From Hymenobacter aquaticus (GTDB lineage Bacteria > Bacteroidota > Bacteroidia > Cytophagales > Hymenobacteraceae), in contig NZ_SRLC01000001.1 in assembly GCF_004765605.1 (NCBI RefSeq), forward strand, positions 1,984,001 through 2,048,000: a DNA stretch of 64,000 nt. The letters run 5' to 3'. Position numbers and translations under genes: made by a program. Position 1 is the first letter of the stretch, and each line of letters begins with the position of its first letter. The notes beneath the pieces are model-generated. The model saw only the letters and a program-made list of their open reading frames with translations. It did no database searches and was not told the origin of the DNA. Below, piece by piece: positions 1 to 64,000 of the stretch.

Positions 1-92
1 GGCCGAGCCGCCCGCCGGGGCGGCTGTGCCTACCACGCTGTTTCAGCTCCCGCCGTTTCTGAGTATTCATTCCCTGCATTACCCCGCCTAGC

Positions 93-779
93 ATGCTTCA
101 GCAGACTCCCGGCCGCATCTACCTGGCCGACCAGCGCGGCCTGACCGCCACCAGCCGGTTCCGGCGCTACAGCACTTTCAGCTTCGGCAGCTACCAGCAG
201 GAGTTTCGGGAGCCGCTGGGCCGCCTGCAAGCTCTGAACGAGGAAACCCTGGCCGGCGGCCACCGCCTGGAGCTGCGGGCCGAACAGGCCACGCTGGTGC
301 TGGTGCTGCCCATCACCGGGGCCGTGGGCGTGGCCGCACCCGGCGTGGTAGCCACGGCCCAGGTCGAGGAGGTGCTGGTGCTGCACCTGCCGGCCCAGGG
401 CTCCATCAGCTTTACCAACCTCTACGAAACCGAGCTGATCAGCTTTCTGCACATCTGGCTGAGCGCCGAGCCCGCGGCGAGTCCGCCCTTCCTGTTTCCC
501 TTCTCGGAGGCGCAGTTGGAAAACCAGCTGGCGCCCCTGGTGCCGGCCGCCGCTACGCTGGGCTGCTCGCTGCACCTGGGCCGGTTTGGGGGCCGCCGCG
601 AGGCCGTGCATCCGCTCCGCCGGCCCGACTCGTGCTTTTTTGCCTTCGTGCTGGCCGGCGCGTTTGAGGTGCAGGGCCGCCTGCTCCACGAAAAAGACGC
701 CCTGGCCCTCTGGAACACGCCGGAAATCGAGCTGGAAGCCCTCAGCAACGATGCCCTGATCCTGGTGCTGGAGTTCTAG
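93..779 (+). CDS. Pirin-like cupin protein
   Basis: A 228-residue protein. The segment RRYSTFSFGSY near residues 24-34 resembles the N-terminal signature of the pirin/YhhW family of two-cupin proteins, and the beta-rich remainder fits two cupin folds. The family includes quercetinases and redox-linked regulators. The His-x-His metal-binding motif of classical pirins is not evident, so this is probably a divergent member without a proven metal site. It starts at ATG 93. The gene stands alone on the plus strand and is followed by a long hairpin with a T-run that can serve as its terminator. Family assignment is moderately sure; no substrate can be inferred. Confidence 0.6.
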   Translation: MLQQTPGRIYLADQRGLTATSRFRRYSTFSFGSYQQEFREPLGRLQALNEETLAGGHRLELRAEQATLVLVLPITGAVGVAAPGVVATAQVEEVLVLHLPAQGSISFTNLYETELISFLHIWLSAEPAASPPFLFPFSEAQLENQLAPLVPAAATLGCSLHLGRFGGRREAVHPLRRPDSCFFAFVLAGAFEVQGRLLHEKDALALWNTPEIELEALSNDALILVLEF

Positions 780-823
780 TTGGTTGTTGGTTGTTGTCAG
801 GAAGGCTGTTCAGCGCCTCGCTT

Positions 824-921
824 GAACGGTCATGTCGAACGCAGTGAGACATCTCGCGTGCAATGGTAATCAGATTACTGTGGCACGCGAGATGTCTCGC
901 CAGGGCTCGACATGACCGTTC
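824..921. repeat. Inverted-repeat element, family B copy 1 (also terminator-like)
   Basis: The outer arms GAACGGTCATGTCGA (824-838) and TCGACATGACCGTTC (907-921) are perfectly complementary. The inner arms GAGACATCTCGCGTGC (846-861) and GCACGCGAGATGTCTC (883-898) are too. Six T residues follow at 922, so the transcript of the upstream gene could end here. Related elements lie at 3,869 and 23,937 and share the TCATG...CATCTCGCGTG layout. It sits between two converging genes. Confidence 0.8.
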
Positions 922-974
922 TTTTTTGCTGTCTAAACAGCCTCTCCACAAACAAAAAACCACAAACCAACAAC

Positions 975-1361
975 CTACTCCACCAGCTGCCGATACAGCC
1001 GGTCCAGGGTGGCGGCAGCGTCTTCGCAGAGGCCGGGGTGCGTGGGTGAAGTCTGCACCACGGTGCTGCGGGTGGCCGCGAGCCAGCGGAACCGCTCGGC
1101 CAGGGAAAGCCGCCCGATGGTGCCGCCCTCGGGCTTGCCCCGGCAGATTTGCTCGAAGGCCTGTAGGCGCTGGCGCAGCTCGGCCAGGTCGAGGCCGGCG
1201 CCGGCAAAGGCTTGCAGGCGGGCTTCGGGCAGCGCGCAGCGGGTTTGCAGAAAGCCCTGGGCGCGGCAGTACAGGATGACGCCGACGTTCAGAAACTCTT
1301 CGCGCTCTACGCGGGGCACCACGCGCAGCACGGCGTACTCAAACAAGTGCTTTTCGGGCAT
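975..1361 (-). CDS. DUF3037 domain protein
   Basis: A 128-residue protein starting at ATG 1361 (MPEKHLFEYAVLRVVPRVER). A TTG further upstream opens the same frame, but the ATG is preferred. The opening YAVLRVVPRVEREEFLNVGV is the hallmark of DUF3037 proteins, whose function is unknown. The start overlaps the end of the upstream HipA-like kinase gene by about 23 bases, which suggests translational coupling. The two families commonly occur as neighbours. A kinase-partner role is inference from the pairing only. Confidence 0.75.
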   Translation of the reverse strand: MPEKHLFEYAVLRVVPRVEREEFLNVGVILYCRAQGFLQTRCALPEARLQAFAGAGLDLAELRQRLQAFEQICRGKPEGGTIGRLSLAERFRWLAATRSTVVQTSPTHPGLCEDAAATLDRLYRQLVE

Positions 1362-2139
1362 CTTCGGCTTCCTGAACAAAGGTTTCTGAGGCGGCCAGGC
1401 GACTTGCCAGGAACCCGACGTAATTCTGGCGCTGCTCCGGGGCCGTAGCCTCGCCGGCGGCGGCTTCCTCCAGCCACGCGTCGGGCACCAGGGCCAGAAT
1501 AGCGTGCAGGACTTCCGGCGTCAGCCGGGCGCGGTACTCGGTGTCCACGGCGGCCAGCTCGCTGGCCTGGGGCAGCAGCACGTGGTCTTTCACCTGCGGA
1601 AACGTGCGGGGCCGGGGCGCGGCCCAGCCCGGGCCGGCGTGGTGCACGTAGAGGGCCGCGCCGTGGTCAATCAGCCAGAGCTCCTTGTGCCAGATCAGCA
1701 GGTTGGTATTGCGGGCGGTGCGGTCCACGTTCAGCGTCAGGGCATCCAGCCACACGATTTGGGAGGCCAGGCGGGGCTCGATGGTCGTGACCAGCGGATC
1801 GAAGGTGATGGCACCGGACAGGTAGTGCAGGCCCAGGTTCTGGCCGGTGCTGGCCCGCAGCAGGTCCTGGATTTCCTCGTCGGGCTCGGAGCGGCCGAAG
1901 GCTTCGTCGAGCTGGCAGAACACCAGCTCGGGCAGGCGCAGGCCCAGCACCCGGGCCAGCTCGCCCACCACCAGCTCGGCGATGAGGGCCTTGATGCCCT
2001 GCCCCGCGCCCCGGAACTTGACCACGTACATAAACTCGTCGTCGGCTTCGACCAGGGCGGGCAGCGAGCCGCCTTCGCGCAGCGGCGCGACGTAGCGCGT
2101 CACCTCCACGGTTCGGAGCGCAGGAATACTTTCGGGCAT
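1339..2139 (-). CDS. HipA-like kinase domain protein
   Basis: A 266-residue protein resembling the single-domain HipA-like kinase family (HipA_2 type), not the full toxin HipA. Visible features are MYVVKFRG (candidate ATP-binding lysine), NVDRTARNTN (catalytic Asp and metal-binding Asn as in HipA kinases) and WLIDHGAAL, in the position of the DFG metal motif. No HipB-like antitoxin gene is adjacent; the downstream partner is DUF3037. ATG 2139 is chosen over an upstream TTG at 2160. Substrate unknown. The 246 bases between this gene and the divergent hen1 presumably hold both promoters, but no clear motif was found. Confidence 0.7.
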   Translation of the reverse strand: MPESIPALRTVEVTRYVAPLREGGSLPALVEADDEFMYVVKFRGAGQGIKALIAELVVGELARVLGLRLPELVFCQLDEAFGRSEPDEEIQDLLRASTGQNLGLHYLSGAITFDPLVTTIEPRLASQIVWLDALTLNVDRTARNTNLLIWHKELWLIDHGAALYVHHAGPGWAAPRPRTFPQVKDHVLLPQASELAAVDTEYRARLTPEVLHAILALVPDAWLEEAAAGEATAPEQRQNYVGFLASRLAASETFVQEAEDARKALV

Positions 2140-2385
2140 AAGCAGCGGGTTGGAAGGCAAAGAAAACCTAATTCCGGCAGTTTACGGGCATTTCGGGCAG
2201 CGGGGCCATGCCAGCTGCTCCCACTGTTCCGGTTGGACCTGATTTTCAGTGGCAGTAGCTACGCGGAGGGCCAAACCACCTACTCAGCGGCAAGTCGTTA
2301 AGCCAATGGGCGGCATCCACCGGCGGGCCTGTTTGCCGTTGCTGCCGCCAATTGTGGCATATTGCCACTGTCTTATCTAGGTCCG

Positions 2386-3837
2386 ATGCTACTTACGATT
2401 ACCACTACCCACCAGCCCGCCACCGATTTGGGCTACCTGCTGCACAAGAACCCGGCCCGCCTGCAAACCCTGGAAGTAGCCGGCGGCCAGGTCCATATCT
2501 TCTACCCTGAAGCTACCACCGAGCGGTGCACGGCGGCCGTGCTGCTCAATATTGACCCCGTGGCCCTGGTGCGCAACCACCGGGGCCCGGCCGGCGAGGG
2601 GTTTGCGCTGGAGCAGTACGTCAACGACCGGCCCTACGTGGCCTCGTCCTTTCTGAGCGCGGCTTTGATTAAGGCCTTCAACACGGCCATGAACGGCACC
2701 TGCAAGGACCGGCCCGAGCTGCCCGAGGTGCTGCTGCCCCTGCAAGCCACCGTGGCCGTGATGCCCGCCGCCAGCGCCGAGCAGCTCGTCCGCCTGTTTG
2801 CGCCCCTGGGCTACGAGGTCGAAACCGAGGCCCACGTGCTGGACCCGACGGTGCCGGAGTGGGGCAACAGCCGCTACTTCACCCTGCGCCTGCGCCACCC
2901 AGCCCTGCGCCTGCGCGACTTGCTCAGCCACCTCTACGTGCTGATTCCGGTGCTCGACAACGACAAGCACTACTGGGTAAACGCCCAGGAAGCCGAGAAG
3001 CTGCTGCACCGGGGCGCGGCCTGGCTGCCCCAGCACCCCGACCGGGAGTTTATTACCCGCCGCTACCTGCGCAACCTGGCCGAGTACGTCAACCCGACCC
3101 TGGAGCGCCTACTCGCCGGCGACGAAGCCGCTTCGGACGACTCCCTGGAAGCCGTGCTGCCGCTGGATTCGGTGGCGGAAAGCCCGAATGCAGCCGAAAC
3201 CCTGACGCCGGATAGCGCCGCACCGGCCGCCGAAAAGCAGAAGCTCCACGACGTGCGCCTGGACCGGGTGGCCGAGGAAATCCGCCGCCTAGGCGCCCAG
3301 CGGGTGCTGGATTTGGGCTGCGGGGAAGGCAAGCTGGTGCGCCGCCTGCTCAAGCTCCCGCAGGTGGAGCACATTCTGGCCCTGGACGTGTCGATGCGGG
3401 AGCTGCAGCGGGCCCAGGAGCGGCTGCACGTAGCCGAAATGCCCCCGCGGCAGCGCGAGCGGCTCACCCTGGCCCAGGGCTCGGTGCTCTACCACGACCC
3501 GCGCCTGGCCGGCTACGACGCGGCGGCCGTGGTCGAAGTCATTGAGCACCTCGACGAAAACCGGCTGGCGGCCTTCGAGCAGGTGGTTTTTGCCCGCGCC
3601 CAGCCCAAAGCCGTCCTCGTGACCACGCCCAACGCCGACTACAACCAGCGCTACGAGCAGCTCTCCGCCGGCGACTTCCGCCACACCGACCACCGCTTCG
3701 AATGGAGCCGGGCGCAGTTTGCAGAGTGGGCCACGGGCGTGGCCGAGCGCCACGGCTACCAAGTGCGCGTCGAGCCCCTGGGCCCGGAAGCCGAGGAGTT
3801 TGGGGCGCCTTCGCAGCTGGCCGTGTTTGCGCGGTAA
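2386..3837 (+). CDS. hen1: 3'-terminal RNA ribose 2'-O-methyltransferase Hen1
   Basis: A 483-residue bacterial Hen1. It methylates the 2'-OH at the 3' end of cleaved RNA before Pnkp seals it, which protects the repaired junction from being cut again. The N-terminal ~240 residues (MLLTITTTHQPATDLGYLLH start) are the bacterial-specific region that activates the Pnkp ligase. A linker of about 60 residues precedes the methyltransferase, which has the SAM loop VLDLGCGEGK near residue 307 and the metal site EVIEHL (E384, E387, H388). ATG 2386 is used because family members begin there; an upstream TTG at 2362 adds only eight residues. pnkp follows on the same strand, as in known Pnkp-Hen1 systems. 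Confidence 0.95.
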   Translation: MLLTITTTHQPATDLGYLLHKNPARLQTLEVAGGQVHIFYPEATTERCTAAVLLNIDPVALVRNHRGPAGEGFALEQYVNDRPYVASSFLSAALIKAFNTAMNGTCKDRPELPEVLLPLQATVAVMPAASAEQLVRLFAPLGYEVETEAHVLDPTVPEWGNSRYFTLRLRHPALRLRDLLSHLYVLIPVLDNDKHYWVNAQEAEKLLHRGAAWLPQHPDREFITRRYLRNLAEYVNPTLERLLAGDEAASDDSLEAVLPLDSVAESPNAAETLTPDSAAPAAEKQKLHDVRLDRVAEEIRRLGAQRVLDLGCGEGKLVRRLLKLPQVEHILALDVSMRELQRAQERLHVAEMPPRQRERLTLAQGSVLYHDPRLAGYDAAAVVEVIEHLDENRLAAFEQVVFARAQPKAVLVTTPNADYNQRYEQLSAGDFRHTDHRFEWSRAQFAEWATGVAERHGYQVRVEPLGPEAEEFGAPSQLAVFAR

Positions 3838-3868
3838 GGCAATCGGCAGAAGTCTACTCAAGTTAGAA

Positions 3869-3950
3869 CGTCATGCTGAGCGCAGCCGAAGCATCTCGCG
3901 TGCTGACGTCTGATTAGTAATGAGGTGCTTCGACTTCGCTCAGCATGACG
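3869..3950. repeat. Inverted-repeat element, family B copy 2
   Basis: The left arm CGTCATGCTGAGCG (from 3869) pairs with CGCTCAGCATGACG (to 3950). An inner GAAGCA/TGCTTC pair lies between them, with GCATCTCGCGTGCTGACG in the loop. It lies between hen1 and pnkp, so it could shape the shared transcript or end part of it. It is similar in layout to the copies at 824 and 23,937. Confidence 0.75.
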
Positions 3951-4074
3951 GACTTTTGTTAGCTACCAATCCGGACTTCAACCACGTTTGAAGTATCTAT
4001 TTTTTCTCTTCAAGATTTGCTCTTACCGCTGAATTCAAGTCCCCGGCGGACTTATCAGCTCCGATATTCTCCCA

Positions 4075-6696
4075 ATGCCCTACACGAATCTTAAGCTGCC
4101 CGAACTTTCCCTGGTGTTGCTCATCGGCACGTCCGGGGCGGGCAAGTCGACGTTTGCCCGCCGCCTGTTCCGGGGTTCCGAAATCGTGTCGTCGGACCAG
4201 TGCCGGACGCTGGTGTCCGATGACGAAAACGACCAGGCCGCCACGCCCGACGCCTTTGCCCTGCTGCACTACCTGGTAGGTTTGCGCCTCAAGCGCGGCC
4301 TGCTCACGGTGGTCGACGCTACCAACGTGCAGCCCGAAGCCCGCAAAACCCTGGTCCAGCTGGCCCGCGACTACCATGTGCTGCCCACGGCCATCATCCT
4401 CGACGTGCCCGACCGGGTGGCCGAGGACCGCAACCGCGCCCGGGCCGAGCGGCAGCACATGGGCCGGCACGTGGTGCCCCAGCAGCGGCAGCAACTGCGC
4501 CGCAGCCTCAAAACGCTCAAGCAGGAAGGCTTCCGTCACATTTTCCACCTGCGCGGCCCCGAGGAAATCGACGCGGTGCAAACCATCGTGCGCGACCCGC
4601 TCTACAGCAACCGCAAGCAGGATACCGGCCCCTTCGACATCATCGGCGACGTGCACGGCTGCTACGACGAGCTGCTGCAGCTGCTCGCCAAGCTGGGTTA
4701 CACCGTGGAAACCGAGCCCGCGCTGGACGCCCGCGACTTGGGCGTGCGCGTGACGTCGCCCGACGGCCGGCGAGCCCTGTTCCTGGGGGATTTGGTGGAC
4801 CGGGGCCCGGCTTCCCCGCAGGTGTTGCGCCTGGTAATGAGCATGGTGCAGGGCGGGCAGGCCCTGTGCGTGCCCGGCAACCACGATATCAAGCTGTTGC
4901 GCTATCTCAATGGCAAGCAAGTCAACGAGAAGCACGGCTTCGCCGAAACCGTGGCCCAGCTGGCCCAGGAGTCGGACACGTTCAAGAGCCAGGTGCGGCA
5001 GTTTCTGGACGGGCTGGTGAGCCACTACGTGCTGGATGGCGGCAAGCTGGTGGTGGCCCACGCCGGCATGCGCGAAGAAATGCAGGGCCGGGGCTCGGGT
5101 GCCGTGCGGGCCTTTGCCCTCTTTGGCGAAACCACCGGCGAAATCGACGAATTCGGCCTGCCCGTGCGCTACAACTGGGCTTCCGAGTACCGCGGCCGGG
5201 CCACGGTGGTCTACGGCCACACGCCCGTGCCCGACGCCGAGTGGCTCAACAACACCATCGACATTGATACCGGCTGCGTGTTTGGCGGCCGCCTCACGGC
5301 CCTGCGCTACCCCGAGCGGGAGCTGGTGGCCGTGCCCGCCGCCCAGGTCTACTGCGAGCCCGCCCGCCCGTTGGATTACCTGCGGATTCTAGCCGAAGCC
5401 AACAACCAAAAATCAGAAACCGACCACCAACTATCCGCCCAGCAGCAGCACGACGAGCTGCTCGACATCCGGGACGTGCTGGGCAAGCAGATCATCAAAA
5501 CCCGCCTGCTGCCCTCGGTGACCATTCGGGAGGAAAACGCCACGGCGGCCCTGGAGGTGATGTCGCGCTTTGCCCTGAACCCGAAGTGGCTGCTGTATTT
5601 GCCGCCCACGATGAGCCCCTCGGAAACCAGTGCCCTGCCCGATTTGCTGGAGCACCCGGCCGAGGCCTTCGACTACTTCCGCCGCCAGGGCCTGAGCCGG
5701 GTGGTGTGCGAGGAAAAGCACATGGGCAGCCGCGTGGTGGTAGTGTTGGCCCAGAGTGAGGATGCCGCCCGCCGCCGCTTCGGCGTAGTGGGCGAAGGTC
5801 CGGGCAAGGTGTACACCCGCACCGGCCGCAACTTCTTCAACGACCCGGTGCTGGAAGCCGCTTTCCTGGAAAAGCTGCAAGCGGCTCTGACGGCGGCCGG
5901 CTTCTGGGAACGGTTCCAGACCGACTGGCTGTGCCTCGATGCCGAGCTGCTGCCGTGGTCGGCCAAGGCCCAGGAGCTGATCCGCAACCAGTACGCCGCC
6001 GTAGCCGCCGCGGCCACCGCCGCGCTGCCCGAAGCCGCCGCCGTGCTTACCCAGGCCGCCACCCGGGGCCTCGACGGCGTGGAGGCCCTGCTGGCCCGCA
6101 CTTCGGCCCGGCAAACCGCCGCCCAGCACTACGCCGAGGCCTACCGCCGCTACTGCTGGCCGGTGGAAAGCCTGGCCGATTTGCGCCTGGCCCCGTTTCA
6201 TTTGCTGGCCACCGAGGGCAAAACCTACTTTGACAAAGACCACGCCTGGCACATGGAAACCCTGCGCGCCCTGAGCCAGGCCGACGAAAGTCTGCTCCGG
6301 GCCACGCCCTACCGCGTGGTGCACCTGCAGGACATTCCCGACGTGGAAGCCGCCACCCAGTGGTGGCTGGATCTGACGGCAGCCGGCGGGGAAGGCATGG
6401 TGGTGAAGCCCTACGACTTTATCCCCGAGGGCAAAACCCTGGTGCAGCCGGCCCTCAAGTGCCGGGGTCGGGAGTACCTGCGCATCATCTACGGCCCCGA
6501 CTACCTGCTGCCCGGCAACCTGGAGCGCCTGCGCGAGCGGGGCGTGAAAGCCAAGCGCAACCTAGCCCTGCGCGAGTTTACGCTGGGCGTGGAAGGCCTG
6601 GAACGATTCGTGGCCGGGCAGCCGCTGCGGGCCGTGCACCAGTGCGTGTTCGGGGTGCTGGCCCTGGAAAGTGAGGCCGTCGACCCGCGGCTGTAG
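4075..6696 (+). CDS. pnkp: Polynucleotide kinase-phosphatase-ligase (bacterial Pnkp)
   Basis: An 873-residue three-domain RNA repair enzyme. The N-terminal 5'-OH polynucleotide kinase has P-loop GTSGAGKST at residues 18-26. The central 2',3' phosphatase is a metallophosphoesterase, with GDVHG near 191, GDLVDRGP near 239 and GNHD near 268. The C-terminal nucleotidyltransferase domain has EEKHMGS with the likely AMP-accepting Lys548. The enzyme heals the ends made by RNA-cleaving toxins and, with Hen1, seals them. Length matches the family. It starts at ATG 4075. The downstream RlaP-type genes support an RNA-repair locus. Confidence 0.95.
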   Translation: MPYTNLKLPELSLVLLIGTSGAGKSTFARRLFRGSEIVSSDQCRTLVSDDENDQAATPDAFALLHYLVGLRLKRGLLTVVDATNVQPEARKTLVQLARDYHVLPTAIILDVPDRVAEDRNRARAERQHMGRHVVPQQRQQLRRSLKTLKQEGFRHIFHLRGPEEIDAVQTIVRDPLYSNRKQDTGPFDIIGDVHGCYDELLQLLAKLGYTVETEPALDARDLGVRVTSPDGRRALFLGDLVDRGPASPQVLRLVMSMVQGGQALCVPGNHDIKLLRYLNGKQVNEKHGFAETVAQLAQESDTFKSQVRQFLDGLVSHYVLDGGKLVVAHAGMREEMQGRGSGAVRAFALFGETTGEIDEFGLPVRYNWASEYRGRATVVYGHTPVPDAEWLNNTIDIDTGCVFGGRLTALRYPERELVAVPAAQVYCEPARPLDYLRILAEANNQKSETDHQLSAQQQHDELLDIRDVLGKQIIKTRLLPSVTIREENATAALEVMSRFALNPKWLLYLPPTMSPSETSALPDLLEHPAEAFDYFRRQGLSRVVCEEKHMGSRVVVVLAQSEDAARRRFGVVGEGPGKVYTRTGRNFFNDPVLEAAFLEKLQAALTAAGFWERFQTDWLCLDAELLPWSAKAQELIRNQYAAVAAAATAALPEAAAVLTQAATRGLDGVEALLARTSARQTAAQHYAEAYRRYCWPVESLADLRLAPFHLLATEGKTYFDKDHAWHMETLRALSQADESLLRATPYRVVHLQDIPDVEAATQWWLDLTAAGGEGMVVKPYDFIPEGKTLVQPALKCRGREYLRIIYGPDYLLPGNLERLRERGVKAKRNLALREFTLGVEGLERFVAGQPLRAVHQCVFGVLALESEAVDPRL

Positions 6697-6706
6697 GGGT
6701 GTAGGC

Positions 6707-7156
6707 TTATTGTTGACTGGGCGCAGCAACTTCGGAGCAGACAACTGGTGTAAGCACCCGGTTAGGGTCGAACCAAATGGCTTCCCTGGTTTTGAAGGTA
6801 AATAGCCCCTCACTCTCCTTGATATCACCAAAGCCCTCTACGAAGCCGTTGCTTTGCCGCAGAAAGGCGACAGGCGCAGCAGTTTGACTGAGCTGGCCGT
6901 TGATTTCGAGACGGTAACTAGCCAGCAGCGTATCCCCGTGCATCTGGCCCTGGATACGGCCTTGATTACGGTCTGGGCCGGCATTATACCGAATGTACCC
7001 CGTCACGGCTGACGAGGTGATACGCAGGCTCAAACTGATGGTGTCCTCGTCGGAATAGTGAGCGTAACAGTGCTGCTGAGTTGTCGGGGCCTCTTGACAA
7101 GCGGTTAGCCCGGATAGACCCAAAGCAAAATACCAGCGCAAAAGATTTTTTTTCAT
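6707..7156 (-). CDS. Putative lipoprotein, function unknown
   Basis: A 149-residue protein with a lipoprotein signal: MKKNL, a hydrophobic stretch, and a lipobox ending in LTAC, so the mature protein would start at Cys20. The rest is polar and beta-rich (repeated SLRITSSAVTGYIRY-like strands) and was not recognised as a known domain. It is on the strand opposite to the RNA-repair genes and ends only ten bases from the end of pnkp. It is probably unrelated to RNA repair. Confidence 0.7.
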   Translation of the reverse strand: MKKNLLRWYFALGLSGLTACQEAPTTQQHCYAHYSDEDTISLSLRITSSAVTGYIRYNAGPDRNQGRIQGQMHGDTLLASYRLEINGQLSQTAAPVAFLRQSNGFVEGFGDIKESEGLFTFKTREAIWFDPNRVLTPVVCSEVAAPSQQ

Positions 7157-7240
7157 GAACCAAAGCCTGGGACGAAGCGGGACTGAATAATAGTCTCAAT
7201 CTAATGACTAATCCTGGTTTTGCCTATCCGCCCTCCCCTC

Positions 7241-8011
7241 ATGCTGACCCGCATTGCCACTGCCCTCACCCGCCTTGAAGCCGAGCACGACATTCGTATT
7301 CTGTACGCCTGCGAGTCGGGCAGCCGGGCCTGGGGCTTCCCCTCCCCCGATTCCGACTACGACGTGCGCTTTATCTACCTGCGGCGGCCGGGCTGGTACC
7401 TCACCCTCGACGAAGGCCCCGACACGCTCAACTTTCCCGTGGATGCCGAGCTGGACCTGGCCGGCTGGGATTTGCGCAAAACCCTGAAGCTGCTGCGCGG
7501 CTCCAACGCGGCCTTGTTTGAGTGGCTCCAATCGCCGACGGTGTACCACGCGGCCCCGGAGTTTGGGCCGCTGGTGCAGCCCCTGCTGGCGGGCACCTTC
7601 AACCTGCGGGCCGGCCTGCACCATTATTTGGGTTTGGTGCGCCGGGGCTTGGAATCCGACTTCATAAGTGAAGAAGTGCGGCTCAAGCGGCTGTTTTATG
7701 CCCTGCGTTCGGCCTTGGCCGCCCGCTGGATCCGGAACCGCCAGACGTTGCCACCGATGGAGTTTGCCTTGCTGCGGGAAGAGCTGCCGGCCGCGCTGAG
7801 TGCCGAGGTAAACGAACTGCTGGCCATCAAAGCTCAGGCTACTGAAAAAACGACCGTGCCCCGGCCGGCGGCGCTGGTGGAGTTTCTAACCCAGGAATAC
7901 GCTGCCGGCCAGGCCGCCCAGGGCGCGCTGCCCGTGCCCACTGGCGCGGAGCCGACGGCGCAGCTCAACGCAATATTTCAACAGTTGCTGGCCACCTCCT
8001 TTCCCGCCTGA
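7241..8011 (+). CDS. RlaP-type nucleotidyltransferase (first copy)
   Basis: A 256-residue member of the polymerase-beta nucleotidyltransferase superfamily. The core GSRAWGFPSPDSDYDVRFIY carries the GS motif and the D-x-D metal pair. This subgroup (COG3541/PF10127) is known as RlaP, the RNA-ligase-associated polymerase-beta family, because it sits beside RNA ligases in repair operons; it is proposed to add nucleotides to damaged RNA ends. ATG 7241 is preferred over an in-frame TTG at 7220. It lies 23 bases upstream of a second family member and downstream of pnkp/hen1. The actual nucleotide and RNA substrate are unknown. Confidence 0.85.
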   Translation: MLTRIATALTRLEAEHDIRILYACESGSRAWGFPSPDSDYDVRFIYLRRPGWYLTLDEGPDTLNFPVDAELDLAGWDLRKTLKLLRGSNAALFEWLQSPTVYHAAPEFGPLVQPLLAGTFNLRAGLHHYLGLVRRGLESDFISEEVRLKRLFYALRSALAARWIRNRQTLPPMEFALLREELPAALSAEVNELLAIKAQATEKTTVPRPAALVEFLTQEYAAGQAAQGALPVPTGAEPTAQLNAIFQQLLATSFPA

Positions 8012-8034
8012 CGGCTTTTCCCTTGCTTCCTTAT

Positions 8035-9129
8035 ATGACTCCGAGCGACACCAGCCTGAGCATCGACTACCTGCGCCGGCACAACCTGATCCTCTTCGAA
8101 GCCGTGAGCGGCAGCCGGGCCTACGGCACCGATTTGCCCCACTCCGACACCGATTTGAAAGGCGTGTTCGTGCTGCCCGAGGCGCTGTACTACGGCCTCG
8201 ACTACGTGCCGCAGGTGGCCAACGCCACCAACGACGAGGTGTTTTACGAGCTGCGCCGCTTCGTGGAATTGCTGCTCAAAAACAACCCCACGGCCCTGGA
8301 AATCCTGGCCTCGCCGGCCGACTGCATCCGCTACCAGCACCCGCTGTTCGAGGCCTTCCGGCCGGCGCAGTTTCTCTCTAAGCTCTGCCGCCAAACCTTT
8401 GCCGAATACGCCGTAGCCCAGATTCGCAAGGCCAAGGGGCTCAACAAGAAAATCAACAACCCCGAGCCCCCGGCCCGCAAGTCGGTGCTGGATTTCTGCT
8501 ACGTGACGGTGGGTGCCGGGGCCCAGCCGGCCGATAAGTGGCTGAGTCGCCAGGGCTACGCGGCCGCGCGGTGCGGCCTGGCCAACGTGCCCCACCTGAC
8601 CGACTTGTACGCCCTGTTCGTGGACCTGGCCGAGGTGCCCACGCTGGGTTACCGGGGGCTGGTGAAGGACGCGGAAACCTCCAACGACGTGCTGCTCTCG
8701 GCCGTGCCCAAGGGCGAGGTGCCGGTGGCGTATTTGTCGTTCAACCGCAACGGCTACTCCACTTACTGCCGCGTCTACAAGGAATACTGGGACTGGGTAG
8801 CCCGCCGCAACGCGGAGCGCTACGAAAACACGGTGCAGCACGGCAAAAACTACGACGCCAAAAACATGCTCCACGTGTTTCGGCTGCTGCGCACGGCCCT
8901 GGAAATTGCTACCACCGGCCAGCTCCACGTGCGCCGCCCCGACCGGGACTTTCTGCTGCGCATCCGCCGGGGCGAGTTTGAGTACGACACGCTGGTGGCC
9001 GAGGCGGAAGCCCTGGTAGCGCAGGTAGAAGCGGCTTTTGCGAAATCCGCTTTGCCCGAGGCTCCCGACAAACAGCGGGCCGTCGACCTGCTCATTGCCA
9101 CGCGCCGGCAGTTCTACGCCTCGCTCTAG
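8035..9129 (+). CDS. RlaP-type nucleotidyltransferase (second copy)
   Basis: A 364-residue nucleotidyltransferase of the same superfamily as the preceding gene but clearly divergent. The core is GSRAYGTDLPHSDTDLKGVFV, with GS and D-x-D intact. A longer helical C-terminal part follows, including a conserved-looking KAKGLNKKINNPEP segment. ATG 8035 is used; an upstream TTG adds four residues. Two non-identical RlaP-type enzymes in tandem suggest different substrates or a heteromeric complex, which is inference. A GC-rich hairpin without a T-run follows the stop codon. Confidence 0.85.
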   Translation: MTPSDTSLSIDYLRRHNLILFEAVSGSRAYGTDLPHSDTDLKGVFVLPEALYYGLDYVPQVANATNDEVFYELRRFVELLLKNNPTALEILASPADCIRYQHPLFEAFRPAQFLSKLCRQTFAEYAVAQIRKAKGLNKKINNPEPPARKSVLDFCYVTVGAGAQPADKWLSRQGYAAARCGLANVPHLTDLYALFVDLAEVPTLGYRGLVKDAETSNDVLLSAVPKGEVPVAYLSFNRNGYSTYCRVYKEYWDWVARRNAERYENTVQHGKNYDAKNMLHVFRLLRTALEIATTGQLHVRRPDRDFLLRIRRGEFEYDTLVAEAEALVAQVEAAFAKSALPEAPDKQRAVDLLIATRRQFYASL

Positions 9130-9321
9130 CCCAGCGCCGACGCTGGGCGGCGGGGCAACTTCCTGGCGGCCAAGGCTCTGCCGGGGCGGAGGCCACCGCC
9201 TCCGGGCCAGGGCGCGACTACGGGCGCAGATTACGGGCCCAGGATTAGAAGTTGATAGCCCGACCTGCTACTTTGCACCTGGTTATCCATCTTCTATTCG
9301 AGCTAATAACCCTATACTGCC

Positions 9322-10668
9322 TTGACTTGGACTGAAGAGCAAGTACGAGCCCTCGTAACGGATGCCGGCACGCTGAAACGCGGCCAGGAGCTGACTTCGC
9401 CCGCCAAATGGGCTAACCTGGGCCAGACCAACACGGCGGCCTGGGGCGAGTGCGCCGGCAGCGGCGCCAAGCCCTACCTCACCGGCATCGACCTGACGGA
9501 GCCCGCCTTCAAGTGCTCCTGCCCGAGCCGGGTATTTCCCTGCAAGCACGGCGTAGGTTTGCTGCTGCTGCTGGCCCGGCAGCCCGCGCTGCTGGCCCCG
9601 GGCACCCCGCCCGCCTGGCTGGCCGAGTGGCTCGACAAGCGCCAGACGCGCCAGCAGGAGCAGGTCGGAAAAACCGTGGCTACCGCCGAAAGCCCCGCTC
9701 CCACCGCCGCCGACCCCGCCGCCCGCGAAAAGCGCGAAGCCCAGCGCCTGCAGCGCATGAGCCGTAGCGCCGCCGAGCTGGAAGCCTGGCTTGTGGATTT
9801 GATCCGCAGCGGGCTGGGCAGTTTGGAAAAGCAGCCCGGCAGCTACTGGCACAACCAGGCCGCCCGCCTCGTGGATGGGCAGCTGCCCGGCCTGGCCACT
9901 ACCGTGCGCGAGCTGGCCGGCCTGCGCCACGCCGGCCCCGACTGGCCCGAGCGGCTCTTGGCCCGCCTGGGCGAGCTGTACCTGCTGGTGCGGGCCTTCC
10001 AGAACCTGCCCCAACTGCCGCCCGACGCCCGGCAGGAAGTGTTGCAGCAGGTAGGCATCACGCAGAAAAAGGAAGAGCTGCTCACGGCCAGCCCCGCCGT
10101 AGCCGATACCTGGGACGTGGCCGGGCAGCTGACCTGGGAAGAAGACCGGCTGACGGCCCGCCGCACCTGGCTGCGGGGCCGCGCCACGGGCCGGTTTGCC
10201 CTTATTCTGGAGTATGCTTTCGGCAGTCAGAGCTTCCCCACGGCCCTGGTGCCCGGCGGCAGCTACGACGGCGCGGTGGTGTTTTACCCCGGCCTGGCAG
10301 TGCTGCGGGCCACGCCGGTGCAGCTCACGTTTCAGGGCCTTTCCTCCGGCGCCCGGCCCGAGCTGGGGCCCACTCAGCTGCTCGATGATTACGCTCATGC
10401 CTTAGCCCGCAACCCCTGGCTGCGCGAGTGGCCTGCCTTTTTGAGTGCCGTGCGCCCCGTGCTGCGGCCCGATGAAACCTGGGCCCTGGCCCACGAAACC
10501 GAGCCCGGCCTGCTGCCCCTGCAGCTCGGCGCCAGCACCGAAGCCTGGCAGATGCTGGCCGTGGGGGGCGGGGCTTCCCTGACGTTTTTCGGCGAATGGA
10601 ACGGCCGCGCCTTCCGCCCCCTGTCGTATTGGCCCACGGCCGTCACCGCTACTCCCGCCCGGCCATGA
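9322..10668 (+). CDS. SWIM zinc finger protein (YehQ-like)
   Basis: A 448-residue protein with a SWIM zinc finger: C65-x-C67 and C74-x-H76 in CSCPSRVFPCKHG. SWIM domains bind nucleic acid or protein. The rest is helical and includes an alanine/proline-rich linker near residues 105-140. A stop codon at 9307 leaves only four codons upstream, and no ATG is in range, so TTG 9322 is the likely start. The stop overlaps the next gene's ATG (ATGA), so the two are translationally coupled. A SWIM protein next to MoxR and VWA genes is the layout of E. coli yehLMPQ. Confidence 0.85.
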   Translation: MTWTEEQVRALVTDAGTLKRGQELTSPAKWANLGQTNTAAWGECAGSGAKPYLTGIDLTEPAFKCSCPSRVFPCKHGVGLLLLLARQPALLAPGTPPAWLAEWLDKRQTRQQEQVGKTVATAESPAPTAADPAAREKREAQRLQRMSRSAAELEAWLVDLIRSGLGSLEKQPGSYWHNQAARLVDGQLPGLATTVRELAGLRHAGPDWPERLLARLGELYLLVRAFQNLPQLPPDARQEVLQQVGITQKKEELLTASPAVADTWDVAGQLTWEEDRLTARRTWLRGRATGRFALILEYAFGSQSFPTALVPGGSYDGAVVFYPGLAVLRATPVQLTFQGLSSGARPELGPTQLLDDYAHALARNPWLREWPAFLSAVRPVLRPDETWALAHETEPGLLPLQLGASTEAWQMLAVGGGASLTFFGEWNGRAFRPLSYWPTAVTATPARP

Positions 10669-12242
10669 CGACACCTGACCCTCAGCTGCTCTGGACCCAG
10701 CTGCTGCGCACGGCCATGCTCGGCACCCGCCACAGCTCCGAGCCCATCCCCAACCTGCTGGGCCCGGCCACAGCAACGGAAGACACGCCGGATCAGCGCG
10801 AAAAGCAGGTCCTGCTCACGGCGGGCACCCTTGCGCTGGTGCGCAAAGCCGGCTACAGGCTGCCCGAGCCCGGCGCCGCCACGCCAGCCACGCCCCCGGC
10901 CGCCCCCGAAACCCAGCCCGCGTTGGGCCCCACCGGCACCACTCACTTACAGCTGATGCTGGACGGCCAGCACGCGGCCCTGCTGCCGGCTTACCTGGAG
11001 GAGCTGGCCCGGCACGGGCGGCGGGTGCCGCCCCCGCTGCTGGTGCCTCTGCTCGACTACGCCCGCCCCCGCCCGGAGCTGCACCGGCTTACCGGCCCGG
11101 TGCTCGGCAGCCGGGGCGCGTGGCTGGCCGCCCAGAACCCGGACTGGCAGGTGCTGCTGGCCGCCGCCCCGGCTCCGCCCGACGCGGCCGTCTGGGAAAC
11201 CGGCGCCCTGCGCCAGCGCATCATCTACCTGGAAACCCTGCGCCAGCGGGAGCCGGCCCGCGCCCGGGAGCTGCTGGCGGCTAGCCTGCCCCAGGAGCCG
11301 GCCAAAGACCAGGCGCAGCTGCTCGCAACGCTGGCAATAAACCTGGAAGCCGCCGACGCGCCCTTGTTGGAGCAGTATCTGGCCTCGAAAAGCAAGGAAG
11401 TGCGCCAGACCGTGCTGCTCCTGCTGGCGCGGCTGCCGGGCAGCGCCGTGGTTGAGCGGCTGTGGCAGCGCGCCGCCGCTCTGCTCACCCTGAAAAGCAA
11501 CCTGCTGGGCAAGAAGCTATTGGTAACGCTGCCGGCCGACTGGGACAAAACCTGGCTAACCGACGGCATCGAGCAGAAAGACAGCCGCTTCCCGGGCGAA
11601 AAAGCCGGTCTGCTGGGTCAGCTGCTGGCCGTGCTGCCCCCCGCCCGCTGGACGGCGCACTGGCAAGTTTCGCCCGCCAAGCTGCTGGACCTGGCCGCCG
11701 GCACCGAGTGGGGCCCGCTGCTGCTCAGCGCCTGGCACGACGCCCTGCGGCTGCACCGCGCCCCCGATTGGGCCCAGGCCTATCTGCGCCACCAACTCGA
11801 AAACGACAAAACCACCCCGCTGGATGGCACCGAAGCCGCGGCGTTGCTGGGTCCGGCCGCGGCCCAGCAGCTCCTGCTCGACCACCTGCCCCGCCGCCCC
11901 AGCCTGAGCCAGTCGGCCGCCCCGTGGGAGCACCTGCTGCTTTCCGTGCCCGGTCCCTGGCCGGCGGCCCTCACGACCAAGGCGCTGCAAACCATTGAGA
12001 ATACCATCGTGGCGAGCGGCACGACGCAGTACTACGCTCAGCACTACCGCCTCATTCAACTGCTCCAGCACATGCAGACTGCAGTGCCGCCCGCGCAGTA
12101 TGCCTTGTGCGAAGCCACCCTGACCAGACTGCGCGACGTCGGCCCGACCCTGGCCGGCTACTTCGACCAGCTGCTTACCGCGCTGCACTTCCGCCAGCAG
12201 CTTACCTTGTCACTTACCGAACCCGCTACTCTTTCCGCCTAG
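10665..12242 (+). CDS. DUF5691 family protein
   Basis: A 525-residue helical protein starting at ATG 10665, which overlaps the stop of the SWIM gene. The opening WTQLLRTAMLGTRHS and the repeated leucine-rich helical segments resemble DUF5691 proteins, which accompany SWIM and MoxR genes in many bacteria. Function unknown; the helical repeats suggest a scaffold. It ends three bases before the MoxR ATPase start, so the three genes form one transcription unit. Confidence 0.75.
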   Translation: MTTPDPQLLWTQLLRTAMLGTRHSSEPIPNLLGPATATEDTPDQREKQVLLTAGTLALVRKAGYRLPEPGAATPATPPAAPETQPALGPTGTTHLQLMLDGQHAALLPAYLEELARHGRRVPPPLLVPLLDYARPRPELHRLTGPVLGSRGAWLAAQNPDWQVLLAAAPAPPDAAVWETGALRQRIIYLETLRQREPARARELLAASLPQEPAKDQAQLLATLAINLEAADAPLLEQYLASKSKEVRQTVLLLLARLPGSAVVERLWQRAAALLTLKSNLLGKKLLVTLPADWDKTWLTDGIEQKDSRFPGEKAGLLGQLLAVLPPARWTAHWQVSPAKLLDLAAGTEWGPLLLSAWHDALRLHRAPDWAQAYLRHQLENDKTTPLDGTEAAALLGPAAAQQLLLDHLPRRPSLSQSAAPWEHLLLSVPGPWPAALTTKALQTIENTIVASGTTQYYAQHYRLIQLLQHMQTAVPPAQYALCEATLTRLRDVGPTLAGYFDQLLTALHFRQQLTLSLTEPATLSA

Positions 12243-12245
12243 CTT

Positions 12246-13340
12246 ATGTCAACTCCCGTTTCTGAAATCCTGCGCCCGCACGCCGAGGTGGCGTATGCCG
12301 AAGAGCTGGCCGCCCTGAAAGCCGCCGACGACCGGCCCAAGCCCCCCAACTGGCAACTCTCGCCCTGGGCGGTGGTTACCTACCTGCTGGGCGGCAAGCT
12401 CGACAACGGCTTCGTGATTGAGCCCAAGTACATCGGGCAGCGGCGGCTGATGGAAATTGCCGTGGCCACCCTGGCCACCGACCGCGCCCTGCTGCTGCTG
12501 GGCGTGCCGGGCACGGCCAAAAGCTGGGTTTCGGAACACCTGACGGCGGCCATCAGCGGGCACTCCAACCTGCTGGTGCAGGGCACGGCCGGCACCTCCG
12601 AGGATGCCATCCGCTACTCCTGGAACTACGCCCGCCTGATTGCCGAAGGTCCGTCGCTGGGCGCGCTGGTGCCCTCTCCCCTGTTCAAGGGCATGCAGGA
12701 AGGCGCGCTGGTGCGCCTGGAAGAGCTGACCCGCATTCCGGCCGACGTGCAGGACACGCTCATCACGATGCTCTCGGAAAAGGTGCTGCCGATTCCGGAG
12801 CTGGCGACTGAGGTGCAGGCCACGCGCGGCTTCAACGTCATTGCCACCGCCAACGACCGGGACAAGGGCGTAAACGAGCTGAGCAGCGCCCTGCGCCGCC
12901 GCTTCAATACCGTGGTGCTGCCCCTGCCCAACGACCTGACCGAGGAAGTGCGCATCGTGCAGACGCGGGTGGCAAAGCAGGGCAAGGCCTTGCAGTTGCC
13001 CGTGGAGGCCCCGGCCCTGGAGCAAATCAACCGCCTCGTGACCATCTTCCGGGAGCTGCGCGGCGGCGTGACTGAGAACGGCAAAACCAAGCTCAAAAGC
13101 CCCAGCGGCACGCTCAGCACCGGCGAGGCCATATCGGTGATGAACTCCGGCCTGGCCCTGGCCGCCTACTTCGGCGACGGTACCCTGCGCGCCCACGACC
13201 TGGCCGCCGGCCTTACCGGCGCCGTCCTCAAAGACCCCGTCCAGGACCGCATCGTGTGGCTGGAATACCTGGAAACCGTGGTAAAAGAGCGCGACGGATG
13301 GAAGGATCTGTACCGGGCCTGCCGGGAGGTGGTGGAGTAA
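12246..13340 (+). CDS. MoxR-family AAA+ ATPase (YehL-like)
   Basis: A 364-residue MoxR AAA+ ATPase. Walker A is GVPGTAKS at residues 86-93; the Walker B/strand 3 region includes LVRLEELTRIP; sensor 1 is NVIATANDRDKG, followed by the arginine-finger-like SSALRRRF. MoxR ATPases act as chaperones that remodel complexes with VWA-domain partners; the likely partner here is the VWA gene at 16,718. Its stop overlaps the ATG of the next small gene (TAATG). Confidence 0.92.
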   Translation: MSTPVSEILRPHAEVAYAEELAALKAADDRPKPPNWQLSPWAVVTYLLGGKLDNGFVIEPKYIGQRRLMEIAVATLATDRALLLLGVPGTAKSWVSEHLTAAISGHSNLLVQGTAGTSEDAIRYSWNYARLIAEGPSLGALVPSPLFKGMQEGALVRLEELTRIPADVQDTLITMLSEKVLPIPELATEVQATRGFNVIATANDRDKGVNELSSALRRRFNTVVLPLPNDLTEEVRIVQTRVAKQGKALQLPVEAPALEQINRLVTIFRELRGGVTENGKTKLKSPSGTLSTGEAISVMNSGLALAAYFGDGTLRAHDLAAGLTGAVLKDPVQDRIVWLEYLETVVKERDGWKDLYRACREVVE

Positions 13341-13672
13341 TGGATAACGTCAGCATCATCGCCTGTTTACGTAACCTGGGCTCATTGCCAGATGATAGTA
13401 CGCCTGCCATTGACGACTTTCCTTTAGAGAAATTTGATGAACTCGTGCAGCAACTTTCCGAGCCTTTGGAACCAGACCATTCTCTGGCTTTAATCAATTT
13501 AGGACCTCCGCGCGGCACATCAGCTTGTGGAATAGAGTGGTCATTAATTCATGCCGCAGAGGCTGTTTCCGCTGAAGTGCTGCGTGATGTCTTGTTTGAT
13601 GCGGACGACACGGAGGTCAAAAGAATTATTGCCATGAGGTTGGCAAATCATTTTGAAAACGACGCGAAATAG
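13340..13672 (+). CDS. Hypothetical small protein inserted in the MoxR cassette
   Basis: A 110-residue acidic protein (MDNVSIIACLRNLGSLPDD start). ATG 13340 overlaps the stop of the MoxR gene, so it is probably translated by coupling. No domain was recognised. Its base composition is visibly lower in GC than the genes on either side, as is that of the next gene, which suggests later insertion. The C-terminal helix EVKRIIAMRLANHFEND looks amphipathic. An immunity or accessory role would be speculation. Confidence 0.6.
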   Translation: MDNVSIIACLRNLGSLPDDSTPAIDDFPLEKFDELVQQLSEPLEPDHSLALINLGPPRGTSACGIEWSLIHAAEAVSAEVLRDVLFDADDTEVKRIIAMRLANHFENDAK

Positions 13673-13880
13673 TGGATTTGATCTATGGACACTGGCCGGC
13701 CTGAATCTGCTGAAACATCACCTGAATCCTATCTGGCAGTTAAACTATAAAGCAAAGCCTGAGACAAACGTGCCACTTGCTAAGGAAGCATCTACTCAGA
13801 CCAGCCACTTTCTGGCTCGGCTTCGGAAGTTTTTTAATAGTATCTGAGTATGTGTAATCGATTACGACTCCCCGTGCTTA

Positions 13881-14330
13881 ATGCCCCAGCCCAGACCAAA
13901 CTATACCGACTTAGGCTTTTCAAACCCAATGAGCCCAGCCCTACGAAATCTAGTAGAGAAACAGCTATTGTCGGACTTGGCTCACTACGGCGTTGTTCAG
14001 GAGGGGCTCAGGTTTGATTGGTCAGAAAGCTGCATTGAAGGCCATTCCGCGAACTATTTAAACAGTAGCCTCGAAAATTATTCCGGCATTTCTCTATATA
14101 ATTCTGACGATGAGTACGTGGCTCATGGGTGGATGGAATTCATTTTGGCTGGTGAGTTCTTCCTGGTTTTCTGGGACTTTTTGACAATCAGGGAAAACAG
14201 TCGGCAAATCTCCGACAAGAACCAGCCTGGAATTCCTGACCATGTATGGCAACAGCTTCCGCAAGACATTCGAGGCAGCTACCAAAAAGAACGAATGACA
14301 CAGCCGCCTTTTCGCAAGCCTGTTCTGTAA
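13881..14330 (+). CDS. Hypothetical protein
   Basis: A 149-residue protein from ATG 13881 with no recognised domain. It is tryptophan- and aromatic-rich in the middle (AGEFFLVFWDFLTI) and polar at the C-terminus. Low GC compared with the flanking genes. It ends four bases before the DUF5682 start and is therefore in the cassette's transcription unit. The 208 bases before it hold only a weak TTG-started frame. Confidence 0.55.
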   Translation: MPQPRPNYTDLGFSNPMSPALRNLVEKQLLSDLAHYGVVQEGLRFDWSESCIEGHSANYLNSSLENYSGISLYNSDDEYVAHGWMEFILAGEFFLVFWDFLTIRENSRQISDKNQPGIPDHVWQQLPQDIRGSYQKERMTQPPFRKPVL

Positions 14331-14334
14331 CTCC

Positions 14335-16707
14335 ATGCCCACCGACCTCCGCCTTTTCGGCATTCGCCACCACGGGCCCGGCAGTGCCGCCAGCCTGCGC
14401 CAGGCCCTCGACGCGTTTCAGCCCGACGTGGTGCTGCTGGAGTGCCCGGCCGATGCCGAAGCGGCGCTGGCCAGCGGCACCCACCCCGAGCTGAAGCCAC
14501 CCGTGGCCCTGCTGGTGTATAATCCCAAGCAGCATCAGCAGGCGTCGTTTCTGCCGTTTGCCTCGTTTTCGCCCGAGTGGCAGGCCCTGCACTGGTGCCA
14601 GGAGCACGGCGCCCACCTGCGCTGCTTCGATTTGCCGATGGCCCTGCGCTTTGGCCTGCCCGACGAAGCAACTCCGGAACCTCACCCCCTGGCCCCCTCT
14701 CCTCTGGGAGAGGAGGAGCCAACTCCAAGTGTTACCTCTACCCTAGTACCAGAGACAACAGCACAAGAGTCCGCTTTAAAGCTGGAAAAAGAGCCAGAGC
14801 TAGTTCCCCCTCTCCCTGCGGAGCGGGGGCTAGGGGGCGAGGCGCAACGCGACCCTATCTCCTACCTGGCTGAGTTGGACGGCTACTCCGACGGGGAGCG
14901 GTGGTGGGAGCTGCGCCTGGAGCACAGCGCCGGCCACGCCGATACCTTTCAGGCCGTGCTGGGCATGATGACGGCCCTGCGCGAGGAGCTGGCCCAGCCC
15001 GAAACCGAGGAAACGTTGCTGCGCGAGGCCTTTATGCGCGAAACCATGCGCGCCACGCTCAAGCAGGGCTACCAGCGGGTGGCCGTGGTGTGCGGGGCCT
15101 GGCACGCCCCGGTGTTGCAGGAAGCCCAGCTCAAGAGCGAAGCCAAAGCCGACAAAGCCCGCCTCAAGGGTCTGAAAAAAGCCCCCACCGAAGCCACCTG
15201 GATTCCGTGGACCTACGAGCGGCTTTCCTACAGCTCGGGCTACGGGGCGGGCGTGTTGTCGCCGGCCTGGTACGAACTGCTGTTTCACACGCCCCATACC
15301 GAGGTTGTCACGCACTGGATGGTGCGGGCCGCCCGGCTGTTGCGCGGGCAGGATATGGACGCTTCCTCGGCCCACGCCATTGAGGCCGTGCGCCTGGCCG
15401 AGACGCTGGCCGCCGTGCGCGGGCGGGCTTTGCCGGGCATCGAGGAGCTGGAAGAGGCGGCCGTGGCCATCTTCGGGGGCGGCTACGCCGAGGCCCTGCA
15501 CCTGGTGCACGAGCAGCTGGTGATTGGGGAGAAGCTGGGCGAAGTGCCTTCGGAGCTGCCCGCCACGCCCTTGCAGCAGGACGTGCTGACCCAGCAGAAA
15601 GCCACCCGCCTCAAGCCCGAAACCACGCCCAAAACCCTGGACCTGGATTTGCGCCAGGAGCTGCACCTCGAACGCAGCTACCTGCTGCACCGCCTGCGCC
15701 TGCTGAGCTTGCCCTGGGGCACGCCGCAGCGCGTGCAGGGCAAAAGCGGCACGTTTCACGAGGTGTGGGAAGTGCAGTGGAAGCCCGAGTTTGCCCTGCA
15801 AATCATCGAAGCCGGGCTCTGGGGCAACACCGTGCTGGAAGCCGCCACCAACCGCGCCCGGCAGCGGGGCCGCGAGGCCGGGCAGCTCGAGCAGGTTAGC
15901 AGCTTGGTTGAGGAGGTGCTGCAAGCCAACCTGGGGGCCGCCATTCCGGATTTGGTAGCCCGCCTCGAAACGCTCAGCGCCGACACCCGCGACGTGACCC
16001 ACCTGCTGGCCGCCCTGCCCCCGCTGGTGAACGTGCTGCGCTACGGCAACGTGCGCCGCACCGAAACCGGACAGGTGGCCCAAGTGGTGCACAAGCTGGT
16101 ACCGCGCCTGTGCATTTCCCTGCCCCAGGCCTGCACCGGCCTCGACTACGACGCGGCCAGCCAGCTGCTGGCGCGCGTCGAGGCCACCCACCAGGCCATC
16201 CGGCTGCTACAGGACGCGGGGCAGGAAGCCGACTGGTACGCGGCCCTGCACGCCATTCTGCGCAACCCGGCCAGCAGCGGCCTGCTGGCCGGGGCCGCCG
16301 CCCGCCTGCTGTTCGACGCCCAGCAGCTGCCACCCGAGGAAGCGGCCACGGTGCTGGGGCTGGCCCTGGCCCCGGCCCAGCCCACCGACTACGCCACGGC
16401 CTGGATTGAGGGCTTTCTGAGCGGCAGCGGCCTGCTGCTGATTCACCACCACGAGCTGTTTGGGCTGCTTGACGCCTGGCTGAGCGGCATCGACGAGGCG
16501 GTGTTCCAGGAAATTGTGCCGCTGCTGCGCCGGGCCTTTACGGGCTTCAGCCTGCCGGAGCGCCGCCAGGTGCTGGACTTAGCGTTGCAGGGCACCACGC
16601 CCAACACGTCGGCAGGGGCGGCGGCCGAAACCCTGGATTTGGAGCGCGGCCTGCGCGTGCTGCCGATTTTGCGGGAGCTGCTGGGCGTCGCCGAAGTTTC
16701 TATCTGA
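14335..16707 (+). CDS. DUF5682 family protein (YehM-like)
   Basis: A 790-residue protein. The opening LRLFGIRHHGPGSAASL and the following DVVLLECPADA are typical of DUF5682, a large family of unknown function found with MoxR ATPases and VWA proteins; E. coli YehM is of similar size and context. Residues ~116-170 are encoded by a translated copy of repeat family A and are rich in Pro, Glu and Thr (PHPLAPSPLGEEEPTP). The insert is probably a tolerated disordered loop. The rest is continuous and helical. The VWA gene starts ten bases after the stop. Confidence 0.8.
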   Translation: MPTDLRLFGIRHHGPGSAASLRQALDAFQPDVVLLECPADAEAALASGTHPELKPPVALLVYNPKQHQQASFLPFASFSPEWQALHWCQEHGAHLRCFDLPMALRFGLPDEATPEPHPLAPSPLGEEEPTPSVTSTLVPETTAQESALKLEKEPELVPPLPAERGLGGEAQRDPISYLAELDGYSDGERWWELRLEHSAGHADTFQAVLGMMTALREELAQPETEETLLREAFMRETMRATLKQGYQRVAVVCGAWHAPVLQEAQLKSEAKADKARLKGLKKAPTEATWIPWTYERLSYSSGYGAGVLSPAWYELLFHTPHTEVVTHWMVRAARLLRGQDMDASSAHAIEAVRLAETLAAVRGRALPGIEELEEAAVAIFGGGYAEALHLVHEQLVIGEKLGEVPSELPATPLQQDVLTQQKATRLKPETTPKTLDLDLRQELHLERSYLLHRLRLLSLPWGTPQRVQGKSGTFHEVWEVQWKPEFALQIIEAGLWGNTVLEAATNRARQRGREAGQLEQVSSLVEEVLQANLGAAIPDLVARLETLSADTRDVTHLLAALPPLVNVLRYGNVRRTETGQVAQVVHKLVPRLCISLPQACTGLDYDAASQLLARVEATHQAIRLLQDAGQEADWYAALHAILRNPASSGLLAGAAARLLFDAQQLPPEEAATVLGLALAPAQPTDYATAWIEGFLSGSGLLLIHHHELFGLLDAWLSGIDEAVFQEIVPLLRRAFTGFSLPERRQVLDLALQGTTPNTSAGAAAETLDLERGLRVLPILRELLGVAEVSI
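14681..14843. repeat. Inverted-repeat element, family A copy 1, inside a coding sequence
   Basis: The left part, CTCACCCCCTGGCCCCCTCT followed by CTGGGAGAGGAGGAGCC, and the right part, CCCCCTCTCCCTGCGGAGCG then GGGGCTAGGGGGCGAGG, are diverged arms of the element found intergenically at 21,705 and 36,876. Here the element is read through without a stop codon by the DUF5682 gene. Confidence 0.75.
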
Positions 16708-16717
16708 TTTTACTGCT

Positions 16718-17851
16718 ATGGCTGCCGATTCTGTTTCCCCCCAACCCACCGACAACACCGCCCGCTGGAAGTTGGTGCTGGGCGCCGAGGCCGATGCCGA
16801 AAACCAGGTTCCCCTGTCGGCTGATTACGGGCGCATGGACGAGGTGCTCACGGCCCTCTACGACAGTGAGCGGAAGGGCCGCGGCGGCCTGGGCGGCTCG
16901 GCCCCCAAGGTCAGCCGCTGGCTGGGCGACATCCGCCAGTACTTTCCCTCCTCGGTAGTGGCCGTGATGCAGAAGGACGCCATGGAGCGGCTGGGCTTGA
17001 ACCAGCTGCTGCTGGAGCCCGAAATCCTGCGCACGGTGCAGGCCGACGTGCATTTGGTGGGCGTGCTCATGTCGCTGGGGCGGGTGATGCCGGCCAAGGT
17101 GCGCAGCACGGCCCGCGAGGTGGTGGGCAAAGTGGTGCGGGAGCTGGAGCAGAAACTCTCGAACCCGCTGCGGCAGGCCGTGCAGGGCGCCCTGAGCCGG
17201 GCCGTGCGCAACCCCCGCCCCCGCTACCGCGAAATCGACTGGGCCGCCACTATTCGGGCCAATCTGAAGCACTACCAACCCGCCCAGCGCACCATCATTC
17301 CCGAAAAGCTGGTGGGCTTCGGGCGGCGCGGGCAGGCCCTGAAGGAAATCGTGCTGTGCGTGGACCAGAGCGGCTCGATGGCCTCGTCGGTGGTGTACGC
17401 GGGCGTGTTTGGGGCGGTGCTGGCGTCCATCAAGGCCGTGAAAACCCACATGGTGGTGTTCGATACCGCCGTGGCCGACCTCACCGCCGACTTGCAGGAC
17501 CCGGTGGATCTGCTGTTCGGCATTCAGCTCGGCGGCGGCACCGACATCAACCTGGCCCTCACCTACTGCCAGCAGCTCATCACCCGGCCCACCGATACCA
17601 TTCTGGTGCTCATCAGCGACTTATACGAGGGCGGCAACGAGCGGGAAATGGTGAAGCGCGCCGCCGCCCTGCGCGCCACCGGCGTCACGGTCGTGGTGCT
17701 GCTGGCCCTCAGCGACGACGGCTCGCCCAGCTTCGACCGGCGCATGGCCGAGCAGCTGGCCGCCCTCGACATTCCCTCCTTCGCCTGCACCCCCGACCGG
17801 TTTCCCGACCTGATGGCCGCTGCCATTCAGGGCCAGGCCATTCGGCTGTAA
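16718..17851 (+). CDS. VWA domain protein (YehP-like)
   Basis: A 377-residue protein with a helical N-terminal ~200 residues and a C-terminal von Willebrand A domain. The MIDAS motif is DQSGSMASS starting at Asp216, with GGGTD and the later SDLYEGG in the positions of the other metal loops. Such proteins are the partners of MoxR ATPases; this one closes the SWIM-DUF5691-MoxR-DUF5682-VWA cassette and is followed by a strong terminator. No signal peptide, so cytoplasmic. Confidence 0.9.
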   Translation: MAADSVSPQPTDNTARWKLVLGAEADAENQVPLSADYGRMDEVLTALYDSERKGRGGLGGSAPKVSRWLGDIRQYFPSSVVAVMQKDAMERLGLNQLLLEPEILRTVQADVHLVGVLMSLGRVMPAKVRSTAREVVGKVVRELEQKLSNPLRQAVQGALSRAVRNPRPRYREIDWAATIRANLKHYQPAQRTIIPEKLVGFGRRGQALKEIVLCVDQSGSMASSVVYAGVFGAVLASIKAVKTHMVVFDTAVADLTADLQDPVDLLFGIQLGGGTDINLALTYCQQLITRPTDTILVLISDLYEGGNEREMVKRAAALRATGVTVVVLLALSDDGSPSFDRRMAEQLAALDIPSFACTPDRFPDLMAAAIQGQAIRL

Positions 17852-17856
17852 GCCGG

Positions 17857-17905
17857 TGCCGACACGCCGGTGCTGCGGCGGGCGCACCGGGGTGTCGGCA
17901 TTTTT
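17857..17905 (+). terminator. Rho-independent terminator after the VWA gene
   Basis: Arm TGCCGACACGCCGGTGC (17857-17873) pairs with GCACCGGGGTGTCGGCA (17884-17900) with one mismatch, followed by TTTTT. It separates the MoxR/VWA cassette from the response regulator gene. Confidence 0.9.
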
Positions 17906-17950
17906 GCGTAGCCTTGCGCCCCGAATTTCTTCCCGTATCTGCCCCGCGCC

Positions 17951-19309
17951 ATGTCCCACGGAACCATCCTTATCATCGACGACGAAAACAGCCTGCGTAA
18001 GGTGGTGAGCCGGGTGCTGGAGCTGGAAGACTATACCGTGCTGCAGGCGCGCACCGCCCACGAGGGCCTGGAGCTGCTGGGCCAGCACGCCGAGGAAATC
18101 CTGGTGATTCTCTCCGACGTGAAGCTGCCCGACGGCCACGGCCTGGGGTTGCTGCCCCGCTACCAGGCCGTGGCGCCCCTGGCCGAAGTCATTCTGCTGA
18201 CGGCCTACGGCACCATTGCCGATGGGGTGCAGGCCATGCGCTCGGGCGCTTTCGACTACCTGACCAAAGGCAACTCGGACGATCAGCTGGTCGTCGTCGT
18301 GGCCCGGGCCGCTGATAAGGCGCGGCTGCAGCGCCGGGTGGCCCAGCTCGAACAGCAGCTCACGTCGCAGTACACGTTTGAGTCGATGATCGGGCACTCG
18401 GCGCCGCTGGAGCAGGCCAAAACGCTGGCCCGGCGCGTCGCCCCCACCGACAGCACCGTGCTGCTGGAAGGCCCGACCGGCTCGGGCAAGGAGCTCTTTG
18501 CCCAGGCCATTCACCACGCCAGTCCGCGCCGCAGCAAGCCGTTCGTGGCCGTCAACTGCTCGGCGTTTCCCAAGGATTTGCTGGAAAGTGAGCTGTTTGG
18601 CTACCGCAAAGGCGCTTTCACCGGGGCCCTGGCCGATAAGAAGGGCCTGCTGGAAGAAGCCACGGGCGGCACGCTGTTTCTGGACGAAATCGGGGAGCTG
18701 CCCCTGGAGCTGCAAGCCAAGCTGCTGCGGGTGCTCGAAACCCAGACCTTCACCAAGCTGGGCGACACCAAGCCCCTGACGGTAAACGTGCGCATTGTGG
18801 CCGCCACCAACCGCAACCTGCGCCAGGAAGCCGACGCGGGCCTGTTCCGCCCCGATTTGTACTACCGCCTGGCCGTCTTCACGGTGCCCGTGCCGCCCCT
18901 GAACGTACGGCGCGAGGACATCGAGCCCCTGGCCAACTACTTCCTGCGGCTGTACGCGGCCAAGCTCCGCAAGCGCCTGCACGGCATGGATGCCGACTTT
19001 CTGCGCCACCTCACGCACTACAACTGGCGCGGCAACGTGCGGGAGCTGAAAAACGTGCTGGAGCGCGCCGTTATCCTGGCCGACGGCGACCTGCTCACGG
19101 CCGACAACCTGCCCGCCGAGTTCGACCACGCCGCCCACCCCGCCGCCCCCGACGACGCGGCCGCCGCCCAGTGGACGCTGCGCGGCATGGAGCGCAGCCA
19201 CATCCAGGCCGTGCTGCAGCAGGCCCACGGCAACAAAACCGAGGCCGCCCGCATGCTCGGCGTGGCCCTGACGACGCTGTACCGAAAAATCCAGGAGTAC
19301 GGCCTGTAA
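17951..19309 (+). CDS. Sigma-54-dependent response regulator (NtrC family)
   Basis: A 452-residue NtrC-type regulator. The receiver domain (residues ~4-120) has the phospho-acceptor Asp56 in LSDVKLP. The AAA+ domain has GPTGSGKE and the sigma-54 contact loop GAFTGA at 221-226. A Fis-type helix-turn-helix lies at the C-terminus (TEAARMLGVALTTLYRK). It lies upstream of the kdp genes, and no KdpE-type regulator is present, so it is the likely kdp activator, with the kinase at 30,330 as its partner. This pairing is inferred from context only. Confidence 0.93.
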   Translation: MSHGTILIIDDENSLRKVVSRVLELEDYTVLQARTAHEGLELLGQHAEEILVILSDVKLPDGHGLGLLPRYQAVAPLAEVILLTAYGTIADGVQAMRSGAFDYLTKGNSDDQLVVVVARAADKARLQRRVAQLEQQLTSQYTFESMIGHSAPLEQAKTLARRVAPTDSTVLLEGPTGSGKELFAQAIHHASPRRSKPFVAVNCSAFPKDLLESELFGYRKGAFTGALADKKGLLEEATGGTLFLDEIGELPLELQAKLLRVLETQTFTKLGDTKPLTVNVRIVAATNRNLRQEADAGLFRPDLYYRLAVFTVPVPPLNVRREDIEPLANYFLRLYAAKLRKRLHGMDADFLRHLTHYNWRGNVRELKNVLERAVILADGDLLTADNLPAEFDHAAHPAAPDDAAAAQWTLRGMERSHIQAVLQQAHGNKTEAARMLGVALTTLYRKIQEYGL

Positions 19310-19375
19310 GCGCCCCGGGCCCCACGAAAGCACGGCTCCGGCCCGTGCAAACCAGCTTTTCAGACCTTGCCGCCA

Positions 19376-19398
19376 GCCCCTAGCAAAACGCTAGGGGC
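19376..19398. promoter_or_regulatory. Dyad upstream of kdp, copy 1
   Basis: GCCCCTAGC-AAAAC-GCTAGGGGC is a perfect 9-bp dyad with a 5-base spacer. The core CTAGCAAAACGCTAG recurs exactly 200 bases downstream. It is not followed by a T-run, so it is unlike a terminator. Two spaced copies upstream of the kdp genes and next to a sigma-54 activator gene fit enhancer sites. The rest of the 440-base gap 19,310-19,751 shows no gene. Confidence 0.45.
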
Positions 19399-19579
19399 CG
19401 GGCGCGTATGGCCCGGCGGGCCGGCGCGGCGGCCGGCTCCTACCCGCGCCCGGCGGGCCTTTCACGGCATTTTCAGCCCACCCGGGGCCGCCGCCGGGCC
19501 AGTATGCGGCGCGCCGGCCTGGCCCGCTACGCTACGCCGGCTCCCGGCACTCCGGGGGCTAGCATTCTGCGAAGACAGC

Positions 19580-19594
19580 CTAGCAAAACGCTAG
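19580..19594. promoter_or_regulatory. Dyad upstream of kdp, copy 2
   Basis: CTAGC-AAAAC-GCTAG, identical in its core to the copy at 19,380. It is 157 bases upstream of the first small kdp-linked frame. A binding site for the adjacent NtrC-type regulator is a reasonable guess but is not shown by the sequence alone. Confidence 0.45.
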
Positions 19595-19751
19595 TAGCCC
19601 CTGCCCGCCCAACTGGCCCGGGCAGCGCAGACAATCCAATTATCCTCTTGATAAACAAACCATTACTTCCAAGCGCGCTATTCCGCGGGCTTTGGGAACG
19701 ACTTTGGTTTCGGCCCTGGCATCTGTCAAACACACTTTTGCTTTTGCTGCT

Positions 19752-19847
19752 ATGGCTGCTTCTCTCCTGCTTCCGCTGCTTCTCGCCACCGGCCTGGCCG
19801 GCTTCTGGCTTTTCGACAAGTCCGTCGGCTATTTCGACCACATCTAA
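19752..19847 (+). CDS. Small membrane protein preceding kdpF
   Basis: A 31-residue frame, ATG to TAA: one hydrophobic helix (AASLLLPLLLATGLAGFWLF) followed by a short polar tail ending in FDHI. It starts 110 bases before kdpF, and its stop is 14 bases before the kdpF start. Length and layout suggest a single-span subunit or leader peptide of the Kdp complex. No family name is assigned with certainty. Confidence 0.55.
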   Translation: MAASLLLPLLLATGLAGFWLFDKSVGYFDHI

Positions 19848-19861
19848 CCGCCCGCGCCGCT

Positions 19862-19942
19862 ATGATGCCCGCTCTGTTTGTCCTCGCGCTGGCCACGTTT
19901 GGCTACCTCATTTACGTGCTGCTCAAGCCCGAGAAATTCTAA
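19862..19942 (+). CDS. kdpF: KdpF, small stabilising subunit of the Kdp potassium pump
   Basis: A 26-residue single-span peptide (MMPALFVLALATFGYLIYVL then LKPEKF). The hydrophobic helix followed by the LLKPEKF tail is the KdpF signature. KdpF stabilises the KdpABC complex in the inner membrane. The gene is placed directly before kdpA, as in other kdp operons. Confidence 0.85.
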   Translation: MMPALFVLALATFGYLIYVLLKPEKF

Positions 19943-20003
19943 CTCCGCCGTGGGTCGGGCGGCGGCTGATGCTGCCCTCCCGGCCGGCTCCACTTCCTGT
20001 ATC

Positions 20004-21704
20004 ATGACCAACGAACTACTCGGCATCGGCGCAATCTACCTGGTTACGCTGGTGCTGGCCTTGCCGCTGGGCCGCTTTCTGGCCGCCGTATTTCAGGGCT
20101 CCCGCAACCTGCTGGACTTTATGGCGCCCGTCGAGCGGGGCATTTTCCGCCTGGCCGGCCTCGATTCTACCCGCGCCATGAGCTGGCAGGAGCACCTGCG
20201 CGCCCTGCTCACCATCAACCTGGTGTGGTTTCTGCTGGCCCTGCTGGTGCTCAGCACCCAGGGCAGCCTGCCGCTCAACCCCGACGGCAACCCCTCGATG
20301 TCGCCGGACCTGGCTTTCAACACGGCCATTTCCTTCCTGGTAAACTGCAACCTGCAGCACTACTCCGGCGAATCGGGCCTGTCTTACCTCTCGCAGCTGG
20401 TGGTCATTACCTTCCTGCAGTTTGTGAGTGCCGCTACCGGCATTGCCGCGGCCGTGGTGGTGCTCAACGCCCTACAAACCCGCACCACCGAGCAGCTGGG
20501 CAACTTCTACGACTACTTCGTGAAGAGCCTCACCCGCCTGCTGCTGCCCCTGAGCCTGGTTATCGGGCTGGTGCTGGCCTTCCAGGGCACGCCCATGACG
20601 CTGCTGGGCAAGCAGCCCTTGGTGACCCTGCAGGGCGACTCGGTGGCCGTGAGCCGGGGGCCGGTGGCGGCTATGGTGGCCATTAAGGAGCTGGGAACCA
20701 ACGGCGGGGGCTTTTTCGGGGCCAACTCGGCCCACCCGCTCGAAAACCCCAACTACTTCACCAACGCCGTCGAAAACGGCGCACTGGTGCTGATTCCGCT
20801 GGCCCTGATTTTCGCCCTGGGCTTTTACCTGAAGCGGCCCCGGCTGTCGTACATGATTTTTGGGGTGATGACCGTGGGCTTTCTGGCCCTGCTGGCCCCG
20901 ACTCTGTACTACGAGCTGCACGGCAACCCCGCCCTGGCCCAAATGGGCCTCGACCAAAGCCTGGGCGCGCTGGAAGGCAAGGAAATGCGGTTTGGCGCGG
21001 CGGCCTCGGCCTACTGGAGCATCACCAACACGGTCATCAGCTGCGGGTCGGTCAACTCGATGCACGACTCGTTCATGCCGATTTCCGGCCTGATGCAGCT
21101 GCTGGGCATGATGACCAACGCCTTTTACGGCGGCTGCGGCGTGGGCCTGCTCAACTTTTTCGCCTACCTGATTATTGCCGTCTTCATTGCCGGCCTGCTG
21201 GTGGGCCGCACGCCCGAGTTTCTGGGCAAGAAAATCGAGGCCCGGGAAATGAAAATTGCCGTCATCGTGACGCTGCTGCACCCGCTGCTGATTCTGGCCG
21301 GCACGGCCCTGGCCGCGCACACCTACGCCGGCAACCCCGCCGAGTACGCCGGCTGGCTGGGCAACCCCGGCTTCCACGGCTTCTCAGAAATGCTGTATGA
21401 GTTTACCTCCGCCGCGGCCAACAACGGCTCGGGCTTCGAGGGCCTCGGCGACAACACCCCGTTCTGGAACATCAGCACCGGCGTGGTGCTGCTGCTCGCG
21501 CGCTTCCTGCCCATCATCGGCCCGGTGGCTATTGCCGGCCTGCTGGCCCGCAAAAAGTACGTGCCGGAAGGGGCCGGCACCCTGCCCGCCGACACGGCCA
21601 CCTTCGGGGTGATGGTGCTGGCCGTCATCGTCATCATTGCCGCCCTGGCCTTCTTCCCGGCCCTGGCGCTGGGGCCGCTGGCCGAGCACTTCGCGCTGTA
21701 TTAA
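20004..21704 (+). CDS. kdpA: KdpA, potassium-binding channel subunit
   Basis: A 566-residue polytopic membrane protein that forms the K+ selectivity filter of the KdpFABC ATPase. Segments typical of KdpA are visible: NTAISFLVNCNLQHYSGESG, GTNGGGFFGANSAHPLENP and TSAAANNGSGFEGL. It starts at ATG 20004, 61 bases after kdpF; the upstream extension of the frame would swallow kdpF. A family A repeat separates it from kdpB. Confidence 0.97.
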   Translation: MTNELLGIGAIYLVTLVLALPLGRFLAAVFQGSRNLLDFMAPVERGIFRLAGLDSTRAMSWQEHLRALLTINLVWFLLALLVLSTQGSLPLNPDGNPSMSPDLAFNTAISFLVNCNLQHYSGESGLSYLSQLVVITFLQFVSAATGIAAAVVVLNALQTRTTEQLGNFYDYFVKSLTRLLLPLSLVIGLVLAFQGTPMTLLGKQPLVTLQGDSVAVSRGPVAAMVAIKELGTNGGGFFGANSAHPLENPNYFTNAVENGALVLIPLALIFALGFYLKRPRLSYMIFGVMTVGFLALLAPTLYYELHGNPALAQMGLDQSLGALEGKEMRFGAAASAYWSITNTVISCGSVNSMHDSFMPISGLMQLLGMMTNAFYGGCGVGLLNFFAYLIIAVFIAGLLVGRTPEFLGKKIEAREMKIAVIVTLLHPLLILAGTALAAHTYAGNPAEYAGWLGNPGFHGFSEMLYEFTSAAANNGSGFEGLGDNTPFWNISTGVVLLLARFLPIIGPVAIAGLLARKKYVPEGAGTLPADTATFGVMVLAVIVIIAALAFFPALALGPLAEHFALY

Positions 21705-21862
21705 CCCCTCCCCAACCCCTCTGGGAGAGAGGCTCAGGTTAGCCTCTTTCGACATCGTTCACTTGCCGGGCAGCGCAATTGCTGCCCGCACCAAAATAAC
21801 TGCCCCATAAATTCTCGTCAGGCTCCCCCTCTCCCAGAGGGGAGGGGGCCGGGGGGTGGGGT
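21705..21862. repeat. Inverted-repeat element, family A copy 2, between kdpA and kdpB
   Basis: The left arm (CCCCTCCCCAACCCCTCTGG...) directly follows the kdpA stop. The right arm (CCCCCTCTCCCAGAGGGG then AGGGGGCCGGGGGGTGGGG) ends eight bases before kdpB. The left arm is degenerate relative to the copy at 36,876. Because it lies inside an operon it may lower expression downstream of kdpA or stabilise the mRNA. Confidence 0.8.
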
Positions 21863-21869
21863 CCACGAT

Positions 21870-23915
21870 ATGTCAACTAAATCTCAATCCTTGTTCCAAC
21901 CCGCGCTGGTGTCGGAGGCCGTCAAGCAGGCTTTCGTGAAGCTCGACCCGCGCATCATGTTCCGCAACCCGGTCATGTTTACCGTGGAAATCGGGACGGC
22001 CGTGATGCTGTTTGTCACGCTGGGGCTGCTGGTGCGGCCCGATGCCGCCCAGGGCTCCTTCGGCTACAACCTCACCGTGTTCGGGGTCCTGTTTCTGACC
22101 CTGCTGTTCGCCAACTTCGCCGAGGCCATTGCCGAAGCGCGGGGCAAGGCCCAGGCCGAAAGCCTGCGCAAAACCCGCCAGGATACTCCCGCCCGCGTGG
22201 TAGATGCCGACGGCCGCGTAACGGCCGTGTCCTCGGCCCAGCTCCAGAAGGGCCAGATTTTCCTGGTGGAAGCCGGCGAAATCATTCCCACCGACGGCGA
22301 AATCATCGAGGGCTTGGCTACCATCGACGAGTCGGCCATTACCGGCGAGTCGGCCCCGGTGATTCGGGAGGCCGGCGGGGATAAGTCCTCCGTCACGGGC
22401 GGCACCAAGGTGCTGTCAGACCGCATTAAAGTGGTGGTGACGACGGCACCCGGCGAGTCGTTTCTGGACCAGATGATTGCCCTGGTGGAAGGCGCTTCGC
22501 GGCAGAAAACGCCCAACGAAATTGCCCTCACCATTCTGCTGGCGGGTTTCACGCTGGTGTTCGTGCTGGTGTGCGTCACGCTGCAGCCCTTCGCGGCCTA
22601 CGCCCACGCCCCCATTGCCATTTCGGCCTTTATTGCCCTGTTCGTGTGTCTGATTCCGACTACCATCGGCGGGCTGCTCTCGGCCATCGGCATTGCCGGC
22701 ATGGACCGCGCCCTGCGGGCCAACGTCATTACCAAGAGCGGCCGGGCCGTGGAAACGGCCGGCGACATCGACGTGCTGCTGCTCGACAAGACCGGCACCA
22801 TCACCATCGGCAACCGCAAAGCCACCCACTTCTGGCCCGCCCCCGGCGTAGAGGCGCACCGCTTCATGGAGCTGGCCGTGCTGGCGTCGCTCACCGATGA
22901 GACGCCCGAGGGCAAGAGCATCGTGGAGCTGGCCCGCGGGCAGCACCTGGACCCGCAGCCGCTGCACCACCGCCTGGCGGGAGCCGAGCTGATCAAGTTC
23001 ACGGCCGAAACCCGCAGCAGCGGCGTCACGCTCCCCGACGGCACCCGCATCCGCAAGGGCGCCTCCGATGCCATCCGGCAGCTGGCCAACCGGGCCAATC
23101 AGCCCTTTCCCCAGGAAACCACCCAGCGCGTGGAGGCCATTGCCGGCAACGGCGGCACCCCGCTGGTGCTCAGCGAAAACGACCGGGTGCTGGGCGTGGT
23201 GGAACTGCAGGACATCATCAAGCCCGGGATTCAGGAGCGGTTTGCGCGGCTGCGCAACATGGGCATCAAAACGGTGATGGTGACGGGCGACAACCCGCTC
23301 ACGGCCCGCTTCATTGCCGAAAAAGCCGGCGTCGACGACTTCATTGCCGAAGCCAAGCCAGAAGACAAAATGCACTACATCCGCCGCGAGCAGCAGCAGG
23401 GCCGGCTGGTGGCCATGATGGGCGACGGCACCAACGACGCCCCCGCCCTGGCCCAGGCCGACGTGGGCGTGGCCATGAACTCGGGCACCCAGGCCGCCAA
23501 GGAAGCCGGCAACATGGTGGACCTCGACAACGACCCGACCAAGCTCATCGAGGTGGTCGAAATCGGCAAGCAGCTGCTGATGACGCGCGGCACGCTCACC
23601 ACCTTCAGCATCGCCAACGACGTGGCCAAGTACTTCGCCATCGTGCCGGCCCTGTTCATGGTGGCCATCCCAGCCCTGGGCGCGCTCAACATCATGGGCC
23701 TGAAGTCGCCGCAGTCGGCCATTCTCTCGGCCGTGATTTTCAACGCCGTGATTATCCCGCTGCTGGTGCCGCTGGCCCTGCGCGGGGTGGCTTACAAGCC
23801 CATCGGGGCCTCGGCCCTGCTGCGCCGCAACCTGCTGGTGTACGGCCTGGGCGGCGTAGTGGCTCCCTTCGTCGGCATCAAGGTCATCGACCTGCTGGTG
23901 GGGCTGTTTTTGTAA
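21870..23915 (+). CDS. kdpB: KdpB, P-type ATPase catalytic subunit
   Basis: A 681-residue P-type ATPase that powers K+ uptake. The phosphorylated residue is Asp306 in DKTGTIT. Also visible are TGES in the actuator domain ([12 protein letters not shown]), the hinge [20 protein letters not shown], and the transmembrane helices expected for KdpB. Full length. Expected partners are KdpA, KdpC and KdpF in the same operon. Confidence 0.97.
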
Positions 23916-23936
23916 TAATGAATCAACAATGAAGTA

Positions 23937-24035
23937 GAACGTCATTCCGAGCGAAGTCGAGGAATCTCGCGTGCTGATGTTGCAATAGTAACTCAGTAAA
24001 GCGGTAGAGATGCTTCGGCAAGCTCAGCATGACAG
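23937..24035. repeat. Inverted-repeat element, family B copy 3, between kdpB and kdpC
   Basis: Left part GAACGTCATTCCGAGCGAAG with ATCTCGCGTGCTGATG; right part GATGCTTCGGCAAGCTCAGC then ATGAC. The arms pair imperfectly (GTCAT..GAGC with GCTCAGCATGAC). The right arm ends 16 bases before the kdpC start. Confidence 0.7.
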
Positions 24036-24051
24036 ACAACATACAATCAAC

Positions 24052-24621
24052 ATGAAACAACACCTGCTTCCCGCTTTCCGTCTCACCCTGGTGCTCCTGG
24101 TGCTGTGCGCGGTGGTTTATCCGGCCCTGATCTGGGCCGGGGCGCAGCTGGCTCCCGCTGGCGGCCAGGGCGAAACCATCCGCCACCGGGGCCGCGTAGT
24201 AGGCTTCGCCAACGTAGGCCAGAAATTCGACCGGCCGGAGTATTTCAGCTCCCGCCCCTCGGCCGTCGACTACAACGCCGCCGGCTCGGCGGGCTCCAAC
24301 AAGGGGCCCAGCAACCCCGACTACCTGGCCACGGTACACACCCGGGTGGGCGCGTTTTTGCAAGCCAACCCCACGGTGGGTGCCGGCCGGCTGCCCGCCG
24401 AGCTGGTCACGGCCAGCGGCTCGGGCCTCGACCCGCACCTGTCGCCCGCCGGGGCCTACGCCCAGGTAGAGCGGGTGGCCCGCCTCCGCGGCCTGCCCGC
24501 GGCCCAGGTGCGCGCCCTGGTCGACAGCCACGTAGATGAGCCCCTGATTGTCTTTTTTGGCCCGCCCACCGTGAACGTGCTGCGCCTGAACCTGGCCCTC
24601 GATTCCCTGCAAGGCCGGTAG
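24052..24621 (+). CDS. kdpC: KdpC, accessory subunit of the Kdp pump
   Basis: A 189-residue protein with one N-terminal transmembrane helix (LTLVLLVLCAVVYPALIWAG) and a periplasmic domain containing YFSSRPSA, SGSGLDPHLSP and VARLRGLP, all typical of KdpC. ATG 24052 is chosen; the frame runs upstream into the family B repeat, but the KdpC family begins at this Met. Confidence 0.96.
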   Translation: MKQHLLPAFRLTLVLLVLCAVVYPALIWAGAQLAPAGGQGETIRHRGRVVGFANVGQKFDRPEYFSSRPSAVDYNAAGSAGSNKGPSNPDYLATVHTRVGAFLQANPTVGAGRLPAELVTASGSGLDPHLSPAGAYAQVERVARLRGLPAAQVRALVDSHVDEPLIVFFGPPTVNVLRLNLALDSLQGR

Positions 24622-24711
24622 GCCGCCAGGTTGTGCGGGCCCGGTCCCGCTGCTTTCTTCTTAACTTTTTTTTCAGCGCCCCGCGCCCTGGTGGCCGGCG
24701 CTCCTACCCAC

Positions 24712-25821
24712 ATGAAACCACTTTCTTTTGCCCCACTGGGCCTGCTGCTGCTCACTTCGGCTGCTATGGCCCAAACCACGCCCGATTCCACGGCAGCTGC
24801 GGCGGCTCCGGCCAATCCGCTTACTACCTACGGCTTCGTGGATGGCTACTACGGCTATGATTTCAAGCACGCGGCCACCAACCAGCGGCCCGGCTTTCTG
24901 TACTCGCACAACCGCCAGAACGAGTTTACGGTCAACAACGCCGTTATCGGTCTGCGCTACGACAACGGGCAGGTGCGCGGGGCCTTGGGCCTGCACGCGG
25001 GCACCTACGTATCGGCCAACTACGCGGCCGAGGACCAGGTGCTCAAGCACATCTACGAGGCTTATGCGGGCTTCCGACCCTTCAAAAAAGCCTGGCTCGA
25101 CGTGGGTATTTTCGGCTCGCACATCGGGTTTGAGTCGGCCCTGAGCAAGGACAACTGGACGCTGACCCGCTCCCTGATGGCCGAAAACTCGCCCTACTAC
25201 GAGGCCGGCGCGCGGCTCACCTACGAGGTGAGCCCCAAGCTGACGCTAACTGGGCTGGTGCTCAACGGCTGGCAGAACATCCGCGAAAACAACCAGGCCA
25301 AGGCCCTGGGCACTCAGATTCAGTGGAAGCCCACCGATAAGCTGCTCATCAACAGCAGCACCTTCTACGGCAACGAGCAGCCCCAGGACTCGGTGCGCCG
25401 CCGCCGCTACTTCCACGATTTCTACGTGAGCTACGCCGCCACCGACCGCCTCAGCCTGGCGCTGGTGTTCGACGTGGGCAAGCAGGAAAGCGAGCAGCGC
25501 GGCGGCAAGGCCGATACCTGGCACACCGGCGCGGCCTTCGTGCGCTACAAGCTGGCCGATAAGTGGACCGCCGCCGCCCGGGCCGAGTACTACAACGCCG
25601 ACCGGGGCGTCATCATCAGCACCATTTCGCCGGTAGCCGCCGCCACCGATTTCAAGGTGCAGGCCGCCTCGGTCAACCTCGACTACGCGCCCACCAGCAA
25701 CGTGACGTTCCGGGTAGAAGGCCGCACCTTCCACGGCCGCCAGCCCTTCCTGACGGACCGCAACGGCAACCCCACCCGCAACTACGGCAACCTCACCAGC
25801 AGCATCGCGCTGTCGTTTTAG
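24712..25821 (+). CDS. Outer-membrane beta-barrel porin of the kdp island
   Basis: A 369-residue protein with a Sec signal (MKPLSFAPLGLLLLTSAAMA, then Q) and alternating beta-strand segments with aromatic girdles throughout, such as YGFVDGYYGYDF and LTLTGLVLNGWQNI. It resembles the OmpL-like barrel family (BBP2) that often follows kdp genes in Bacteroidota. Position directly after kdpC suggests that it lets K+ cross the outer membrane when Kdp is induced; this is inference. ATG 24712 is chosen because the signal peptide begins there. Confidence 0.8.
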   Translation: MKPLSFAPLGLLLLTSAAMAQTTPDSTAAAAAPANPLTTYGFVDGYYGYDFKHAATNQRPGFLYSHNRQNEFTVNNAVIGLRYDNGQVRGALGLHAGTYVSANYAAEDQVLKHIYEAYAGFRPFKKAWLDVGIFGSHIGFESALSKDNWTLTRSLMAENSPYYEAGARLTYEVSPKLTLTGLVLNGWQNIRENNQAKALGTQIQWKPTDKLLINSSTFYGNEQPQDSVRRRRYFHDFYVSYAATDRLSLALVFDVGKQESEQRGGKADTWHTGAAFVRYKLADKWTAAARAEYYNADRGVIISTISPVAAATDFKVQAASVNLDYAPTSNVTFRVEGRTFHGRQPFLTDRNGNPTRNYGNLTSSIALSF

Positions 25822-25846
25822 AGTAGATAGATATGAGTAATCGAGC

Positions 25847-25982
25847 TTCGTGTGCACGATGTAGAGACGCAATATTTTGCGTCTCGTCGGTGCTGATGTT
25901 GTTATAACTGCACCGTAGTGAGCAGACCCGGTCGTTCAACGACGAGACGCAAAATATTGCGTCTCTACATCGTGCACACGAA
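25847..25982. repeat. Inverted-repeat element, family C copy 1 (43-bp perfect arms)
   Basis: Left arm 25847-25889 (starts TTCGTGTGCACGATGTAGAG) and right arm 25940-25982 are exact reverse complements over 43 bases, separated by 50 bases. Each arm also holds an inner hairpin, GAGACGCAA-TATT-TTGCGTCTC. A related element lies at 28,976. Confidence 0.9.
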
Positions 25983-26114
25983 CTCTTAAGCGGAATTGAA
26001 TACCTGTAGAAAAATCGTTTAAAAACTATAGATACTTAACGCCAAGCCGCTGGGCGGGAGTAAGTTCTCGTTCGGCGGCTGGCAATGATTTCACCTTCTA
26101 GCTGACCACGCATC

Positions 26115-26993
26115 ATGGCCCGTACCATCAAAGCCCGCCTCACGCTGGGCCTGAGCTTTCTGTTCGTGATTATTCTGCTGCTGAGCGGGGTGGGGGCGTA
26201 CTTCCTCTACCAACTCTCGCGCAGCTCGGCCGCTACGTTGCAGGACAACTACCGCTCGGTAGCCTACGCCCGGGCCATGTCCGATGCGTTGTCGGATGTG
26301 CGGGAGGCGCGGCGGGCGGGGCCGGCGGCCGAGGTGGTCCGGGCCGAAGCTGCCTTCCGGCGCAGCCTGCGGGCCGAGCAGGGCAACATCACCGAGCCCG
26401 GCGAGCAGGAGCTGGCCGATTCGTTGGCGGCTTCGTTTGGGCAGTACGTCGCCCAGGCTGCCGCGCCGGCCGGCCTCTACCAGCAGGTGCGCGGGCAGGT
26501 GGGCCGGGTGGCGACCCTGAATCTGCGGGCCATTGAGCAGCAAAGTCTGCGCACCCGCCGCATTGCCAACCGCACCATTGGCACGCTGGGGCTGCTGGCT
26601 ACGCTGGGCATTCTGGCCACGGTTTCCTTCATTTTCAGCTTCCCTGATTACCTCACCCGGCCGGTGGAGGAGCTGACGGCCGGCATCCGGCGCGTAGCCG
26701 AGGGCCACTACGACCAGCGCCTGCCCGTGCGCGCCCACGACGAGTTTGCGCCCGTGGCCCAGGCCTTCAACGACATGGCCCGCCGCCTCGAAGGCTACGA
26801 AACCGCCGACGGCACGCCCCGCATCGACTCCAGCGGCCCCCTCGATCTGGTAACCAGCCACCTGCGCCCCGGCTCCGCCCCCGATGCGGCCGACGACCTA
26901 GCCCGCCGCCGCCACTTGGCCACCCAGCTGCAGCGGCAGGCCCGGCAGCTCCAGCGCACCGCCGACGAGTTGGCCACCGGGCAGGCCGGTTGA
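26115..26993 (+). CDS. HAMP-domain membrane protein lacking a kinase domain
   Basis: A 292-residue protein: transmembrane helix 1 near residues 12-32, a periplasmic helical sensor region, transmembrane helix 2 near 157-180, then a HAMP linker (RPVEELTAGIRRVAEGHYDQ) and a short coiled C-terminal tail. It is similar in layout and local sequence (NITEPGEQ..., AHDEFAPVAQAFNDM) to the sensory half of the histidine kinase at 30,330 but has no kinase or output domain. It may modulate that kinase or sense the same signal. Function inferred from position only. Confidence 0.7.
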   Translation: MARTIKARLTLGLSFLFVIILLLSGVGAYFLYQLSRSSAATLQDNYRSVAYARAMSDALSDVREARRAGPAAEVVRAEAAFRRSLRAEQGNITEPGEQELADSLAASFGQYVAQAAAPAGLYQQVRGQVGRVATLNLRAIEQQSLRTRRIANRTIGTLGLLATLGILATVSFIFSFPDYLTRPVEELTAGIRRVAEGHYDQRLPVRAHDEFAPVAQAFNDMARRLEGYETADGTPRIDSSGPLDLVTSHLRPGSAPDAADDLARRRHLATQLQRQARQLQRTADELATGQAG

Positions 26994-27024
26994 GTTGCCG
27001 GCCTTTCACGTGTAGTTTGCGCGC

Positions 27025-28974
27025 ATGACAACTTCCGCTTCTTCCTCAGCAGCGCTGCGGCGCGCCACCCCGGCCGGGGTACTGGTGGCCCTGGGCATCG
27101 TGTACGGTGACATTGGCACCTCGCCGCTGTACACGGTGCGCGGGGTGTTTGCCAGCCGGCCCGTGACGGAGGACGTGGTGCTGGGCACCATTTCCTGCGT
27201 TATCTGGACGCTCACGCTGCTCACCACGGTGAAGTACGTGCTCATTGCCCTGCGCGCCGACAACCACGGCGAGGGCGGCATTCTGGCCCTGTACGCCCGG
27301 CTGCGGCGGCTACCGGTGCGCCGTCTTTACCTGGTAGCCATTGTAGGGGCCGCCGCCCTGCTGGCCGATGGCATCATCACCCCGCCCATTTCGGTGGCCT
27401 CGGCCATCGAGGGGCTGCGCATCCTCCGGCCCGGCCTCAACACGGTGCCCATCGTCATCGGGATTCTGGTGGCGCTGTTTGCGTTTCAGCAGTTCGGTAC
27501 CCAGATCATAGGCAAGCTGTTCGGACCCGTCATGACGGTGTTTTTCTCGATGCTGGCCGTGTTGGGCGTGTACCATCTGGGGCAGGATTTGAGCATTCTG
27601 CGGGCCTTCAACCCCTACTACGCCCTGCACATGGTCACGCAGGTGCCGGGGGCGTTCTGGCTGCTGGGCTCCATTTTTCTGTGCAGCACCGGCGCCGAGG
27701 CCCTGTACGCCGACATGGGCCACGTGGGCCGGCCCAACATCTACCTGTCGTGGACCTTCGTGAAAACCTGCCTGGTGCTCAACTACCTGGGGCAGGGGGC
27801 GTGGCTGCTGCAGCACCTGGGCCCGCCGCTGGGCGAGCAGAACCTGTTTTTCCTGTTGATTCCGCAGTGGGCCCTGCTGCCCGCCATTGGGCTGTGCACG
27901 CTGGCGACCATCATTGCCTCGCAGGCCCTCATTTCGGGCTCGTTTACGCTGGTGATTGAGGCGCTGCGCCTGCATTTCTGGCCCAAGGTGAAGGTGGATT
28001 ACCCCACCGAGCTGCGCGGGCAGGCCTATGTGCCGAGCCTGAACTGGCTGCTGTGCGCCGGCTGCGTGGGCGTGGTGCTGTACTTCCGCGAGTCGGGCAA
28101 CATGGAGGCGGCCTTTGGGCTGGCCGTAACGGTGACCATGCTCATGACCACGGCCCTGCTGGCGTTCTACCTGCGCATGCGCCGCGTAAACGGCCTCTGG
28201 ATTGCGCTGCTGATTGGCACTTATGTGCTCATCGAGGGCTCGTACCTGGTGGCCAACCTGGCCAAATTCACCCACGGCGGCTGGCTTTCGGTATTGCTGG
28301 GGGCGGTGATTCTGCTGGTGATGCTGAGCTGGATTGTGGGCCAGCGCGTGCGCAACGACCTTACCGAGTTTACCCCGCTGGCCGAGTACCTGCCGCTGCT
28401 GCAGGAGCTCAGCAACGACGCCTCGGTGCCCAAATACGCCACCCACCTGGTGTACCTCACCAAGTCGGACGATGCGCGGCAGGTAGAAAACGGCATCATC
28501 CACAGCATCTTCAAGAAGCGCCCTAAGCGGGCCGATGTGTACTACCTCATCCACGTGCACACCACCGACGACCCCTACACCCGCCGCTACCACGTCACGC
28601 ACGTGCTGCCCAACGAGCTGGTGCGCATTGATTTCTACCTGGGCTTCCGCATCGACCACGCCCTCAACTACATGTTCCGGCAGGTAGTCACGGAGCTGGT
28701 ACGCAACGGGGAAGTGGACATTACCAGCCGCTACGAAAGCCTGCGCGGCCAGGACGTTACCGGCGACTTCCAGTTCGTGATTCTCAACAAAACCCTGCCC
28801 TACGAGTACCTGCTGCGCGGCTGGCAGCGGCTGGCCCTGCGCCTGCACGGCTGGCTGAAGCGCCTGGGTGCTTCCGAAACCGAAAGCTTCGGCCTCGACA
28901 ACAGCTCCTTCGTCATCGAAAACGTGCCCCTGCACATGCCCGCCCGCCCCGAACTGCAGCTGGAGCGGGACTAG
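27025..28974 (+). CDS. kup: KUP-family potassium uptake protein
   Basis: A 649-residue K+/H+ symporter of the KUP/HAK family. The N-terminal signature GIVYGDIGTSPLYTVRGVF is present, followed by about 12 hydrophobic helices and a hydrophilic C-terminal domain of ~170 residues. Its place inside the kdp island between two sensor genes points to joint control of low- and high-affinity K+ uptake. ATG 27025 is the start; the gene follows the HAMP protein by 31 bases. Confidence 0.95.
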   Translation: MTTSASSSAALRRATPAGVLVALGIVYGDIGTSPLYTVRGVFASRPVTEDVVLGTISCVIWTLTLLTTVKYVLIALRADNHGEGGILALYARLRRLPVRRLYLVAIVGAAALLADGIITPPISVASAIEGLRILRPGLNTVPIVIGILVALFAFQQFGTQIIGKLFGPVMTVFFSMLAVLGVYHLGQDLSILRAFNPYYALHMVTQVPGAFWLLGSIFLCSTGAEALYADMGHVGRPNIYLSWTFVKTCLVLNYLGQGAWLLQHLGPPLGEQNLFFLLIPQWALLPAIGLCTLATIIASQALISGSFTLVIEALRLHFWPKVKVDYPTELRGQAYVPSLNWLLCAGCVGVVLYFRESGNMEAAFGLAVTVTMLMTTALLAFYLRMRRVNGLWIALLIGTYVLIEGSYLVANLAKFTHGGWLSVLLGAVILLVMLSWIVGQRVRNDLTEFTPLAEYLPLLQELSNDASVPKYATHLVYLTKSDDARQVENGIIHSIFKKRPKRADVYYLIHVHTTDDPYTRRYHVTHVLPNELVRIDFYLGFRIDHALNYMFRQVVTELVRNGEVDITSRYESLRGQDVTGDFQFVILNKTLPYEYLLRGWQRLALRLHGWLKRLGASETESFGLDNSSFVIENVPLHMPARPELQLERD

Positions 28975-28975
28975 T

Positions 28976-29081
28976 GGTGTAGAGACGCAATATTTTGCGT
29001 CTCGTCGTTGAACGATGCGGAACGGCACGATTGCAAACAACATCAGCAACGATGAGACGCAAAGTATTGCGTCTCTACACC
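28976..29081. repeat. Inverted-repeat element, family C copy 2, between kup and kdpD
   Basis: Left arm 28976-29010 (GGTGTAGAGACGCAATATTT then TGCGTCTCGTCGTTG) pairs with 29047-29081 with two mismatches over 35 bases. It shares the TGTAGAGACGCAATATTTTG core with the copy at 25,847. It starts one base after the kup stop. Confidence 0.88.
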
Positions 29082-29105
29082 GACTCATTCACCCATTCCA
29101 CCCCC

Positions 29106-30275
29106 ATGAACGACAACGACGACCAACAGCGCGACCAATCGGCCGAGCGGTTTCTGCGGCTGGTGCAGCAGCGGCGGCGCGGGCGGCTGAAGGTGTACCT
29201 GGGGCTGGCCGCCGGCGTGGGCAAAACCTACCGCCTGCTACAGGAGGCCCACGAGCTGCGCGCCCACGGCGTGGATGTGGTGCTGGGCTACGTGGAAACC
29301 CACGGCCGCCCCGGCACCGTGGCCCAGCTGCGCGACCTGCCCACCGTGCCGCGCAAGCACATCTTCTACAAGGGCCGCATGCTGGAGGAGCTGGACGTGC
29401 AGGGCATTCTGCAGCGCCGGCCCTCGGTGGTGGTGGTGGATGAGCTGGCCCACACCAACGTGCCCGGTTCCGAAAACGAAAAACGCTGGCAGGACGTGGA
29501 GCAACTGGTGCGGGCCGGTATTTCGGTGCTCACGGCCGTCAACATTCAGCACCTGGAAAGCCTGCACGACCAGGTACTGCGCATCACCGGCACCGACGTG
29601 ACGGAACGCGTACCCGACCAGGTACTGAAGCAGGCCGACGAAGTGGTGAACGTGGACCTGACCGTGGGCGAGCTGCGCACCCGCCTGGAGGAAGGCAAGA
29701 TCTACGATGCGGCCAAGGTGCCCACGGCTTTGCAGAACTTCTTTCAGGCCGAAAACCTGCTGCAGCTGCGCCAGCTGGCCGTGCGCGAAACCGCCAACCT
29801 CATCAGCCGCCAGATTGAAACCGACGGCGGCGGGGCCGCACCCGTAGCCCCGGAGCGCCGCAACCAGGACCGCCTGCTGGCCTGCATCAACGCCAACGCC
29901 CCCGCCGCCAAGGAAATCATCCGCAAGACCTCGCGCCTCGCCGACCGTCTTTCGGCCGCCTCCTGGGCCGTGCTCTACGTGCAGACGCCCCGCGAATCGG
30001 CCGACCGCATCAACCTGGCCACCCAGCGCCACCTGCTCAACAATTTGCAGCTGGCGACTGAGCTGGGCGGCCAGATTCTGCGGGTGAAAGCCCCCAACGT
30101 GGTAGCCGAAGTGCTGCGCGTGGCTACGGAAAAGAACGTGTCGCTGCTAATTTGCGGCGTAACCGGCCAGAAAAGCTGGTGGCAGCGCCTGACCCGGCGC
30201 GGCGTCACCGAAAAGCTGATTCGCCGCGTGGCCCGCCACCACCCCGACCTGGACATCTTTCTGGTTACGTACTAA
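29106..30275 (+). CDS. kdpD: KdpD N-terminal sensor protein without kinase domain
   Basis: A 389-residue protein equal to the cytoplasmic N-terminal half of KdpD. It has the KdpD domain with P-loop-like GLAAGVGKTYRLL, the VVVDELAHTNVPGS motif and AVNIQHLESL, followed by a universal-stress-protein-like domain (residues ~250-389). The transmembrane and kinase parts of normal KdpD (about 890 residues) are absent, and the frame ends naturally. The next gene supplies a separate kinase. ATG 29106 is chosen; the upstream frame is repeat family C. Confidence 0.9.
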   Translation: MNDNDDQQRDQSAERFLRLVQQRRRGRLKVYLGLAAGVGKTYRLLQEAHELRAHGVDVVLGYVETHGRPGTVAQLRDLPTVPRKHIFYKGRMLEELDVQGILQRRPSVVVVDELAHTNVPGSENEKRWQDVEQLVRAGISVLTAVNIQHLESLHDQVLRITGTDVTERVPDQVLKQADEVVNVDLTVGELRTRLEEGKIYDAAKVPTALQNFFQAENLLQLRQLAVRETANLISRQIETDGGGAAPVAPERRNQDRLLACINANAPAAKEIIRKTSRLADRLSAASWAVLYVQTPRESADRINLATQRHLLNNLQLATELGGQILRVKAPNVVAEVLRVATEKNVSLLICGVTGQKSWWQRLTRRGVTEKLIRRVARHHPDLDIFLVTY

Positions 30276-30329
30276 CGCGTGGCGCCTCTCTTTCCTCCCG
30301 ACCCAAGCAGCCCCGGGCTGCGCTCTGCC

Positions 30330-32135
30330 ATGAACCTCAAAACGAAAATAACCCTGGCTTTCGTCACCATGCTGCTGCTGCTGCTGGGGGTGAGTGCCTA
30401 CACGCTGTACTCGCTCAACCGCCTTGACCGCACGGCGCGCAACGTGCTCCAGGACAACCTCTACTCGGTGGAGCTGGGCCAGCAGATGCTACGGGCGCTG
30501 GACCAGGTAGAGCGCCAACCCCTGTCCGACACGACGGGCATGCACCAGCTCAACCAGGCATTCGTGCGCGAGGCGGGTAACGTGACGGAACCCGGCGAAC
30601 AGGCGGTGGTCGACCAGCTCCAGGAGCAGCTGGCGCGGCTGCAGGAATACCAGGGCGCGTGGCTGCACGGCACCGGCGGCGCCCCCGACGTGGCCCCCGA
30701 CCTCACCCGCCGGATCCGGCAGCTCACCTACCGCATGATTGACCTGAACACCCAGGCCCTCAGCCGCAAAAACGAAGCCGCCAACCGCACCGCCACCCAG
30801 CAGCAGCGCTACGTGCTGGCGTTGCTCACCATTGCCCTGCTCACCTCCCTGCTGTTTGTGCTGAGCGTACCCGAAGCGGCCGTGGGAGGCCTGCGCCAGC
30901 TCACGGCCAGCATCGACCACGCCGCCAACCAGGACTTCACGGCTTCCATTCCGATTCGGGGCCACGACGAGTTTGCCGCCGTGGGCCGCTCCTTCAACCA
31001 GATGCTGGTGCAGCTGCAAACGTACCGCACCTCGACCCTGGCCGAGCTGCTGGCCGAGCGCAACCGCGTGACCAGCATCGTCAACCACCTCGATGAGGGC
31101 CTGCTGCTCATCGACCAGAACCGGCGCATTATCGTGGCCAACCCCATTGCCCAGAGCCTGCTGGCCCTGCCCGCCGCCCAGCTGCTGGGCCAGCCCGCCG
31201 ACGCCGTAGCCCAGGGCAACGATTTGCTGCGGACCCTGCTCCACCACCTCGACGTGCCGGCGGCCCGGCGCCAGCCGGAAGCCCCGCTGCTGACCATTGC
31301 CCAGCACGGCGAAGAAGCATATTTCCGCCTGAGCGTCAACGACGTTATTTTCTTCAACGAAGCTCTGGATAAGCAGGAGTTCGTGGGCTGGGTGCTCACG
31401 CTGCGCAACGTGTCGGAGTTCAAGAAGCTGGACCAGGCCAAGTCCAACTTTCTGGCCACCGTGTCGCACGAGCTGAAAACGCCCTTATCCAGCATCAATT
31501 TCCACCTGAAGCTGCTGGAAAACGGCCGGGTGGGCTCCCTCAATGCCGAGCAGCACGACATTGTGCTCACCCTCAAGCAGGAAAACCAGCGCCTGCTCCG
31601 GCTGGTCAGCGAATTGATTGACGTGTCGCGCCTGGAATCGGGCAACATCCAGCTCAACTTCCAGCCCAGCCGGGTAGCCGACATCGTGCAGTTTGCCGCC
31701 GATACCATCCAGCTGCAGCTGCGCCCCAAGCAGCTCACCCTGGACCTGGACGTGCCCGCCACGCTGCCGCCCGTGCGCGCCGACATCGAAAAAACCACCT
31801 GGGTGCTGCTCAACTTGCTAGCCAACGCCATCCGCTACTCGCCCGAGCACGAGCAGATCCACATCCGGGCCGCCCTCACGGCCGATGGGCAGCAGGTGCG
31901 CCTAAGCGTGCAGGACCACGGCCCCGGCATCGCGCCCCAGTACCAGGAAAAAATCTTTCAGCGCTTCGCCCAGATTCCCAACCAGAGCGGCTACGCGGGT
32001 GGCTCGGGCCTGGGGCTGAGCATTGCCCGCGAGTTTATCACCAGCCAGGGCGGGCAGCTGGGCGTGAGCAGCGAGCTGGGGACGGGCAGCACCTTTGCCT
32101 TCACGCTGCCGGTAGCCCCGCGGGCCGAAGCCTGA
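30330..32135 (+). CDS. HAMP-PAS sensor histidine kinase of the potassium island
   Basis: A 601-residue inner-membrane kinase: transmembrane helix near residues 8-25, periplasmic sensor, second helix near 165-185, HAMP (residues ~190-240), PAS (around VNHLDEGLLLIDQNRRIIVA), HisKA with phospho-acceptor His380 in SHELKTPLSS, and HATPase with the N and G boxes (LLNLLANAIRYSPE; GSGLGLSIAREF). It follows the truncated KdpD by 54 bases and probably acts with it. The likely partner is the sigma-54 regulator at 17,951. Confidence 0.9.
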   Translation: MNLKTKITLAFVTMLLLLLGVSAYTLYSLNRLDRTARNVLQDNLYSVELGQQMLRALDQVERQPLSDTTGMHQLNQAFVREAGNVTEPGEQAVVDQLQEQLARLQEYQGAWLHGTGGAPDVAPDLTRRIRQLTYRMIDLNTQALSRKNEAANRTATQQQRYVLALLTIALLTSLLFVLSVPEAAVGGLRQLTASIDHAANQDFTASIPIRGHDEFAAVGRSFNQMLVQLQTYRTSTLAELLAERNRVTSIVNHLDEGLLLIDQNRRIIVANPIAQSLLALPAAQLLGQPADAVAQGNDLLRTLLHHLDVPAARRQPEAPLLTIAQHGEEAYFRLSVNDVIFFNEALDKQEFVGWVLTLRNVSEFKKLDQAKSNFLATVSHELKTPLSSINFHLKLLENGRVGSLNAEQHDIVLTLKQENQRLLRLVSELIDVSRLESGNIQLNFQPSRVADIVQFAADTIQLQLRPKQLTLDLDVPATLPPVRADIEKTTWVLLNLLANAIRYSPEHEQIHIRAALTADGQQVRLSVQDHGPGIAPQYQEKIFQRFAQIPNQSGYAGGSGLGLSIAREFITSQGGQLGVSSELGTGSTFAFTLPVAPRAEA

Positions 32136-32170
32136 CCCCGGTAACGCGGCCCGCCGCGCCGCCAGACAAA

Positions 32171-32211
32171 AAGCCGGCCCGGCTACCCGGATAAGGTAGC
32201 CGAGCCGGCTT
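32171..32211. terminator. Bidirectional terminator between converging operons
   Basis: AAGCCGGCCCGGCTACC (32171-32187) pairs with GGTAGCCGAGCCGGCTT (32195-32211) with one mismatch. A-rich sequence lies before it and T-rich after, so it can end both the kinase transcript and the leftward efflux operon. Confidence 0.85.
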
Positions 32212-32242
32212 GGATTGTTGCATAGGGCGTCGGATGCCGGGC

Positions 32243-33679
32243 TTAGTTCCAGCCGCCGCCCAGGGCGCGGTACACGTTCACCGAGGCATTGAGCTGCTGC
32301 ATCTTGGTTTCGATCAGGTCAAACTTCGATTCCAGGGCGTCGCGCTGGGTGAAGAGCACCTCGGTGTAGTCGGCGCGGGCCGAGTTGAACAGGCTGGTCG
32401 AAATGGTGGCCGACTGATTCAGGGCCTGCACTTCCTGGGTTTTCTGCTCGTAGCTCTTCTCCAGGTTGCTGATGTTGGAGAGCTGGTTAGCCACTTCCAG
32501 GTACGCGTTCAGCACCGTCCGCTCGTACTGGTACACGGCCTGGGTCTGGCGGGCGTTGGCGCTGTAGTACACCGCTTTTATCCCGTTTTTGTTGATCAGC
32601 GGCGCGGCTACGTCGCCGGCCAACGAGAGCAGCATCGACTCGGGCAGCGTGGTCAGCAGCGTGGGGTTGAAGGCCGCCGCGCCCACCGCGCCAGTGATGC
32701 GCAGCGAGGGGTAGAAGTTGGTACGGGCCACCTGCACGTCGAGCTTGGCGGCGGCCAGATTTTGCTCGGCCTGCCGGATATCCGGGCGGTTTTGCAGCAG
32801 CTGGGCCGGCACGCCCGCCCGCATGGCCGGCGGCACCAGCTCAGTGAACGAGGCGGCGTTGCGGACAATGGGCTGCGGGTAGCGGCCCACCAGGAAGTTG
32901 AGCCGGTTTTCGGTTTCCACGATGCGCTGCTGAATGGTGAACTGCAGGCTCTGGGTGTGGTGCACCTGGGCCTCGAAGCGGCGCACGGCCAGCTCCGTTA
33001 CCCGCGCCGCCTCCTTTTGCAGGCGCATGGCCTTCAGGGCGTTGCTCTGAATGTCGATGTTCTGGCGGACGATGGCCAGCTGGTTGTCGAGGGCCAGCAG
33101 CTCGTAGTACGAGGTGGCAATTTCGGCCACCAGGTTGGTCACCGTGAAGTTCCGGCCTTCCACCGAGGCCAGATAGCGGAGCGCGGCGGCTTTTTTGGCG
33201 TTGCGCAGCTTGTGCCAGATATCCACTTCCCAGGTGGCAAAAGCGCCCACCTGAAAGTTGGTCAGCGGGTCGGGGGTACGTTTCTCGGGCTTGATGTCGA
33301 CGTTTTCCTCCGTGGCCCCGGGCAGCGTGTAGCGCGCGGCCTTTTCGGCGCCGGCCCCCACGCCCAGGCCCACGCTGGGCAGGTACTCGCCGGTGCGGGC
33401 GCGCACTTCCTGGCGGGCAATTTCGATTTCCTGGACGGTGATGTTCAGCTCCTGGTTGCGGCGCAGGGCCGTGTCAACCAGGGCCGTGAGGTTGGGGTCG
33501 GTGAAAACCTCCTTCCACCGGATCCGGGCCGACGTGGTGCTGTCCTGACTGGTGCCGGTGAAGCTGGCGGGCACGGTGCGGCTCTCGTTTTTCTGCACCA
33601 GCTCGGGCGTTTTGCAGGCGCCCACGGCCAGGGCCAGGCAAGCGGCGCTCAGGCTTTGATAAATGCGTTTTTTAAGCAT
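32243..33679 (-). CDS. Outer-membrane efflux lipoprotein (TolC/NodT family)
   Basis: A 478-residue outer-membrane channel of tripartite RND pumps. The lipobox AVGAC near residue 22 indicates a lipoprotein, as in NodT/OprM-type proteins. Two repeats of the outer membrane efflux domain are visible, with the long helices typical of the tunnel (e.g. EIATSYYELLALDNQLAIVR). ATG 33679 is chosen because AAGGAG precedes it; an in-frame TTG at 33700 would add seven residues. It overlaps the end of the RND pump gene by eight bases. Confidence 0.9.
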   Translation of the reverse strand: MLKKRIYQSLSAACLALAVGACKTPELVQKNESRTVPASFTGTSQDSTTSARIRWKEVFTDPNLTALVDTALRRNQELNITVQEIEIARQEVRARTGEYLPSVGLGVGAGAEKAARYTLPGATEENVDIKPEKRTPDPLTNFQVGAFATWEVDIWHKLRNAKKAAALRYLASVEGRNFTVTNLVAEIATSYYELLALDNQLAIVRQNIDIQSNALKAMRLQKEAARVTELAVRRFEAQVHHTQSLQFTIQQRIVETENRLNFLVGRYPQPIVRNAASFTELVPPAMRAGVPAQLLQNRPDIRQAEQNLAAAKLDVQVARTNFYPSLRITGAVGAAAFNPTLLTTLPESMLLSLAGDVAAPLINKNGIKAVYYSANARQTQAVYQYERTVLNAYLEVANQLSNISNLEKSYEQKTQEVQALNQSATISTSLFNSARADYTEVLFTQRDALESKFDLIETKMQQLNASVNVYRALGGGWN

Positions 33680-36600
33680 GAGTCTTAACTCCTTCTTCAA
33701 CTAAAACGTGGGGCTCGAACTCCGACAAGGGGTGTTCGTTTTCATCCCCGATGAGCCGGCGGCCGGCGGCAATGGTGCCAAAAATGTAGTATAGGCCCGG
33801 CACGATGATGACGCCGAACACGGTGCCGAACAGCATGCCGCCCAGGGCCGAGGTGCCGATGGTGCGGTTGCCGATGGCCCCCGCTCCCGTGGCCAGCACC
33901 AGCGGAATCAGGCCGGCAATGAAGGCGAAGGAGGTCATCAGAATGGGCCGGAAACGCACCTTGGCGCCTTCGATGGCCGCGTCGCGCACCGACATGCCTT
34001 CCTCGTGCTTCTGCACCGCGAATTCCACAATCAACACCGCGTTTTTACCCAGCAGGCCCACGAGCATCACCAAACCCACCTGGGCGTAGATGTTGTTGGC
34101 CAGCCCCAGGGTTTTGATCAGCAGGAAGGAGCCGAAAATACCGGCGGGCAAGCTCAGAATCACGGCCAGCGGCAGCAGGAAGCTCTCGTACTGGGCGGCC
34201 AGCACCAGGTACACGAAGGCCAGCACCACCAGGAAGATGTAGATGGCCTCGTTGCCGCGGCTCACCTCGTCTTTCGACAAGCCGCCCCAGTCGATGTCGT
34301 AGCCCCGGGGCAGGGTTTTCTTGGCCACTTCCTGCACGGCCTTGATGGCCTCACCGGAGCTGTAGCCCGGGGCCGCGTCGCCGCGGATGGAGGCCGTGGG
34401 GTACATGTTGTAGCGGTTGATTTCGTTGGCGCCCTGGCCCTTCACTATTTTCATGAAGGCCGAAAACGGCACCATCTCGCCCTTGTCATTCTTCACCCAC
34501 ATATCCAGGATGTCCTTGGGTAGGCGGCGGTACTCGGGCGAAGCCTGCACGAACACCTTGAAAAAGCGCTGGTACTTGATGAAGCCCAGCTCGTAGGTCG
34601 AGCCCACCATGATGCTCAGCGTGTTCATGGCGTTGCCGATGCTTACGCCCTTCTGCATGGCCAGCTGGTTGTCGATCTGCAGCTCGTACTGCGGATAGTT
34701 GGCCGAGAAGAAGGTAAACAAGCCGGCCAGCTCCTTGCGCTTCTTGAGCTCGGCCATGAAGTCCTCGTTGACTTTTTCCAGGGCCTTGTAGTCGCCGGTG
34801 GCGGTTTTGTCGAGCAATTGCAGCTGGAAGCCCCCCGCGGCGCCGTAGCCCGGTACTGCCGGCGGCTCGAAGAACTCGATGGTCGCGCCGGGAATTTCCT
34901 TGGCCTTTTTCTCCAGGTTCTCCACGATGTCGTGGATAGACTCTTTCCGCTCGTGCCAGGGCTTGAGGTTGATGAGCAGCGTACCGGCATTGGAGCCCCG
35001 GCCCTCGGTCAGGACTTCGTAACCGGCCAGCGAGGATATGCTTTCGATACCGGGCACCTTCTCGGCCAGGGCCGAAAGCTGCTGCGACAGGGCGTTGGTG
35101 CGCTCCAGCGTCGAGCCGGGCGGGGTCTGGATGATGGCGTAGAGCATGCCCTGGTCCTCGGCCGGAATAAAGCCGGTGGGCAGCGTGGAGGAGATGCCGA
35201 AGATGCCCGCCCCGAAGGCCAGCAGAATGGCGAAGGTGAAGATGCGCCGGTCCACCACTTTCTCCAGGAAGTTGGTGTAGCGGCCGGTCAGGCGCTCGAA
35301 GCCGCGGTTAAACCAGTCGATGAAGCGGTTGATGGGCGTCTTCTTGCGGGGCTGGCCGTGGTTGTTCTTCAGAATCATGGCGCAGAGCACCGGCGTCAGG
35401 GTCAAAGCCACGATGCCGGAAATGACGATGGACGAGGCCATCGTAATCGAGAACTGCCGGTAGAAAATGCCCACCGGACCGCTCATGAAGGCCACCGGCA
35501 CGAATACGGCCGTCATCAGGACGGTAATGGCAATGATGGCCCCGCTGATTTCGCCCACCACCTCGCGCACCGCCCCGTAGGGCGAAAGGTGCTTTTCCTC
35601 CATCTTGGCGTGCACCGCTTCTACCACCACAATGGCGTCGTCGACCACGATGCCGATGGCCAGCACCAGGGCGAAGAGGGTAATCATGTTAATCGTCATC
35701 CCGAAGGCCTGCATGGCAATGAAGGCCCCGACCAGCGACACCGGCACGGCAATAATCGGGATGAGCGTGGAGCGCCAGTCGCCCAGGAAGAGGAACACCA
35801 CCAGGGCCACCAGAATAAAGGCGTCGCGCAGGGTGTGAATCACGTTTTCGGTCGAGGCGTCGAGGAAGTTCGACACGTCGTAGCTGATCTTGTAGTCCAT
35901 GCCGGGCGGCATGGTTTTCTTCAGCTCCTCCAGCTTCTCCTTCACGCTCTTGATGACCTCACTGGCGTTGGAGCCGTAGGTTTGCTTGAGCATGATGGCC
36001 GCCGAGGGGTAGCCGTCGAGGTTGGAGTAAATGTCGTAGAATTCTGAGCCCAGCTCCACGTTGGCCACGTCCTTGAGGCGCAGGGTTTCGCCGTTGGCGT
36101 TGGCCTTGATGATGACGTTCTTGTACTCCTCCACGTCGTTGAAGCGGCCCTTGTAGGTCAGCACGTACTCCAGCGCCGAGGCCTCCTTGCCGTCGGAGCG
36201 GCCGATACGACCCGGGGAGCCAATCACGCTCTGGTCGTTGAGGGCTTCCATCACGTCGTCCACCGACAGGTTGTAGGCCCGCATCCGGTCGGGCTTGAGC
36301 CACACCCGCATGGCGTACTGCCGGGAGCCCAGGATGCTGGCCCGGCCGATGCCGTCGATGCGCTGAATTTCGGGCAGCATGTTGACCCCGGCAAAGTTGA
36401 AGAGGTACCGCATGTCGGTATTCTTGTCCTTGCTGTAGAGGTTCACATACATCAGCATGTTGGGTACCACGCGGTTTACCACCACCCCTTCGCGCTGCAC
36501 CAGCACCGGCAACCGGTTCAGGATCTGGGCAATGCGGGTGTTGACGTTGACGACGGCCTGCTCGGGGTCGGTGCCGAGCTTGAAGACGATCTGGATGTTG

Positions 36601-36863
36601 GCTTCCCCGGCCGATACGGCGTCGGAAGTCATGTACTTCATGCCCGGCACGCCGTTGATGGCCTGCTCCAAGGGGATGAGCACCGATTCGGTCAGCACCT
36701 TGGCGCTGGCGCCCGGATACGCCGTGCTCACCATCACCATCGGCGGCGAAATCTCCGGGAACTGGGACGTGGGCAGGGTATTAATGGCCAGAATACCCAG
36801 GAACAGGATGACCACCGATATGACGATGGCAAACACGGGTCGGCGAAGGAATCTACTAAACAT
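33672..36863 (-). CDS. RND multidrug efflux pump (HAE1/AcrB type)
   Basis: A 1,063-residue inner-membrane RND transporter with the expected 12 helices and two large periplasmic loops. The start MFSRFLRRPVFAIVISVVIL is typical of HAE1 pumps. The proton-relay region contains GIVVDDAIVVVEAV with adjacent acidic residues. It exports hydrophobic drugs or toxic compounds with the adaptor and outer-membrane subunits in the same operon. Full length; specific substrate unknown. Confidence 0.95.
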   Translation of the reverse strand: MFSRFLRRPVFAIVISVVILFLGILAINTLPTSQFPEISPPMVMVSTAYPGASAKVLTESVLIPLEQAINGVPGMKYMTSDAVSAGEANIQIVFKLGTDPEQAVVNVNTRIAQILNRLPVLVQREGVVVNRVVPNMLMYVNLYSKDKNTDMRYLFNFAGVNMLPEIQRIDGIGRASILGSRQYAMRVWLKPDRMRAYNLSVDDVMEALNDQSVIGSPGRIGRSDGKEASALEYVLTYKGRFNDVEEYKNVIIKANANGETLRLKDVANVELGSEFYDIYSNLDGYPSAAIMLKQTYGSNASEVIKSVKEKLEELKKTMPPGMDYKISYDVSNFLDASTENVIHTLRDAFILVALVVFLFLGDWRSTLIPIIAVPVSLVGAFIAMQAFGMTINMITLFALVLAIGIVVDDAIVVVEAVHAKMEEKHLSPYGAVREVVGEISGAIIAITVLMTAVFVPVAFMSGPVGIFYRQFSITMASSIVISGIVALTLTPVLCAMILKNNHGQPRKKTPINRFIDWFNRGFERLTGRYTNFLEKVVDRRIFTFAILLAFGAGIFGISSTLPTGFIPAEDQGMLYAIIQTPPGSTLERTNALSQQLSALAEKVPGIESISSLAGYEVLTEGRGSNAGTLLINLKPWHERKESIHDIVENLEKKAKEIPGATIEFFEPPAVPGYGAAGGFQLQLLDKTATGDYKALEKVNEDFMAELKKRKELAGLFTFFSANYPQYELQIDNQLAMQKGVSIGNAMNTLSIMVGSTYELGFIKYQRFFKVFVQASPEYRRLPKDILDMWVKNDKGEMVPFSAFMKIVKGQGANEINRYNMYPTASIRGDAAPGYSSGEAIKAVQEVAKKTLPRGYDIDWGGLSKDEVSRGNEAIYIFLVVLAFVYLVLAAQYESFLLPLAVILSLPAGIFGSFLLIKTLGLANNIYAQVGLVMLVGLLGKNAVLIVEFAVQKHEEGMSVRDAAIEGAKVRFRPILMTSFAFIAGLIPLVLATGAGAIGNRTIGTSALGGMLFGTVFGVIIVPGLYYIFGTIAAGRRLIGDENEHPLSEFEPHVLVEEGVKTHA

Positions 36864-36875
36864 AAGCTTGTTGTT

Positions 36876-36990
36876 GACCCCACCCCCCGGCCCCCTCCCC
36901 TCCGGGAGAGGGGGGGGCCTGACGAAGTAGGAAGAACTAAATCGTTCGGCTCCCCCTCTCCCGGAGGGGAGGGGGCCGGGGGGTGGGGTG
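36876..36990. repeat. Inverted-repeat element, family A copy 3
   Basis: Left arm 36878-36913 and right arm 36953-36988 are perfect reverse complements over 36 bases (left begins CCCCACCCCCCGGCCCCCTC). The spacer is 39 bases. It lies between the adaptor gene and the RND pump gene of the same operon and would form a very stable hairpin in the mRNA. Confidence 0.92.
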
Positions 36991-36993
36991 TTG

Positions 36994-38082
36994 TTATTCA
37001 GAATACACCTTCAGGTGGGAAATGACGGACTTGGGCTCCTGGTAGGTGAAGCTGATTTTGTCGCCGTCCTTCACTTTGCGGATGCCTTCGAGCATGATTT
37101 TGTCGCCCGGTTTCAGGCCCGCGGAGATGATGTAGAGGTCGGGCATTTCGGAGGCCACCGTGACTTCAGTCTGGTGCACCACGTTGTTCTTGTCCACGAC
37201 GTACATGAATTTCTTTTCCAGCACCTCGAAAGTGGCTTTTTGGGGCACAATCAGGGCGTTTTTCAGGGGCACGGTCATCAGCACCGAGCCGGTTTCGCCG
37301 TTGCGCAGCAGACCTTTGGGGTTGGGAAAAGTGGCCCGGAAGGCAATGTTGCCGGTCTCATTGTTGAAATCCGCCTCGATGGTTTGCACGATACCGGGGT
37401 AGTCGAACACCTCGTTGTTGGCCATGCGCAGCTTCACGTGCGGCGCATCGTTGGCCTGGGCGTGGACGCGGTAAGCCAGGTACTCGGCCTCGGGCACGTT
37501 GTAGTACACCCACATCTTGCTGTTGTCGGAGAGCGTGGTCAGCAAGTCGCCCTCATCCACCAAGCTACCGAGCCGGGCCTGGAAGTGGTCCATGATACCG
37601 CTGAACGGCGCCCGGATGGTGGTGAAGCCCAGGTGCGTCTGGGCCAGCGACACCTCCGCTTTGGCCTTTTCCAGCTTGGCCTGCGAGAGGGCCAATTCGT
37701 TGGGCGACACGATATTGCCATCGGCCAGCTTCTTGGTGTTCTGGTACTCGATGCTCACGAACTTGGCCTCGGCCTCGGCTTTTTTCAGCTCGGCCTGGTA
37801 GAGCAGCGGCATGATCTGGAACATGAGCTGGCCTTCCTTCACCTGCTGGCCTTCATCCACGAAAATCTTCTGCAGGTAGCCTTTTTCCAGGGCCCGCACC
37901 TCAATGTGCTGGAAGGCGTGCACCTGCGCCACGTACTCCTTGGTGATGGTCGTGTCTTTTTGCAGCGGACTGGTGACCAGGAATTTAACTTGTTCTTCCT
38001 TTTCCTTTTCTTCTTTCGAGCAGCTTGTAGTGCTATACAAGACACCCAAGCTCATGGCCATGAGCAGGAACGTTCTTTTCAT
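36994..38082 (-). CDS. RND efflux periplasmic adaptor lipoprotein
   Basis: A 362-residue membrane fusion protein. The signal ends in a lipobox (STTSC, Cys22). The order is lipoyl half-motif (EVRALEKGYLQKIFVDEGQQ), a coiled-coil hairpin rich in Lys/Glu/Ala, the second lipoyl half (TIRAPFSGIM), then beta-barrel and membrane-proximal domains. It bridges the RND pump and the outer-membrane channel and is the first gene of the leftward efflux operon. No regulator gene is adjacent. Confidence 0.93.
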   Translation of the reverse strand: MKRTFLLMAMSLGVLYSTTSCSKEEKEKEEQVKFLVTSPLQKDTTITKEYVAQVHAFQHIEVRALEKGYLQKIFVDEGQQVKEGQLMFQIMPLLYQAELKKAEAEAKFVSIEYQNTKKLADGNIVSPNELALSQAKLEKAKAEVSLAQTHLGFTTIRAPFSGIMDHFQARLGSLVDEGDLLTTLSDNSKMWVYYNVPEAEYLAYRVHAQANDAPHVKLRMANNEVFDYPGIVQTIEADFNNETGNIAFRATFPNPKGLLRNGETGSVLMTVPLKNALIVPQKATFEVLEKKFMYVVDKNNVVHQTEVTVASEMPDLYIISAGLKPGDKIMLEGIRKVKDGDKISFTYQEPKSVISHLKVYSE

Positions 38083-38384
38083 AAATACCGTGACAGGCAG
38101 TTAGTGATTCGAGGTAAGGGAATTAGGCAGGCAGAGCGGCGCGCGGCCCGGAGGCAGCAAAGAAGTAGAACTCAATTGCAAGCGGTTGGCCCAACGACCT
38201 TCCCGTTGAGTAGCACAAAGCACTCACCCCGACATGAAGTCGATATGAAGCGAAACTTTATTTTCGCCGCGCCGGGGGTCCTTTCCGCACCGTATTCCGC
38301 CACCCTGCCTCATTTGAACAACTCTCTGTCAGACACTTAGCTTCACTATACATACTCCTGCTTGTCTACCGGCCCTGGCAGGCA

Positions 38385-38430
38385 AAGAAAAAGCCTCCCC
38401 AGAACTTGCGCGTAAGTCCTGGGGAGGCTT
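38385..38430 (-). terminator. Minus-strand terminator-like hairpin beside direct repeat 1
   Basis: AAGCCTCCCCAG (38391-38402) pairs exactly with CTGGGGAGGCTT (38419-38430). A run of A on the plus strand gives a T-run in the minus-strand transcript. No intact minus-strand gene ends here; the sequence between it and the direct repeat reads GGCCCACCC on the minus strand, as at the second repeat. Confidence 0.7.
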
Positions 38431-38448
38431 ATAGGGTGGGCCTGACGC

Positions 38449-38505
38449 GTGAAGTATCGAACTATTGGCGCCAGGATTTAGAAGCTATTGCGGCCTTGAG
38501 CCGCC
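38449..38505. repeat. 57-bp direct repeat, copy 1 (left of katG)
   Basis: 55 of 57 bases match the copy at 41,803. The core is TATCGAACTATTGGCGCCAG followed by GATTTAGAAGCTATTGCGGC. In one frame both copies encode SNYWRQDLEAIAA. After this copy the sequence switches to a chrA-like remnant. Confidence 0.9.
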
Positions 38506-38521
38506 AGGTTGAGTTGGACTT

Positions 38522-38680
38522 AACTTCCAGCAGGTGCCTCCCGCCCTGCTGGACGTTCCCACCGTGGTGCTTGCGCTGGGCAGTGCCGTTTTGCTGCTGC
38601 GCTATAAACTCATCTCGGCCCGGCTGGTGCTGGGTAGAGCCGCCTTGGGCTACGGGCTGAGCCAAGCAGGCATGTTATAA
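38522..38680 (+). pseudogene. Remnant of a chromate transporter (ChrA) C-terminus
   Basis: An open frame of 52 codons ending in TAA encodes FQQVPPALLDVPTVVLALGS, then AVLLLRYKLISARLVLGRA. The proline-led segment before a hydrophobic helix followed by a basic stretch resembles the last helix of CHR-family chromate transporters. There is no start codon, and the upstream part is replaced by the direct repeat, so it is a broken 3' end. Assignment rests on a short segment. Confidence 0.4.
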
Positions 38681-39000
38681 GCCCCTTGTTTCGCTGGGCA
38701 GCGGACAGGCGGCCGGCCCGCCGAAGGCAGTAGTGTAGGCGCAGAAACAGCAAGGCTAGATCCTGGAGCGAAGTAGCGAACGGAGCAGGAGTCACCTGGT
38801 AGACGGAAGAAGGTGTCACCGTGCCGGCCGAAGAGTCGCAACGGGCAAAACAAAACGGCCATGCGGTGCTGAGCAGGCAGTAGCCGGATGAGATGGCCCA
38901 AGTAAGGAATACTGCTGCCGAAGTAAATAAATGTGGCTCCGGCAAGCTCCTCCGTAGGCAAGTTCACGTACATTTCATCCGTTAGCCACGACTTTTTCAT
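38650..39000 (-). CDS. Hypothetical protein, possibly a decayed gene
   Basis: A 116-codon frame from ATG 39000 on the minus strand. The first ~45 residues (MKKSWLTDEMYVNLPTEELA...) look protein-like; the rest is rich in Cys, Pro and Arg, with the look of an out-of-frame read. It overlaps the chrA remnant at its end. It may be the 5' end of a gene broken by a frameshift. Nothing else is seen in 38,681-39,080. Confidence 0.25.
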   Translation of the reverse strand: MKKSWLTDEMYVNLPTEELAGATFIYFGSSIPYLGHLIRLLPAQHRMAVLFCPLRLFGRHGDTFFRLPGDSCSVRYFAPGSSLAVSAPTLLPSAGRPPVRCPAKQGAYNMPAWLSP

Positions 39001-39080
39001 TCCTTCAACATTCCACTCAGAACTAGGGTTATTAGCTGCCGCTAACCAGCCCTACATCTGGGCGCCTACCAAAACCCGCT

Positions 39081-41375
39081 ATGCTCAACATCAACCACGA
39101 CAAAACTGACACCAAGAGCTTCGAGATGCTCGGCAAGTGCCCCTTCGGCGGTGACCGAATCGGCGGGGCGGAAGGCACTCCACCCACGCTCTCCGACTGG
39201 TACCCCAACCGCCTGCGGGTGGAGGTGCTCAACCAGAATTCTCCCCATGCCAACCCGCTCGGCCCGGACTTTGACTACGCCGCCGCCTTCAACGCCCTGG
39301 ACTACGAGGCGCTGAAGCAGGAAATCAAGAGCTTCCTGACGACTTCGGTGGACTGGTGGCCCTCGGACTACGGCAACTACGGCCCGCAGATGATCCGGAT
39401 GGCCTGGCACTCGGCCGGCACCTACCGCATTGCCGACGGACGCGGCGGCGCGGGCCAGGCCATGCAGCGCTTCGCCCCCATCGAAAGCTGGTGGGACAAC
39501 GGCAACGTAGACAAGTCGCGGCGCCTGCTGTGGCCCATCAAGCAGAAGTACGGCAGCGCCCTGTCCTGGGCCGACCTGATCGTGCTGACCGGCAACTGCG
39601 CCCTGGAAATCATGGGCTTCCCCACCTACGGCTTTGCCGGGGGCCGCGAGGATGCCTGGGAGGCCGATAACTCGACCTACTGGGGCCCGGAGGTAATTCA
39701 TGACCTGCGCACCGCCGAAGCTCCCGACAAGATGGTAAACCGGGACAAGCGCTGGCGCGGCCGCAACGGCGACGCCGACTACGACCTGGAAAACCCGCTG
39801 GCCGCCACCCACCAGGCCCTGATTTACGTGAACCCCGAAGGCCCCTACGCCGACGGCGACATTATGGGCTCGGCCCGCGACATTCGGGTGGCCTTCACCC
39901 GCATGGCCATGAACGACGAGGAAACCGTGGCCCTGATTGCCGGCGGCCACGCCTTCGGCAAGAGCCACGGCATGGTACCCTCCACCAAAATCGGGATGCC
40001 GCCCGAAATAGCCCCAATGGAGCAGATGGGCCTGGGCTGGCACAACCCCGTGGGCGCGGGCAACGCCGAAAACACGATGACCAACGGCATCGAGGGCAGC
40101 TGGACCCAGAACCCGACCCAATGGGACAACAGCTACCTGGAAAACCTCTTCAAGCACGAGTGGAAGCAGACCCGCAGCCCCGCCGGCGCCCTACAGTGGA
40201 CGCCCGTGGACGCCGACGCGCCCCGCACGCCCGACGCCCACATCCCCGGCAAAACCCACGCGCTGATGATGATGACCACCGACCTGGCGCTGAAGGAAGA
40301 CCCCGAGTACCGCAAGGTCTGCGAGAAATTCCTCAATGATTTCGACGCCTTCACCCAGGCCTTTTCCAAAGCCTGGTACAAGCTCACCCACCGCGACATG
40401 GGCCCCCGGGAGCGGTACCTCGGCCCCGAAAAGCGCGTGGAAAACGACCTGCTCTGGCAGGACCCCATCCCGGCCGCCGACTACGCCATTATCGATGCCG
40501 CCGACGTGGCCGCGCTGAAAAAGGACATTCTGGCCCTGGGCGTATCGGGTTCGGATCTGGTTTTCACCGCCTTCTCGGCGGCCGTGACGCACCGCCACAG
40601 CGACAAGCGCGGCGGTGCCAACGGCGGGCGCCTGGCCCTATCCCCGCAGAAAGACTGGGAAGTGAACCGCCGCACGGTGCCCGTCATTGAAAAGCTGCGC
40701 ACGGTACAAACGAAGTTCAACGAGCAGGCCAGCGGCAAGCATGTCTCGCTGGCTGACCTCATCGTGCTGGGCGGCTGCGCAGCTCTGGAAAAGGCCGCCG
40801 CCGACGCGGGCGTGCCCACCACCGTGCCCTTCACCCCCGGCCGCCGCGACACCACCCAGGAGCTGACCGACCTGGAAATGTTCACCTGGCTCAAGCCCGT
40901 GGCCGACGGCTTCCGCAACTACCTGGACGCGGATTTTGCCAAAATTGCGGCGAAAGTGGCCCCCGAGGAGCTGTTCCTCGATAAGGCCCAGCTGCTCAAC
41001 CTTACCGCCCCCGAGTGGATAGCCCTCACCGGCGGCCTGCGGGCCATGAACGCCAACCACGACGGCGCCGACCACGGCATCTTCACCGACCGCGTGGGCG
41101 TGCTCACCAACGACTTCTTCACCGTGCTGACCAGCATGGACTTCGAGTGGAAGAAAGCCGACCCGCACGGCCACCTGCTCACGCTCAACGACCGCAAGAC
41201 CGGCGCAAAGCGCTTCACCGCCACCCGCGCTGACCTCGTATTCGGCTCGAACAACCAGCTGCGGGCCGTGGCCGAAGTCTATGCCGGGGCCGACGGGCAC
41301 CAGCGTTTTGTGCAAGCCTTTGTCAAAGCCTGGGACAAGGTAATGATGCTGGACCGCTACGACGTGAAAGCGTAG
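39081..41375 (+). CDS. katG: Catalase-peroxidase KatG
   Basis: A 764-residue haem enzyme that removes hydrogen peroxide. The distal active site is in [13 protein letters not shown] (Arg, Trp, His), and the tyrosine of the Met-Tyr-Trp adduct is in the STYWGPE segment. The proximal haem region is in [13 protein letters not shown]. Both the N-terminal active and the C-terminal inactive peroxidase domains are present. Start ATG 39081. The gene is followed by a strong terminator and is flanked by 57-bp direct repeats. Confidence 0.97.
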
Positions 41376-41396
41376 GTCGTCCGGCTCCGTTGGCCG

Positions 41397-41447
41397 CCAA
41401 CAATAAGCCCGGCCCCGCTACTTGTGTGGGGTCGGGCTTATTGTTGG
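41397..41447. terminator. Terminator after katG
   Basis: CCAACAATAAGCCCGGCCCC (41397-41416) pairs with GGGGTCGGGCTTATTGTTGG (41428-41447), leaving one mismatch. It can act in both directions. Confidence 0.85.
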
Positions 41448-41751
41448 TTGTAAGCGGCGCTAGCGGCTTCAGGATTCGTGCTCGGGCTTATGGAGCTACG
41501 AAGCCGGGACGGGCGTCGGGGTGCATGATCTGGCCGCCTAGGTTGCCGGTGCTGAACCTGCCTTCTTCTCCTGATGAATCCAACAATCGATTAGACATAT
41601 TAGGAGGTCTGGCATAGCGCAACTTTCACAATGAGCTACACGAAGCAAGAAAGTAGAGACCAGCATCACTTTCTTTTTTAGAATACAGATGAATTCAGGT
41701 TCAAAAGGAAACATCTTACCTAGACGCTATACTCATCACATCCTTAGAAAC
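41448..41751. other. Gap between katG terminator and the replication-type genes
   Basis: No supported gene. A 36-codon minus-strand frame (41,488-41,598) ends in STGNLGGQIMHPDARPGFVA and has the look of the C-terminal end of a larger lost protein, but no family could be named. The stretch after 41,600 is AT-rich and featureless. Confidence 0.3.
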
Positions 41752-41786
41752 AGAAAAACCGCCCCTACATTGCGTAGAAGCGGTTT
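41752..41786 (-). terminator. Minus-strand terminator-like hairpin beside direct repeat 2
   Basis: AAACCGC (41756-41762) and GCGGTTT (41780-41786) pair around CTA/TAG. The minus-strand transcript would end in a T-run. The placement relative to the direct repeat mirrors the hairpin at 38,385 although the arm sequence differs. Confidence 0.6.
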
Positions 41787-41793
41787 CGGGTGG

Positions 41794-41909
41794 GCCCAAC
41801 AAGTGAATTATCGAACTATTGGCGCCAGGATTTAGAAGCTATTGCGGCCTTTAGCCGCCTCATCAATCTCGACGATTATACCACTTCGCAGCAGGAGGGC
41901 GTGGCGTAA
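41794..41909 (+). pseudogene. C-terminal fragment of an unidentified protein, carries direct repeat copy 2
   Basis: An open frame without a start codon: GPTSELSNYWRQDLEAIAAF, then SRLINLDDYTTSQQEGVA and stop. The TAA overlaps the ATG of the next gene (TAATG), so it looks like the true 3' end of an upstream operon gene whose 5' part was lost. The 57-bp direct repeat (41803-41859) forms its first half. Family not recognised. Confidence 0.5.
41803..41859. repeat. 57-bp direct repeat, copy 2 (right of katG)
   Basis: Differs from the copy at 38,449 at two positions (GTGAAT versus GTGAAG, and CCTTT versus CCTTG). A shared GGGTGGGCC lies six bases upstream of both. The two copies bracket a 3.3-kb segment whose only intact gene is katG. 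Confidence 0.9.
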
Positions 41910-42904
41910 TGAAGACGACCACCTCCTCTCCCACCGCGGCTGCTAAGCCCCGCGCCCTCATCGTGCCCGCCGAGGTGCTGGCCCTAGAAGGGATCACGCT
42001 CACGGCCAAGCTCATCTTAGCCGAGGTCATCGACCTCTACAAGGTCAAGAAGCACGTCTTCGCCAGCGACGAACACTTCGCCGCCCGCCTCGGGATTGGC
42101 CTGCGCACCGTCGGCGATGCCATCAAGCAGCTGCACGAGCACAGCCTGCTGGACCGTACGATTGACCCCAAAGCCCGCCATAAGCGCCAGCTCACGCCTA
42201 CCCTGCCGAGCACTCCGACAGCAAAGTCCCTGCAGAATCCGCAGGCAAATGTGTCCCAAGTAGCTGCGGATTCCGCCGCTGGTGCCTGCGAAAATCGCTA
42301 CGTGTCCCTGCGGAATTTGCCGGAAGTGCCTGCGAAATCTGCTGGCGTAAATACCAGGGTAAATTCCAAAGCAAATATCCATGTAACCCCTACCGGGGGT
42401 GTGGCAGCCGAAGCTGCAGCGCACGCACAAAATGAACAAGGATTGGAAGACTGGGATGATGCTTCACCCCTGATGACCGTCCCATCATCCCCCCTCGTTG
42501 CGGCCGTCCCCCCTTCTTCCCGGCCCCGGACAGCTCGAGCCAAACCCAAGTCGGCCTCGCAGCACGCTTTCGCCGAGAGTCCCTATGCCGATGCCGACGC
42601 CTTTATAGAAGCGCTGCAAGGCACTGACTACGCCCACGCCGATCTGCGCTACTACCACGAAGTCATCCGCACCTGGGCTGAAAGCAAAGACGCGCGCAAC
42701 GCCAACTGGCTGCCGATGATGTGCAACTGGATGCTGCGCGACGCCAAAGACCAAAAACTGAAAACCACTTCTTCCTCCCTCGCCTCTTCTTCCCATGCAT
42801 ACGCTTCAGCCTCTACCCACGCCAAACGCTCCCATCACCACGAAAGCCTCGCCGACGTCGGAGCAGCTGTTGATCAATACTTTGAAACAAAATACGGTCG
42901 TTAG
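41909..42904 (+). CDS. Helix-turn-helix replication-type protein
   Basis: A 331-residue protein. Residues ~20-85 form a winged helix (LTAKLILAEVIDLY...DEHFAARLGIGLRTVGDAIK) like those of phage and plasmid replication organisers. A low-complexity Ala/Ser/Pro linker (95-215) follows, then a C-terminal helical domain with ADADAFIEALQGTDYAHADL and WLPMMCNWMLRDAK, in a position like DnaD/DnaA-partner domains. Start ATG 41909 overlaps the upstream fragment's stop. A role in replication of an integrated plasmid is inferred. Confidence 0.6.
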   Translation: MKTTTSSPTAAAKPRALIVPAEVLALEGITLTAKLILAEVIDLYKVKKHVFASDEHFAARLGIGLRTVGDAIKQLHEHSLLDRTIDPKARHKRQLTPTLPSTPTAKSLQNPQANVSQVAADSAAGACENRYVSLRNLPEVPAKSAGVNTRVNSKANIHVTPTGGVAAEAAAHAQNEQGLEDWDDASPLMTVPSSPLVAAVPPSSRPRTARAKPKSASQHAFAESPYADADAFIEALQGTDYAHADLRYYHEVIRTWAESKDARNANWLPMMCNWMLRDAKDQKLKTTSSSLASSSHAYASASTHAKRSHHHESLADVGAAVDQYFETKYGR

Positions 42905-43535
42905 CATTGCCTCCGGACAGAGCCCAGCGCTGGCCCAGATGAAGCTGCTGCTCGTCGACATTCAATCGGGCCTTACCCCGGTCGTAGCCCATCATGCCCC
43001 CAAGCTGTTCCAGCTGCGCCAAGCCAACCGCCTCGGTGAGAAGCTGTTGCTGATGCTGATCGTGTTTTTGCTCAAGACCTTTCAAGATTCGCTCAAGGTC
43101 AAGGACGGCATGGAAGCGCCGGACCTGATCGAAACAGCGGAGATGATCCTGCAGAAGTACTCGCACGACAGCCTCAAAGACGTGATGTTGGCCCTGAAAG
43201 AGGCGAAGTGGAGCGGCCACAACTTCTACAACGCGCTGTCTGGCCCGAAGGTCATGGAGGTGCTGGAGAAGTACTTCGACACCAAAGCGCAACGCTTAGA
43301 AGCCGAGCACCGGCAACAGAAAGCCCAACCAACGCCGGACCTGCTCGGTAGCTTGCCGGCAGAGGTATCTGCCAAATTGCTGGGCGCGGTAGCCCCTCCA
43401 GCACCCAATTTCGATGAAGAAGAATACCAACGCCAACGCGCTGCGTACTACGCCCAGCGCATCACCGAGGAAAGCCTAGGCACTGAAATAGCAGCGCATT
43501 CTGCACCGGAGGCACTGCAGCAGGACGCTGCTTAG
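42795..43535 (+). CDS. Hypothetical protein of the replication-type module
   Basis: A 246-residue protein from ATG 42795, overlapping the preceding gene by 110 bases in another frame. It has a predicted helical core (GEKLLLMLIVFLLKTFQDSL; LKEAKWSGHNFYNAL) and a charged C-terminal tail (NFDEEEYQRQRAAYYAQRI). The second domain resembles proteins that follow HTH replication genes in Bacteroidota mobile elements; no named family is claimed. The long overlap suggests tight co-expression. Confidence 0.6.
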   Translation: MHTLQPLPTPNAPITTKASPTSEQLLINTLKQNTVVSIASGQSPALAQMKLLLVDIQSGLTPVVAHHAPKLFQLRQANRLGEKLLLMLIVFLLKTFQDSLKVKDGMEAPDLIETAEMILQKYSHDSLKDVMLALKEAKWSGHNFYNALSGPKVMEVLEKYFDTKAQRLEAEHRQQKAQPTPDLLGSLPAEVSAKLLGAVAPPAPNFDEEEYQRQRAAYYAQRITEESLGTEIAAHSAPEALQQDAA

Positions 43536-43576
43536 CACAGCCTCTGAGCAGCATGCTAAACCCTTCTGACAACGGT

Positions 43577-43610
43577 GGGCTACGCTGAACGAAGTTGTTC
43601 AGCGTAGCCC
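43577..43610. repeat. Perfect 14-bp hairpin downstream of the replication-type genes
   Basis: GGGCTACGCTGAAC pairs perfectly with GTTCAGCGTAGCCC around a GAAGTT loop. There is no T-run, so it is not a standard terminator. It sits 15 bases upstream of the branched structure at 43,625. Confidence 0.75.
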
Positions 43611-43624
43611 AACCCGGGCAGCCG

Positions 43625-43692
43625 CGCCCCGTGGCCCCCGCTACGACAGCAGCGGGGAAGCCGGCCGCTACACGGGCCGGCGCCACGGGGCG
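43625..43692. repeat. Branched secondary structure (three-way junction)
   Basis: The outer stem CGCCCCGTGGC (43625-43635) pairs with GCCACGGGGCG (43682-43692). Inside it two separate hairpins form: CCCCGCT/AGCGGGG (43636-43657) and CCGGCC/GGCCGG (43661-43680). The compact layout suggests a folded single-strand origin, transfer origin or structured RNA. Function unknown. Confidence 0.65.
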
Positions 43693-43825
43693 GTGCTAGG
43701 CACTTTTGGCGTCCACTAGTTCACCATTTTTTCCCGTGCCAACATTCTACGATCTTAGCATAAAGCTTTAGGATTTGGGCATGGTGGGGGTTTCGGGCCT
43801 ACATTTAGCCGCGTATGTCTTTATT

Positions 43826-43890
43826 AAATACAATCATAGAGAAAGCCCAGTAGGGTTTTACCCTACTGGGCTTTCTCTATGATTGTATTT
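43826..43890. terminator. Very long bidirectional terminator hairpin
   Basis: 43826-43855 is the exact reverse complement of 43861-43890. With the next pair the stem is 31 bp with a TTT loop. It contains AGCCCAGTAGGGT and its complement and is followed by T-runs on both strands. It separates the plus-strand replication genes from the minus-strand AT-rich genes. 43,611-43,825 otherwise holds only the branched structure. Confidence 0.9.
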
Positions 43891-43900
43891 TTCTGCAACG

Positions 43901-44449
43901 CTAAACCGACCAAGCCTTCACTTTTTGTTTGTCTGTTTGCTCCTTCCACATATTCTTTTTCGTCTGGTTAACATCCTTTACAAAATCCCACACCTTTTTC
44001 CCCGTTTCAAAAACAATATTAACTAATTCTGTAGATACACTAAATCTTGGGTTGTCATTATATTTTTTATAATTTTTATTGTAAAAGTCAACAAGATTAT
44101 TATATGATTTTTGCAGTTCCGACATTTCTTTATCAATATTTATATTTTCTTTAGCTGCTTTTCTCCAATCTTGAATAATGACTTTATATCTCTCGATCAA
44201 TGCGTCGTCCTTCGTTTTAAACACCCTGTATAGCTCCTTTGCTTCAGCTACATCAGCATTAGCGTTTCCTCCTTTCCAACCCTTAATCTCAGCATTAATC
44301 GACTCACTATTTGACTTTATCTCAGCAAGCAAACTTATTATATCAGCATGATATTTTAAATTAAAGCTTTTTGCCTTTACGCTCGTACATATTAATGCAC
44401 ATGCGATAAAAACAAATAACACAACTGCATGTTTTGAAAAATCATTCAT
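43901..44449 (-). CDS. Secreted hypothetical protein, AT-rich
   Basis: A 182-residue protein. A hydrophobic signal (VVLFVFIACALICTSVKA) follows ATG 44449; a further ATG at 44485 would put twelve residues before it and is less likely. The mature part is highly charged and helical, rich in Lys, Asn and Glu, with long amphipathic stretches (e.g. EMSELQKSYNNLVDFYNKNY). No known domain. Base composition is far below that of the chromosome, and the gene follows the metallopeptidase-like gene by 72 bases on the same strand, so they may be one acquired unit. Confidence 0.65.
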   Translation of the reverse strand: MNDFSKHAVVLFVFIACALICTSVKAKSFNLKYHADIISLLAEIKSNSESINAEIKGWKGGNANADVAEAKELYRVFKTKDDALIERYKVIIQDWRKAAKENINIDKEMSELQKSYNNLVDFYNKNYKKYNDNPRFSVSTELVNIVFETGKKVWDFVKDVNQTKKNMWKEQTDKQKVKAWSV

Positions 44450-44521
44450 TCTCTGATTTTTCAAAAAGTTAAGCCCTGGTTTCATGGCGTGAAATTATGT
44501 TTAAAAGTGAGACATTCAACC

Positions 44522-45454
44522 TTATTTTGTAAATGCCGGCATAACCAAACCAACAGGAGCAAATCTATAATCAATAAATATATAATCGACGTATTTTTCA
44601 AGAGCACTATTCCAACACGTATAAACCAAATCATTTTCTTTCTTCTTTAAATAAACCTTATTCTCTTGGCATTTACTTATCTCCAATTCCAATCCATTTT
44701 CATACACACTGAATCCCCCTCCTCTATTTTTCCTATAAGCAATATTTGTTTTATTTGAAACCAATCTTCCAATACCTTTAGCATGTTTATTATTCCTGTA
44801 ACCAACTAATTGTATAGTTGAAAACAAAGAAGAATCATACACAATGCCGTGATTATAATATACAGGGAATGACAATTGCCTGTTATCCACCATAACGCAT
44901 AATTTACCATCTTTAAACTCCCATATTACTCTTGGATTATACGATGCATAGCTTGCTATACTTAGATCGTTGTTAGCAAGTTTCCAACCCTGATCAACTG
45001 CATATTTGCGCAAATCAACACCCGGGTAATCAATAGAATTAGCATGAGCTATATTAATAGCTTCATATGCTTCTTCTACTCTAGAAAAACCCAATTTTTT
45101 CATGTAAAACCCGCAAAGCTCATCAGCCTCTAGTTCTTGCTTACGATTACTAGCACCTTCATGTTTTGATACAATATGGCCTAATTCATGACACAACACA
45201 GCAGCTAAAACTATACGCGAATAATTATAAAAATAAGCATGATTAATAATAATCAATCGTTTTCCATCTGCCAAATTTCGTATTTCTGCATTTGCTACAG
45301 AATCAGAACAAACAATATCCAATTGCACATTTTCAATAATAGCTTGATTTATAATATCATTAAATACCCATTTGTAATCCAAACAATCAGTGCCATAGCA
45401 AGAAAAAATACTTGCAAATAGCGCAGATACTATCAAATATAAGTAACGTGACAT
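44522..45454 (-). CDS. Secreted M48-like zinc metallopeptidase
   Basis: A 310-residue protein with a signal peptide (MSRYLYLIVSALFASIFS) and the zinc-binding HELGH in AAVLCHELGHIVSKHEG. The third ligand is likely the Glu of ELEADELCG about 20 residues on, the pattern of M48 gluzincins. The C-terminal ~180 residues are beta-rich and unrecognised. AT-rich like its downstream neighbour, so probably acquired together. ATG 45454 fits the signal peptide. Substrate unknown. Confidence 0.75.
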   Translation of the reverse strand: MSRYLYLIVSALFASIFSCYGTDCLDYKWVFNDIINQAIIENVQLDIVCSDSVANAEIRNLADGKRLIIINHAYFYNYSRIVLAAVLCHELGHIVSKHEGASNRKQELEADELCGFYMKKLGFSRVEEAYEAINIAHANSIDYPGVDLRKYAVDQGWKLANNDLSIASYASYNPRVIWEFKDGKLCVMVDNRQLSFPVYYNHGIVYDSSLFSTIQLVGYRNNKHAKGIGRLVSNKTNIAYRKNRGGGFSVYENGLELEISKCQENKVYLKKKENDLVYTCWNSALEKYVDYIFIDYRFAPVGLVMPAFTK

Positions 45455-45628
45455 ATTGTGTTCGTTTTGAAAAACACCAATGCAACAGCAGCCATGAGGC
45501 ACAAAAGTATGATAACCGATGAGCTAGACATCAGTGCTATCACTGAATTTATGAGCAATTCGGATTACACATCGTAGTAGAGCAACCATGAGCCGTGTTA
45601 CTACCCTGGCTTCTTTTGATAATATAAA

Positions 45629-45665
45629 CAGCGGGTAACAAACCTCATCGGTTCACTACCCGCTG
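45629..45665. terminator. Terminator downstream of the glycosidase fragment
   Basis: CAGCGGGTA (45629-45637) pairs with TACCCGCTG (45657-45665). The minus-strand transcript continues into TTTATATT, which fits a terminator for the leftward fragment. Confidence 0.6.
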
Positions 45666-45686
45666 CTGCATTCAAGCCCTAAACTT

Positions 45687-46331
45687 CTACCGCTGCCCGA
45701 CGGCGCTGGCTGGGGCCTGCTGGCCGGAGAAATCGAAGTACAGGGTCATTTCCTTGGCGTACGAGGGGTCTTTGCCGTAGTCGTAGTACATGTTGGTTTT
45801 GCCCATCGGGCCCATGTTCTCGGCTTTCTGCGACTTGGTGCCGATGGCGGGGATGCCGTGCAGGAAGGAGAGCTGGCCGCTGGGGAAAGCCGGGGCCGTG
45901 TTGTAGGGCGTGGCCAAGAAGCGCGGCGTGAACAGGCGCAGGTACACGTCTTCCTGGTCGCAGACTACCGTGAAGGGCTGGCCGGTGGTCTGCAGGGTGA
46001 GCCAGTAGAAGTTGGAGTAGTAGCCCTTGAACTCGGGGTACTCGGGGCCGCGGGTGCCGTTCATTTCGCCGGTGCTGGTGTCGTTGTAGCCTTTGGTCCA
46101 CACGCCCAGGTTGGTGCCTTTCAGGCGGTCCTTCCACACGCGGTAGGGCCCGTCGCCGCGCCACTGGGCGCCGCGCACCTCCTTTTCGGGGTAGCTGAAG
46201 CTCAGGCCGGCCAGGGCGAAGTCGTAGTCTTTGGGGAAGTACCTGGCCGTGAGGCGCACCCAGCCCGAGGGGTACACCGTCCACTGCAAGGACTGGTAGC
46301 GGCTCTGCTTGCTCCAACATAATGTTGGCAT
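45687..46331 (-). pseudogene. C-terminal fragment of a family 2 glycoside hydrolase (beta-galactosidase-like)
   Basis: About 205 residues resembling the C-terminal beta-sandwich of GH2 beta-galactosidases: LQWTVYPSGWVRLTARYFP and RGPEYPEFKGYYSNFYWLTL. The catalytic barrel and N-terminal domains are missing, and the reading starts abruptly at about 46,315, so this is a truncated 3' end with its own terminator still in place. GC is high, like the chromosome, in contrast to the AT-rich genes next to it. It marks a junction of an insertion or deletion. Confidence 0.75.
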
Positions 46332-46432
46332 TGCCTATCATGGCATCAGTTGTCGCCACTCTAACGCACTTCGCATAGATGCTTAAGAAATTGCGTCGTT
46401 CAAATCAGCCGACTTGTTTCTAATGTAATAGT

Positions 46433-46699
46433 CTAGTTAGATTTTTCGCAGAGCACCCGCTTATCAGACACACGAAGTCCACGTACCAATCCCTGACGTC
46501 GCAGCTTGTTCAAGGTAGGTTTGCTGATGTGTAAATAAGCCAAAGCCTGTTTCGTTGTAAGGTATACCGTTTCTTCTGCGCTATAACCCTCTTTGGGCTG
46601 AGATATTTGCACTTCTTGTAACAAAAGTCGAATCCCTTCATCTATGATTTCCGAGATGAGGCGCCCTAGCTTTTTTGAGCTTATCAGTAATAATTTCAT
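46433..46699 (-). CDS. Excisionase-like helix-turn-helix protein, frameshifted at its end
   Basis: An 88-residue protein with a MerR/excisionase-type helix-turn-helix: YLTTKQALAYLHISKPTLNK then LRRQGLVRGLRV. It is a paralog of the protein at 58,012. Relative to that copy one base is missing after CEK, so translation stops early; the lost tail is still readable downstream in another frame as LDYYIRNKSADLNDAIS. The DNA-binding part is intact, so it may still work. Probably left by an integrative element. Confidence 0.75.
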   Translation of the reverse strand: MKLLLISSKKLGRLISEIIDEGIRLLLQEVQISQPKEGYSAEETVYLTTKQALAYLHISKPTLNKLRRQGLVRGLRVSDKRVLCEKSN

Positions 46700-46837
46700 T
46701 ATATTAAAATTTATTCTTTAGCCCGATCTGCATTCAGAGCATCTGCTAGGCGCAGTTCGTATTCACCCAATTGGCTCCTGAAATTGCCTGATCAGTTCGT
46801 CATGATTAATGCACATAGCCACTTGAACGGGCAGCGT

Positions 46838-47707
46838 TCATGCATTCGGAGCTACCCCTTCCAGTACTTCAATGCCAAGCGCATTCTTTAAGCCTAGCAG
46901 ATCGGCGGGCAGCTGCCCCTGTAGCACGAGCACGGCCCTGCTATTGGGCACGTGGCCCTGCGCGACTTGCTCGGCTTCGAGCAGGGCGCGGTACTTGATG
47001 CACTGAAACAGGCCCCGCAGCACGTCTGCCTGGTCTGAGAGGTCGGACTTCACCTCGACGGCTATGCGCTGCGCCCCGTGCTCGAAAAGCACATCCAGGC
47101 GGTCAGCCGACAGCAACAGGTATTCCGTCCGGCCAGGGCCTACGGCCGGGCTCAGGCCTAGCAGGTCTGGTCGGGTAGCTACGTATAACTTCAACTGACG
47201 GTGCCGTTCGCTCTCCCCACCTCCTATATATTGCCGAGCCTCATCCAGTATTGCCGCGGGCACCGGCGGCAAGGGATGTAACTCGAACTGCTCCAGCACC
47301 CATTCCCATTGGGGATAGGTATAGATTTTAGAAAGATACGCGTCGATGAGGCGCCGCTTCTGCTCAATGGCGTACTCGCTGAAAGGCAGCGGCGTGACGA
47401 ACTTGCCGATACCTTCGCCGGGCAGCCCAGTGCGCTTGTTGATAACTAGGGCCTGAATGCCGGGCACGGTCATGTTGTGCTTTCGACCCAGCGCGGCCAG
47501 CGCCCGCCCAATAGCTCCTAGGGGGTAATTGAGGGTGCGGGGATTGGACATGCCCAGTTCCTCAGCCAGGTCGGAATAGAAGATGGGCGTGCCGGCGCGG
47601 GCCTGTCGCACCAGGCGGGGCAGCGCCAGCCGGGCGCGCTGCAGGTAGAGGTCTTCGCCGCTTTGCAGGGCGGCGCTAGCTGTGGTGGATGTCTGCCGCT
47701 TGGCCAT
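46838..47707 (-). CDS. Putative PD-(D/E)XK nuclease
   Basis: A 289-residue protein. Residues ~20-160 form a helical N-terminal domain (GTPIFYSDLAEELGMSNPRT) that may be a winged helix. Residues 161-250 carry a PD-(D/E)XK-like core: Glu165 in GGGESERHR, Asp205 in ADRLDVLFEH and Glu218-Val-Lys220 in IAVEVKSDL. This fold is shared by restriction enzymes and repair nucleases. Isolated from methylase genes, so not a standard restriction pair. A 50-codon gene lies upstream on the same strand. Confidence 0.65.
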   Translation of the reverse strand: MAKRQTSTTASAALQSGEDLYLQRARLALPRLVRQARAGTPIFYSDLAEELGMSNPRTLNYPLGAIGRALAALGRKHNMTVPGIQALVINKRTGLPGEGIGKFVTPLPFSEYAIEQKRRLIDAYLSKIYTYPQWEWVLEQFELHPLPPVPAAILDEARQYIGGGESERHRQLKLYVATRPDLLGLSPAVGPGRTEYLLLSADRLDVLFEHGAQRIAVEVKSDLSDQADVLRGLFQCIKYRALLEAEQVAQGHVPNSRAVLVLQGQLPADLLGLKNALGIEVLEGVAPNA

Positions 47708-47797
47708 GGGTATTTCGTTACAAGGCCCACCGCATGCTACTCGGCATTCAGTGGGCCCATAGGACTGCTAGTCGGTAAGCGAAAACGAGTTAATGTA

Positions 47798-47950
47798 TTA
47801 ATACAGGGTCAGGTCGGCCGTGTCGGATAGGCTGGGCAGCGTCACCGGTGGCTGGCCTTCGTCTAGGCGATACAGTACGAGCAAATGTTGTCCCTCTTCG
47901 GCTTGGTAAAGCTGCGGGAGCAACGGGTTGGATTCAGCATCGAAACTCAT
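47798..47950 (-). CDS. Small protein upstream of the putative nuclease
   Basis: A 50-residue frame, ATG 47950 to TAA, on the strand of the nuclease gene and ending 90 bases before it. It has an acidic composition (MSFDAESNPLLPQLYQAEEG, HLLVLYRLDEGQPP) that could bind a basic partner, as small antitoxins or inhibitors do. No family is recognised. The frame is complete and its codon use resembles the host's, which supports a real gene. The rest of 47,708-48,129 shows nothing else. Confidence 0.45.
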   Translation of the reverse strand: MSFDAESNPLLPQLYQAEEGQHLLVLYRLDEGQPPVTLPSLSDTADLTLY

Positions 47951-48129
47951 GGAGTGGGTCGCTTAATAGCTTAAATGCCAAAAAGAACACTCGATCAGCG
48001 CACCCACTAGAAAAGGATAGTTAAAAGTTGGAAGCTACCTCATACTAAACCTTGAACTCAACCGCTACGTAACACTTTGCCTGGTTTTTACCTATTACAA
48101 CCAGAATCACCTTAACATCAAATAAAGAC

Positions 48130-48498
48130 ATGGGAACTTCAGAAAACGAAGGCATGGGCCGCGTTGCCGGTTACGGCGAGCCATCAAAACCTGTTGAGCA
48201 GCCATCACTCGGCGTGGTAAGTGGCTACGAAAATCCCGCTGCGCCGGCGCAGTCATTGCCCCACTACAACGTGAACGAAGCATCGGGACAACATTCGAAC
48301 CACTCCCAAGCTTTACTGGCTTTTGTAAACGTGCTAAGCAAGTTTCGGGAGGGCGTACCCTCAGCACAACAAGCAGAAGAACTTGTGCAAGTTGTGAACG
48401 AAATTGCCTTGAGGTTAGCGAACAGCAACCAACCGGGCGATCTACTCTTTCTACAGCAGCAGGTAGAAAGAGTGACGGCTAAGCACAAACGGCCCTAG
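48130..48498 (+). CDS. Hypothetical protein
   Basis: A 122-residue protein from ATG 48130. The first ~55 residues are polar and proline-rich, with a repeated pattern GRVAGYGEPSKP / GVVSGYENPAAP. The C-terminal half is a helical bundle (QALLAFVNVLSKFREG; AEELVQVVNEIALRLANSN). No family recognised. It is followed by a good terminator, so probably a real monocistronic gene. Confidence 0.55.
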   Translation: MGTSENEGMGRVAGYGEPSKPVEQPSLGVVSGYENPAAPAQSLPHYNVNEASGQHSNHSQALLAFVNVLSKFREGVPSAQQAEELVQVVNEIALRLANSNQPGDLLFLQQQVERVTAKHKRP

Positions 48499-48514
48499 CG
48501 TAGTTTACCGATGC

Positions 48515-48548
48515 AAAAGCCCCGGCCTATTTGTGGGCTGGGGCTTTT
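48515..48548 (+). terminator. Terminator after the 48,130 gene
   Basis: AAAAGCCCC (48515-48523) pairs with GGGGCTTTT (48540-48548), with additional GGCC/GGCT pairing inside. Confidence 0.85.
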
Positions 48549-48868
48549 CGTTATATGCACCTGCTTTTACGCAGCGACTAGACGCGACAGCAAACAGGAC
48601 CTTTAGGCAACGAACAACAGCGGGGGCCGTATCCTAGCACCGAGTGACAACAAGAATTGCCACCGCGGGCTCCAGGGGTTCGTCGGCACAAAATTAGGCG
48701 CATACACGCATGAGCTGCGCCAGCAAGTACAACGCGTAGTCGCCTTCCTGTACTTCGTTCACGAAGCAATGGAAGCGTGGAAGGTGGTGCAAGCCGCCTG
48801 GCACTGGCTACAGTCGCATTTGCCCTTGTGAGCTTGCAGGGAGCAACCCGCCTCATAAACCAAGTCGG

Positions 48869-48894
48869 CCCCCAGTCTGTGCACAGACTGGGGG
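48869..48894. terminator. Perfect palindrome, terminator-like
   Basis: CCCCCAGTCTGTG pairs with CACAGACTGGGGG without a spacer. CTTTGTGTTTG follows, giving a weak T-rich tail. It lies just outside the left end of the IS5-type element. No complete gene is seen in 48,549-48,921; one open frame ending at about 48,830 has no start codon. Confidence 0.55.
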
Positions 48895-48921
48895 CTTTGT
48901 GTTTGCGGTAACTGAGAGTCA

Positions 48922-49778
48922 GAGCGTGTTGGGAAATCGGTTTTGAGGTAAAAAGAAACGAGCCAGCAAGTTGAGGCGGGAGTTCCTAGGCTTCCGGTCG
49001 CATTATGGTTGAGTGCTATCAACCCCTAACTGACTCGCAGTGGCAAGGTATGCTGCTGCTCTTGCCGCTCAACGCAAACGGCGCCTGTGTTTGCGCCAGG
49101 TCGTGGACGCGCTGCGCTACGTGTGCCGCTCGGGCTGCCAGTGGCGCAGCCTGCCGGCGGCGTTTCCGAAGTGGACGGCGGTGTACTACTTCTGCCGCTG
49201 GCAGCAGGACGGCACGCTGCAGCGGCTAAACCGGGCCTTGAACGAGGCAGACCGGCAAGCGTAGGGGCAGCCGCCCACGCCGGCCGTGCTGTGCTTGGAC
49301 AGCCAGAGCGTCAAACTGGCCCCGCGCATTGCCGAGCACCGCGGCATCGACGGCGGCAAGTGTGTCAACGGGCGCAAGCGGCAGCTGCTGGTGGACCGGC
49401 AAGGCCGCGTCTGGGCCTGCCGCGCGCACGCGGCCAACCAGCATGACAGCCGCGGCGCGGCCCCGCTGTTGCGGGAGCGGCGCCACTGGGGTCCGCGCCT
49501 GACCACCGTGGTGACCGACCGCGCCTACCGCGGCCACTTTACCGAAGGATTGCTGGCGCGTGGACTCCGGCATGAACTCAGCAGTCGGCCGCCATCGACG
49601 CGCGGCTTTGTCCCGGTGGGCTGCCGCTGGGTGGTCGAACGCACCTTCGCCTGGCTGAACTTCTTCCGCCGTCTGGTCATGGACTACGAGTACACGCCCG
49701 AAAGCCACGCCGCGTGGATTCTCTGGGCAAACGTAACCCTGTGCCTCAACCGACTACCTTAATTCCCCAACAGGCTTT
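48922..49778 (+). mobile_element. IS5-family insertion sequence, copy 1 (IS427-like)
   Basis: An element of ~857 bp. The left end GAGCGTGTTGGGAAAT and the reverse complement of the right end (AAAGCCTGTTGGGGAATT) match at most positions of the inverted repeat. It contains a transposase in two frames, as in the IS427 group, where a frameshift joins the parts. A degenerate second copy is at 56,752 in the same orientation. Confidence 0.8.
49005..49762 (+). pseudogene. IS5-family transposase with frame changes and a stop
   Basis: The reading starts at ATG 49005 (MVECYQPLTDSQWQGMLLLL) and must shift frame near 49,075 to continue as RLCLRQVVDALRYVCRSGCQ. An in-frame TAG at 49,262 follows ADRQA, and the same frame then resumes as LCLDSQSVKLAP...TDRAYRG...VVERTFAWLNFFRRL. 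The DDE pieces are present (DSQSV, TDRAY, VERTF with the Glu). The first shift may be programmed; the stop codon argues for inactivation or readthrough. Confidence 0.75.
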
Positions 49779-49974
49779 TAATCTTAGCTACTTGTTTAAC
49801 AGCTTGTTCTCTGAATTTATATCATTTTAGCCTTTGCAGTTACTGTGAGTTCTTCCTATGAAACTGCCTTCGTCCACACTATTAAAACCTGAAAGTCCTA
49901 CTTTTAGGCTGGCTTCTCTGCATTTTGGCTTATTAAAAACAGGGGTCGTCCCCGGTTGACTTCTCAGCACTCCA

Positions 49975-50613
49975 ATGCCTACATCCAAACCTATCTTATT
50001 AGTCTCATCTGCTGTTTTCGGTTATGAAGAGTTGCTTGATCGCCTCTACGCTATCCTTGATAAGCTTGGCTTTGAAGTCTGGATGTCTCATAAGGGCACT
50101 TTGCCAATAGACCCTAACATCTCCGCTCTTGAAAGCTGCCGCAAAGCTGTGGCTCGCTGCGACTATTTTCTGAGCATTATTCTACCCCGTTATGGCAGTG
50201 GTCGGGAAGGCGATACAGAAGAATCCATTACGCATCAAGAACTACGTGAAGCCATCCGTTTGAAGAAGCCCCGCTGGGTACTTGCCCATGATCACGTCGT
50301 ATTTGCACGCGGATTACTTCGAAGCTTGGGTTTCAAAACTGCTGAGGACCGCAAGTCGCTTACTCTTAAAGGCACTCCGATTTTCGATGATCTGCGACTT
50401 ATTGACATGTACGAGCTTGCTTCCCGTAATGACATACTACTGTTGAAAGATCGGCAGGGAAACTGGGTACAGCAATTCTCGACAGATGGTGAAGTGCTTC
50501 TTTTCGCCTCTAGTCAATTCCAGCGATTCCAGGAGGCAGAAGCTTTTGTAAAAGAATCACTTGGTAAAGCATCACGCCTTAAAAAGGCTATCAAACCAAG
50601 CTCAGCGAAATAA
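49975..50613 (+). CDS. DUF4062 (TIR-like) protein
   Basis: A 212-residue protein whose first ~115 residues match DUF4062: ILLVSSAVFGYEELLDRLYA, CRKAVARCDYFLSIILPRYG and SITHQELREAI. DUF4062 is a TIR-like fold found mostly at the N-terminus of STAND/NLR-type defence proteins; here it stands alone with a ~95-residue helical tail. Its stop overlaps the ATG of the AlbA_2/ATPase gene (TAATG). A sensor or nucleotide-processing role is inferred from the fold; no activity is shown. Confidence 0.75.
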   Translation: MPTSKPILLVSSAVFGYEELLDRLYAILDKLGFEVWMSHKGTLPIDPNISALESCRKAVARCDYFLSIILPRYGSGREGDTEESITHQELREAIRLKKPRWVLAHDHVVFARGLLRSLGFKTAEDRKSLTLKGTPIFDDLRLIDMYELASRNDILLLKDRQGNWVQQFSTDGEVLLFASSQFQRFQEAEAFVKESLGKASRLKKAIKPSSAK

Positions 50614-51995
50614 TGAATCTTGTTAAACAAATCATCAGCGGCGGTGAGAGCCAGTCAGTCGTCTTCTTACGGAACGCTGCTGATGTACAAAACATTGCCC
50701 AACATGTGGTTGCCCTGCTCAATAGTGGTGGTGGCTATATTGTTATAGGCGTCGATGAAAATAACCAGATTGCTCATTTAGCTAACTCAAGAGATTCTGC
50801 TATTCAGTTGCGAACGCAATTGGATGAGGTTATTACACCCAAAGCTTATTTCGATGTTGGCACTGATGATGTAGACGGACAGACAGTAATGATGATTGAT
50901 GTGCCCGGGGGCAAGGATTTGCCTTTTGTAACTAATGACCGAGTCTACGTACGACAGGGGCGCCATACGATTGCTGCTTCAGGTAATTTAATACAAAGCA
51001 TTCTACAAAAGCGGGTGGCAGAAGTGGAACGATGGGAGCGTCGCACTTCCCCAATGTTGGATTTAGATGATCTGGATCATGAAGAGATTAACCTGACTGT
51101 TCAGTCTGCTCGCGAACTGTTACGAATATCCATCGCAGGCGCTTCAACCGATAAGTTTGTCATACTTAGTGCGCTAGGGATGCACGTGAGAGGTCAGCTC
51201 ACAAATGCAGCTGATGTGTGCTTTGGTCAAGATCCGGCGAGTCGCAACCCTCAAATACGGGTTCGTGCCTTTTCATTTTTAACAACTAAAGGGGCTAACT
51301 ATCAAGATCAAGCAACTTTTTCCGGACCAGTTTCCCGCATTCTCGAGCTAGCTGAAGCTTTTGTTCTTCGGCATACACCAGTGACAGCTGAATTTCATGA
51401 AGACCGGTTGCAACGAACGGATCAACCTCTGTATGCCCGATACGTTTTACGCGAAGGCTTAGTCAATGCCTTAGCTCATCGTGACTATGCTTCATTCTCA
51501 GGTGGTATTACTGTTGAAGTCTACCCGGACCGAGTTGAGATATGGAACTCAGGAAAGCTACCTAAAGGCTGGGATGCGCGCAAGTTGCGTACTGCACATC
51601 CTTCTCTTCCTAGTAACCCGGATATCGCGCATATTCTCTACTTACGTGGATACATGGAACGTATTGGTAGAGGAACTCTTAAAATGATTGAGGTAAGTCA
51701 GATAGAAGGACTGCCTTCTCCTAAATGGCAAGCCGATGAAGATGGCGTACGCTTAACAATCTTTAATCGTCTTTACTCAAAGCAAGAGCGTCAGCCATCA
51801 CTCAATGAGCGTCAGCAAAAATTGTTAGATACGTTGGAGGTTGGTCAAGCCATTACAATGGCCGATTATACGCTAGGGTTTGCGTCGGAAGTAAGCAAGA
51901 GGCAAGCACAACGCGACCTAGGCCTGTTAGTGGATGCGGGATATCTTGTCTTGGAAGGTGGTGCTCGTACGTCCCGTTATGTGCGCGTCGAATGA
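50613..51995 (+). CDS. AlbA_2 (Schlafen-type) ATP-binding regulator
   Basis: A 460-residue protein. The N-terminal AlbA_2 domain has HVVALLNSGGGYIVIGVDEN. The middle holds a GHKL-type ATPase with REGLVNALAHRDY (N box) and IWNSGKLP. The C-terminus is a winged helix (SKRQAQRDLGLLVDAGYLVL). Related proteins act as transcription regulators or in defence modules. One-base overlap with the DUF4062 gene indicates a two-gene operon. Codon use is more AT-rich than the core chromosome, which suggests acquisition. Confidence 0.85.
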   Translation: MNLVKQIISGGESQSVVFLRNAADVQNIAQHVVALLNSGGGYIVIGVDENNQIAHLANSRDSAIQLRTQLDEVITPKAYFDVGTDDVDGQTVMMIDVPGGKDLPFVTNDRVYVRQGRHTIAASGNLIQSILQKRVAEVERWERRTSPMLDLDDLDHEEINLTVQSARELLRISIAGASTDKFVILSALGMHVRGQLTNAADVCFGQDPASRNPQIRVRAFSFLTTKGANYQDQATFSGPVSRILELAEAFVLRHTPVTAEFHEDRLQRTDQPLYARYVLREGLVNALAHRDYASFSGGITVEVYPDRVEIWNSGKLPKGWDARKLRTAHPSLPSNPDIAHILYLRGYMERIGRGTLKMIEVSQIEGLPSPKWQADEDGVRLTIFNRLYSKQERQPSLNERQQKLLDTLEVGQAITMADYTLGFASEVSKRQAQRDLGLLVDAGYLVLEGGARTSRYVRVE

Positions 51996-52016
51996 CAACT
52001 TCATCAATTGCGCCAT

Positions 52017-52144
52017 AATCGCGACATGATTTAGACACGTCATACGCGAAACAATTGCTCAAAAAGCTGGGAAACTTGGTCCTAGGACAAGTATGTCGCT
52101 TCGTTACGACTCTAATCGCGACAAATCGCGACATAATCGCGACA
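52017..52144. repeat. Iteron-like cluster AATCGCGACA
   Basis: AATCGCGACA occurs at 52017, 52114, 52124 and 52135, the last three almost end to end at 10-11 base spacing. It lies just downstream of the AlbA_2 gene. The 330 bases between that gene and the IS1 element hold no other feature. One-turn spacing on the same face of the helix fits a protein-binding array. Confidence 0.6.
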
Positions 52145-52324
52145 GCGTCGACTTAACATCTTCGTGCTGGGTGGCCCGTCTCATTTGACAGGAGAACTAC
52201 CTGATACACTTAAGCTTAACCACAACAGGAACATCTTCCCGTTCAGAATGATCTTGCGTCATTGGAGCTGCTGCAATTCATTGAGATAATAACGGAAATT
52301 GGGGACAATCCATTACTTGGGTAC

Positions 52325-53073
52325 TCGGCGCTGGTCTAATACATGGTGCAACGTCGGTTATGCTCGTCAATGACGAGTTGAATGCGCACGTGATGCATGG
52401 CCAGGGAGCGGCTGAATGAGCAGGACTTGCGCACGAGCACGCCGCACCGCTGCTGTAGCGAACAGTTGATGGCTTCGACGATGCTGGTTTGTCTGCTGCC
52501 CTTGGCGCAGGCTTGGTGCGCCCGCTTGGGCAACACGCCTTCGTAAGCCTCCTACTCGTCGGTGTAGTACCAGGTGCCGGTGCGATACGGCTTGGGCAGG
52601 GCCCGCCACAGACGCCGGGTGGTGGCGCGGCCGCGCGAACCGAGCACCCCGGCGCGAATGCTGCTTGACAGCTAGCCAAAGCCATTTTTTGCGCTGTTTG
52701 CGGCCTACAAAGGTCCACAGCTTATCCAGCTCCAACTCCTTCACCCGCCGCGGCAGCGGGCTGCTGGTCGGCGTGGTCTGCGCTTTTTTTGCCAGCTTGG
52801 CCACGGTCGTGCGTGCCACGCCCGTCAGGCACACGATGGCCCATTGCGAGACGCGTTCGAGCAGCGGCTTCTCCACCTGCGCGTATTGTGCGGCTTTGCG
52901 CGGAGCCGCCGGGGCAAACACGGCCTGATGCCGGCAGGCTGTACACAATTACTTGGCCTGGCCACAGCTGTGCCCATTCTTACGCAGGGCCGTGCTTGCG
53001 CACTTGCCACAGCTGAGTATCGTTTGGATCATGCTACCCTTTACGACAAAACCACGCTTTAGACCACCGCCGA
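52325..53073 (-). mobile_element. IS1-family insertion sequence, degenerate
   Basis: The ends TCGGCGCTGGTCTAA (52325-52339) and TTAGACCACCGCCGA (53059-53073) are inverted repeats with one mismatch. The length of ~750 bp fits IS1. The internal frames match InsA and InsB on the minus strand. Confidence 0.8.
52333..53032 (-). pseudogene. IS1-family transposase (InsA/InsB), broken
   Basis: InsA begins at ATG 53032 (MIQTILSCGKCASTALRKNG) with the zinc-ribbon cysteines. It is cut by a TAA directly before LCTACRHQAVF and continues as VARTTVAKLAKKA. The InsB part reads ELELDKLWTFVGRKQRKKWL, then needs a frame change near 52,650 and another near 52,550 to reach SRQTSIVEAINCSLQQRCGV and HVRIQLVIDEHNRR. 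Several independent lesions show that it is inactive. Confidence 0.8.
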
Positions 53074-53115
53074 AAGCTCTTGCAGCAATGCCTAATGAAG
53101 TAACCAGAATATATC

Positions 53116-53994
53116 TCAACTATTTACCAAAAACTCTTTTCGCGCATTGTCATAAATAAAACTATGCGATTTATAATAATCAAGCTCAACTCGCGAATCC
53201 CAAAAAACCCTCATCCCATCTTTTTCTTCCGCTGCCTGGACATACGCTCTTTGAAGTTTATCATAAGCTAAATCATAAGTATCATTAGGATACAGCGGGA
53301 CAATGGCTGCATGGAACTGAATCTTATAATCCAATTCCAATACATCCTCCCTTTTAGAAAGCTGACTTAGCTGCTTCTGAACCCTGGTAATAAATCCAAC
53401 AGCCTCATATTGAGGTCCTTTAATCAAAAATATAAACTCATCCCCACCAGTATATTTCCTATAAACTCTTTTAACAAAACTCTCTTCCATTTTATAGCTC
53501 AGTTTATACATTTCTTCATCTCTCCTCATTTTAATAAATAGATCTTGCGCTATTATTCGAATAATATCATCTCCTTTTTGAAAACCTCTTTTCTTATTTA
53601 TTACACCAAATTTATCAAGATCTATCAATATCAAATGGAACAATTCTTTAGGTCTATTTTCCATATCTATCTTAAACTTGACCTGATTAGGAATACCCGT
53701 AACAAAATCAATCAATCTCAATCTTTCCGAGTCCAACAAAAGAGATTTAATATTAATTAAATCAGTTTTAGTTTTTGCATGCTTTTCCTTTTCCCTGTAA
53801 TACAAAGAATACATCACATAACATATAACAGATCCAATTGCAGCAATAGAAAATAAATACAACGGCAATGATATAACCTGATTTTCAGGAAAGAAAAATT
53901 TTTTTATTTTATCGTATTCGGTCACAAATAGTATAATACCAGTAACTGTAGCAATAAATACCCCAATAGAGGATATTAATTTTCTTGGCTCCAT
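53116..53994 (-). CDS. Membrane-anchored GGDEF protein
   Basis: A 292-residue protein with two transmembrane helices (residues ~8-25 and 41-63), a short coiled coil and a GGDEF domain. The GGDEF motif is at 183-187 (YTGGDEFIFLI), and Asp125 in LIDLDKFG is the first metal ligand, so a nucleotide cyclase activity is plausible. No RxxD inhibitory site precedes the motif at the usual distance. GGDEF proteins are uncommon in Bacteroidota. AT-rich, clearly different from the chromosome, between IS remnants. It could be a diguanylate cyclase or a defence-linked cyclase. Confidence 0.8.
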   Translation of the reverse strand: MEPRKLISSIGVFIATVTGIILFVTEYDKIKKFFFPENQVISLPLYLFSIAAIGSVICYVMYSLYYREKEKHAKTKTDLINIKSLLLDSERLRLIDFVTGIPNQVKFKIDMENRPKELFHLILIDLDKFGVINKKRGFQKGDDIIRIIAQDLFIKMRRDEEMYKLSYKMEESFVKRVYRKYTGGDEFIFLIKGPQYEAVGFITRVQKQLSQLSKREDVLELDYKIQFHAAIVPLYPNDTYDLAYDKLQRAYVQAAEEKDGMRVFWDSRVELDYYKSHSFIYDNARKEFLVNS

Positions 53995-54610
53995 TATCTC
54001 TTTTTACTATGGATGTTTGCTAACAAAACTAAGCTACCTCGTTGTGCTTTGGCAATTACTAATCACACAATAGCCTCATCATTCCCTAAGTTGCTTCAGG
54101 AATTTAAGCCGCTGGGACACACAGAGACTGTAACTACCATCCACAGCTTTTCTAGTATGCACGTTAGGCTTTGCGTTTCGTAGGTACCGAAGAACAAAGG
54201 GAATTCTGATTTTGCTGCACGGCTGTAGCCTGTAGATCCATGTTGAAGCGCTTTGTCCTTCTGAATGTAGTCATATCGCACCGCTAGGTTACGAAGCTAG
54301 GCCGGAGGCAACCTGCCCGACCAGACGGCCTAAAGTTAGTAGTTCCGGTGCGAGGTCGTTTATTATTGCAAAACCTACGTGTATGGCAGCGGGTCCGTAG
54401 ATGAGTTAGAAGCCGAGCGGGTGAATTGAGTAGCAGACAGGCGCCGATTCCCTGCTTCAAGTGCTCGCAGCGCTGCATTACCGGGTGTACACGGTAATGC
54501 CCAACAATGTTATGCAGTTTAGTAGTATGCTCCACCAGCCCTATACTGACAGCTACATCTTCAGTTGGCTAGCACAACATCGAGCAAATACTTACCAAGC
54601 CTGCCTCTAG
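53995..54610. other. Gene-free stretch between the GGDEF gene and an IS481 remnant
   Basis: About 615 bases with stop codons in every frame and no supported gene. It probably holds older, unrecognisable insertion-sequence debris, since an IS481-type fragment follows directly. No CRISPR or RNA gene is seen. Confidence 0.5.
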
Positions 54611-54797
54611 ACTAACGGTCAGGTCGAGCGCATGAACATCCCCGCTTAAAGAAGCTACCATGTTACGCTACTGTTACTGTCTGCCCGTCGCTCAACTAAA
54701 TCAGCCCCCTTACGAGCCTTTATGCTAGCTGACAACTAAACGCCTCAAGCCTCTGCGCGGCCTGCCATCGTATGAACTCACTTACACTCTTTACTAA
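54611..54797 (+). pseudogene. IS481-family transposase C-terminal remnant
   Basis: Plus-strand translation gives TNGQVERMN and, after a frame change, LKEATMLRYCY...LKPLRGLPSYELTY. This matches the C-terminal catalytic region of IS481-type integrase-like transposases (NGQVERMNRTLKEATV... KTLRGLTPYEY). A frame change and a stop codon interrupt it. The N-terminal part is absent. Confidence 0.65.
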
Positions 54798-54810
54798 GGC
54801 CATTCTTGGT

Positions 54811-56742
54811 TCAATCTAACTGAACTTCCTCTGCAATAGTCTCTGCAATAGCGACCTTATAAAAAGAAGCAAGTACTCGTGCTAAGCGCTTGACTCTATA
54901 ACGCTGAATTCCTGAAGGTGGAACTTGTGTGTTCAAGTATTCAATTACTTTATGCCAAAAGGCATTTTCTGCTGAGGCATGATCATAAGCGGCTCTGAAT
55001 TGCAGCAAGCTAGGGACTTGCGTGAAGGTTGGGATGTAAGCTAAAAGTTGGCGGGCAAAATACTCAGGGTCTAGGTCTGCAAATAAGGGGAGAGGCAGTT
55101 GAGCGCGCTCGCTTGCAAATGCAAGTAATTGATTGATATCATCCGCCAATAACTCTTTGGCTCTGGCTTGGGCACCTGCAATCTTCTGTTTGATAAGCTG
55201 TTCGTTGTAATGCAATGTAATGCAACGCAATCTGGACAAGAATGAAAAGTCTATCCCTTGCTGTATACCACTAAGGCTTAAAAACTGCTTTGCGTTAGGG
55301 ATGGGTCCAGAGTGCGAAAGACTTTTTTTCATGCCTCGAGCTAGACGCATTGTTACTTCCTCTCGCATTAAACTTAACGGATTGCCAAAAGCTAGTACTT
55401 TCCAATACAGCGTAATGTAATCACCAATTAAATAGGCCCCAGCATCAACGTAATTCAACACCTCTTGAACTGCTTGCATATACTGCTTATCATCTAGAGT
55501 CATAATGTATTCGTATTCCAAATTCAATAGAGCTCTTTGCTCGGGGCGCAAATGACCTTTGGAATCAATTGGAAAAACAGCAGCCAATTCTGCAATGAGC
55601 TCATCCGCATTAATGGCAATACCGCTTACTAGGTAATCGAACGTGTGAGCAAAAAAATGGTATTTTATTTTTGTTCCATGATAATATTTTCCCAATATGG
55701 ATCCACCTACCGTTTCTGGCTTTGAAGTAGAGTCACTTTCGGGTGACTGCAGACTCAAATGTTGACCTAGCTGCATTACTACTGAATCAAGACTGCTTCG
55801 ATCCAAGTAGGAAAGCTTATTACGCTGGTGTTCATTAAATATAGCTGCTGAGAAGCGCACTAGTGCTGGCAGAGCTGAATCCAAGTGAACTTGCTTTGTT
55901 AATGCCCCTTCCTCGGCTACAGTTAGTGAAGAGTAAAGAGGCAACATTTTGTGCGCAAACCTAATAAGGGTACGCAGGTTGTCCTCCGGAAACAACTCTA
56001 TTAAAAGATCGCGCTGAGTTAGAAGGAACCTCTGAAAAACGACTTGATCAGGAAATTCAGCGGCAAGCACATCGTCAAGTACATCTGCTAGTGATTGAGT
56101 AAAAGCTAAGGTTTCTCCAATAACCTTTTCTTTCAAAACCTCCAGCTGTGGGGACTTTATCTCATCTTCATTTGCAATAGCAATAAGTTTGAATCCGTTG
56201 TCAACGAGAGTATTTAAGTAACCTAGTAAAGTAGTTAAATCTAAACCCTTTTCACCTATACCACGCTCGATATCGTCTACGCAGATGACAAACCGCCGAA
56301 AATCGACCAGGCTCTTAGCCATCTTTTTACTCCTGCTTCTAAACCAAGCAAAAATATCAGTAGCTGATTCCTCCACCACTTTACCACCCGCCTGAGTTAT
56401 ACGCCAGTCGCTGCCGGTTTTGAACGTCAGAAAGGCTTTAGTGAACAATCCAGCACACTTAGCCAGCAGATTACCGGTGCCTTCGCTTAAAAAAGGCAGG
56501 AGCTGCACAAATATTTTAGTTTCTACTTCTTCAATGCTAGCAAGGCCAAAGACCGAGAGCTCAATGATTTCGTACTTAACAGAAGCATCACCCAAAGTTG
56601 GTGTGTCCTTGATCATTGGCGTTAGCTTATGGCGAAAAAAATGCGTCTTTCCGCTGCCCCACTTTCCTGTTAAGAGCAAAGCGTAATTAGCTCGGGAAAC
56701 CAAGTAATGTCGAACAGCATCAGTGGTATTAGTAGTAGGCAT
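54811..56742 (-). CDS. KAP-type P-loop NTPase
   Basis: A 643-residue protein. Walker A is GKWGSGKTHFF near residues 26-36, and Walker B is FVICVDDIERG, the combination seen in the KAP family of large P-loop NTPases, often tied to defence or membrane scaffolding. No transmembrane insertion is obvious, so it is probably cytoplasmic. The C-terminal ~350 residues are helical with no recognised domain and could sense a partner. ATG 56742 is used (a TTG precedes it). An IS5 remnant begins about ten bases upstream, so its original promoter may be lost. Confidence 0.7.
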   Translation of the reverse strand: MPTTNTTDAVRHYLVSRANYALLLTGKWGSGKTHFFRHKLTPMIKDTPTLGDASVKYEIIELSVFGLASIEEVETKIFVQLLPFLSEGTGNLLAKCAGLFTKAFLTFKTGSDWRITQAGGKVVEESATDIFAWFRSRSKKMAKSLVDFRRFVICVDDIERGIGEKGLDLTTLLGYLNTLVDNGFKLIAIANEDEIKSPQLEVLKEKVIGETLAFTQSLADVLDDVLAAEFPDQVVFQRFLLTQRDLLIELFPEDNLRTLIRFAHKMLPLYSSLTVAEEGALTKQVHLDSALPALVRFSAAIFNEHQRNKLSYLDRSSLDSVVMQLGQHLSLQSPESDSTSKPETVGGSILGKYYHGTKIKYHFFAHTFDYLVSGIAINADELIAELAAVFPIDSKGHLRPEQRALLNLEYEYIMTLDDKQYMQAVQEVLNYVDAGAYLIGDYITLYWKVLAFGNPLSLMREEVTMRLARGMKKSLSHSGPIPNAKQFLSLSGIQQGIDFSFLSRLRCITLHYNEQLIKQKIAGAQARAKELLADDINQLLAFASERAQLPLPLFADLDPEYFARQLLAYIPTFTQVPSLLQFRAAYDHASAENAFWHKVIEYLNTQVPPSGIQRYRVKRLARVLASFYKVAIAETIAEEVQLD

Positions 56743-56751
56743 GTGCAACTA

Positions 56752-57462
56752 AGCGTCTGTATGGAAATTGCTTTGGGGCTAAAAGAAAACGAGCTAGCGA
56801 ATTGCAGGCGAAGTTCCTAGGCTCCGGTCCGCATGATGGTTGACAGCTATCAACCTCTCTGACTCGCAGTGGCAAGGTATTACACCTTGGCTGCCGCTGC
56901 AAAGCAAGCGAAACTTGTGCCTACTGCGAGCTGTTGAAGCGTTGTAGTACGTGTGCAGCCCTAGCCCGCGGTATACTACTTCCGCCGCTGGCAATAAAAC
57001 GGCACACTGTAGTAACTGAACCTGGGCTTAAACGAGGCGGACCAGCAGGCGCAGGGGCAACCGCCCACACAGCAGTGCTGTGCCCGGGCGGCCAGAGCTC
57101 CAAATTAGCCCCGTGCATCGCCGAGCACCGCGGCAGGAACAAGGCAAGTGCATGAATGGGTGCAAACGGCTGCTGCTAGTAGACCAGCAGGGCCGTGTCT
57201 GGGCCGCTGATCGCAAGCGGCCAACTAGCACGACAGCCGCTGCGTGGCCCCTTGCTGCTTGAGCACCGGTACTTGAAGCCACTCCTGACCATCTCTGTGA
57301 CGGACCGCCCCTACCGCGGCTGCTTCACCGAAGGGCCGATAGAGCGCGGCCAGCGCCACAAAGTTATTAACTGTCCAGCGTACACCCGTGAATTCGTGTC
57401 GATAGACTGCCGCTGTGTATTGGAACGCTCTTTCGCTTAGCTTAACTTCTTCTGCCGACTCT
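56752..57462 (+). mobile_element. IS5-family insertion sequence, copy 2, degenerate
   Basis: The left end AGCGTCTGTATGGAAAT and the stretch GTTCCTAGGCTCCGGTC match the copy at 48,922. The transposase (ATGGTTGACAGCTATCAACC...) carries several stop codons and deletions, and the last readable part is LERSFA-stop-LNFFCR. It is cut off by an IS110-type fragment at about 57,463. Confidence 0.75.
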
Positions 57463-57766
57463 GGATGAAGTGCCGCACGACGATGGGGTTAAGCACGGCC
57501 AACTCGGCGCCGGCCGCTATCAGATGGTAAGCCAGGACAAGGTAGTAGGTGCCGGCGGCTTCCATCACGTACAAGCTAACAGCTCCGCAGCGACGTACCA
57601 GCTGGCGGAAACTCGCCGGCATGTTGCGCACTTCCAGGTGCCGCAGGCTATGACCCAGTTGGGGGTACACGGCCAACTGGGCTTTGCTTACATCGCCGCC
57701 ACCAGGGCAGAAGTTAGTTACATACGAAACAGTAACAGAAGGGAAACGTGAGGCGACGTCATCCAC
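57463..57766 (-). pseudogene. IS110-family transposase N-terminal fragment
   Basis: Roughly 100 residues on the minus strand: GDVSKAQLAVYPQLGHSLRH, YVMEAAGTYYLVLAYHLIAA and LAVLNPIVVRHFIQS. These match the DEDD catalytic N-terminal half of IS110 transposases (DVSKA..., MEATG.YY..LA..L). The C-terminal Ser-containing domain is missing where the IS5 remnant abuts. No gene follows in 57,767-58,011. Confidence 0.7.
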
Positions 57767-58011
57767 CGCAGCATTCTTGATCCTAAGCAGTCTCTACTGG
57801 CCTAACGTAACTATCCAACGCGGCCATAGAACGGACGGGGAATACTCATGTTAGGGTCTACCATCCCTACGGCTCTAATCCATCTTGCTCCATCCATTGC
57901 GTCAGGGCTGAGTTCAAGCAACAGCTCAAACACAAGACACTCTAACAATCGATTTCCAAACAGTCTCCAAATAGACGTAACTCTATACACCCCTCCTGTA
58001 GATGCACACGA

Positions 58012-58323
58012 CTATTTGTCGTTCAAATCAGCCGGATGGTGTTTAATATAATAGTCGAGCTGCTTTTTCTCATACAGAACTCGATTATCAGATACATGAA
58101 GTCCAAGTACCAGTCCTTCACGTCGCAGCTTATTCAAGGTAGGTTTGCTAATGTGCAGGTAGGATAATGCCTGCTTAGTCGTAAGATACACCGGCTCAAA
58201 TGCTGAGTTCCTCGAATTGATCTGAGACATCGGTACTTCTTTCAACAGCACTTGAATTTTTTCATTTATGATTTCGGCAAGGAGCCGCCGTAGTTTCTTC
58301 GCGCTTACTATCAGGATTTTCAT
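58012..58323 (-). CDS. Excisionase-like helix-turn-helix protein
   Basis: A 103-residue protein with the helix-turn-helix YLTTKQALSYLHISKPTLNK followed by LRREGLVLGL, typical of excisionase/MerR-like DNA binders. It is the intact paralog of the frameshifted gene at 46,433 (strong identity over the HTH; tail LDYYIKHHPADLNDK). The two copies, in the same orientation, bracket the 11-kb IS and defence region. Probably a recombination directionality factor of a lost element, or a regulator. No integrase is seen in the window. Confidence 0.75.
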   Translation of the reverse strand: MKILIVSAKKLRRLLAEIINEKIQVLLKEVPMSQINSRNSAFEPVYLTTKQALSYLHISKPTLNKLRREGLVLGLHVSDNRVLYEKKQLDYYIKHHPADLNDK

Positions 58324-58539
58324 GGCCGGAAACGTTATTATGTCGTTTTACCTCAATGGCTAACTTTCTTCTGCTTGCTCAAACTGTACAAAGCTGTTTC
58401 GCCACATTATAACGCCATCCGCAGTCTTCCATGCTGCTAGCAAGGCTCTATGTGCTTATCGTTTCACTATGCATAAAGTAACGTCTGTGCTCTAGCTTGT
58501 TCAGCAATCGTAGCTGGGTACGGTTATAAAGTTATATAC

Positions 58540-59697
58540 TTATACCCCTAGCATTGAAAGCACAGCATTGATCTGGTCAACAAAGAGGGTTGATGCGTAG
58601 TCTAGCTCAGTTGAATTATTAAACCGCCCTAAACCTACTCGGACTGTAGCGCGGGCATGGTCACGAGAAAGACCTATGGATAGCAATGTAGTGGAGGGCT
58701 CGATGGTACCGGAGTCGCAAGCGGAACCAGTACTGAGCGCTATTATTGGAAGCCGAGCAAGTAAAGCGTCGGCTTCAATACCGGGAAAAGTAAGACTGGA
58801 GTTGTGAGGTAAGCGCAACGCAGGGTTGCCATTACGGTAAGCATTCGGTACTGCATTGATTACCGCGCCCTCAAATTCGTCGCGGAGGGTAGCCAGACGC
58901 ACCGATTCGGTCGGCAGCAACTCTTGGCAGCGGGCGCAGGCTGCCCCAAGGCCAACAATGCCAGGCACGTTCAAAGTGCCCGAACGCCAACTGCGCTCCT
59001 GACCTCCGCCGTAGCTGAGCGGTTCGAGCTGAGTACGGCGGGGCTGGTGCACAATGAGGGCCCCAATGCCTTGAGGGCCGTAGAGCTTGTGGCCGCTGAT
59101 GGACAGCATGTCTACTCCCCAAGTCAACACATCCACCGGAATTTTACCGACTGCTTGCGCTGCATCAGTATGCAAGCGGGCACCAACAGCGTGGGCCAGT
59201 TCAGCTAGTTTGGCAATAGGTTGGATGGTGCCTACCTCGCCGTTGGCGGAGTGGACGGATACCAATAGTGTTTGATCATTGATGGCCTCTCGAGCAGCAG
59301 CAAGGTCAATAGTGCCTTGAGAATCAACAGGCAGCACTACTATCTCAAATCCTTCGCGGGCTAGCTGTTTCGCGGGGTTGGTAACCGCTTTGTGCTCGAT
59401 AGATGAAATGACAATGCGCCGGCGCGGGTTGGTGGCGCGGGCAGCGCGTGCGTAGCCTAGTAATGCCAAATTATTGGATTCTGTTGCACCACTAGTGAAG
59501 ATAACCTCGCCGGGTTGGGCCCCTACCAACTCTGCTACTTGCTCACGGGCTTGCTGCACGGCATCAGCAGTGCGGGCGCCAGCAAAGTGTGGTGACGAGG
59601 GGTTACCGAACTGGCCCTGAAAAAAGGGCAGCATGGCTTCCAGCACGACTGGGTCGCAAGGGGTAGTAGCGTGGTGATCGAGGTAAATGAGTGACAT
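58540..59697 (-). CDS. Cysteine desulfurase in the BREX-type operon
   Basis: A 385-residue pyridoxal-phosphate enzyme of the IscS/DndA class that moves sulfur from cysteine to a carrier. The PLP lysine is Lys204 in SISGHKLYG, and the catalytic cysteine is Cys327 in STGSACDSG. The start DHHATTPCDPVVLEAMLPFF is typical. ATG 59697 begins four bases after the brxL stop, so it is co-transcribed. Its place at the end of a BREX-type operon suggests sulfur-based DNA modification, as with DndA in phosphorothioation; this is inference. Confidence 0.92.
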   Translation of the reverse strand: MSLIYLDHHATTPCDPVVLEAMLPFFQGQFGNPSSPHFAGARTADAVQQAREQVAELVGAQPGEVIFTSGATESNNLALLGYARAARATNPRRRIVISSIEHKAVTNPAKQLAREGFEIVVLPVDSQGTIDLAAAREAINDQTLLVSVHSANGEVGTIQPIAKLAELAHAVGARLHTDAAQAVGKIPVDVLTWGVDMLSISGHKLYGPQGIGALIVHQPRRTQLEPLSYGGGQERSWRSGTLNVPGIVGLGAACARCQELLPTESVRLATLRDEFEGAVINAVPNAYRNGNPALRLPHNSSLTFPGIEADALLARLPIIALSTGSACDSGTIEPSTTLLSIGLSRDHARATVRVGLGRFNNSTELDYASTLFVDQINAVLSMLGV

Positions 59698-59701
59698 GGT
59701 A

Positions 59702-61195
59702 CTAGGACCGCTCAACGGTAATGTAACGGCCGTACTTGCGGTACTCGGCATCGATGGTGTAGAGCTGGTCCCACACGCCTTGCCGAAGCTTGATGGCGGG
59801 CTCAACGCAGTACTTGTAGAATTCGGCAGGGGTGACTTCACCGTGCGGGAACAACAGCTTCATGTAGCCGCTGGCTAGAGCGCGCACACTCTCCTGATTG
59901 CGCTGGTATGCGTCTGGGCCAAGATTGATGTGACGGGCGCAGTAGGCATCGGTGGTGAGTTCCTGGCGCAGATGCAAGAGAATGTCGCTGAAGTAATCAG
60001 CTTTCAGACCGCTCTGCTCGGCGAAGCTAGCCGGAGAGAGTTTGGGTACTTCCCAACCAGGAATCATGCCCTTGATGCGGTCGAGAAAAGCGGTTTCCTG
60101 CAGGAAGACGGGCAGTTCACTTACGACTAAAGGCTCGTTGGCGGGGCGTTGGTTGGCGTCGAGCGTAATGTTGGCCAAAAGCACAAAACCGCAATCAGAG
60201 GCCATTTCGTGCTTGCCCCCGCGGGAGATTTTTCCGTTAGCGAGGTAGCCTTTCAGGCCGCCTACTATTTCGGCGGGATTATCGAATTTGAGTGTTTGAA
60301 CTTCGTCAAGCACGACCACCGCATAGCGAGCTAAGATGCCAGGCTGATTGGTTTGGTTGTTGACGAAGAGCACCGACGGCGAGACATTGCCTCCGCTGAC
60401 GAGGCGCACGAGAGGGGAAATATTCTCGTAGATGTAGCTCTTACCCGTGCCTTTGGGCGCCAGCTCCATTAGATGCACGTTCTTCTGCACCAGCGGCAGC
60501 AAACGGGCTAGTACCAGCTGCTGGGCTTCGGGGCTGTAAGCAGCAGGATTATAGCCCATGGTAAGTAGCAGCAGAGCCCGCCATTCTTCCAGCTTGAACT
60601 CGCGTCTAGCCTCGCGCCAACGGTCGAGGTTGACGGTGGCTTGCATGGGCTGGAATTCCGTGATAACAATGCCCTGGTCGCGAATGTAGAGCAGCTGCGC
60701 AACGCCCCACATGCCCTGCTGGAGCAATGCCGGATAAGCTTCGAGCAGGTGTTCGGCAATCTGGGCACGGTCCTCCCCTATCATGGGCAGCTTGGCCACC
60801 CGTTCGGCCTTTTTTCCCGACAGCACTACATCAACCTGCACGGGAGTCAGGATGCGCACCGACTCGCCATTGAGCAGGCGGTTTCGGATTATGTTGCCTT
60901 CGTCAGGTTTTGGCACCACCCGAGCAGCCCAGTCTAGTACTTTGGCGGCATCATCGGCAGATAACGGACCTCGACCTGGTACTTTGGATTCCAAGACCCA
61001 CTCGGCCACGTAGCCGGGGATACCACGGCTTTGCAGCTTGGAAGCACCCAGGCGGCGCTTATCAATCGAAACGCTGCCAAACACCCGCTCTACTTTGGCT
61101 TCTAAGGCGGCCATATCGACGCCATTGGTCAGCGGAGCCAGCGTGGGAGCAGTTGGTTCAAACAAGGTGAACAGGTCGTCCGAATTGGTATTCAT
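59702..61195 (-). CDS. brxL: BrxL-type ATPase, short form
   Basis: A 497-residue AAA+ protein close to BrxL of BREX systems: Walker A APKGTGKSYIYENISPLVRL, Walker B YAVVVLDEVQTLKF, then GGLKGYLANGKISRGGKHEM, ANITLDANQ and FLDRIKGMIPGWE. BrxL of type 1 BREX is about 680-700 residues and ends in a Lon-like domain. Here only ~140 residues follow the ATPase, and no Lon Ser-Lys dyad region is seen. Start ATG 61195, 18 bases after the pglZ stop. Confidence 0.85.
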   Translation of the reverse strand: MNTNSDDLFTLFEPTAPTLAPLTNGVDMAALEAKVERVFGSVSIDKRRLGASKLQSRGIPGYVAEWVLESKVPGRGPLSADDAAKVLDWAARVVPKPDEGNIIRNRLLNGESVRILTPVQVDVVLSGKKAERVAKLPMIGEDRAQIAEHLLEAYPALLQQGMWGVAQLLYIRDQGIVITEFQPMQATVNLDRWREARREFKLEEWRALLLLTMGYNPAAYSPEAQQLVLARLLPLVQKNVHLMELAPKGTGKSYIYENISPLVRLVSGGNVSPSVLFVNNQTNQPGILARYAVVVLDEVQTLKFDNPAEIVGGLKGYLANGKISRGGKHEMASDCGFVLLANITLDANQRPANEPLVVSELPVFLQETAFLDRIKGMIPGWEVPKLSPASFAEQSGLKADYFSDILLHLRQELTTDAYCARHINLGPDAYQRNQESVRALASGYMKLLFPHGEVTPAEFYKYCVEPAIKLRQGVWDQLYTIDAEYRKYGRYITVERS

Positions 61196-61213
61196 GGTAC
61201 AAGCAAAGATAGA

Positions 61214-63526
61214 TTACAGGTCGCCCAGCAGGTCGACTTGCTGCGTTTGGAATTCGTCGGTGCTGAGTTGATTGATGAGCGGGAACGTTAGCTCCTGCCC
61301 GTCGGCTTGCTCAACTACGATGCTCACTTCGGCCGAGCCAATGCGCTGCCCGGTAGGCCAGTCGGCCAAGGATAGCGTTAACGTAGTAGTTTGCTTGCCC
61401 CACACAGTTCCTGCTGCACTCAGCTCGCGCACTGTGCCGGTGGTAGGCCAAGCAAGCACGAGACGACGCACCTGCACAGGGTGGTCGCCGTGGTGGGTAA
61501 GCTGTAACGTAACTGGACCCGTAGCCCCTACCCTAGTGCGACCGGCTGCACTACCAGATATGCGCGCAGGAACAACTTGGCGGCCTAGGCAAAGCCAAGG
61601 CACCACGACTTCCTCGGGCCAGATACCGCCGTGCGAGAAGTTGTCGGCACCGCTGGCTTGACTGCCATCGGGACGGCACACGCGGAAGCTGCGCTCATCA
61701 CGCACCACCCCCACCCAACCGGGTAGATTAAACCAAGTGTTTGGGTCGAGCCAGTGGATATCGGGGGAAAGCTCAGGAGCTGGCCCGGCGCCAAGGCGGT
61801 AAGCTACCCGTCCATGGGCTTCAAAGCCATCTGGCACCGGGATTTCACGGGTACATGGCCCCAGCATGCGGCCGTGGTCGGTGGTGAGCAGTACGCGCAA
61901 CGCGTGGGCACGCGGAACCGCTCTAGTTATATCCACAATAGTTTCGGCCAAGTTGCGCAAAATGCCGCGCACTGAGCGGCGCACCACAGACAACTCTCCC
62001 TTTTCGTGGTAAGCTTCGTCTGGCTGCAGCGGTTTCCATACAAGCATCTGACCACCTTGTAGCTGCCGGGCGCGGCTCACCGGGTCTTGACTGTCGCGCA
62101 CGTCGCTGTCGGCTTCCGCTTTGAACTGGGCTTGGTGCAATTGCAACTGCTGGTACGGAAGGCCAGCCCGAACTGGGTCTTTGGTGAACTTGGTGATAGT
62201 GGGCAGCAAGCCAAAGCAAGGCGTAGCCTGCGTGGCAGCTACATTGCCGTGAGAGAGTTCGTGCACGAGGCGGGCCAACAAGCGAGCATCATTCCATCCC
62301 AAGCCGTCAGCAATTACCCATACGACAACTTCGTTGGCGTGCTGGGGCTTGATGCGGGTGGACTGGGTCCAGTACAGCTGCTGGTACGGGTGAGTCGCGC
62401 CGGTGAGCTGGGCTGGGTACGTACCTAATAACCACTCCCCAAAGGCCAAAGCATGAGTACGGGCTGTAGCGGCTGCCTGCGGATTATGTTCTTGCTCGGC
62501 CTGCCACGCTCGATAGGGCAAGTATTCATCGGTCACCCAACGGAGCACCGCTTCGGGCTCAGTGGGCAAAGCAGTTGGCTCGGGTGGGGGGAGCAACTTC
62601 TGTAAGCGGGTGTACTCGGCGGCAGGAAGGCTGCCACGCAGGGCCCGCAGCAAGTCATCGGACAGCACGGGAGGCTGCTCGTCGAGATAACGTAGCACCA
62701 CATCCAAAGCTGCCGGGGTGAGGTCGGCGTGTCGGATGGCCGCACGGGTTTGGCCCCACCAAGCGGCAGCCGCTAAGCCTGCTTCGGTACCTGCTGGCGC
62801 GGCAGCTACTTGTGCACGTAGCTCGTCGTCCCACTGCTGTTTGGCTTGGGCAACCCACTCCACTGGCAACGGCAAAGGGCACTCTTCTAGCTGACTTAGT
62901 GCTTGGTATTCTGGGTAGCTAATGGCAGCGTCGGGTAGACCACACCAGGCGCGAAGCAGCTCTCGCGCCCCTGCGGCGGAGAAAGGCAACAAATGGTAAG
63001 CCGCGGCTGATTCAGCTTGCCAGCGGCTCACCCAGGCGCGCAGCACCGGTTCAGAGACGGAAGGCACACCATTAGTAGGTAGCAGCCACGACAGCCACTG
63101 CGCCGTCAAAGCCGACAGGGCCGCGGATTCGGCGCTGGGCTCGGCCTGCCAGAGCGTAGTGGCTTCGGGGTGTAAAGCCCCTAAAATGGTTGGCAAGTCC
63201 AGCGGGGTTGGCCAAGATGCTTCTCCCCACACAACTAGCAATTGTTGGGCTAACGCCTGGGCTTCGGCTGTAGCGAGGGAAGGCACAGCTTGGCGAATCT
63301 TTTCGCCGGGCGAAATAAGATGCCGGCACGAACCGCCGGCTTGTTCCCACCATGCTTCGGCCCAGTGGACTAGGGCTGATCCGCGCACTACTGCGGGCGC
63401 AGCTTGCCCTTGTGCTGCAAGCACGGTATAGCGCAGCCACTCTACCTCAGAGGTGAGAAGTGCGTGGCCGTGCGGCACTGGAGCATCGCCAAACGGATCG
63501 AGCAGAAGAACTTGGTTTGTTACCAC
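61214..63526 (-). CDS. pglZ: PglZ-domain protein of the BREX-type operon
   Basis: A 770-residue protein. The alkaline-phosphatase-like PglZ core is in the second half: VVWVIADGLGWNDARLLARL, LLTTDHGRM and FSHGGIWPEEVVVPWL. PglZ is the shared hallmark of BREX systems. The N-terminal ~300 residues are helical and variable, as in the family. The start appears to be GTG 63526, nine bases after the upstream stop; no ATG is nearby. The C-terminal ~110 residues are beta-rich. Confidence 0.85.
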   Translation of the reverse strand: MVTNQVLLLDPFGDAPVPHGHALLTSEVEWLRYTVLAAQGQAAPAVVRGSALVHWAEAWWEQAGGSCRHLISPGEKIRQAVPSLATAEAQALAQQLLVVWGEASWPTPLDLPTILGALHPEATTLWQAEPSAESAALSALTAQWLSWLLPTNGVPSVSEPVLRAWVSRWQAESAAAYHLLPFSAAGARELLRAWCGLPDAAISYPEYQALSQLEECPLPLPVEWVAQAKQQWDDELRAQVAAAPAGTEAGLAAAAWWGQTRAAIRHADLTPAALDVVLRYLDEQPPVLSDDLLRALRGSLPAAEYTRLQKLLPPPEPTALPTEPEAVLRWVTDEYLPYRAWQAEQEHNPQAAATARTHALAFGEWLLGTYPAQLTGATHPYQQLYWTQSTRIKPQHANEVVVWVIADGLGWNDARLLARLVHELSHGNVAATQATPCFGLLPTITKFTKDPVRAGLPYQQLQLHQAQFKAEADSDVRDSQDPVSRARQLQGGQMLVWKPLQPDEAYHEKGELSVVRRSVRGILRNLAETIVDITRAVPRAHALRVLLTTDHGRMLGPCTREIPVPDGFEAHGRVAYRLGAGPAPELSPDIHWLDPNTWFNLPGWVGVVRDERSFRVCRPDGSQASGADNFSHGGIWPEEVVVPWLCLGRQVVPARISGSAAGRTRVGATGPVTLQLTHHGDHPVQVRRLVLAWPTTGTVRELSAAGTVWGKQTTTLTLSLADWPTGQRIGSAEVSIVVEQADGQELTFPLINQLSTDEFQTQQVDLLGDL

Positions 63527-63535
63527 GGAGCGAGG

Positions 63536-64000
63536 TTACGCCGGTTGATATTCAAGGAGCTGCTGCAGACGAGCCAACAGGGCCTTTTGCTCGGTGCGGT
63601 TGTTGATATCGAGGAAGGCCTTTTCAGCGAGGCTGGCTTTGTCTTGCGCCACGCGGCGCTGCAATGCCTTCTCGAGGGCGTCGCGGGCGGGCTTCTCCTC
63701 GTCGGGCAGGAAATCTAGCTTGCGCTCCAACTCGACCAACAGCTGAGCCGGTGGGTCCCCTGCGGCATTGCACTGGGTTAACTCGGCCAGCTTAACACTG
63801 GCGGCGCGGCGCTGCTCGTCGAAGCGCTCTTCCAGTCGGGCCCGCTCCTGCTGTACCCGTTCTACCTGAGCCACGGAGAGACCGGGTTTAGCGGCCAAAA
63901 CGTCGTATTCCTTGAGCACTTTACGAAGAGCGTCGGCAGTCTTGGGTTTGCCCGTGCGCAGCTCGGTTAGCTGAGTCACAAACTTGTTGCTCCGCTCAGC
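63536..64000 (-). CDS. C-terminal part of a probable BrxC-type protein (runs off the window)
   Basis: The frame is open to the window edge and ends at 63,536. The ~154 visible residues are almost entirely charged coiled coil (LRTGKPKTADALRKVLKEYD; RVQQERARLEERFDEQRRAA). No catalytic motif lies in this part. Gene order (this gene, pglZ, brxL) matches type 4 BREX, where brxC/pglY precedes pglZ; the name rests on order only. Confidence 0.5.
   Translation of the reverse strand, partial: AERSNKFVTQLTELRTGKPKTADALRKVLKEYDVLAAKPGLSVAQVERVQQERARLEERFDEQRRAASVKLAELTQCNAAGDPPAQLLVELERKLDFLPDEEKPARDALEKALQRRVAQDKASLAEKAFLDINNRTEQKALLARLQQLLEYQPA

Follow-up and report, generated by a model that had tools for sequence, protein, structure and literature searches.

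An SspABCD phosphorothioate module joined to a methylase-free BREX core in Hymenobacter aquaticus: a probable compound system

An operon that crosses the end of the window (the whole stretch of 64,000 nucleotides of Hymenobacter aquaticus DNA that was analysed) was found to consist of a whole SspABCD phosphorothioate (PT) module and a BREX core furnished with an ATPase and a DUF4007 protein of its own; it is not a canonical type 4 BREX. The same gene content and order were conserved across phyla, homologous domains were recognised in the encoded proteins, and the core was seen to be exchanged between loci. The operon is probably a compound PT-BREX system, and we infer its entire function, namely the PT chemistry, the reading of the mark and the exclusion step, from its genes.

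Gene content of the operon

Four genes of the operon lie in the window, all on the minus strand. The sspA gene (58540..59697) encodes an SspA/DndA-type cysteine desulfurase; its frame is open up to 59841, and the likely start at 59697 (MSLIYLDHH) was preferred over a far GTG. The product matched Pfam Aminotran_5 (9.9e-82) and the PADLOC SspA and DndA models (5.6e-141 and 1.3e-140, respectively), and contained both SGHK and STGSAC, which we take to be the lysine site and the cysteine loop. The brxL gene (59702..61195) encodes a short form of 497 aa, in which Pfam detected BrxL_N (2.5e-17) and BrxL_ATPase (1.5e-99) only, and which matched the PADLOC BrxL model at 3e-186. The 770 aa product of pglZ (61214..63526) was identified by PADLOC (PglZ, 3.7e-50) and by the motifs ADGLGW, TTDHG and FSHGG, presumably the three PglZ metal-site motifs; against Pfam PglZ it scored 14.9 bits, under the 25-bit cut-off. 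The only above-cut-off Pfam PglZ match of the genome lies elsewhere, in a response-regulator-like protein (L003) that is presumably PorX.

The fourth gene, which encodes a brxC-like ATPase, has its 3' end at 63536..64000 and extends over L002 7537-11871 as a whole (L002 position 8001 is window position 64000). Its open frame is 1478 aa, or 1444 aa when counted from the likely ATG, and carries ATYGHGKS and LVLFDEF motifs. The PADLOC BrxC model gave a score of only 0.0034, so the name is based on position, motifs and the relative in locus G072, which matches both the SspC and BrxC models. With this BrxC-type ATPase and a PglZ bearing the presumed metal-site motifs, the operon has two traits of BREX systems. 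The original prediction had read the four genes as a probable brxC tail, pglZ, brxL and a desulfurase separated by 9, 18 and 4 bases; the open reading frames and the Pfam and PADLOC matches bear out the gene calls and, since the desulfurase start is most likely 59697, the gaps as well.

Outside the window, the minus strand continues with a small brxB-like gene (L002 11934-12473), a gene encoding a DUF4007 protein with a sulfur-binding domain (SBD-DUF4007; L002 12498-13766), sspD (L002 13766-14593), sspC in two frames (L002 14590-17172 and 17215-17955) and sspB (L002 17960-18949). The nine-gene order is sspB-sspC-sspD-(SBD-DUF4007)-brxB-like-brxC-pglZ-brxL-sspA, with tight or overlapping junctions. 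In total the operon encodes a pair of ATPases, SspC and BrxC, and likewise two DUF4007 proteins. Among the operon proteins, PADLOC matched SspB (3.3e-93) and SspD (7.5e-114), which together with SspA gave the writer components SspA, SspB and SspD. SspD is an unfused, 275 aa member of the PAPS-reductase family, a gene for which had been anticipated upstream. The absence of a methylase, noted earlier for the visible part, also extended to the upstream genes: Pfam scans of the operon proteins found neither a methylase nor PglX.

The names brxC and brxB-like are putative, reflecting weak similarity. For the model of the BrxB-like protein of L015, Foldseek returned nothing at E <= 0.001 and the top VIA-align match was YjoB at Z 8.8; since VIA-align usually gives 7-8 even to models that lack a clear match, an AAA-like fold is only weakly supported. 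PADLOC scans of the nine operon proteins found no SspE, SspF, SspG or SspH; genome-wide, one SspE model (PDLC02785) had zero matches and one SspF model (PDLC02793) had only a weak partial match, far off (3.3e-4). PbeABCD was also considered as an effector and was ruled out, since it is described in PMC6459918 and PMC10853773 as a CxC ABC-ATPase system.

Exchange of writer and effector cassettes

Fourteen loci were compared, 12 from Hymenobacteraceae and one each from plasmids of Thermomicrobium roseum and Pseudanabaena galeata. The plasmids of P. galeata and Pseudanabaena ABRG5-3 share 83.5% DNA identity in the segment running from sspB through the Uma2 gene, and 93.2% over the desulfurase and ParA, and there was no blastn match of at least 100 bases in the interval between these conserved flanks. 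This interval holds the BREX core in P. galeata, and SspF, SspG and SspH (2.3e-236, 8.6e-203 and 0, respectively) with four further annotated genes in ABRG5-3. SspFGH is a known PT-dependent effector.

Within the family, G593 and G552 were 96% identical in sspB and 97% in sspC, with values of 34%, 37% and 37% for brxB, brxC and pglZ; over the BREX core of this Hymenobacter pair the range was 34-50%, with BrxL at 69%. The comparison of G593 with IS2118 gave 96% for brxC and 74% for sspB. Writer and core trees of the family loci were in conflict, with support of 100/100, and in two loci a core of the same build followed an Eco57I-type methylase, a swap of the writer. The core is therefore exchanged as a unit, including for SspFGH, and the two halves recombine.

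Two known arrangements each share one half with the H. aquaticus operon. SspABCD-SspFGH has the same SspA, SspB, SspC and SspD writer and, in the Pseudanabaena plasmids, an effector cassette in the same slot, but in the H. aquaticus type the effector is a BREX core instead of SspF, SspG and SspH. The second, a methylase-type BREX carrying DUF4007 (Abditibacteriota plasmid, G288), shares DUF4007, the small AAA-like protein, BrxC, PglZ and BrxL, in the same order, whereas its writer is an Eco57I/MmeI-like methylase and that of H. aquaticus is SspABCD.

Proposed mechanism and the sulfur-binding domain

In the proposed mechanism, SspA would release sulfur from cysteine and SspD (a PP-loop enzyme) would accept it; SspB and the SspC ATPase would then attach it to the backbone of DNA at selected sites. 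As is the case for other Ssp systems, a single strand would probably be marked. The methylase-free BREX core would stop the replication of DNA without the mark. It would comprise the second DUF4007 protein, acting as BrxA, the small protein resembling BrxB, a BrxC ATPase of its own as a scaffold, PglZ as a nuclease-like enzyme and BrxL as a DNA motor. In the H. aquaticus lineage, the SBD on the BrxA-like protein would read the mark and so couple the core to it. A bolder proposal, which we regard as plausible without favouring it, is to treat such loci as a separate class of BREX: an exchangeable SspABCD would write the mark, an SBD fused to the BrxA-like subunit would read it, and writer and effector would be separate cassettes, freely traded. 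One BREX-type core would then serve methyl or sulfur marks, and one sulfur writer would serve SspFGH or BREX.

The N-terminal domain of the second DUF4007 protein matched SBDHga1 (PDB 8h0l) at E=1.4e-24 and, when the alignment was read against the residues in PMC6224610, the pocket positions H25, K26 and P76 were retained, making SBD-DUF4007 a candidate PT reader. The domain is homologous to that of the SBD-nuclease type IV enzymes (ScoMcrA; SBDHga1) and, like theirs, has H, K and P in the pocket, but it is fused to a DUF4007/BrxA-like protein and theirs to a nuclease. The AlphaFold model of SBD-DUF4007 from IS2118 had a mean pLDDT of 53.5. An SBD was seen in only three of the 14 loci, in one of them decayed, so a reader would not be essential in general. 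Its presence followed an SspD subgroup (G000, IS2118 and Adhaeribacter rhizoryzae, 92-93% alike) and not the BREX core, with one change on the sspD tree as against three on those of sspC and brxC (12 loci). Support for this subgroup was just 81/82, and since the SBD gene adjoins sspD, the co-inheritance could be explained by plain physical linkage.

The sspC gene of H. aquaticus is divided into its two frames by an in-frame TAG; each of the other 13 loci that were compared has it as one uninterrupted frame, and strains such as Hymenobacter profundi and A. rhizoryzae carry the operon intact. The genome thus lacks the intact SspC that an SspABCD writer requires. Because of this stop the writer may be dead, with little or no marking predicted, and sulfur marking may be off in this strain.

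These observations bear on the alternative that the mark activates the effector, as for SspE, instead of protecting, as for SspFGH, with the SBD recruiting the core to PT-DNA. The sulfur-binding domain of ScoMcrA guides its nuclease to PT-DNA (PMC6224610), and the presence of an intact core next to an interrupted sspC suggests that cells tolerate the core when PT is absent. However, the stop could be a recent event or an assembly error, and the slot swap involves SspFGH, an attacker of unmarked DNA (PMC8092258). Activation is considered rather unlikely, and the protective role described above is preferred.

Relationship to type 4 BREX

The operon had originally been described as type 4 BREX-like. 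The PAPS reductase, PglZ, BrxL and the absence of a methylase agree with that description, but the layout is not brxP-brxC-pglZ-brxL. There is no fused BrxP (PAPS reductase and DUF4007), the BrxP model scoring only 4.4e-9; full-length BrxP was found in two of 296 phylum genomes, H. aquaticus not among them. SspB, SspC and SspD are separate proteins, and where type 4 has a single BrxC, both SspC and BrxC are encoded; the second DUF4007 protein, the BrxB-like gene and the second large ATPase are additions relative to type 4.

That type 4 BREX is a PT system and that a desulfurase is linked to it have already been published: brxPCZL is named as a PT-synthesis gene family in a 2025 paper (PMC11931770), and a 2026 survey that covered 457 type 4 taxa reports a desulfurase for 255 of them (PMC12839542). 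The H. aquaticus operon likewise has a desulfurase, and PT is predicted from its genes. Sulfur marking is still the best reading of the coupling of sulfur chemistry to PglZ and BrxL that had been singled out in the original prediction, but this coupling itself has been published, and sspC carries a stop here. In the literature searched, no paper was found on SspBCD with PglZ or on T. roseum with BREX; the compound layout may already appear in figures of the type 4/PT or founding BREX papers.

The operon could simply be a type 4 BREX with an extra ATPase, in which SspD and a DUF4007 gene are the separated parts of BrxP, and thus no architecture of its own. PAPS-reductase and DUF4007 domains, PglZ, a short BrxL and the desulfurase are shared with type 4 (PMC12839542), and PADLOC lists the T. 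roseum SspC as 'BrxC' and the T. roseum PglZ and BrxL as BREX models, so such loci are perhaps already filed under BREX. Against this, the three reference type 4 loci that were opened had one ATPase and a long BrxP each, and in H. aquaticus the core brings an ATPase and a DUF4007 protein of its own, to which a full Ssp set is joined. Furthermore, BrxL from 13 of the 14 loci grouped (97/95) apart from three type 4 sequences (100/100), and PglZ from the same 13 loci grouped at 88/92, in a tree where the type 4 rows were scattered and the deep forks weak. A split BrxP is an unlikely explanation, and the compound PT-BREX system remains the preferred one.

Distribution and conservation of the layout

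The same gene order was found in at least 12 of 204 Hymenobacteraceae genomes and, exactly, with the desulfurase last, on the T. roseum plasmid; the P. galeata plasmid has this order with four extra genes inside. Recurrence across genera and in two other phyla indicates that the pairing is beyond chance. A scan of genome contigs found four loci, all in Hymenobacteraceae, and a BrxC profile matched six of 395 phylum genomes, two at full length. When four BrxC proteins were used in tblastn searches of 72,556 plasmids, each gave three to six records, of which at most one was covered to 80% or more; with so few records, the layout appears uncommon on plasmids.

Motifs in the 14 loci were sought with self-made patterns that may be too strict. 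All three PglZ motifs were present in 10 loci; G552 and T. roseum had two each, G072 a single one and P. galeata none. The P-loop patterns of BrxC and BrxL were each found in 13 loci (missing from P. galeata and T. roseum, respectively), and the desulfurase SGHK in 9 of 12 copies. Activity of the proteins that deviate from these patterns is less sure. G072 forms a long branch, its PglZ grouping with methylase-linked cores (89/94) and its BrxL falling among these cores and the type 4 sequences without a clear branching order; its placement may be an artefact of the tree, or may mean that the coupling arose independently a second time.

It is improbable that the operon represents two unrelated defence-island neighbours, an Ssp modification module and a BREX that has lost its methylase. 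The halves do recombine independently, and the core adjoins SspD in only two of the 20 SspD-bearing genomes in the 395-genome phylum sample. In 12 of the 14 loci, however, sspA lies beyond the BREX core, on the opposite side from sspBCD; the core fills the SspFGH slot, the junctions in H. aquaticus are tight or overlapping, and the order is kept in three phyla. That the desulfurase is a housekeeping-like gene beside brxL by chance is very improbable: it is missing beside the core in G051 and G072 and has two other relatives in the genome (45% and 38% identity), but the predicted pairing is conserved, with the desulfurase directly after brxL in 10 of the 12 family loci and on both the T. roseum and P. 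galeata plasmids, its SspA/DndA scores are about 1e-140, and the GSAC cysteine loop is present in all 12 copies.

Significance

In a 2021 survey (PMC8092258), SspFGH or SspE adjoined only a minority of 2,678 sspBCD loci, and other restriction partners were considered possible. For some of these loci, the BREX core that takes the place of SspFGH supplies a concrete candidate. The SBD on the BrxA-like protein gives direct access to the question of how a BREX system could read its mark, and with swap pairs available in nature, the specificity between writer and effector can be tested with no need for designed constructs. The operon could show how such systems distinguish their own DNA from viral DNA.

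Gene content of the H. aquaticus operon

In G000 (genome size 5.5 Mb; window G000:C1:1984001-2048000), the minus-strand operon, which extends past the window end, has the order sspB, sspC, sspD, SBD-DUF4007, small gene, large ATPase gene, pglZ, brxL and sspA. ORF analysis confirmed the four genes originally called, namely the tail of brxC, pglZ, brxL and a cysteine desulfurase gene, together with the gaps between them. Model scans matched the products of sspA, brxL and pglZ to SspA (5.6e-141), BrxL (3e-186) and PglZ (3.7e-50), respectively. Beyond the end of the window, where the original prediction had placed the remainder of a type 4 BREX operon, the rest of a large brxC-like ATPase gene was found together with sspD, in a layout that differed from canonical type 4.

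The following minus-strand coordinates refer to L002, the stretch that runs past the window (L002 8001 being window position 64,000). The sspB gene (329 aa, 17960-18949; SspB, 3.3e-93) precedes sspC, which is present as two frames around a TAG codon (14590-17172 and 17215-17955); one of its two parts matched SspC at 1.3e-61 and the other at 1e-194. The TAA codon of sspD (275 aa, 13766-14593; SspD, 7.5e-114) overlaps by one base the ATG of SBD-DUF4007 (422 aa, 12498-13766), which is followed by the small brxB-like gene (179 aa, 11934-12473) and the brxC-like ATPase gene (1444 aa, 7537-11871; PADLOC BrxC match, 0.0034). The last was named brxC because it lies ahead of pglZ, carries Walker-like motifs and has a distant relative (1.1e-10) in genome G072, a protein that itself matches the SspC (4.1e-58) and BrxC (8.2e-13) models.

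Immediately downstream of sspA lies a gene encoding a small HTH_17 protein (window 58012-58323). Further downstream, a KAP P-loop NTPase (window 54811-56748) matches PDC-S49, a candidate defence family in PADLOC (4.9e-39); it is flanked by below-cut-off IS1 and IS110 transposase matches (window 52367-52948 and 57437-57766) that probably represent fragments.

Comparison with type 4 and methylase-linked BREX

The operon departs from the reference type 4 gene set to which it had been likened. Type 4 reference loci (G246, G193 and Methanosphaera) encode a BrxP of approximately 786 aa, PglZ, BrxL and one ATPase, whereas loci of the compound layout encode two, SspC and BrxC. Tree analysis of BrxL placed 13 of the 14 loci with this layout in one group (97/95), separate from the type 4 rows (100/100); the same 13 grouped in the PglZ tree (88/92), in which the type 4 rows were scattered and the deep forks weak. 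The G072 PglZ clustered with methylase-linked cores (89/94), and its BrxL fell among methylase-linked and type 4 rows, where the branching lacked resolution.

Downstream of an Eco57I-type methylase gene, G288 and a plasmid from Abditibacteriota carry a core with this same build. In these methylase-type loci (L099 1733-14383; L045 98-13069) an Eco57I/MmeI-type methylase is followed by DUF4007-like, small AAA-like, BrxC, PglZ and BrxL proteins, with DUF4007 occupying the place of BrxA.

The PADLOC BrxC model PDLC02478 matched SspC of the Thermomicrobium roseum plasmid from end to end (2632 bits; L072 8372-11698), and no PADLOC model matched T. roseum BrxC at 0.01. On these matches, the names SspC and BrxC are mixed in PADLOC, which suggests that the second ATPase was overlooked when compound loci were catalogued.

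Conservation and spread

The compound order was present in at least 12 of 204 Hymenobacteraceae genomes, a lower bound obtained by locating 11 loci through the second DUF4007 protein and that of G072 through BrxC (150 genomes searched). The predicted pairing of the desulfurase with brxL was borne out, sspA lying directly after brxL in 10 of these 12 loci (exceptions, G051 and G072). The T. roseum plasmid has an identical nine-gene order, and a Pseudanabaena galeata plasmid has the same order with four inserted genes (a PemK/MazF-type toxin, two hypothetical proteins and Uma2). An Annamia plasmid carries DUF4007, a small gene, a fragmented brxC, pglZ, brxL and sspA, with no sspB, sspC or sspD match within the 19.9 kb read.

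In the phylum sample, SspD was detected at ≤1e-30 in 20 of 395 genomes, and a BREX core lay near it in two (G000 and G011) within stretches of up to 20 kb read for all 20, one cut by a contig end and another, in G455, stopping inside sspD; more distant cores would escape notice at this length. Ten of the 69 plasmid records with SspD were inspected. Two carried the core (T. roseum and P. galeata), and the cyanobacterial HL-69 had only brxL fragments of it. In G455 (L044 4238-19715), the neighbours of an SspA-like desulfurase include a protein with a HerA domain, one that is DUF4007-like and a BrxC-like ATPase; PglZ and BrxL matches were absent from this interval. In cyanobacterial Ssp loci (L092 7190-9430; L073 2935-5049; L096 4385-6559), the annotation 'DNA phosphorothioation-associated putative methyltransferase' is attached to a gene that lies upstream of sspB on the opposite strand.

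Motifs, the small gene and accessory genes

The motif patterns used for PglZ, BrxC, BrxL, the desulfurase and SspD may be unduly strict. All were present in G000. The SspD SGGKDS motif was found in 14/14 loci, the P-loop in 13/14 for both BrxC and BrxL, and all three PglZ motifs in 10/14 (none in P. galeata PglZ); the desulfurase GSAC loop and SGHK were present in 12/12 and 9/12, respectively.

The brxB-like name of the small gene is tentative. Its position is conserved across loci, and the predicted structure of the copy in the Hymenobacter locus L015 (mean pLDDT 73.9) bears a weak likeness to AAA+ domains. At this position in two methylase-linked loci, AAA and iSTAND matches were all below Pfam cut-offs.

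Two Hymenobacter loci (L015 6580-7706; L016 about 6180-7240) have extra frames between sspC and sspD. One encodes an AHJR-like restriction endonuclease (PF18743, 2.3e-18, scored for the L015 copy only); the other we take to be RusA-like in appearance. A 288 aa protein follows sspD in the diverged locus of G072 (L014 7510-8376; weak GIY-YIG match, 0.012, below cut-off), as does a Uma2 endonuclease in P. galeata. The slot after sspD may gather accessory genes.

A candidate reader of the proposed mark

In the second DUF4007 protein of G000, residues 8-135 matched the sulfur-binding domain (SBD) SBDHga1 (8h0l; 1.4e-24). The sulfur pocket of ScoMcrA is described as H116, R117 or K, and P165 (PMC6224610); the predicted equivalents in G000, read from the alignment by eye, are H25, K26 and P76. 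This SBD was found in G000 and the relative IS2118, was decayed in Adhaeribacter rhizoryzae, and was not detected at that position in the remaining 11 of 14 loci. SspD proteins of the three SBD loci were 92-93% identical to each other; seven more of the same broad type, with no adjoining SBD, were 79-84% identical to them. On trees of 12 loci (G072 and P. galeata omitted), the SBD label required one change for sspD (81/82; 79% of bootstraps) and three each for sspC and brxC. Adjacency alone could explain this co-inheritance. SBDs are common across the Hymenobacteraceae, mostly in open frames of approximately 320-390 aa outside the operon.

Exchange of modules

The P. galeata plasmid pPg_05 and plasmid b of Pseudanabaena ABRG5-3 shared 83.5% DNA identity over 7.0 kb (sspB-Uma2) and 93.2% over 1.9 kb (desulfurase and ParA); in the interval between these two stretches, blastn gave no match as long as 100 bases. 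This interval holds the BREX core in P. galeata and SspF, SspG, SspH, two small genes, DUF262 and a kinase gene in ABRG5-3. G593 and G552 were close in their writers (sspB 96, sspC 97, sspD 98 and sspA 87%) and distant in their cores (brxA 50, brxB 34, brxC 37, pglZ 37 and brxL 69%). G593 resembled IS2118 in brxC (96%), pglZ (89%) and brxL (98%), yet less so in sspB (74%) and sspD (82%). The trees conflicted likewise, sspC joining G593 with G552 (100/100) and brxC joining it with IS2118 (100/100). G051 combines an A. rhizoryzae-type core (brxC 72%) with G072-type SspBCD (47, 49 and 63%). Judged by these comparisons, writer and BREX-core modules swap partners.

Proposed function and the interrupted sspC

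Type 4 BREX has already been published as a phosphorothioation (PT) system: brxPCZL is counted as a PT-synthesis family, with Yuan et al. cited among sources on antiviral activity (PMC11931770), and a desulfurase is reported in 255 of 457 type 4 taxa (PMC12839542). Within the literature searched, we found no account of a compound layout with two ATPases, of SspFGH and BREX exchanged in one slot, or of an SBD on a DUF4007 protein, although these may have been described elsewhere.

Alignments and gene neighbourhoods establish the homology and gene order of the compound system; for its activity, we infer PT writing, mark reading and exclusion. SspA, SspD and SspBC together would write PT on DNA, the BREX core would exclude DNA without the mark, and the SBD, where present, would tie the core to PT. 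Alternatively, the mark may activate the core, as with SspE. The best reading is that SspA-SspD-SspBC writes PT and the core excludes unmarked DNA.

The sspC gene was a single open frame in the 13 other compound loci compared; the incomplete HL-69 locus (L094) has it split into two frames, as in G000. A genome-wide search of G000 found no second sspC at 1e-10. With one in-frame TAG in its only genomic sspC, the G000 strain may at present leave its own DNA without PT marking.
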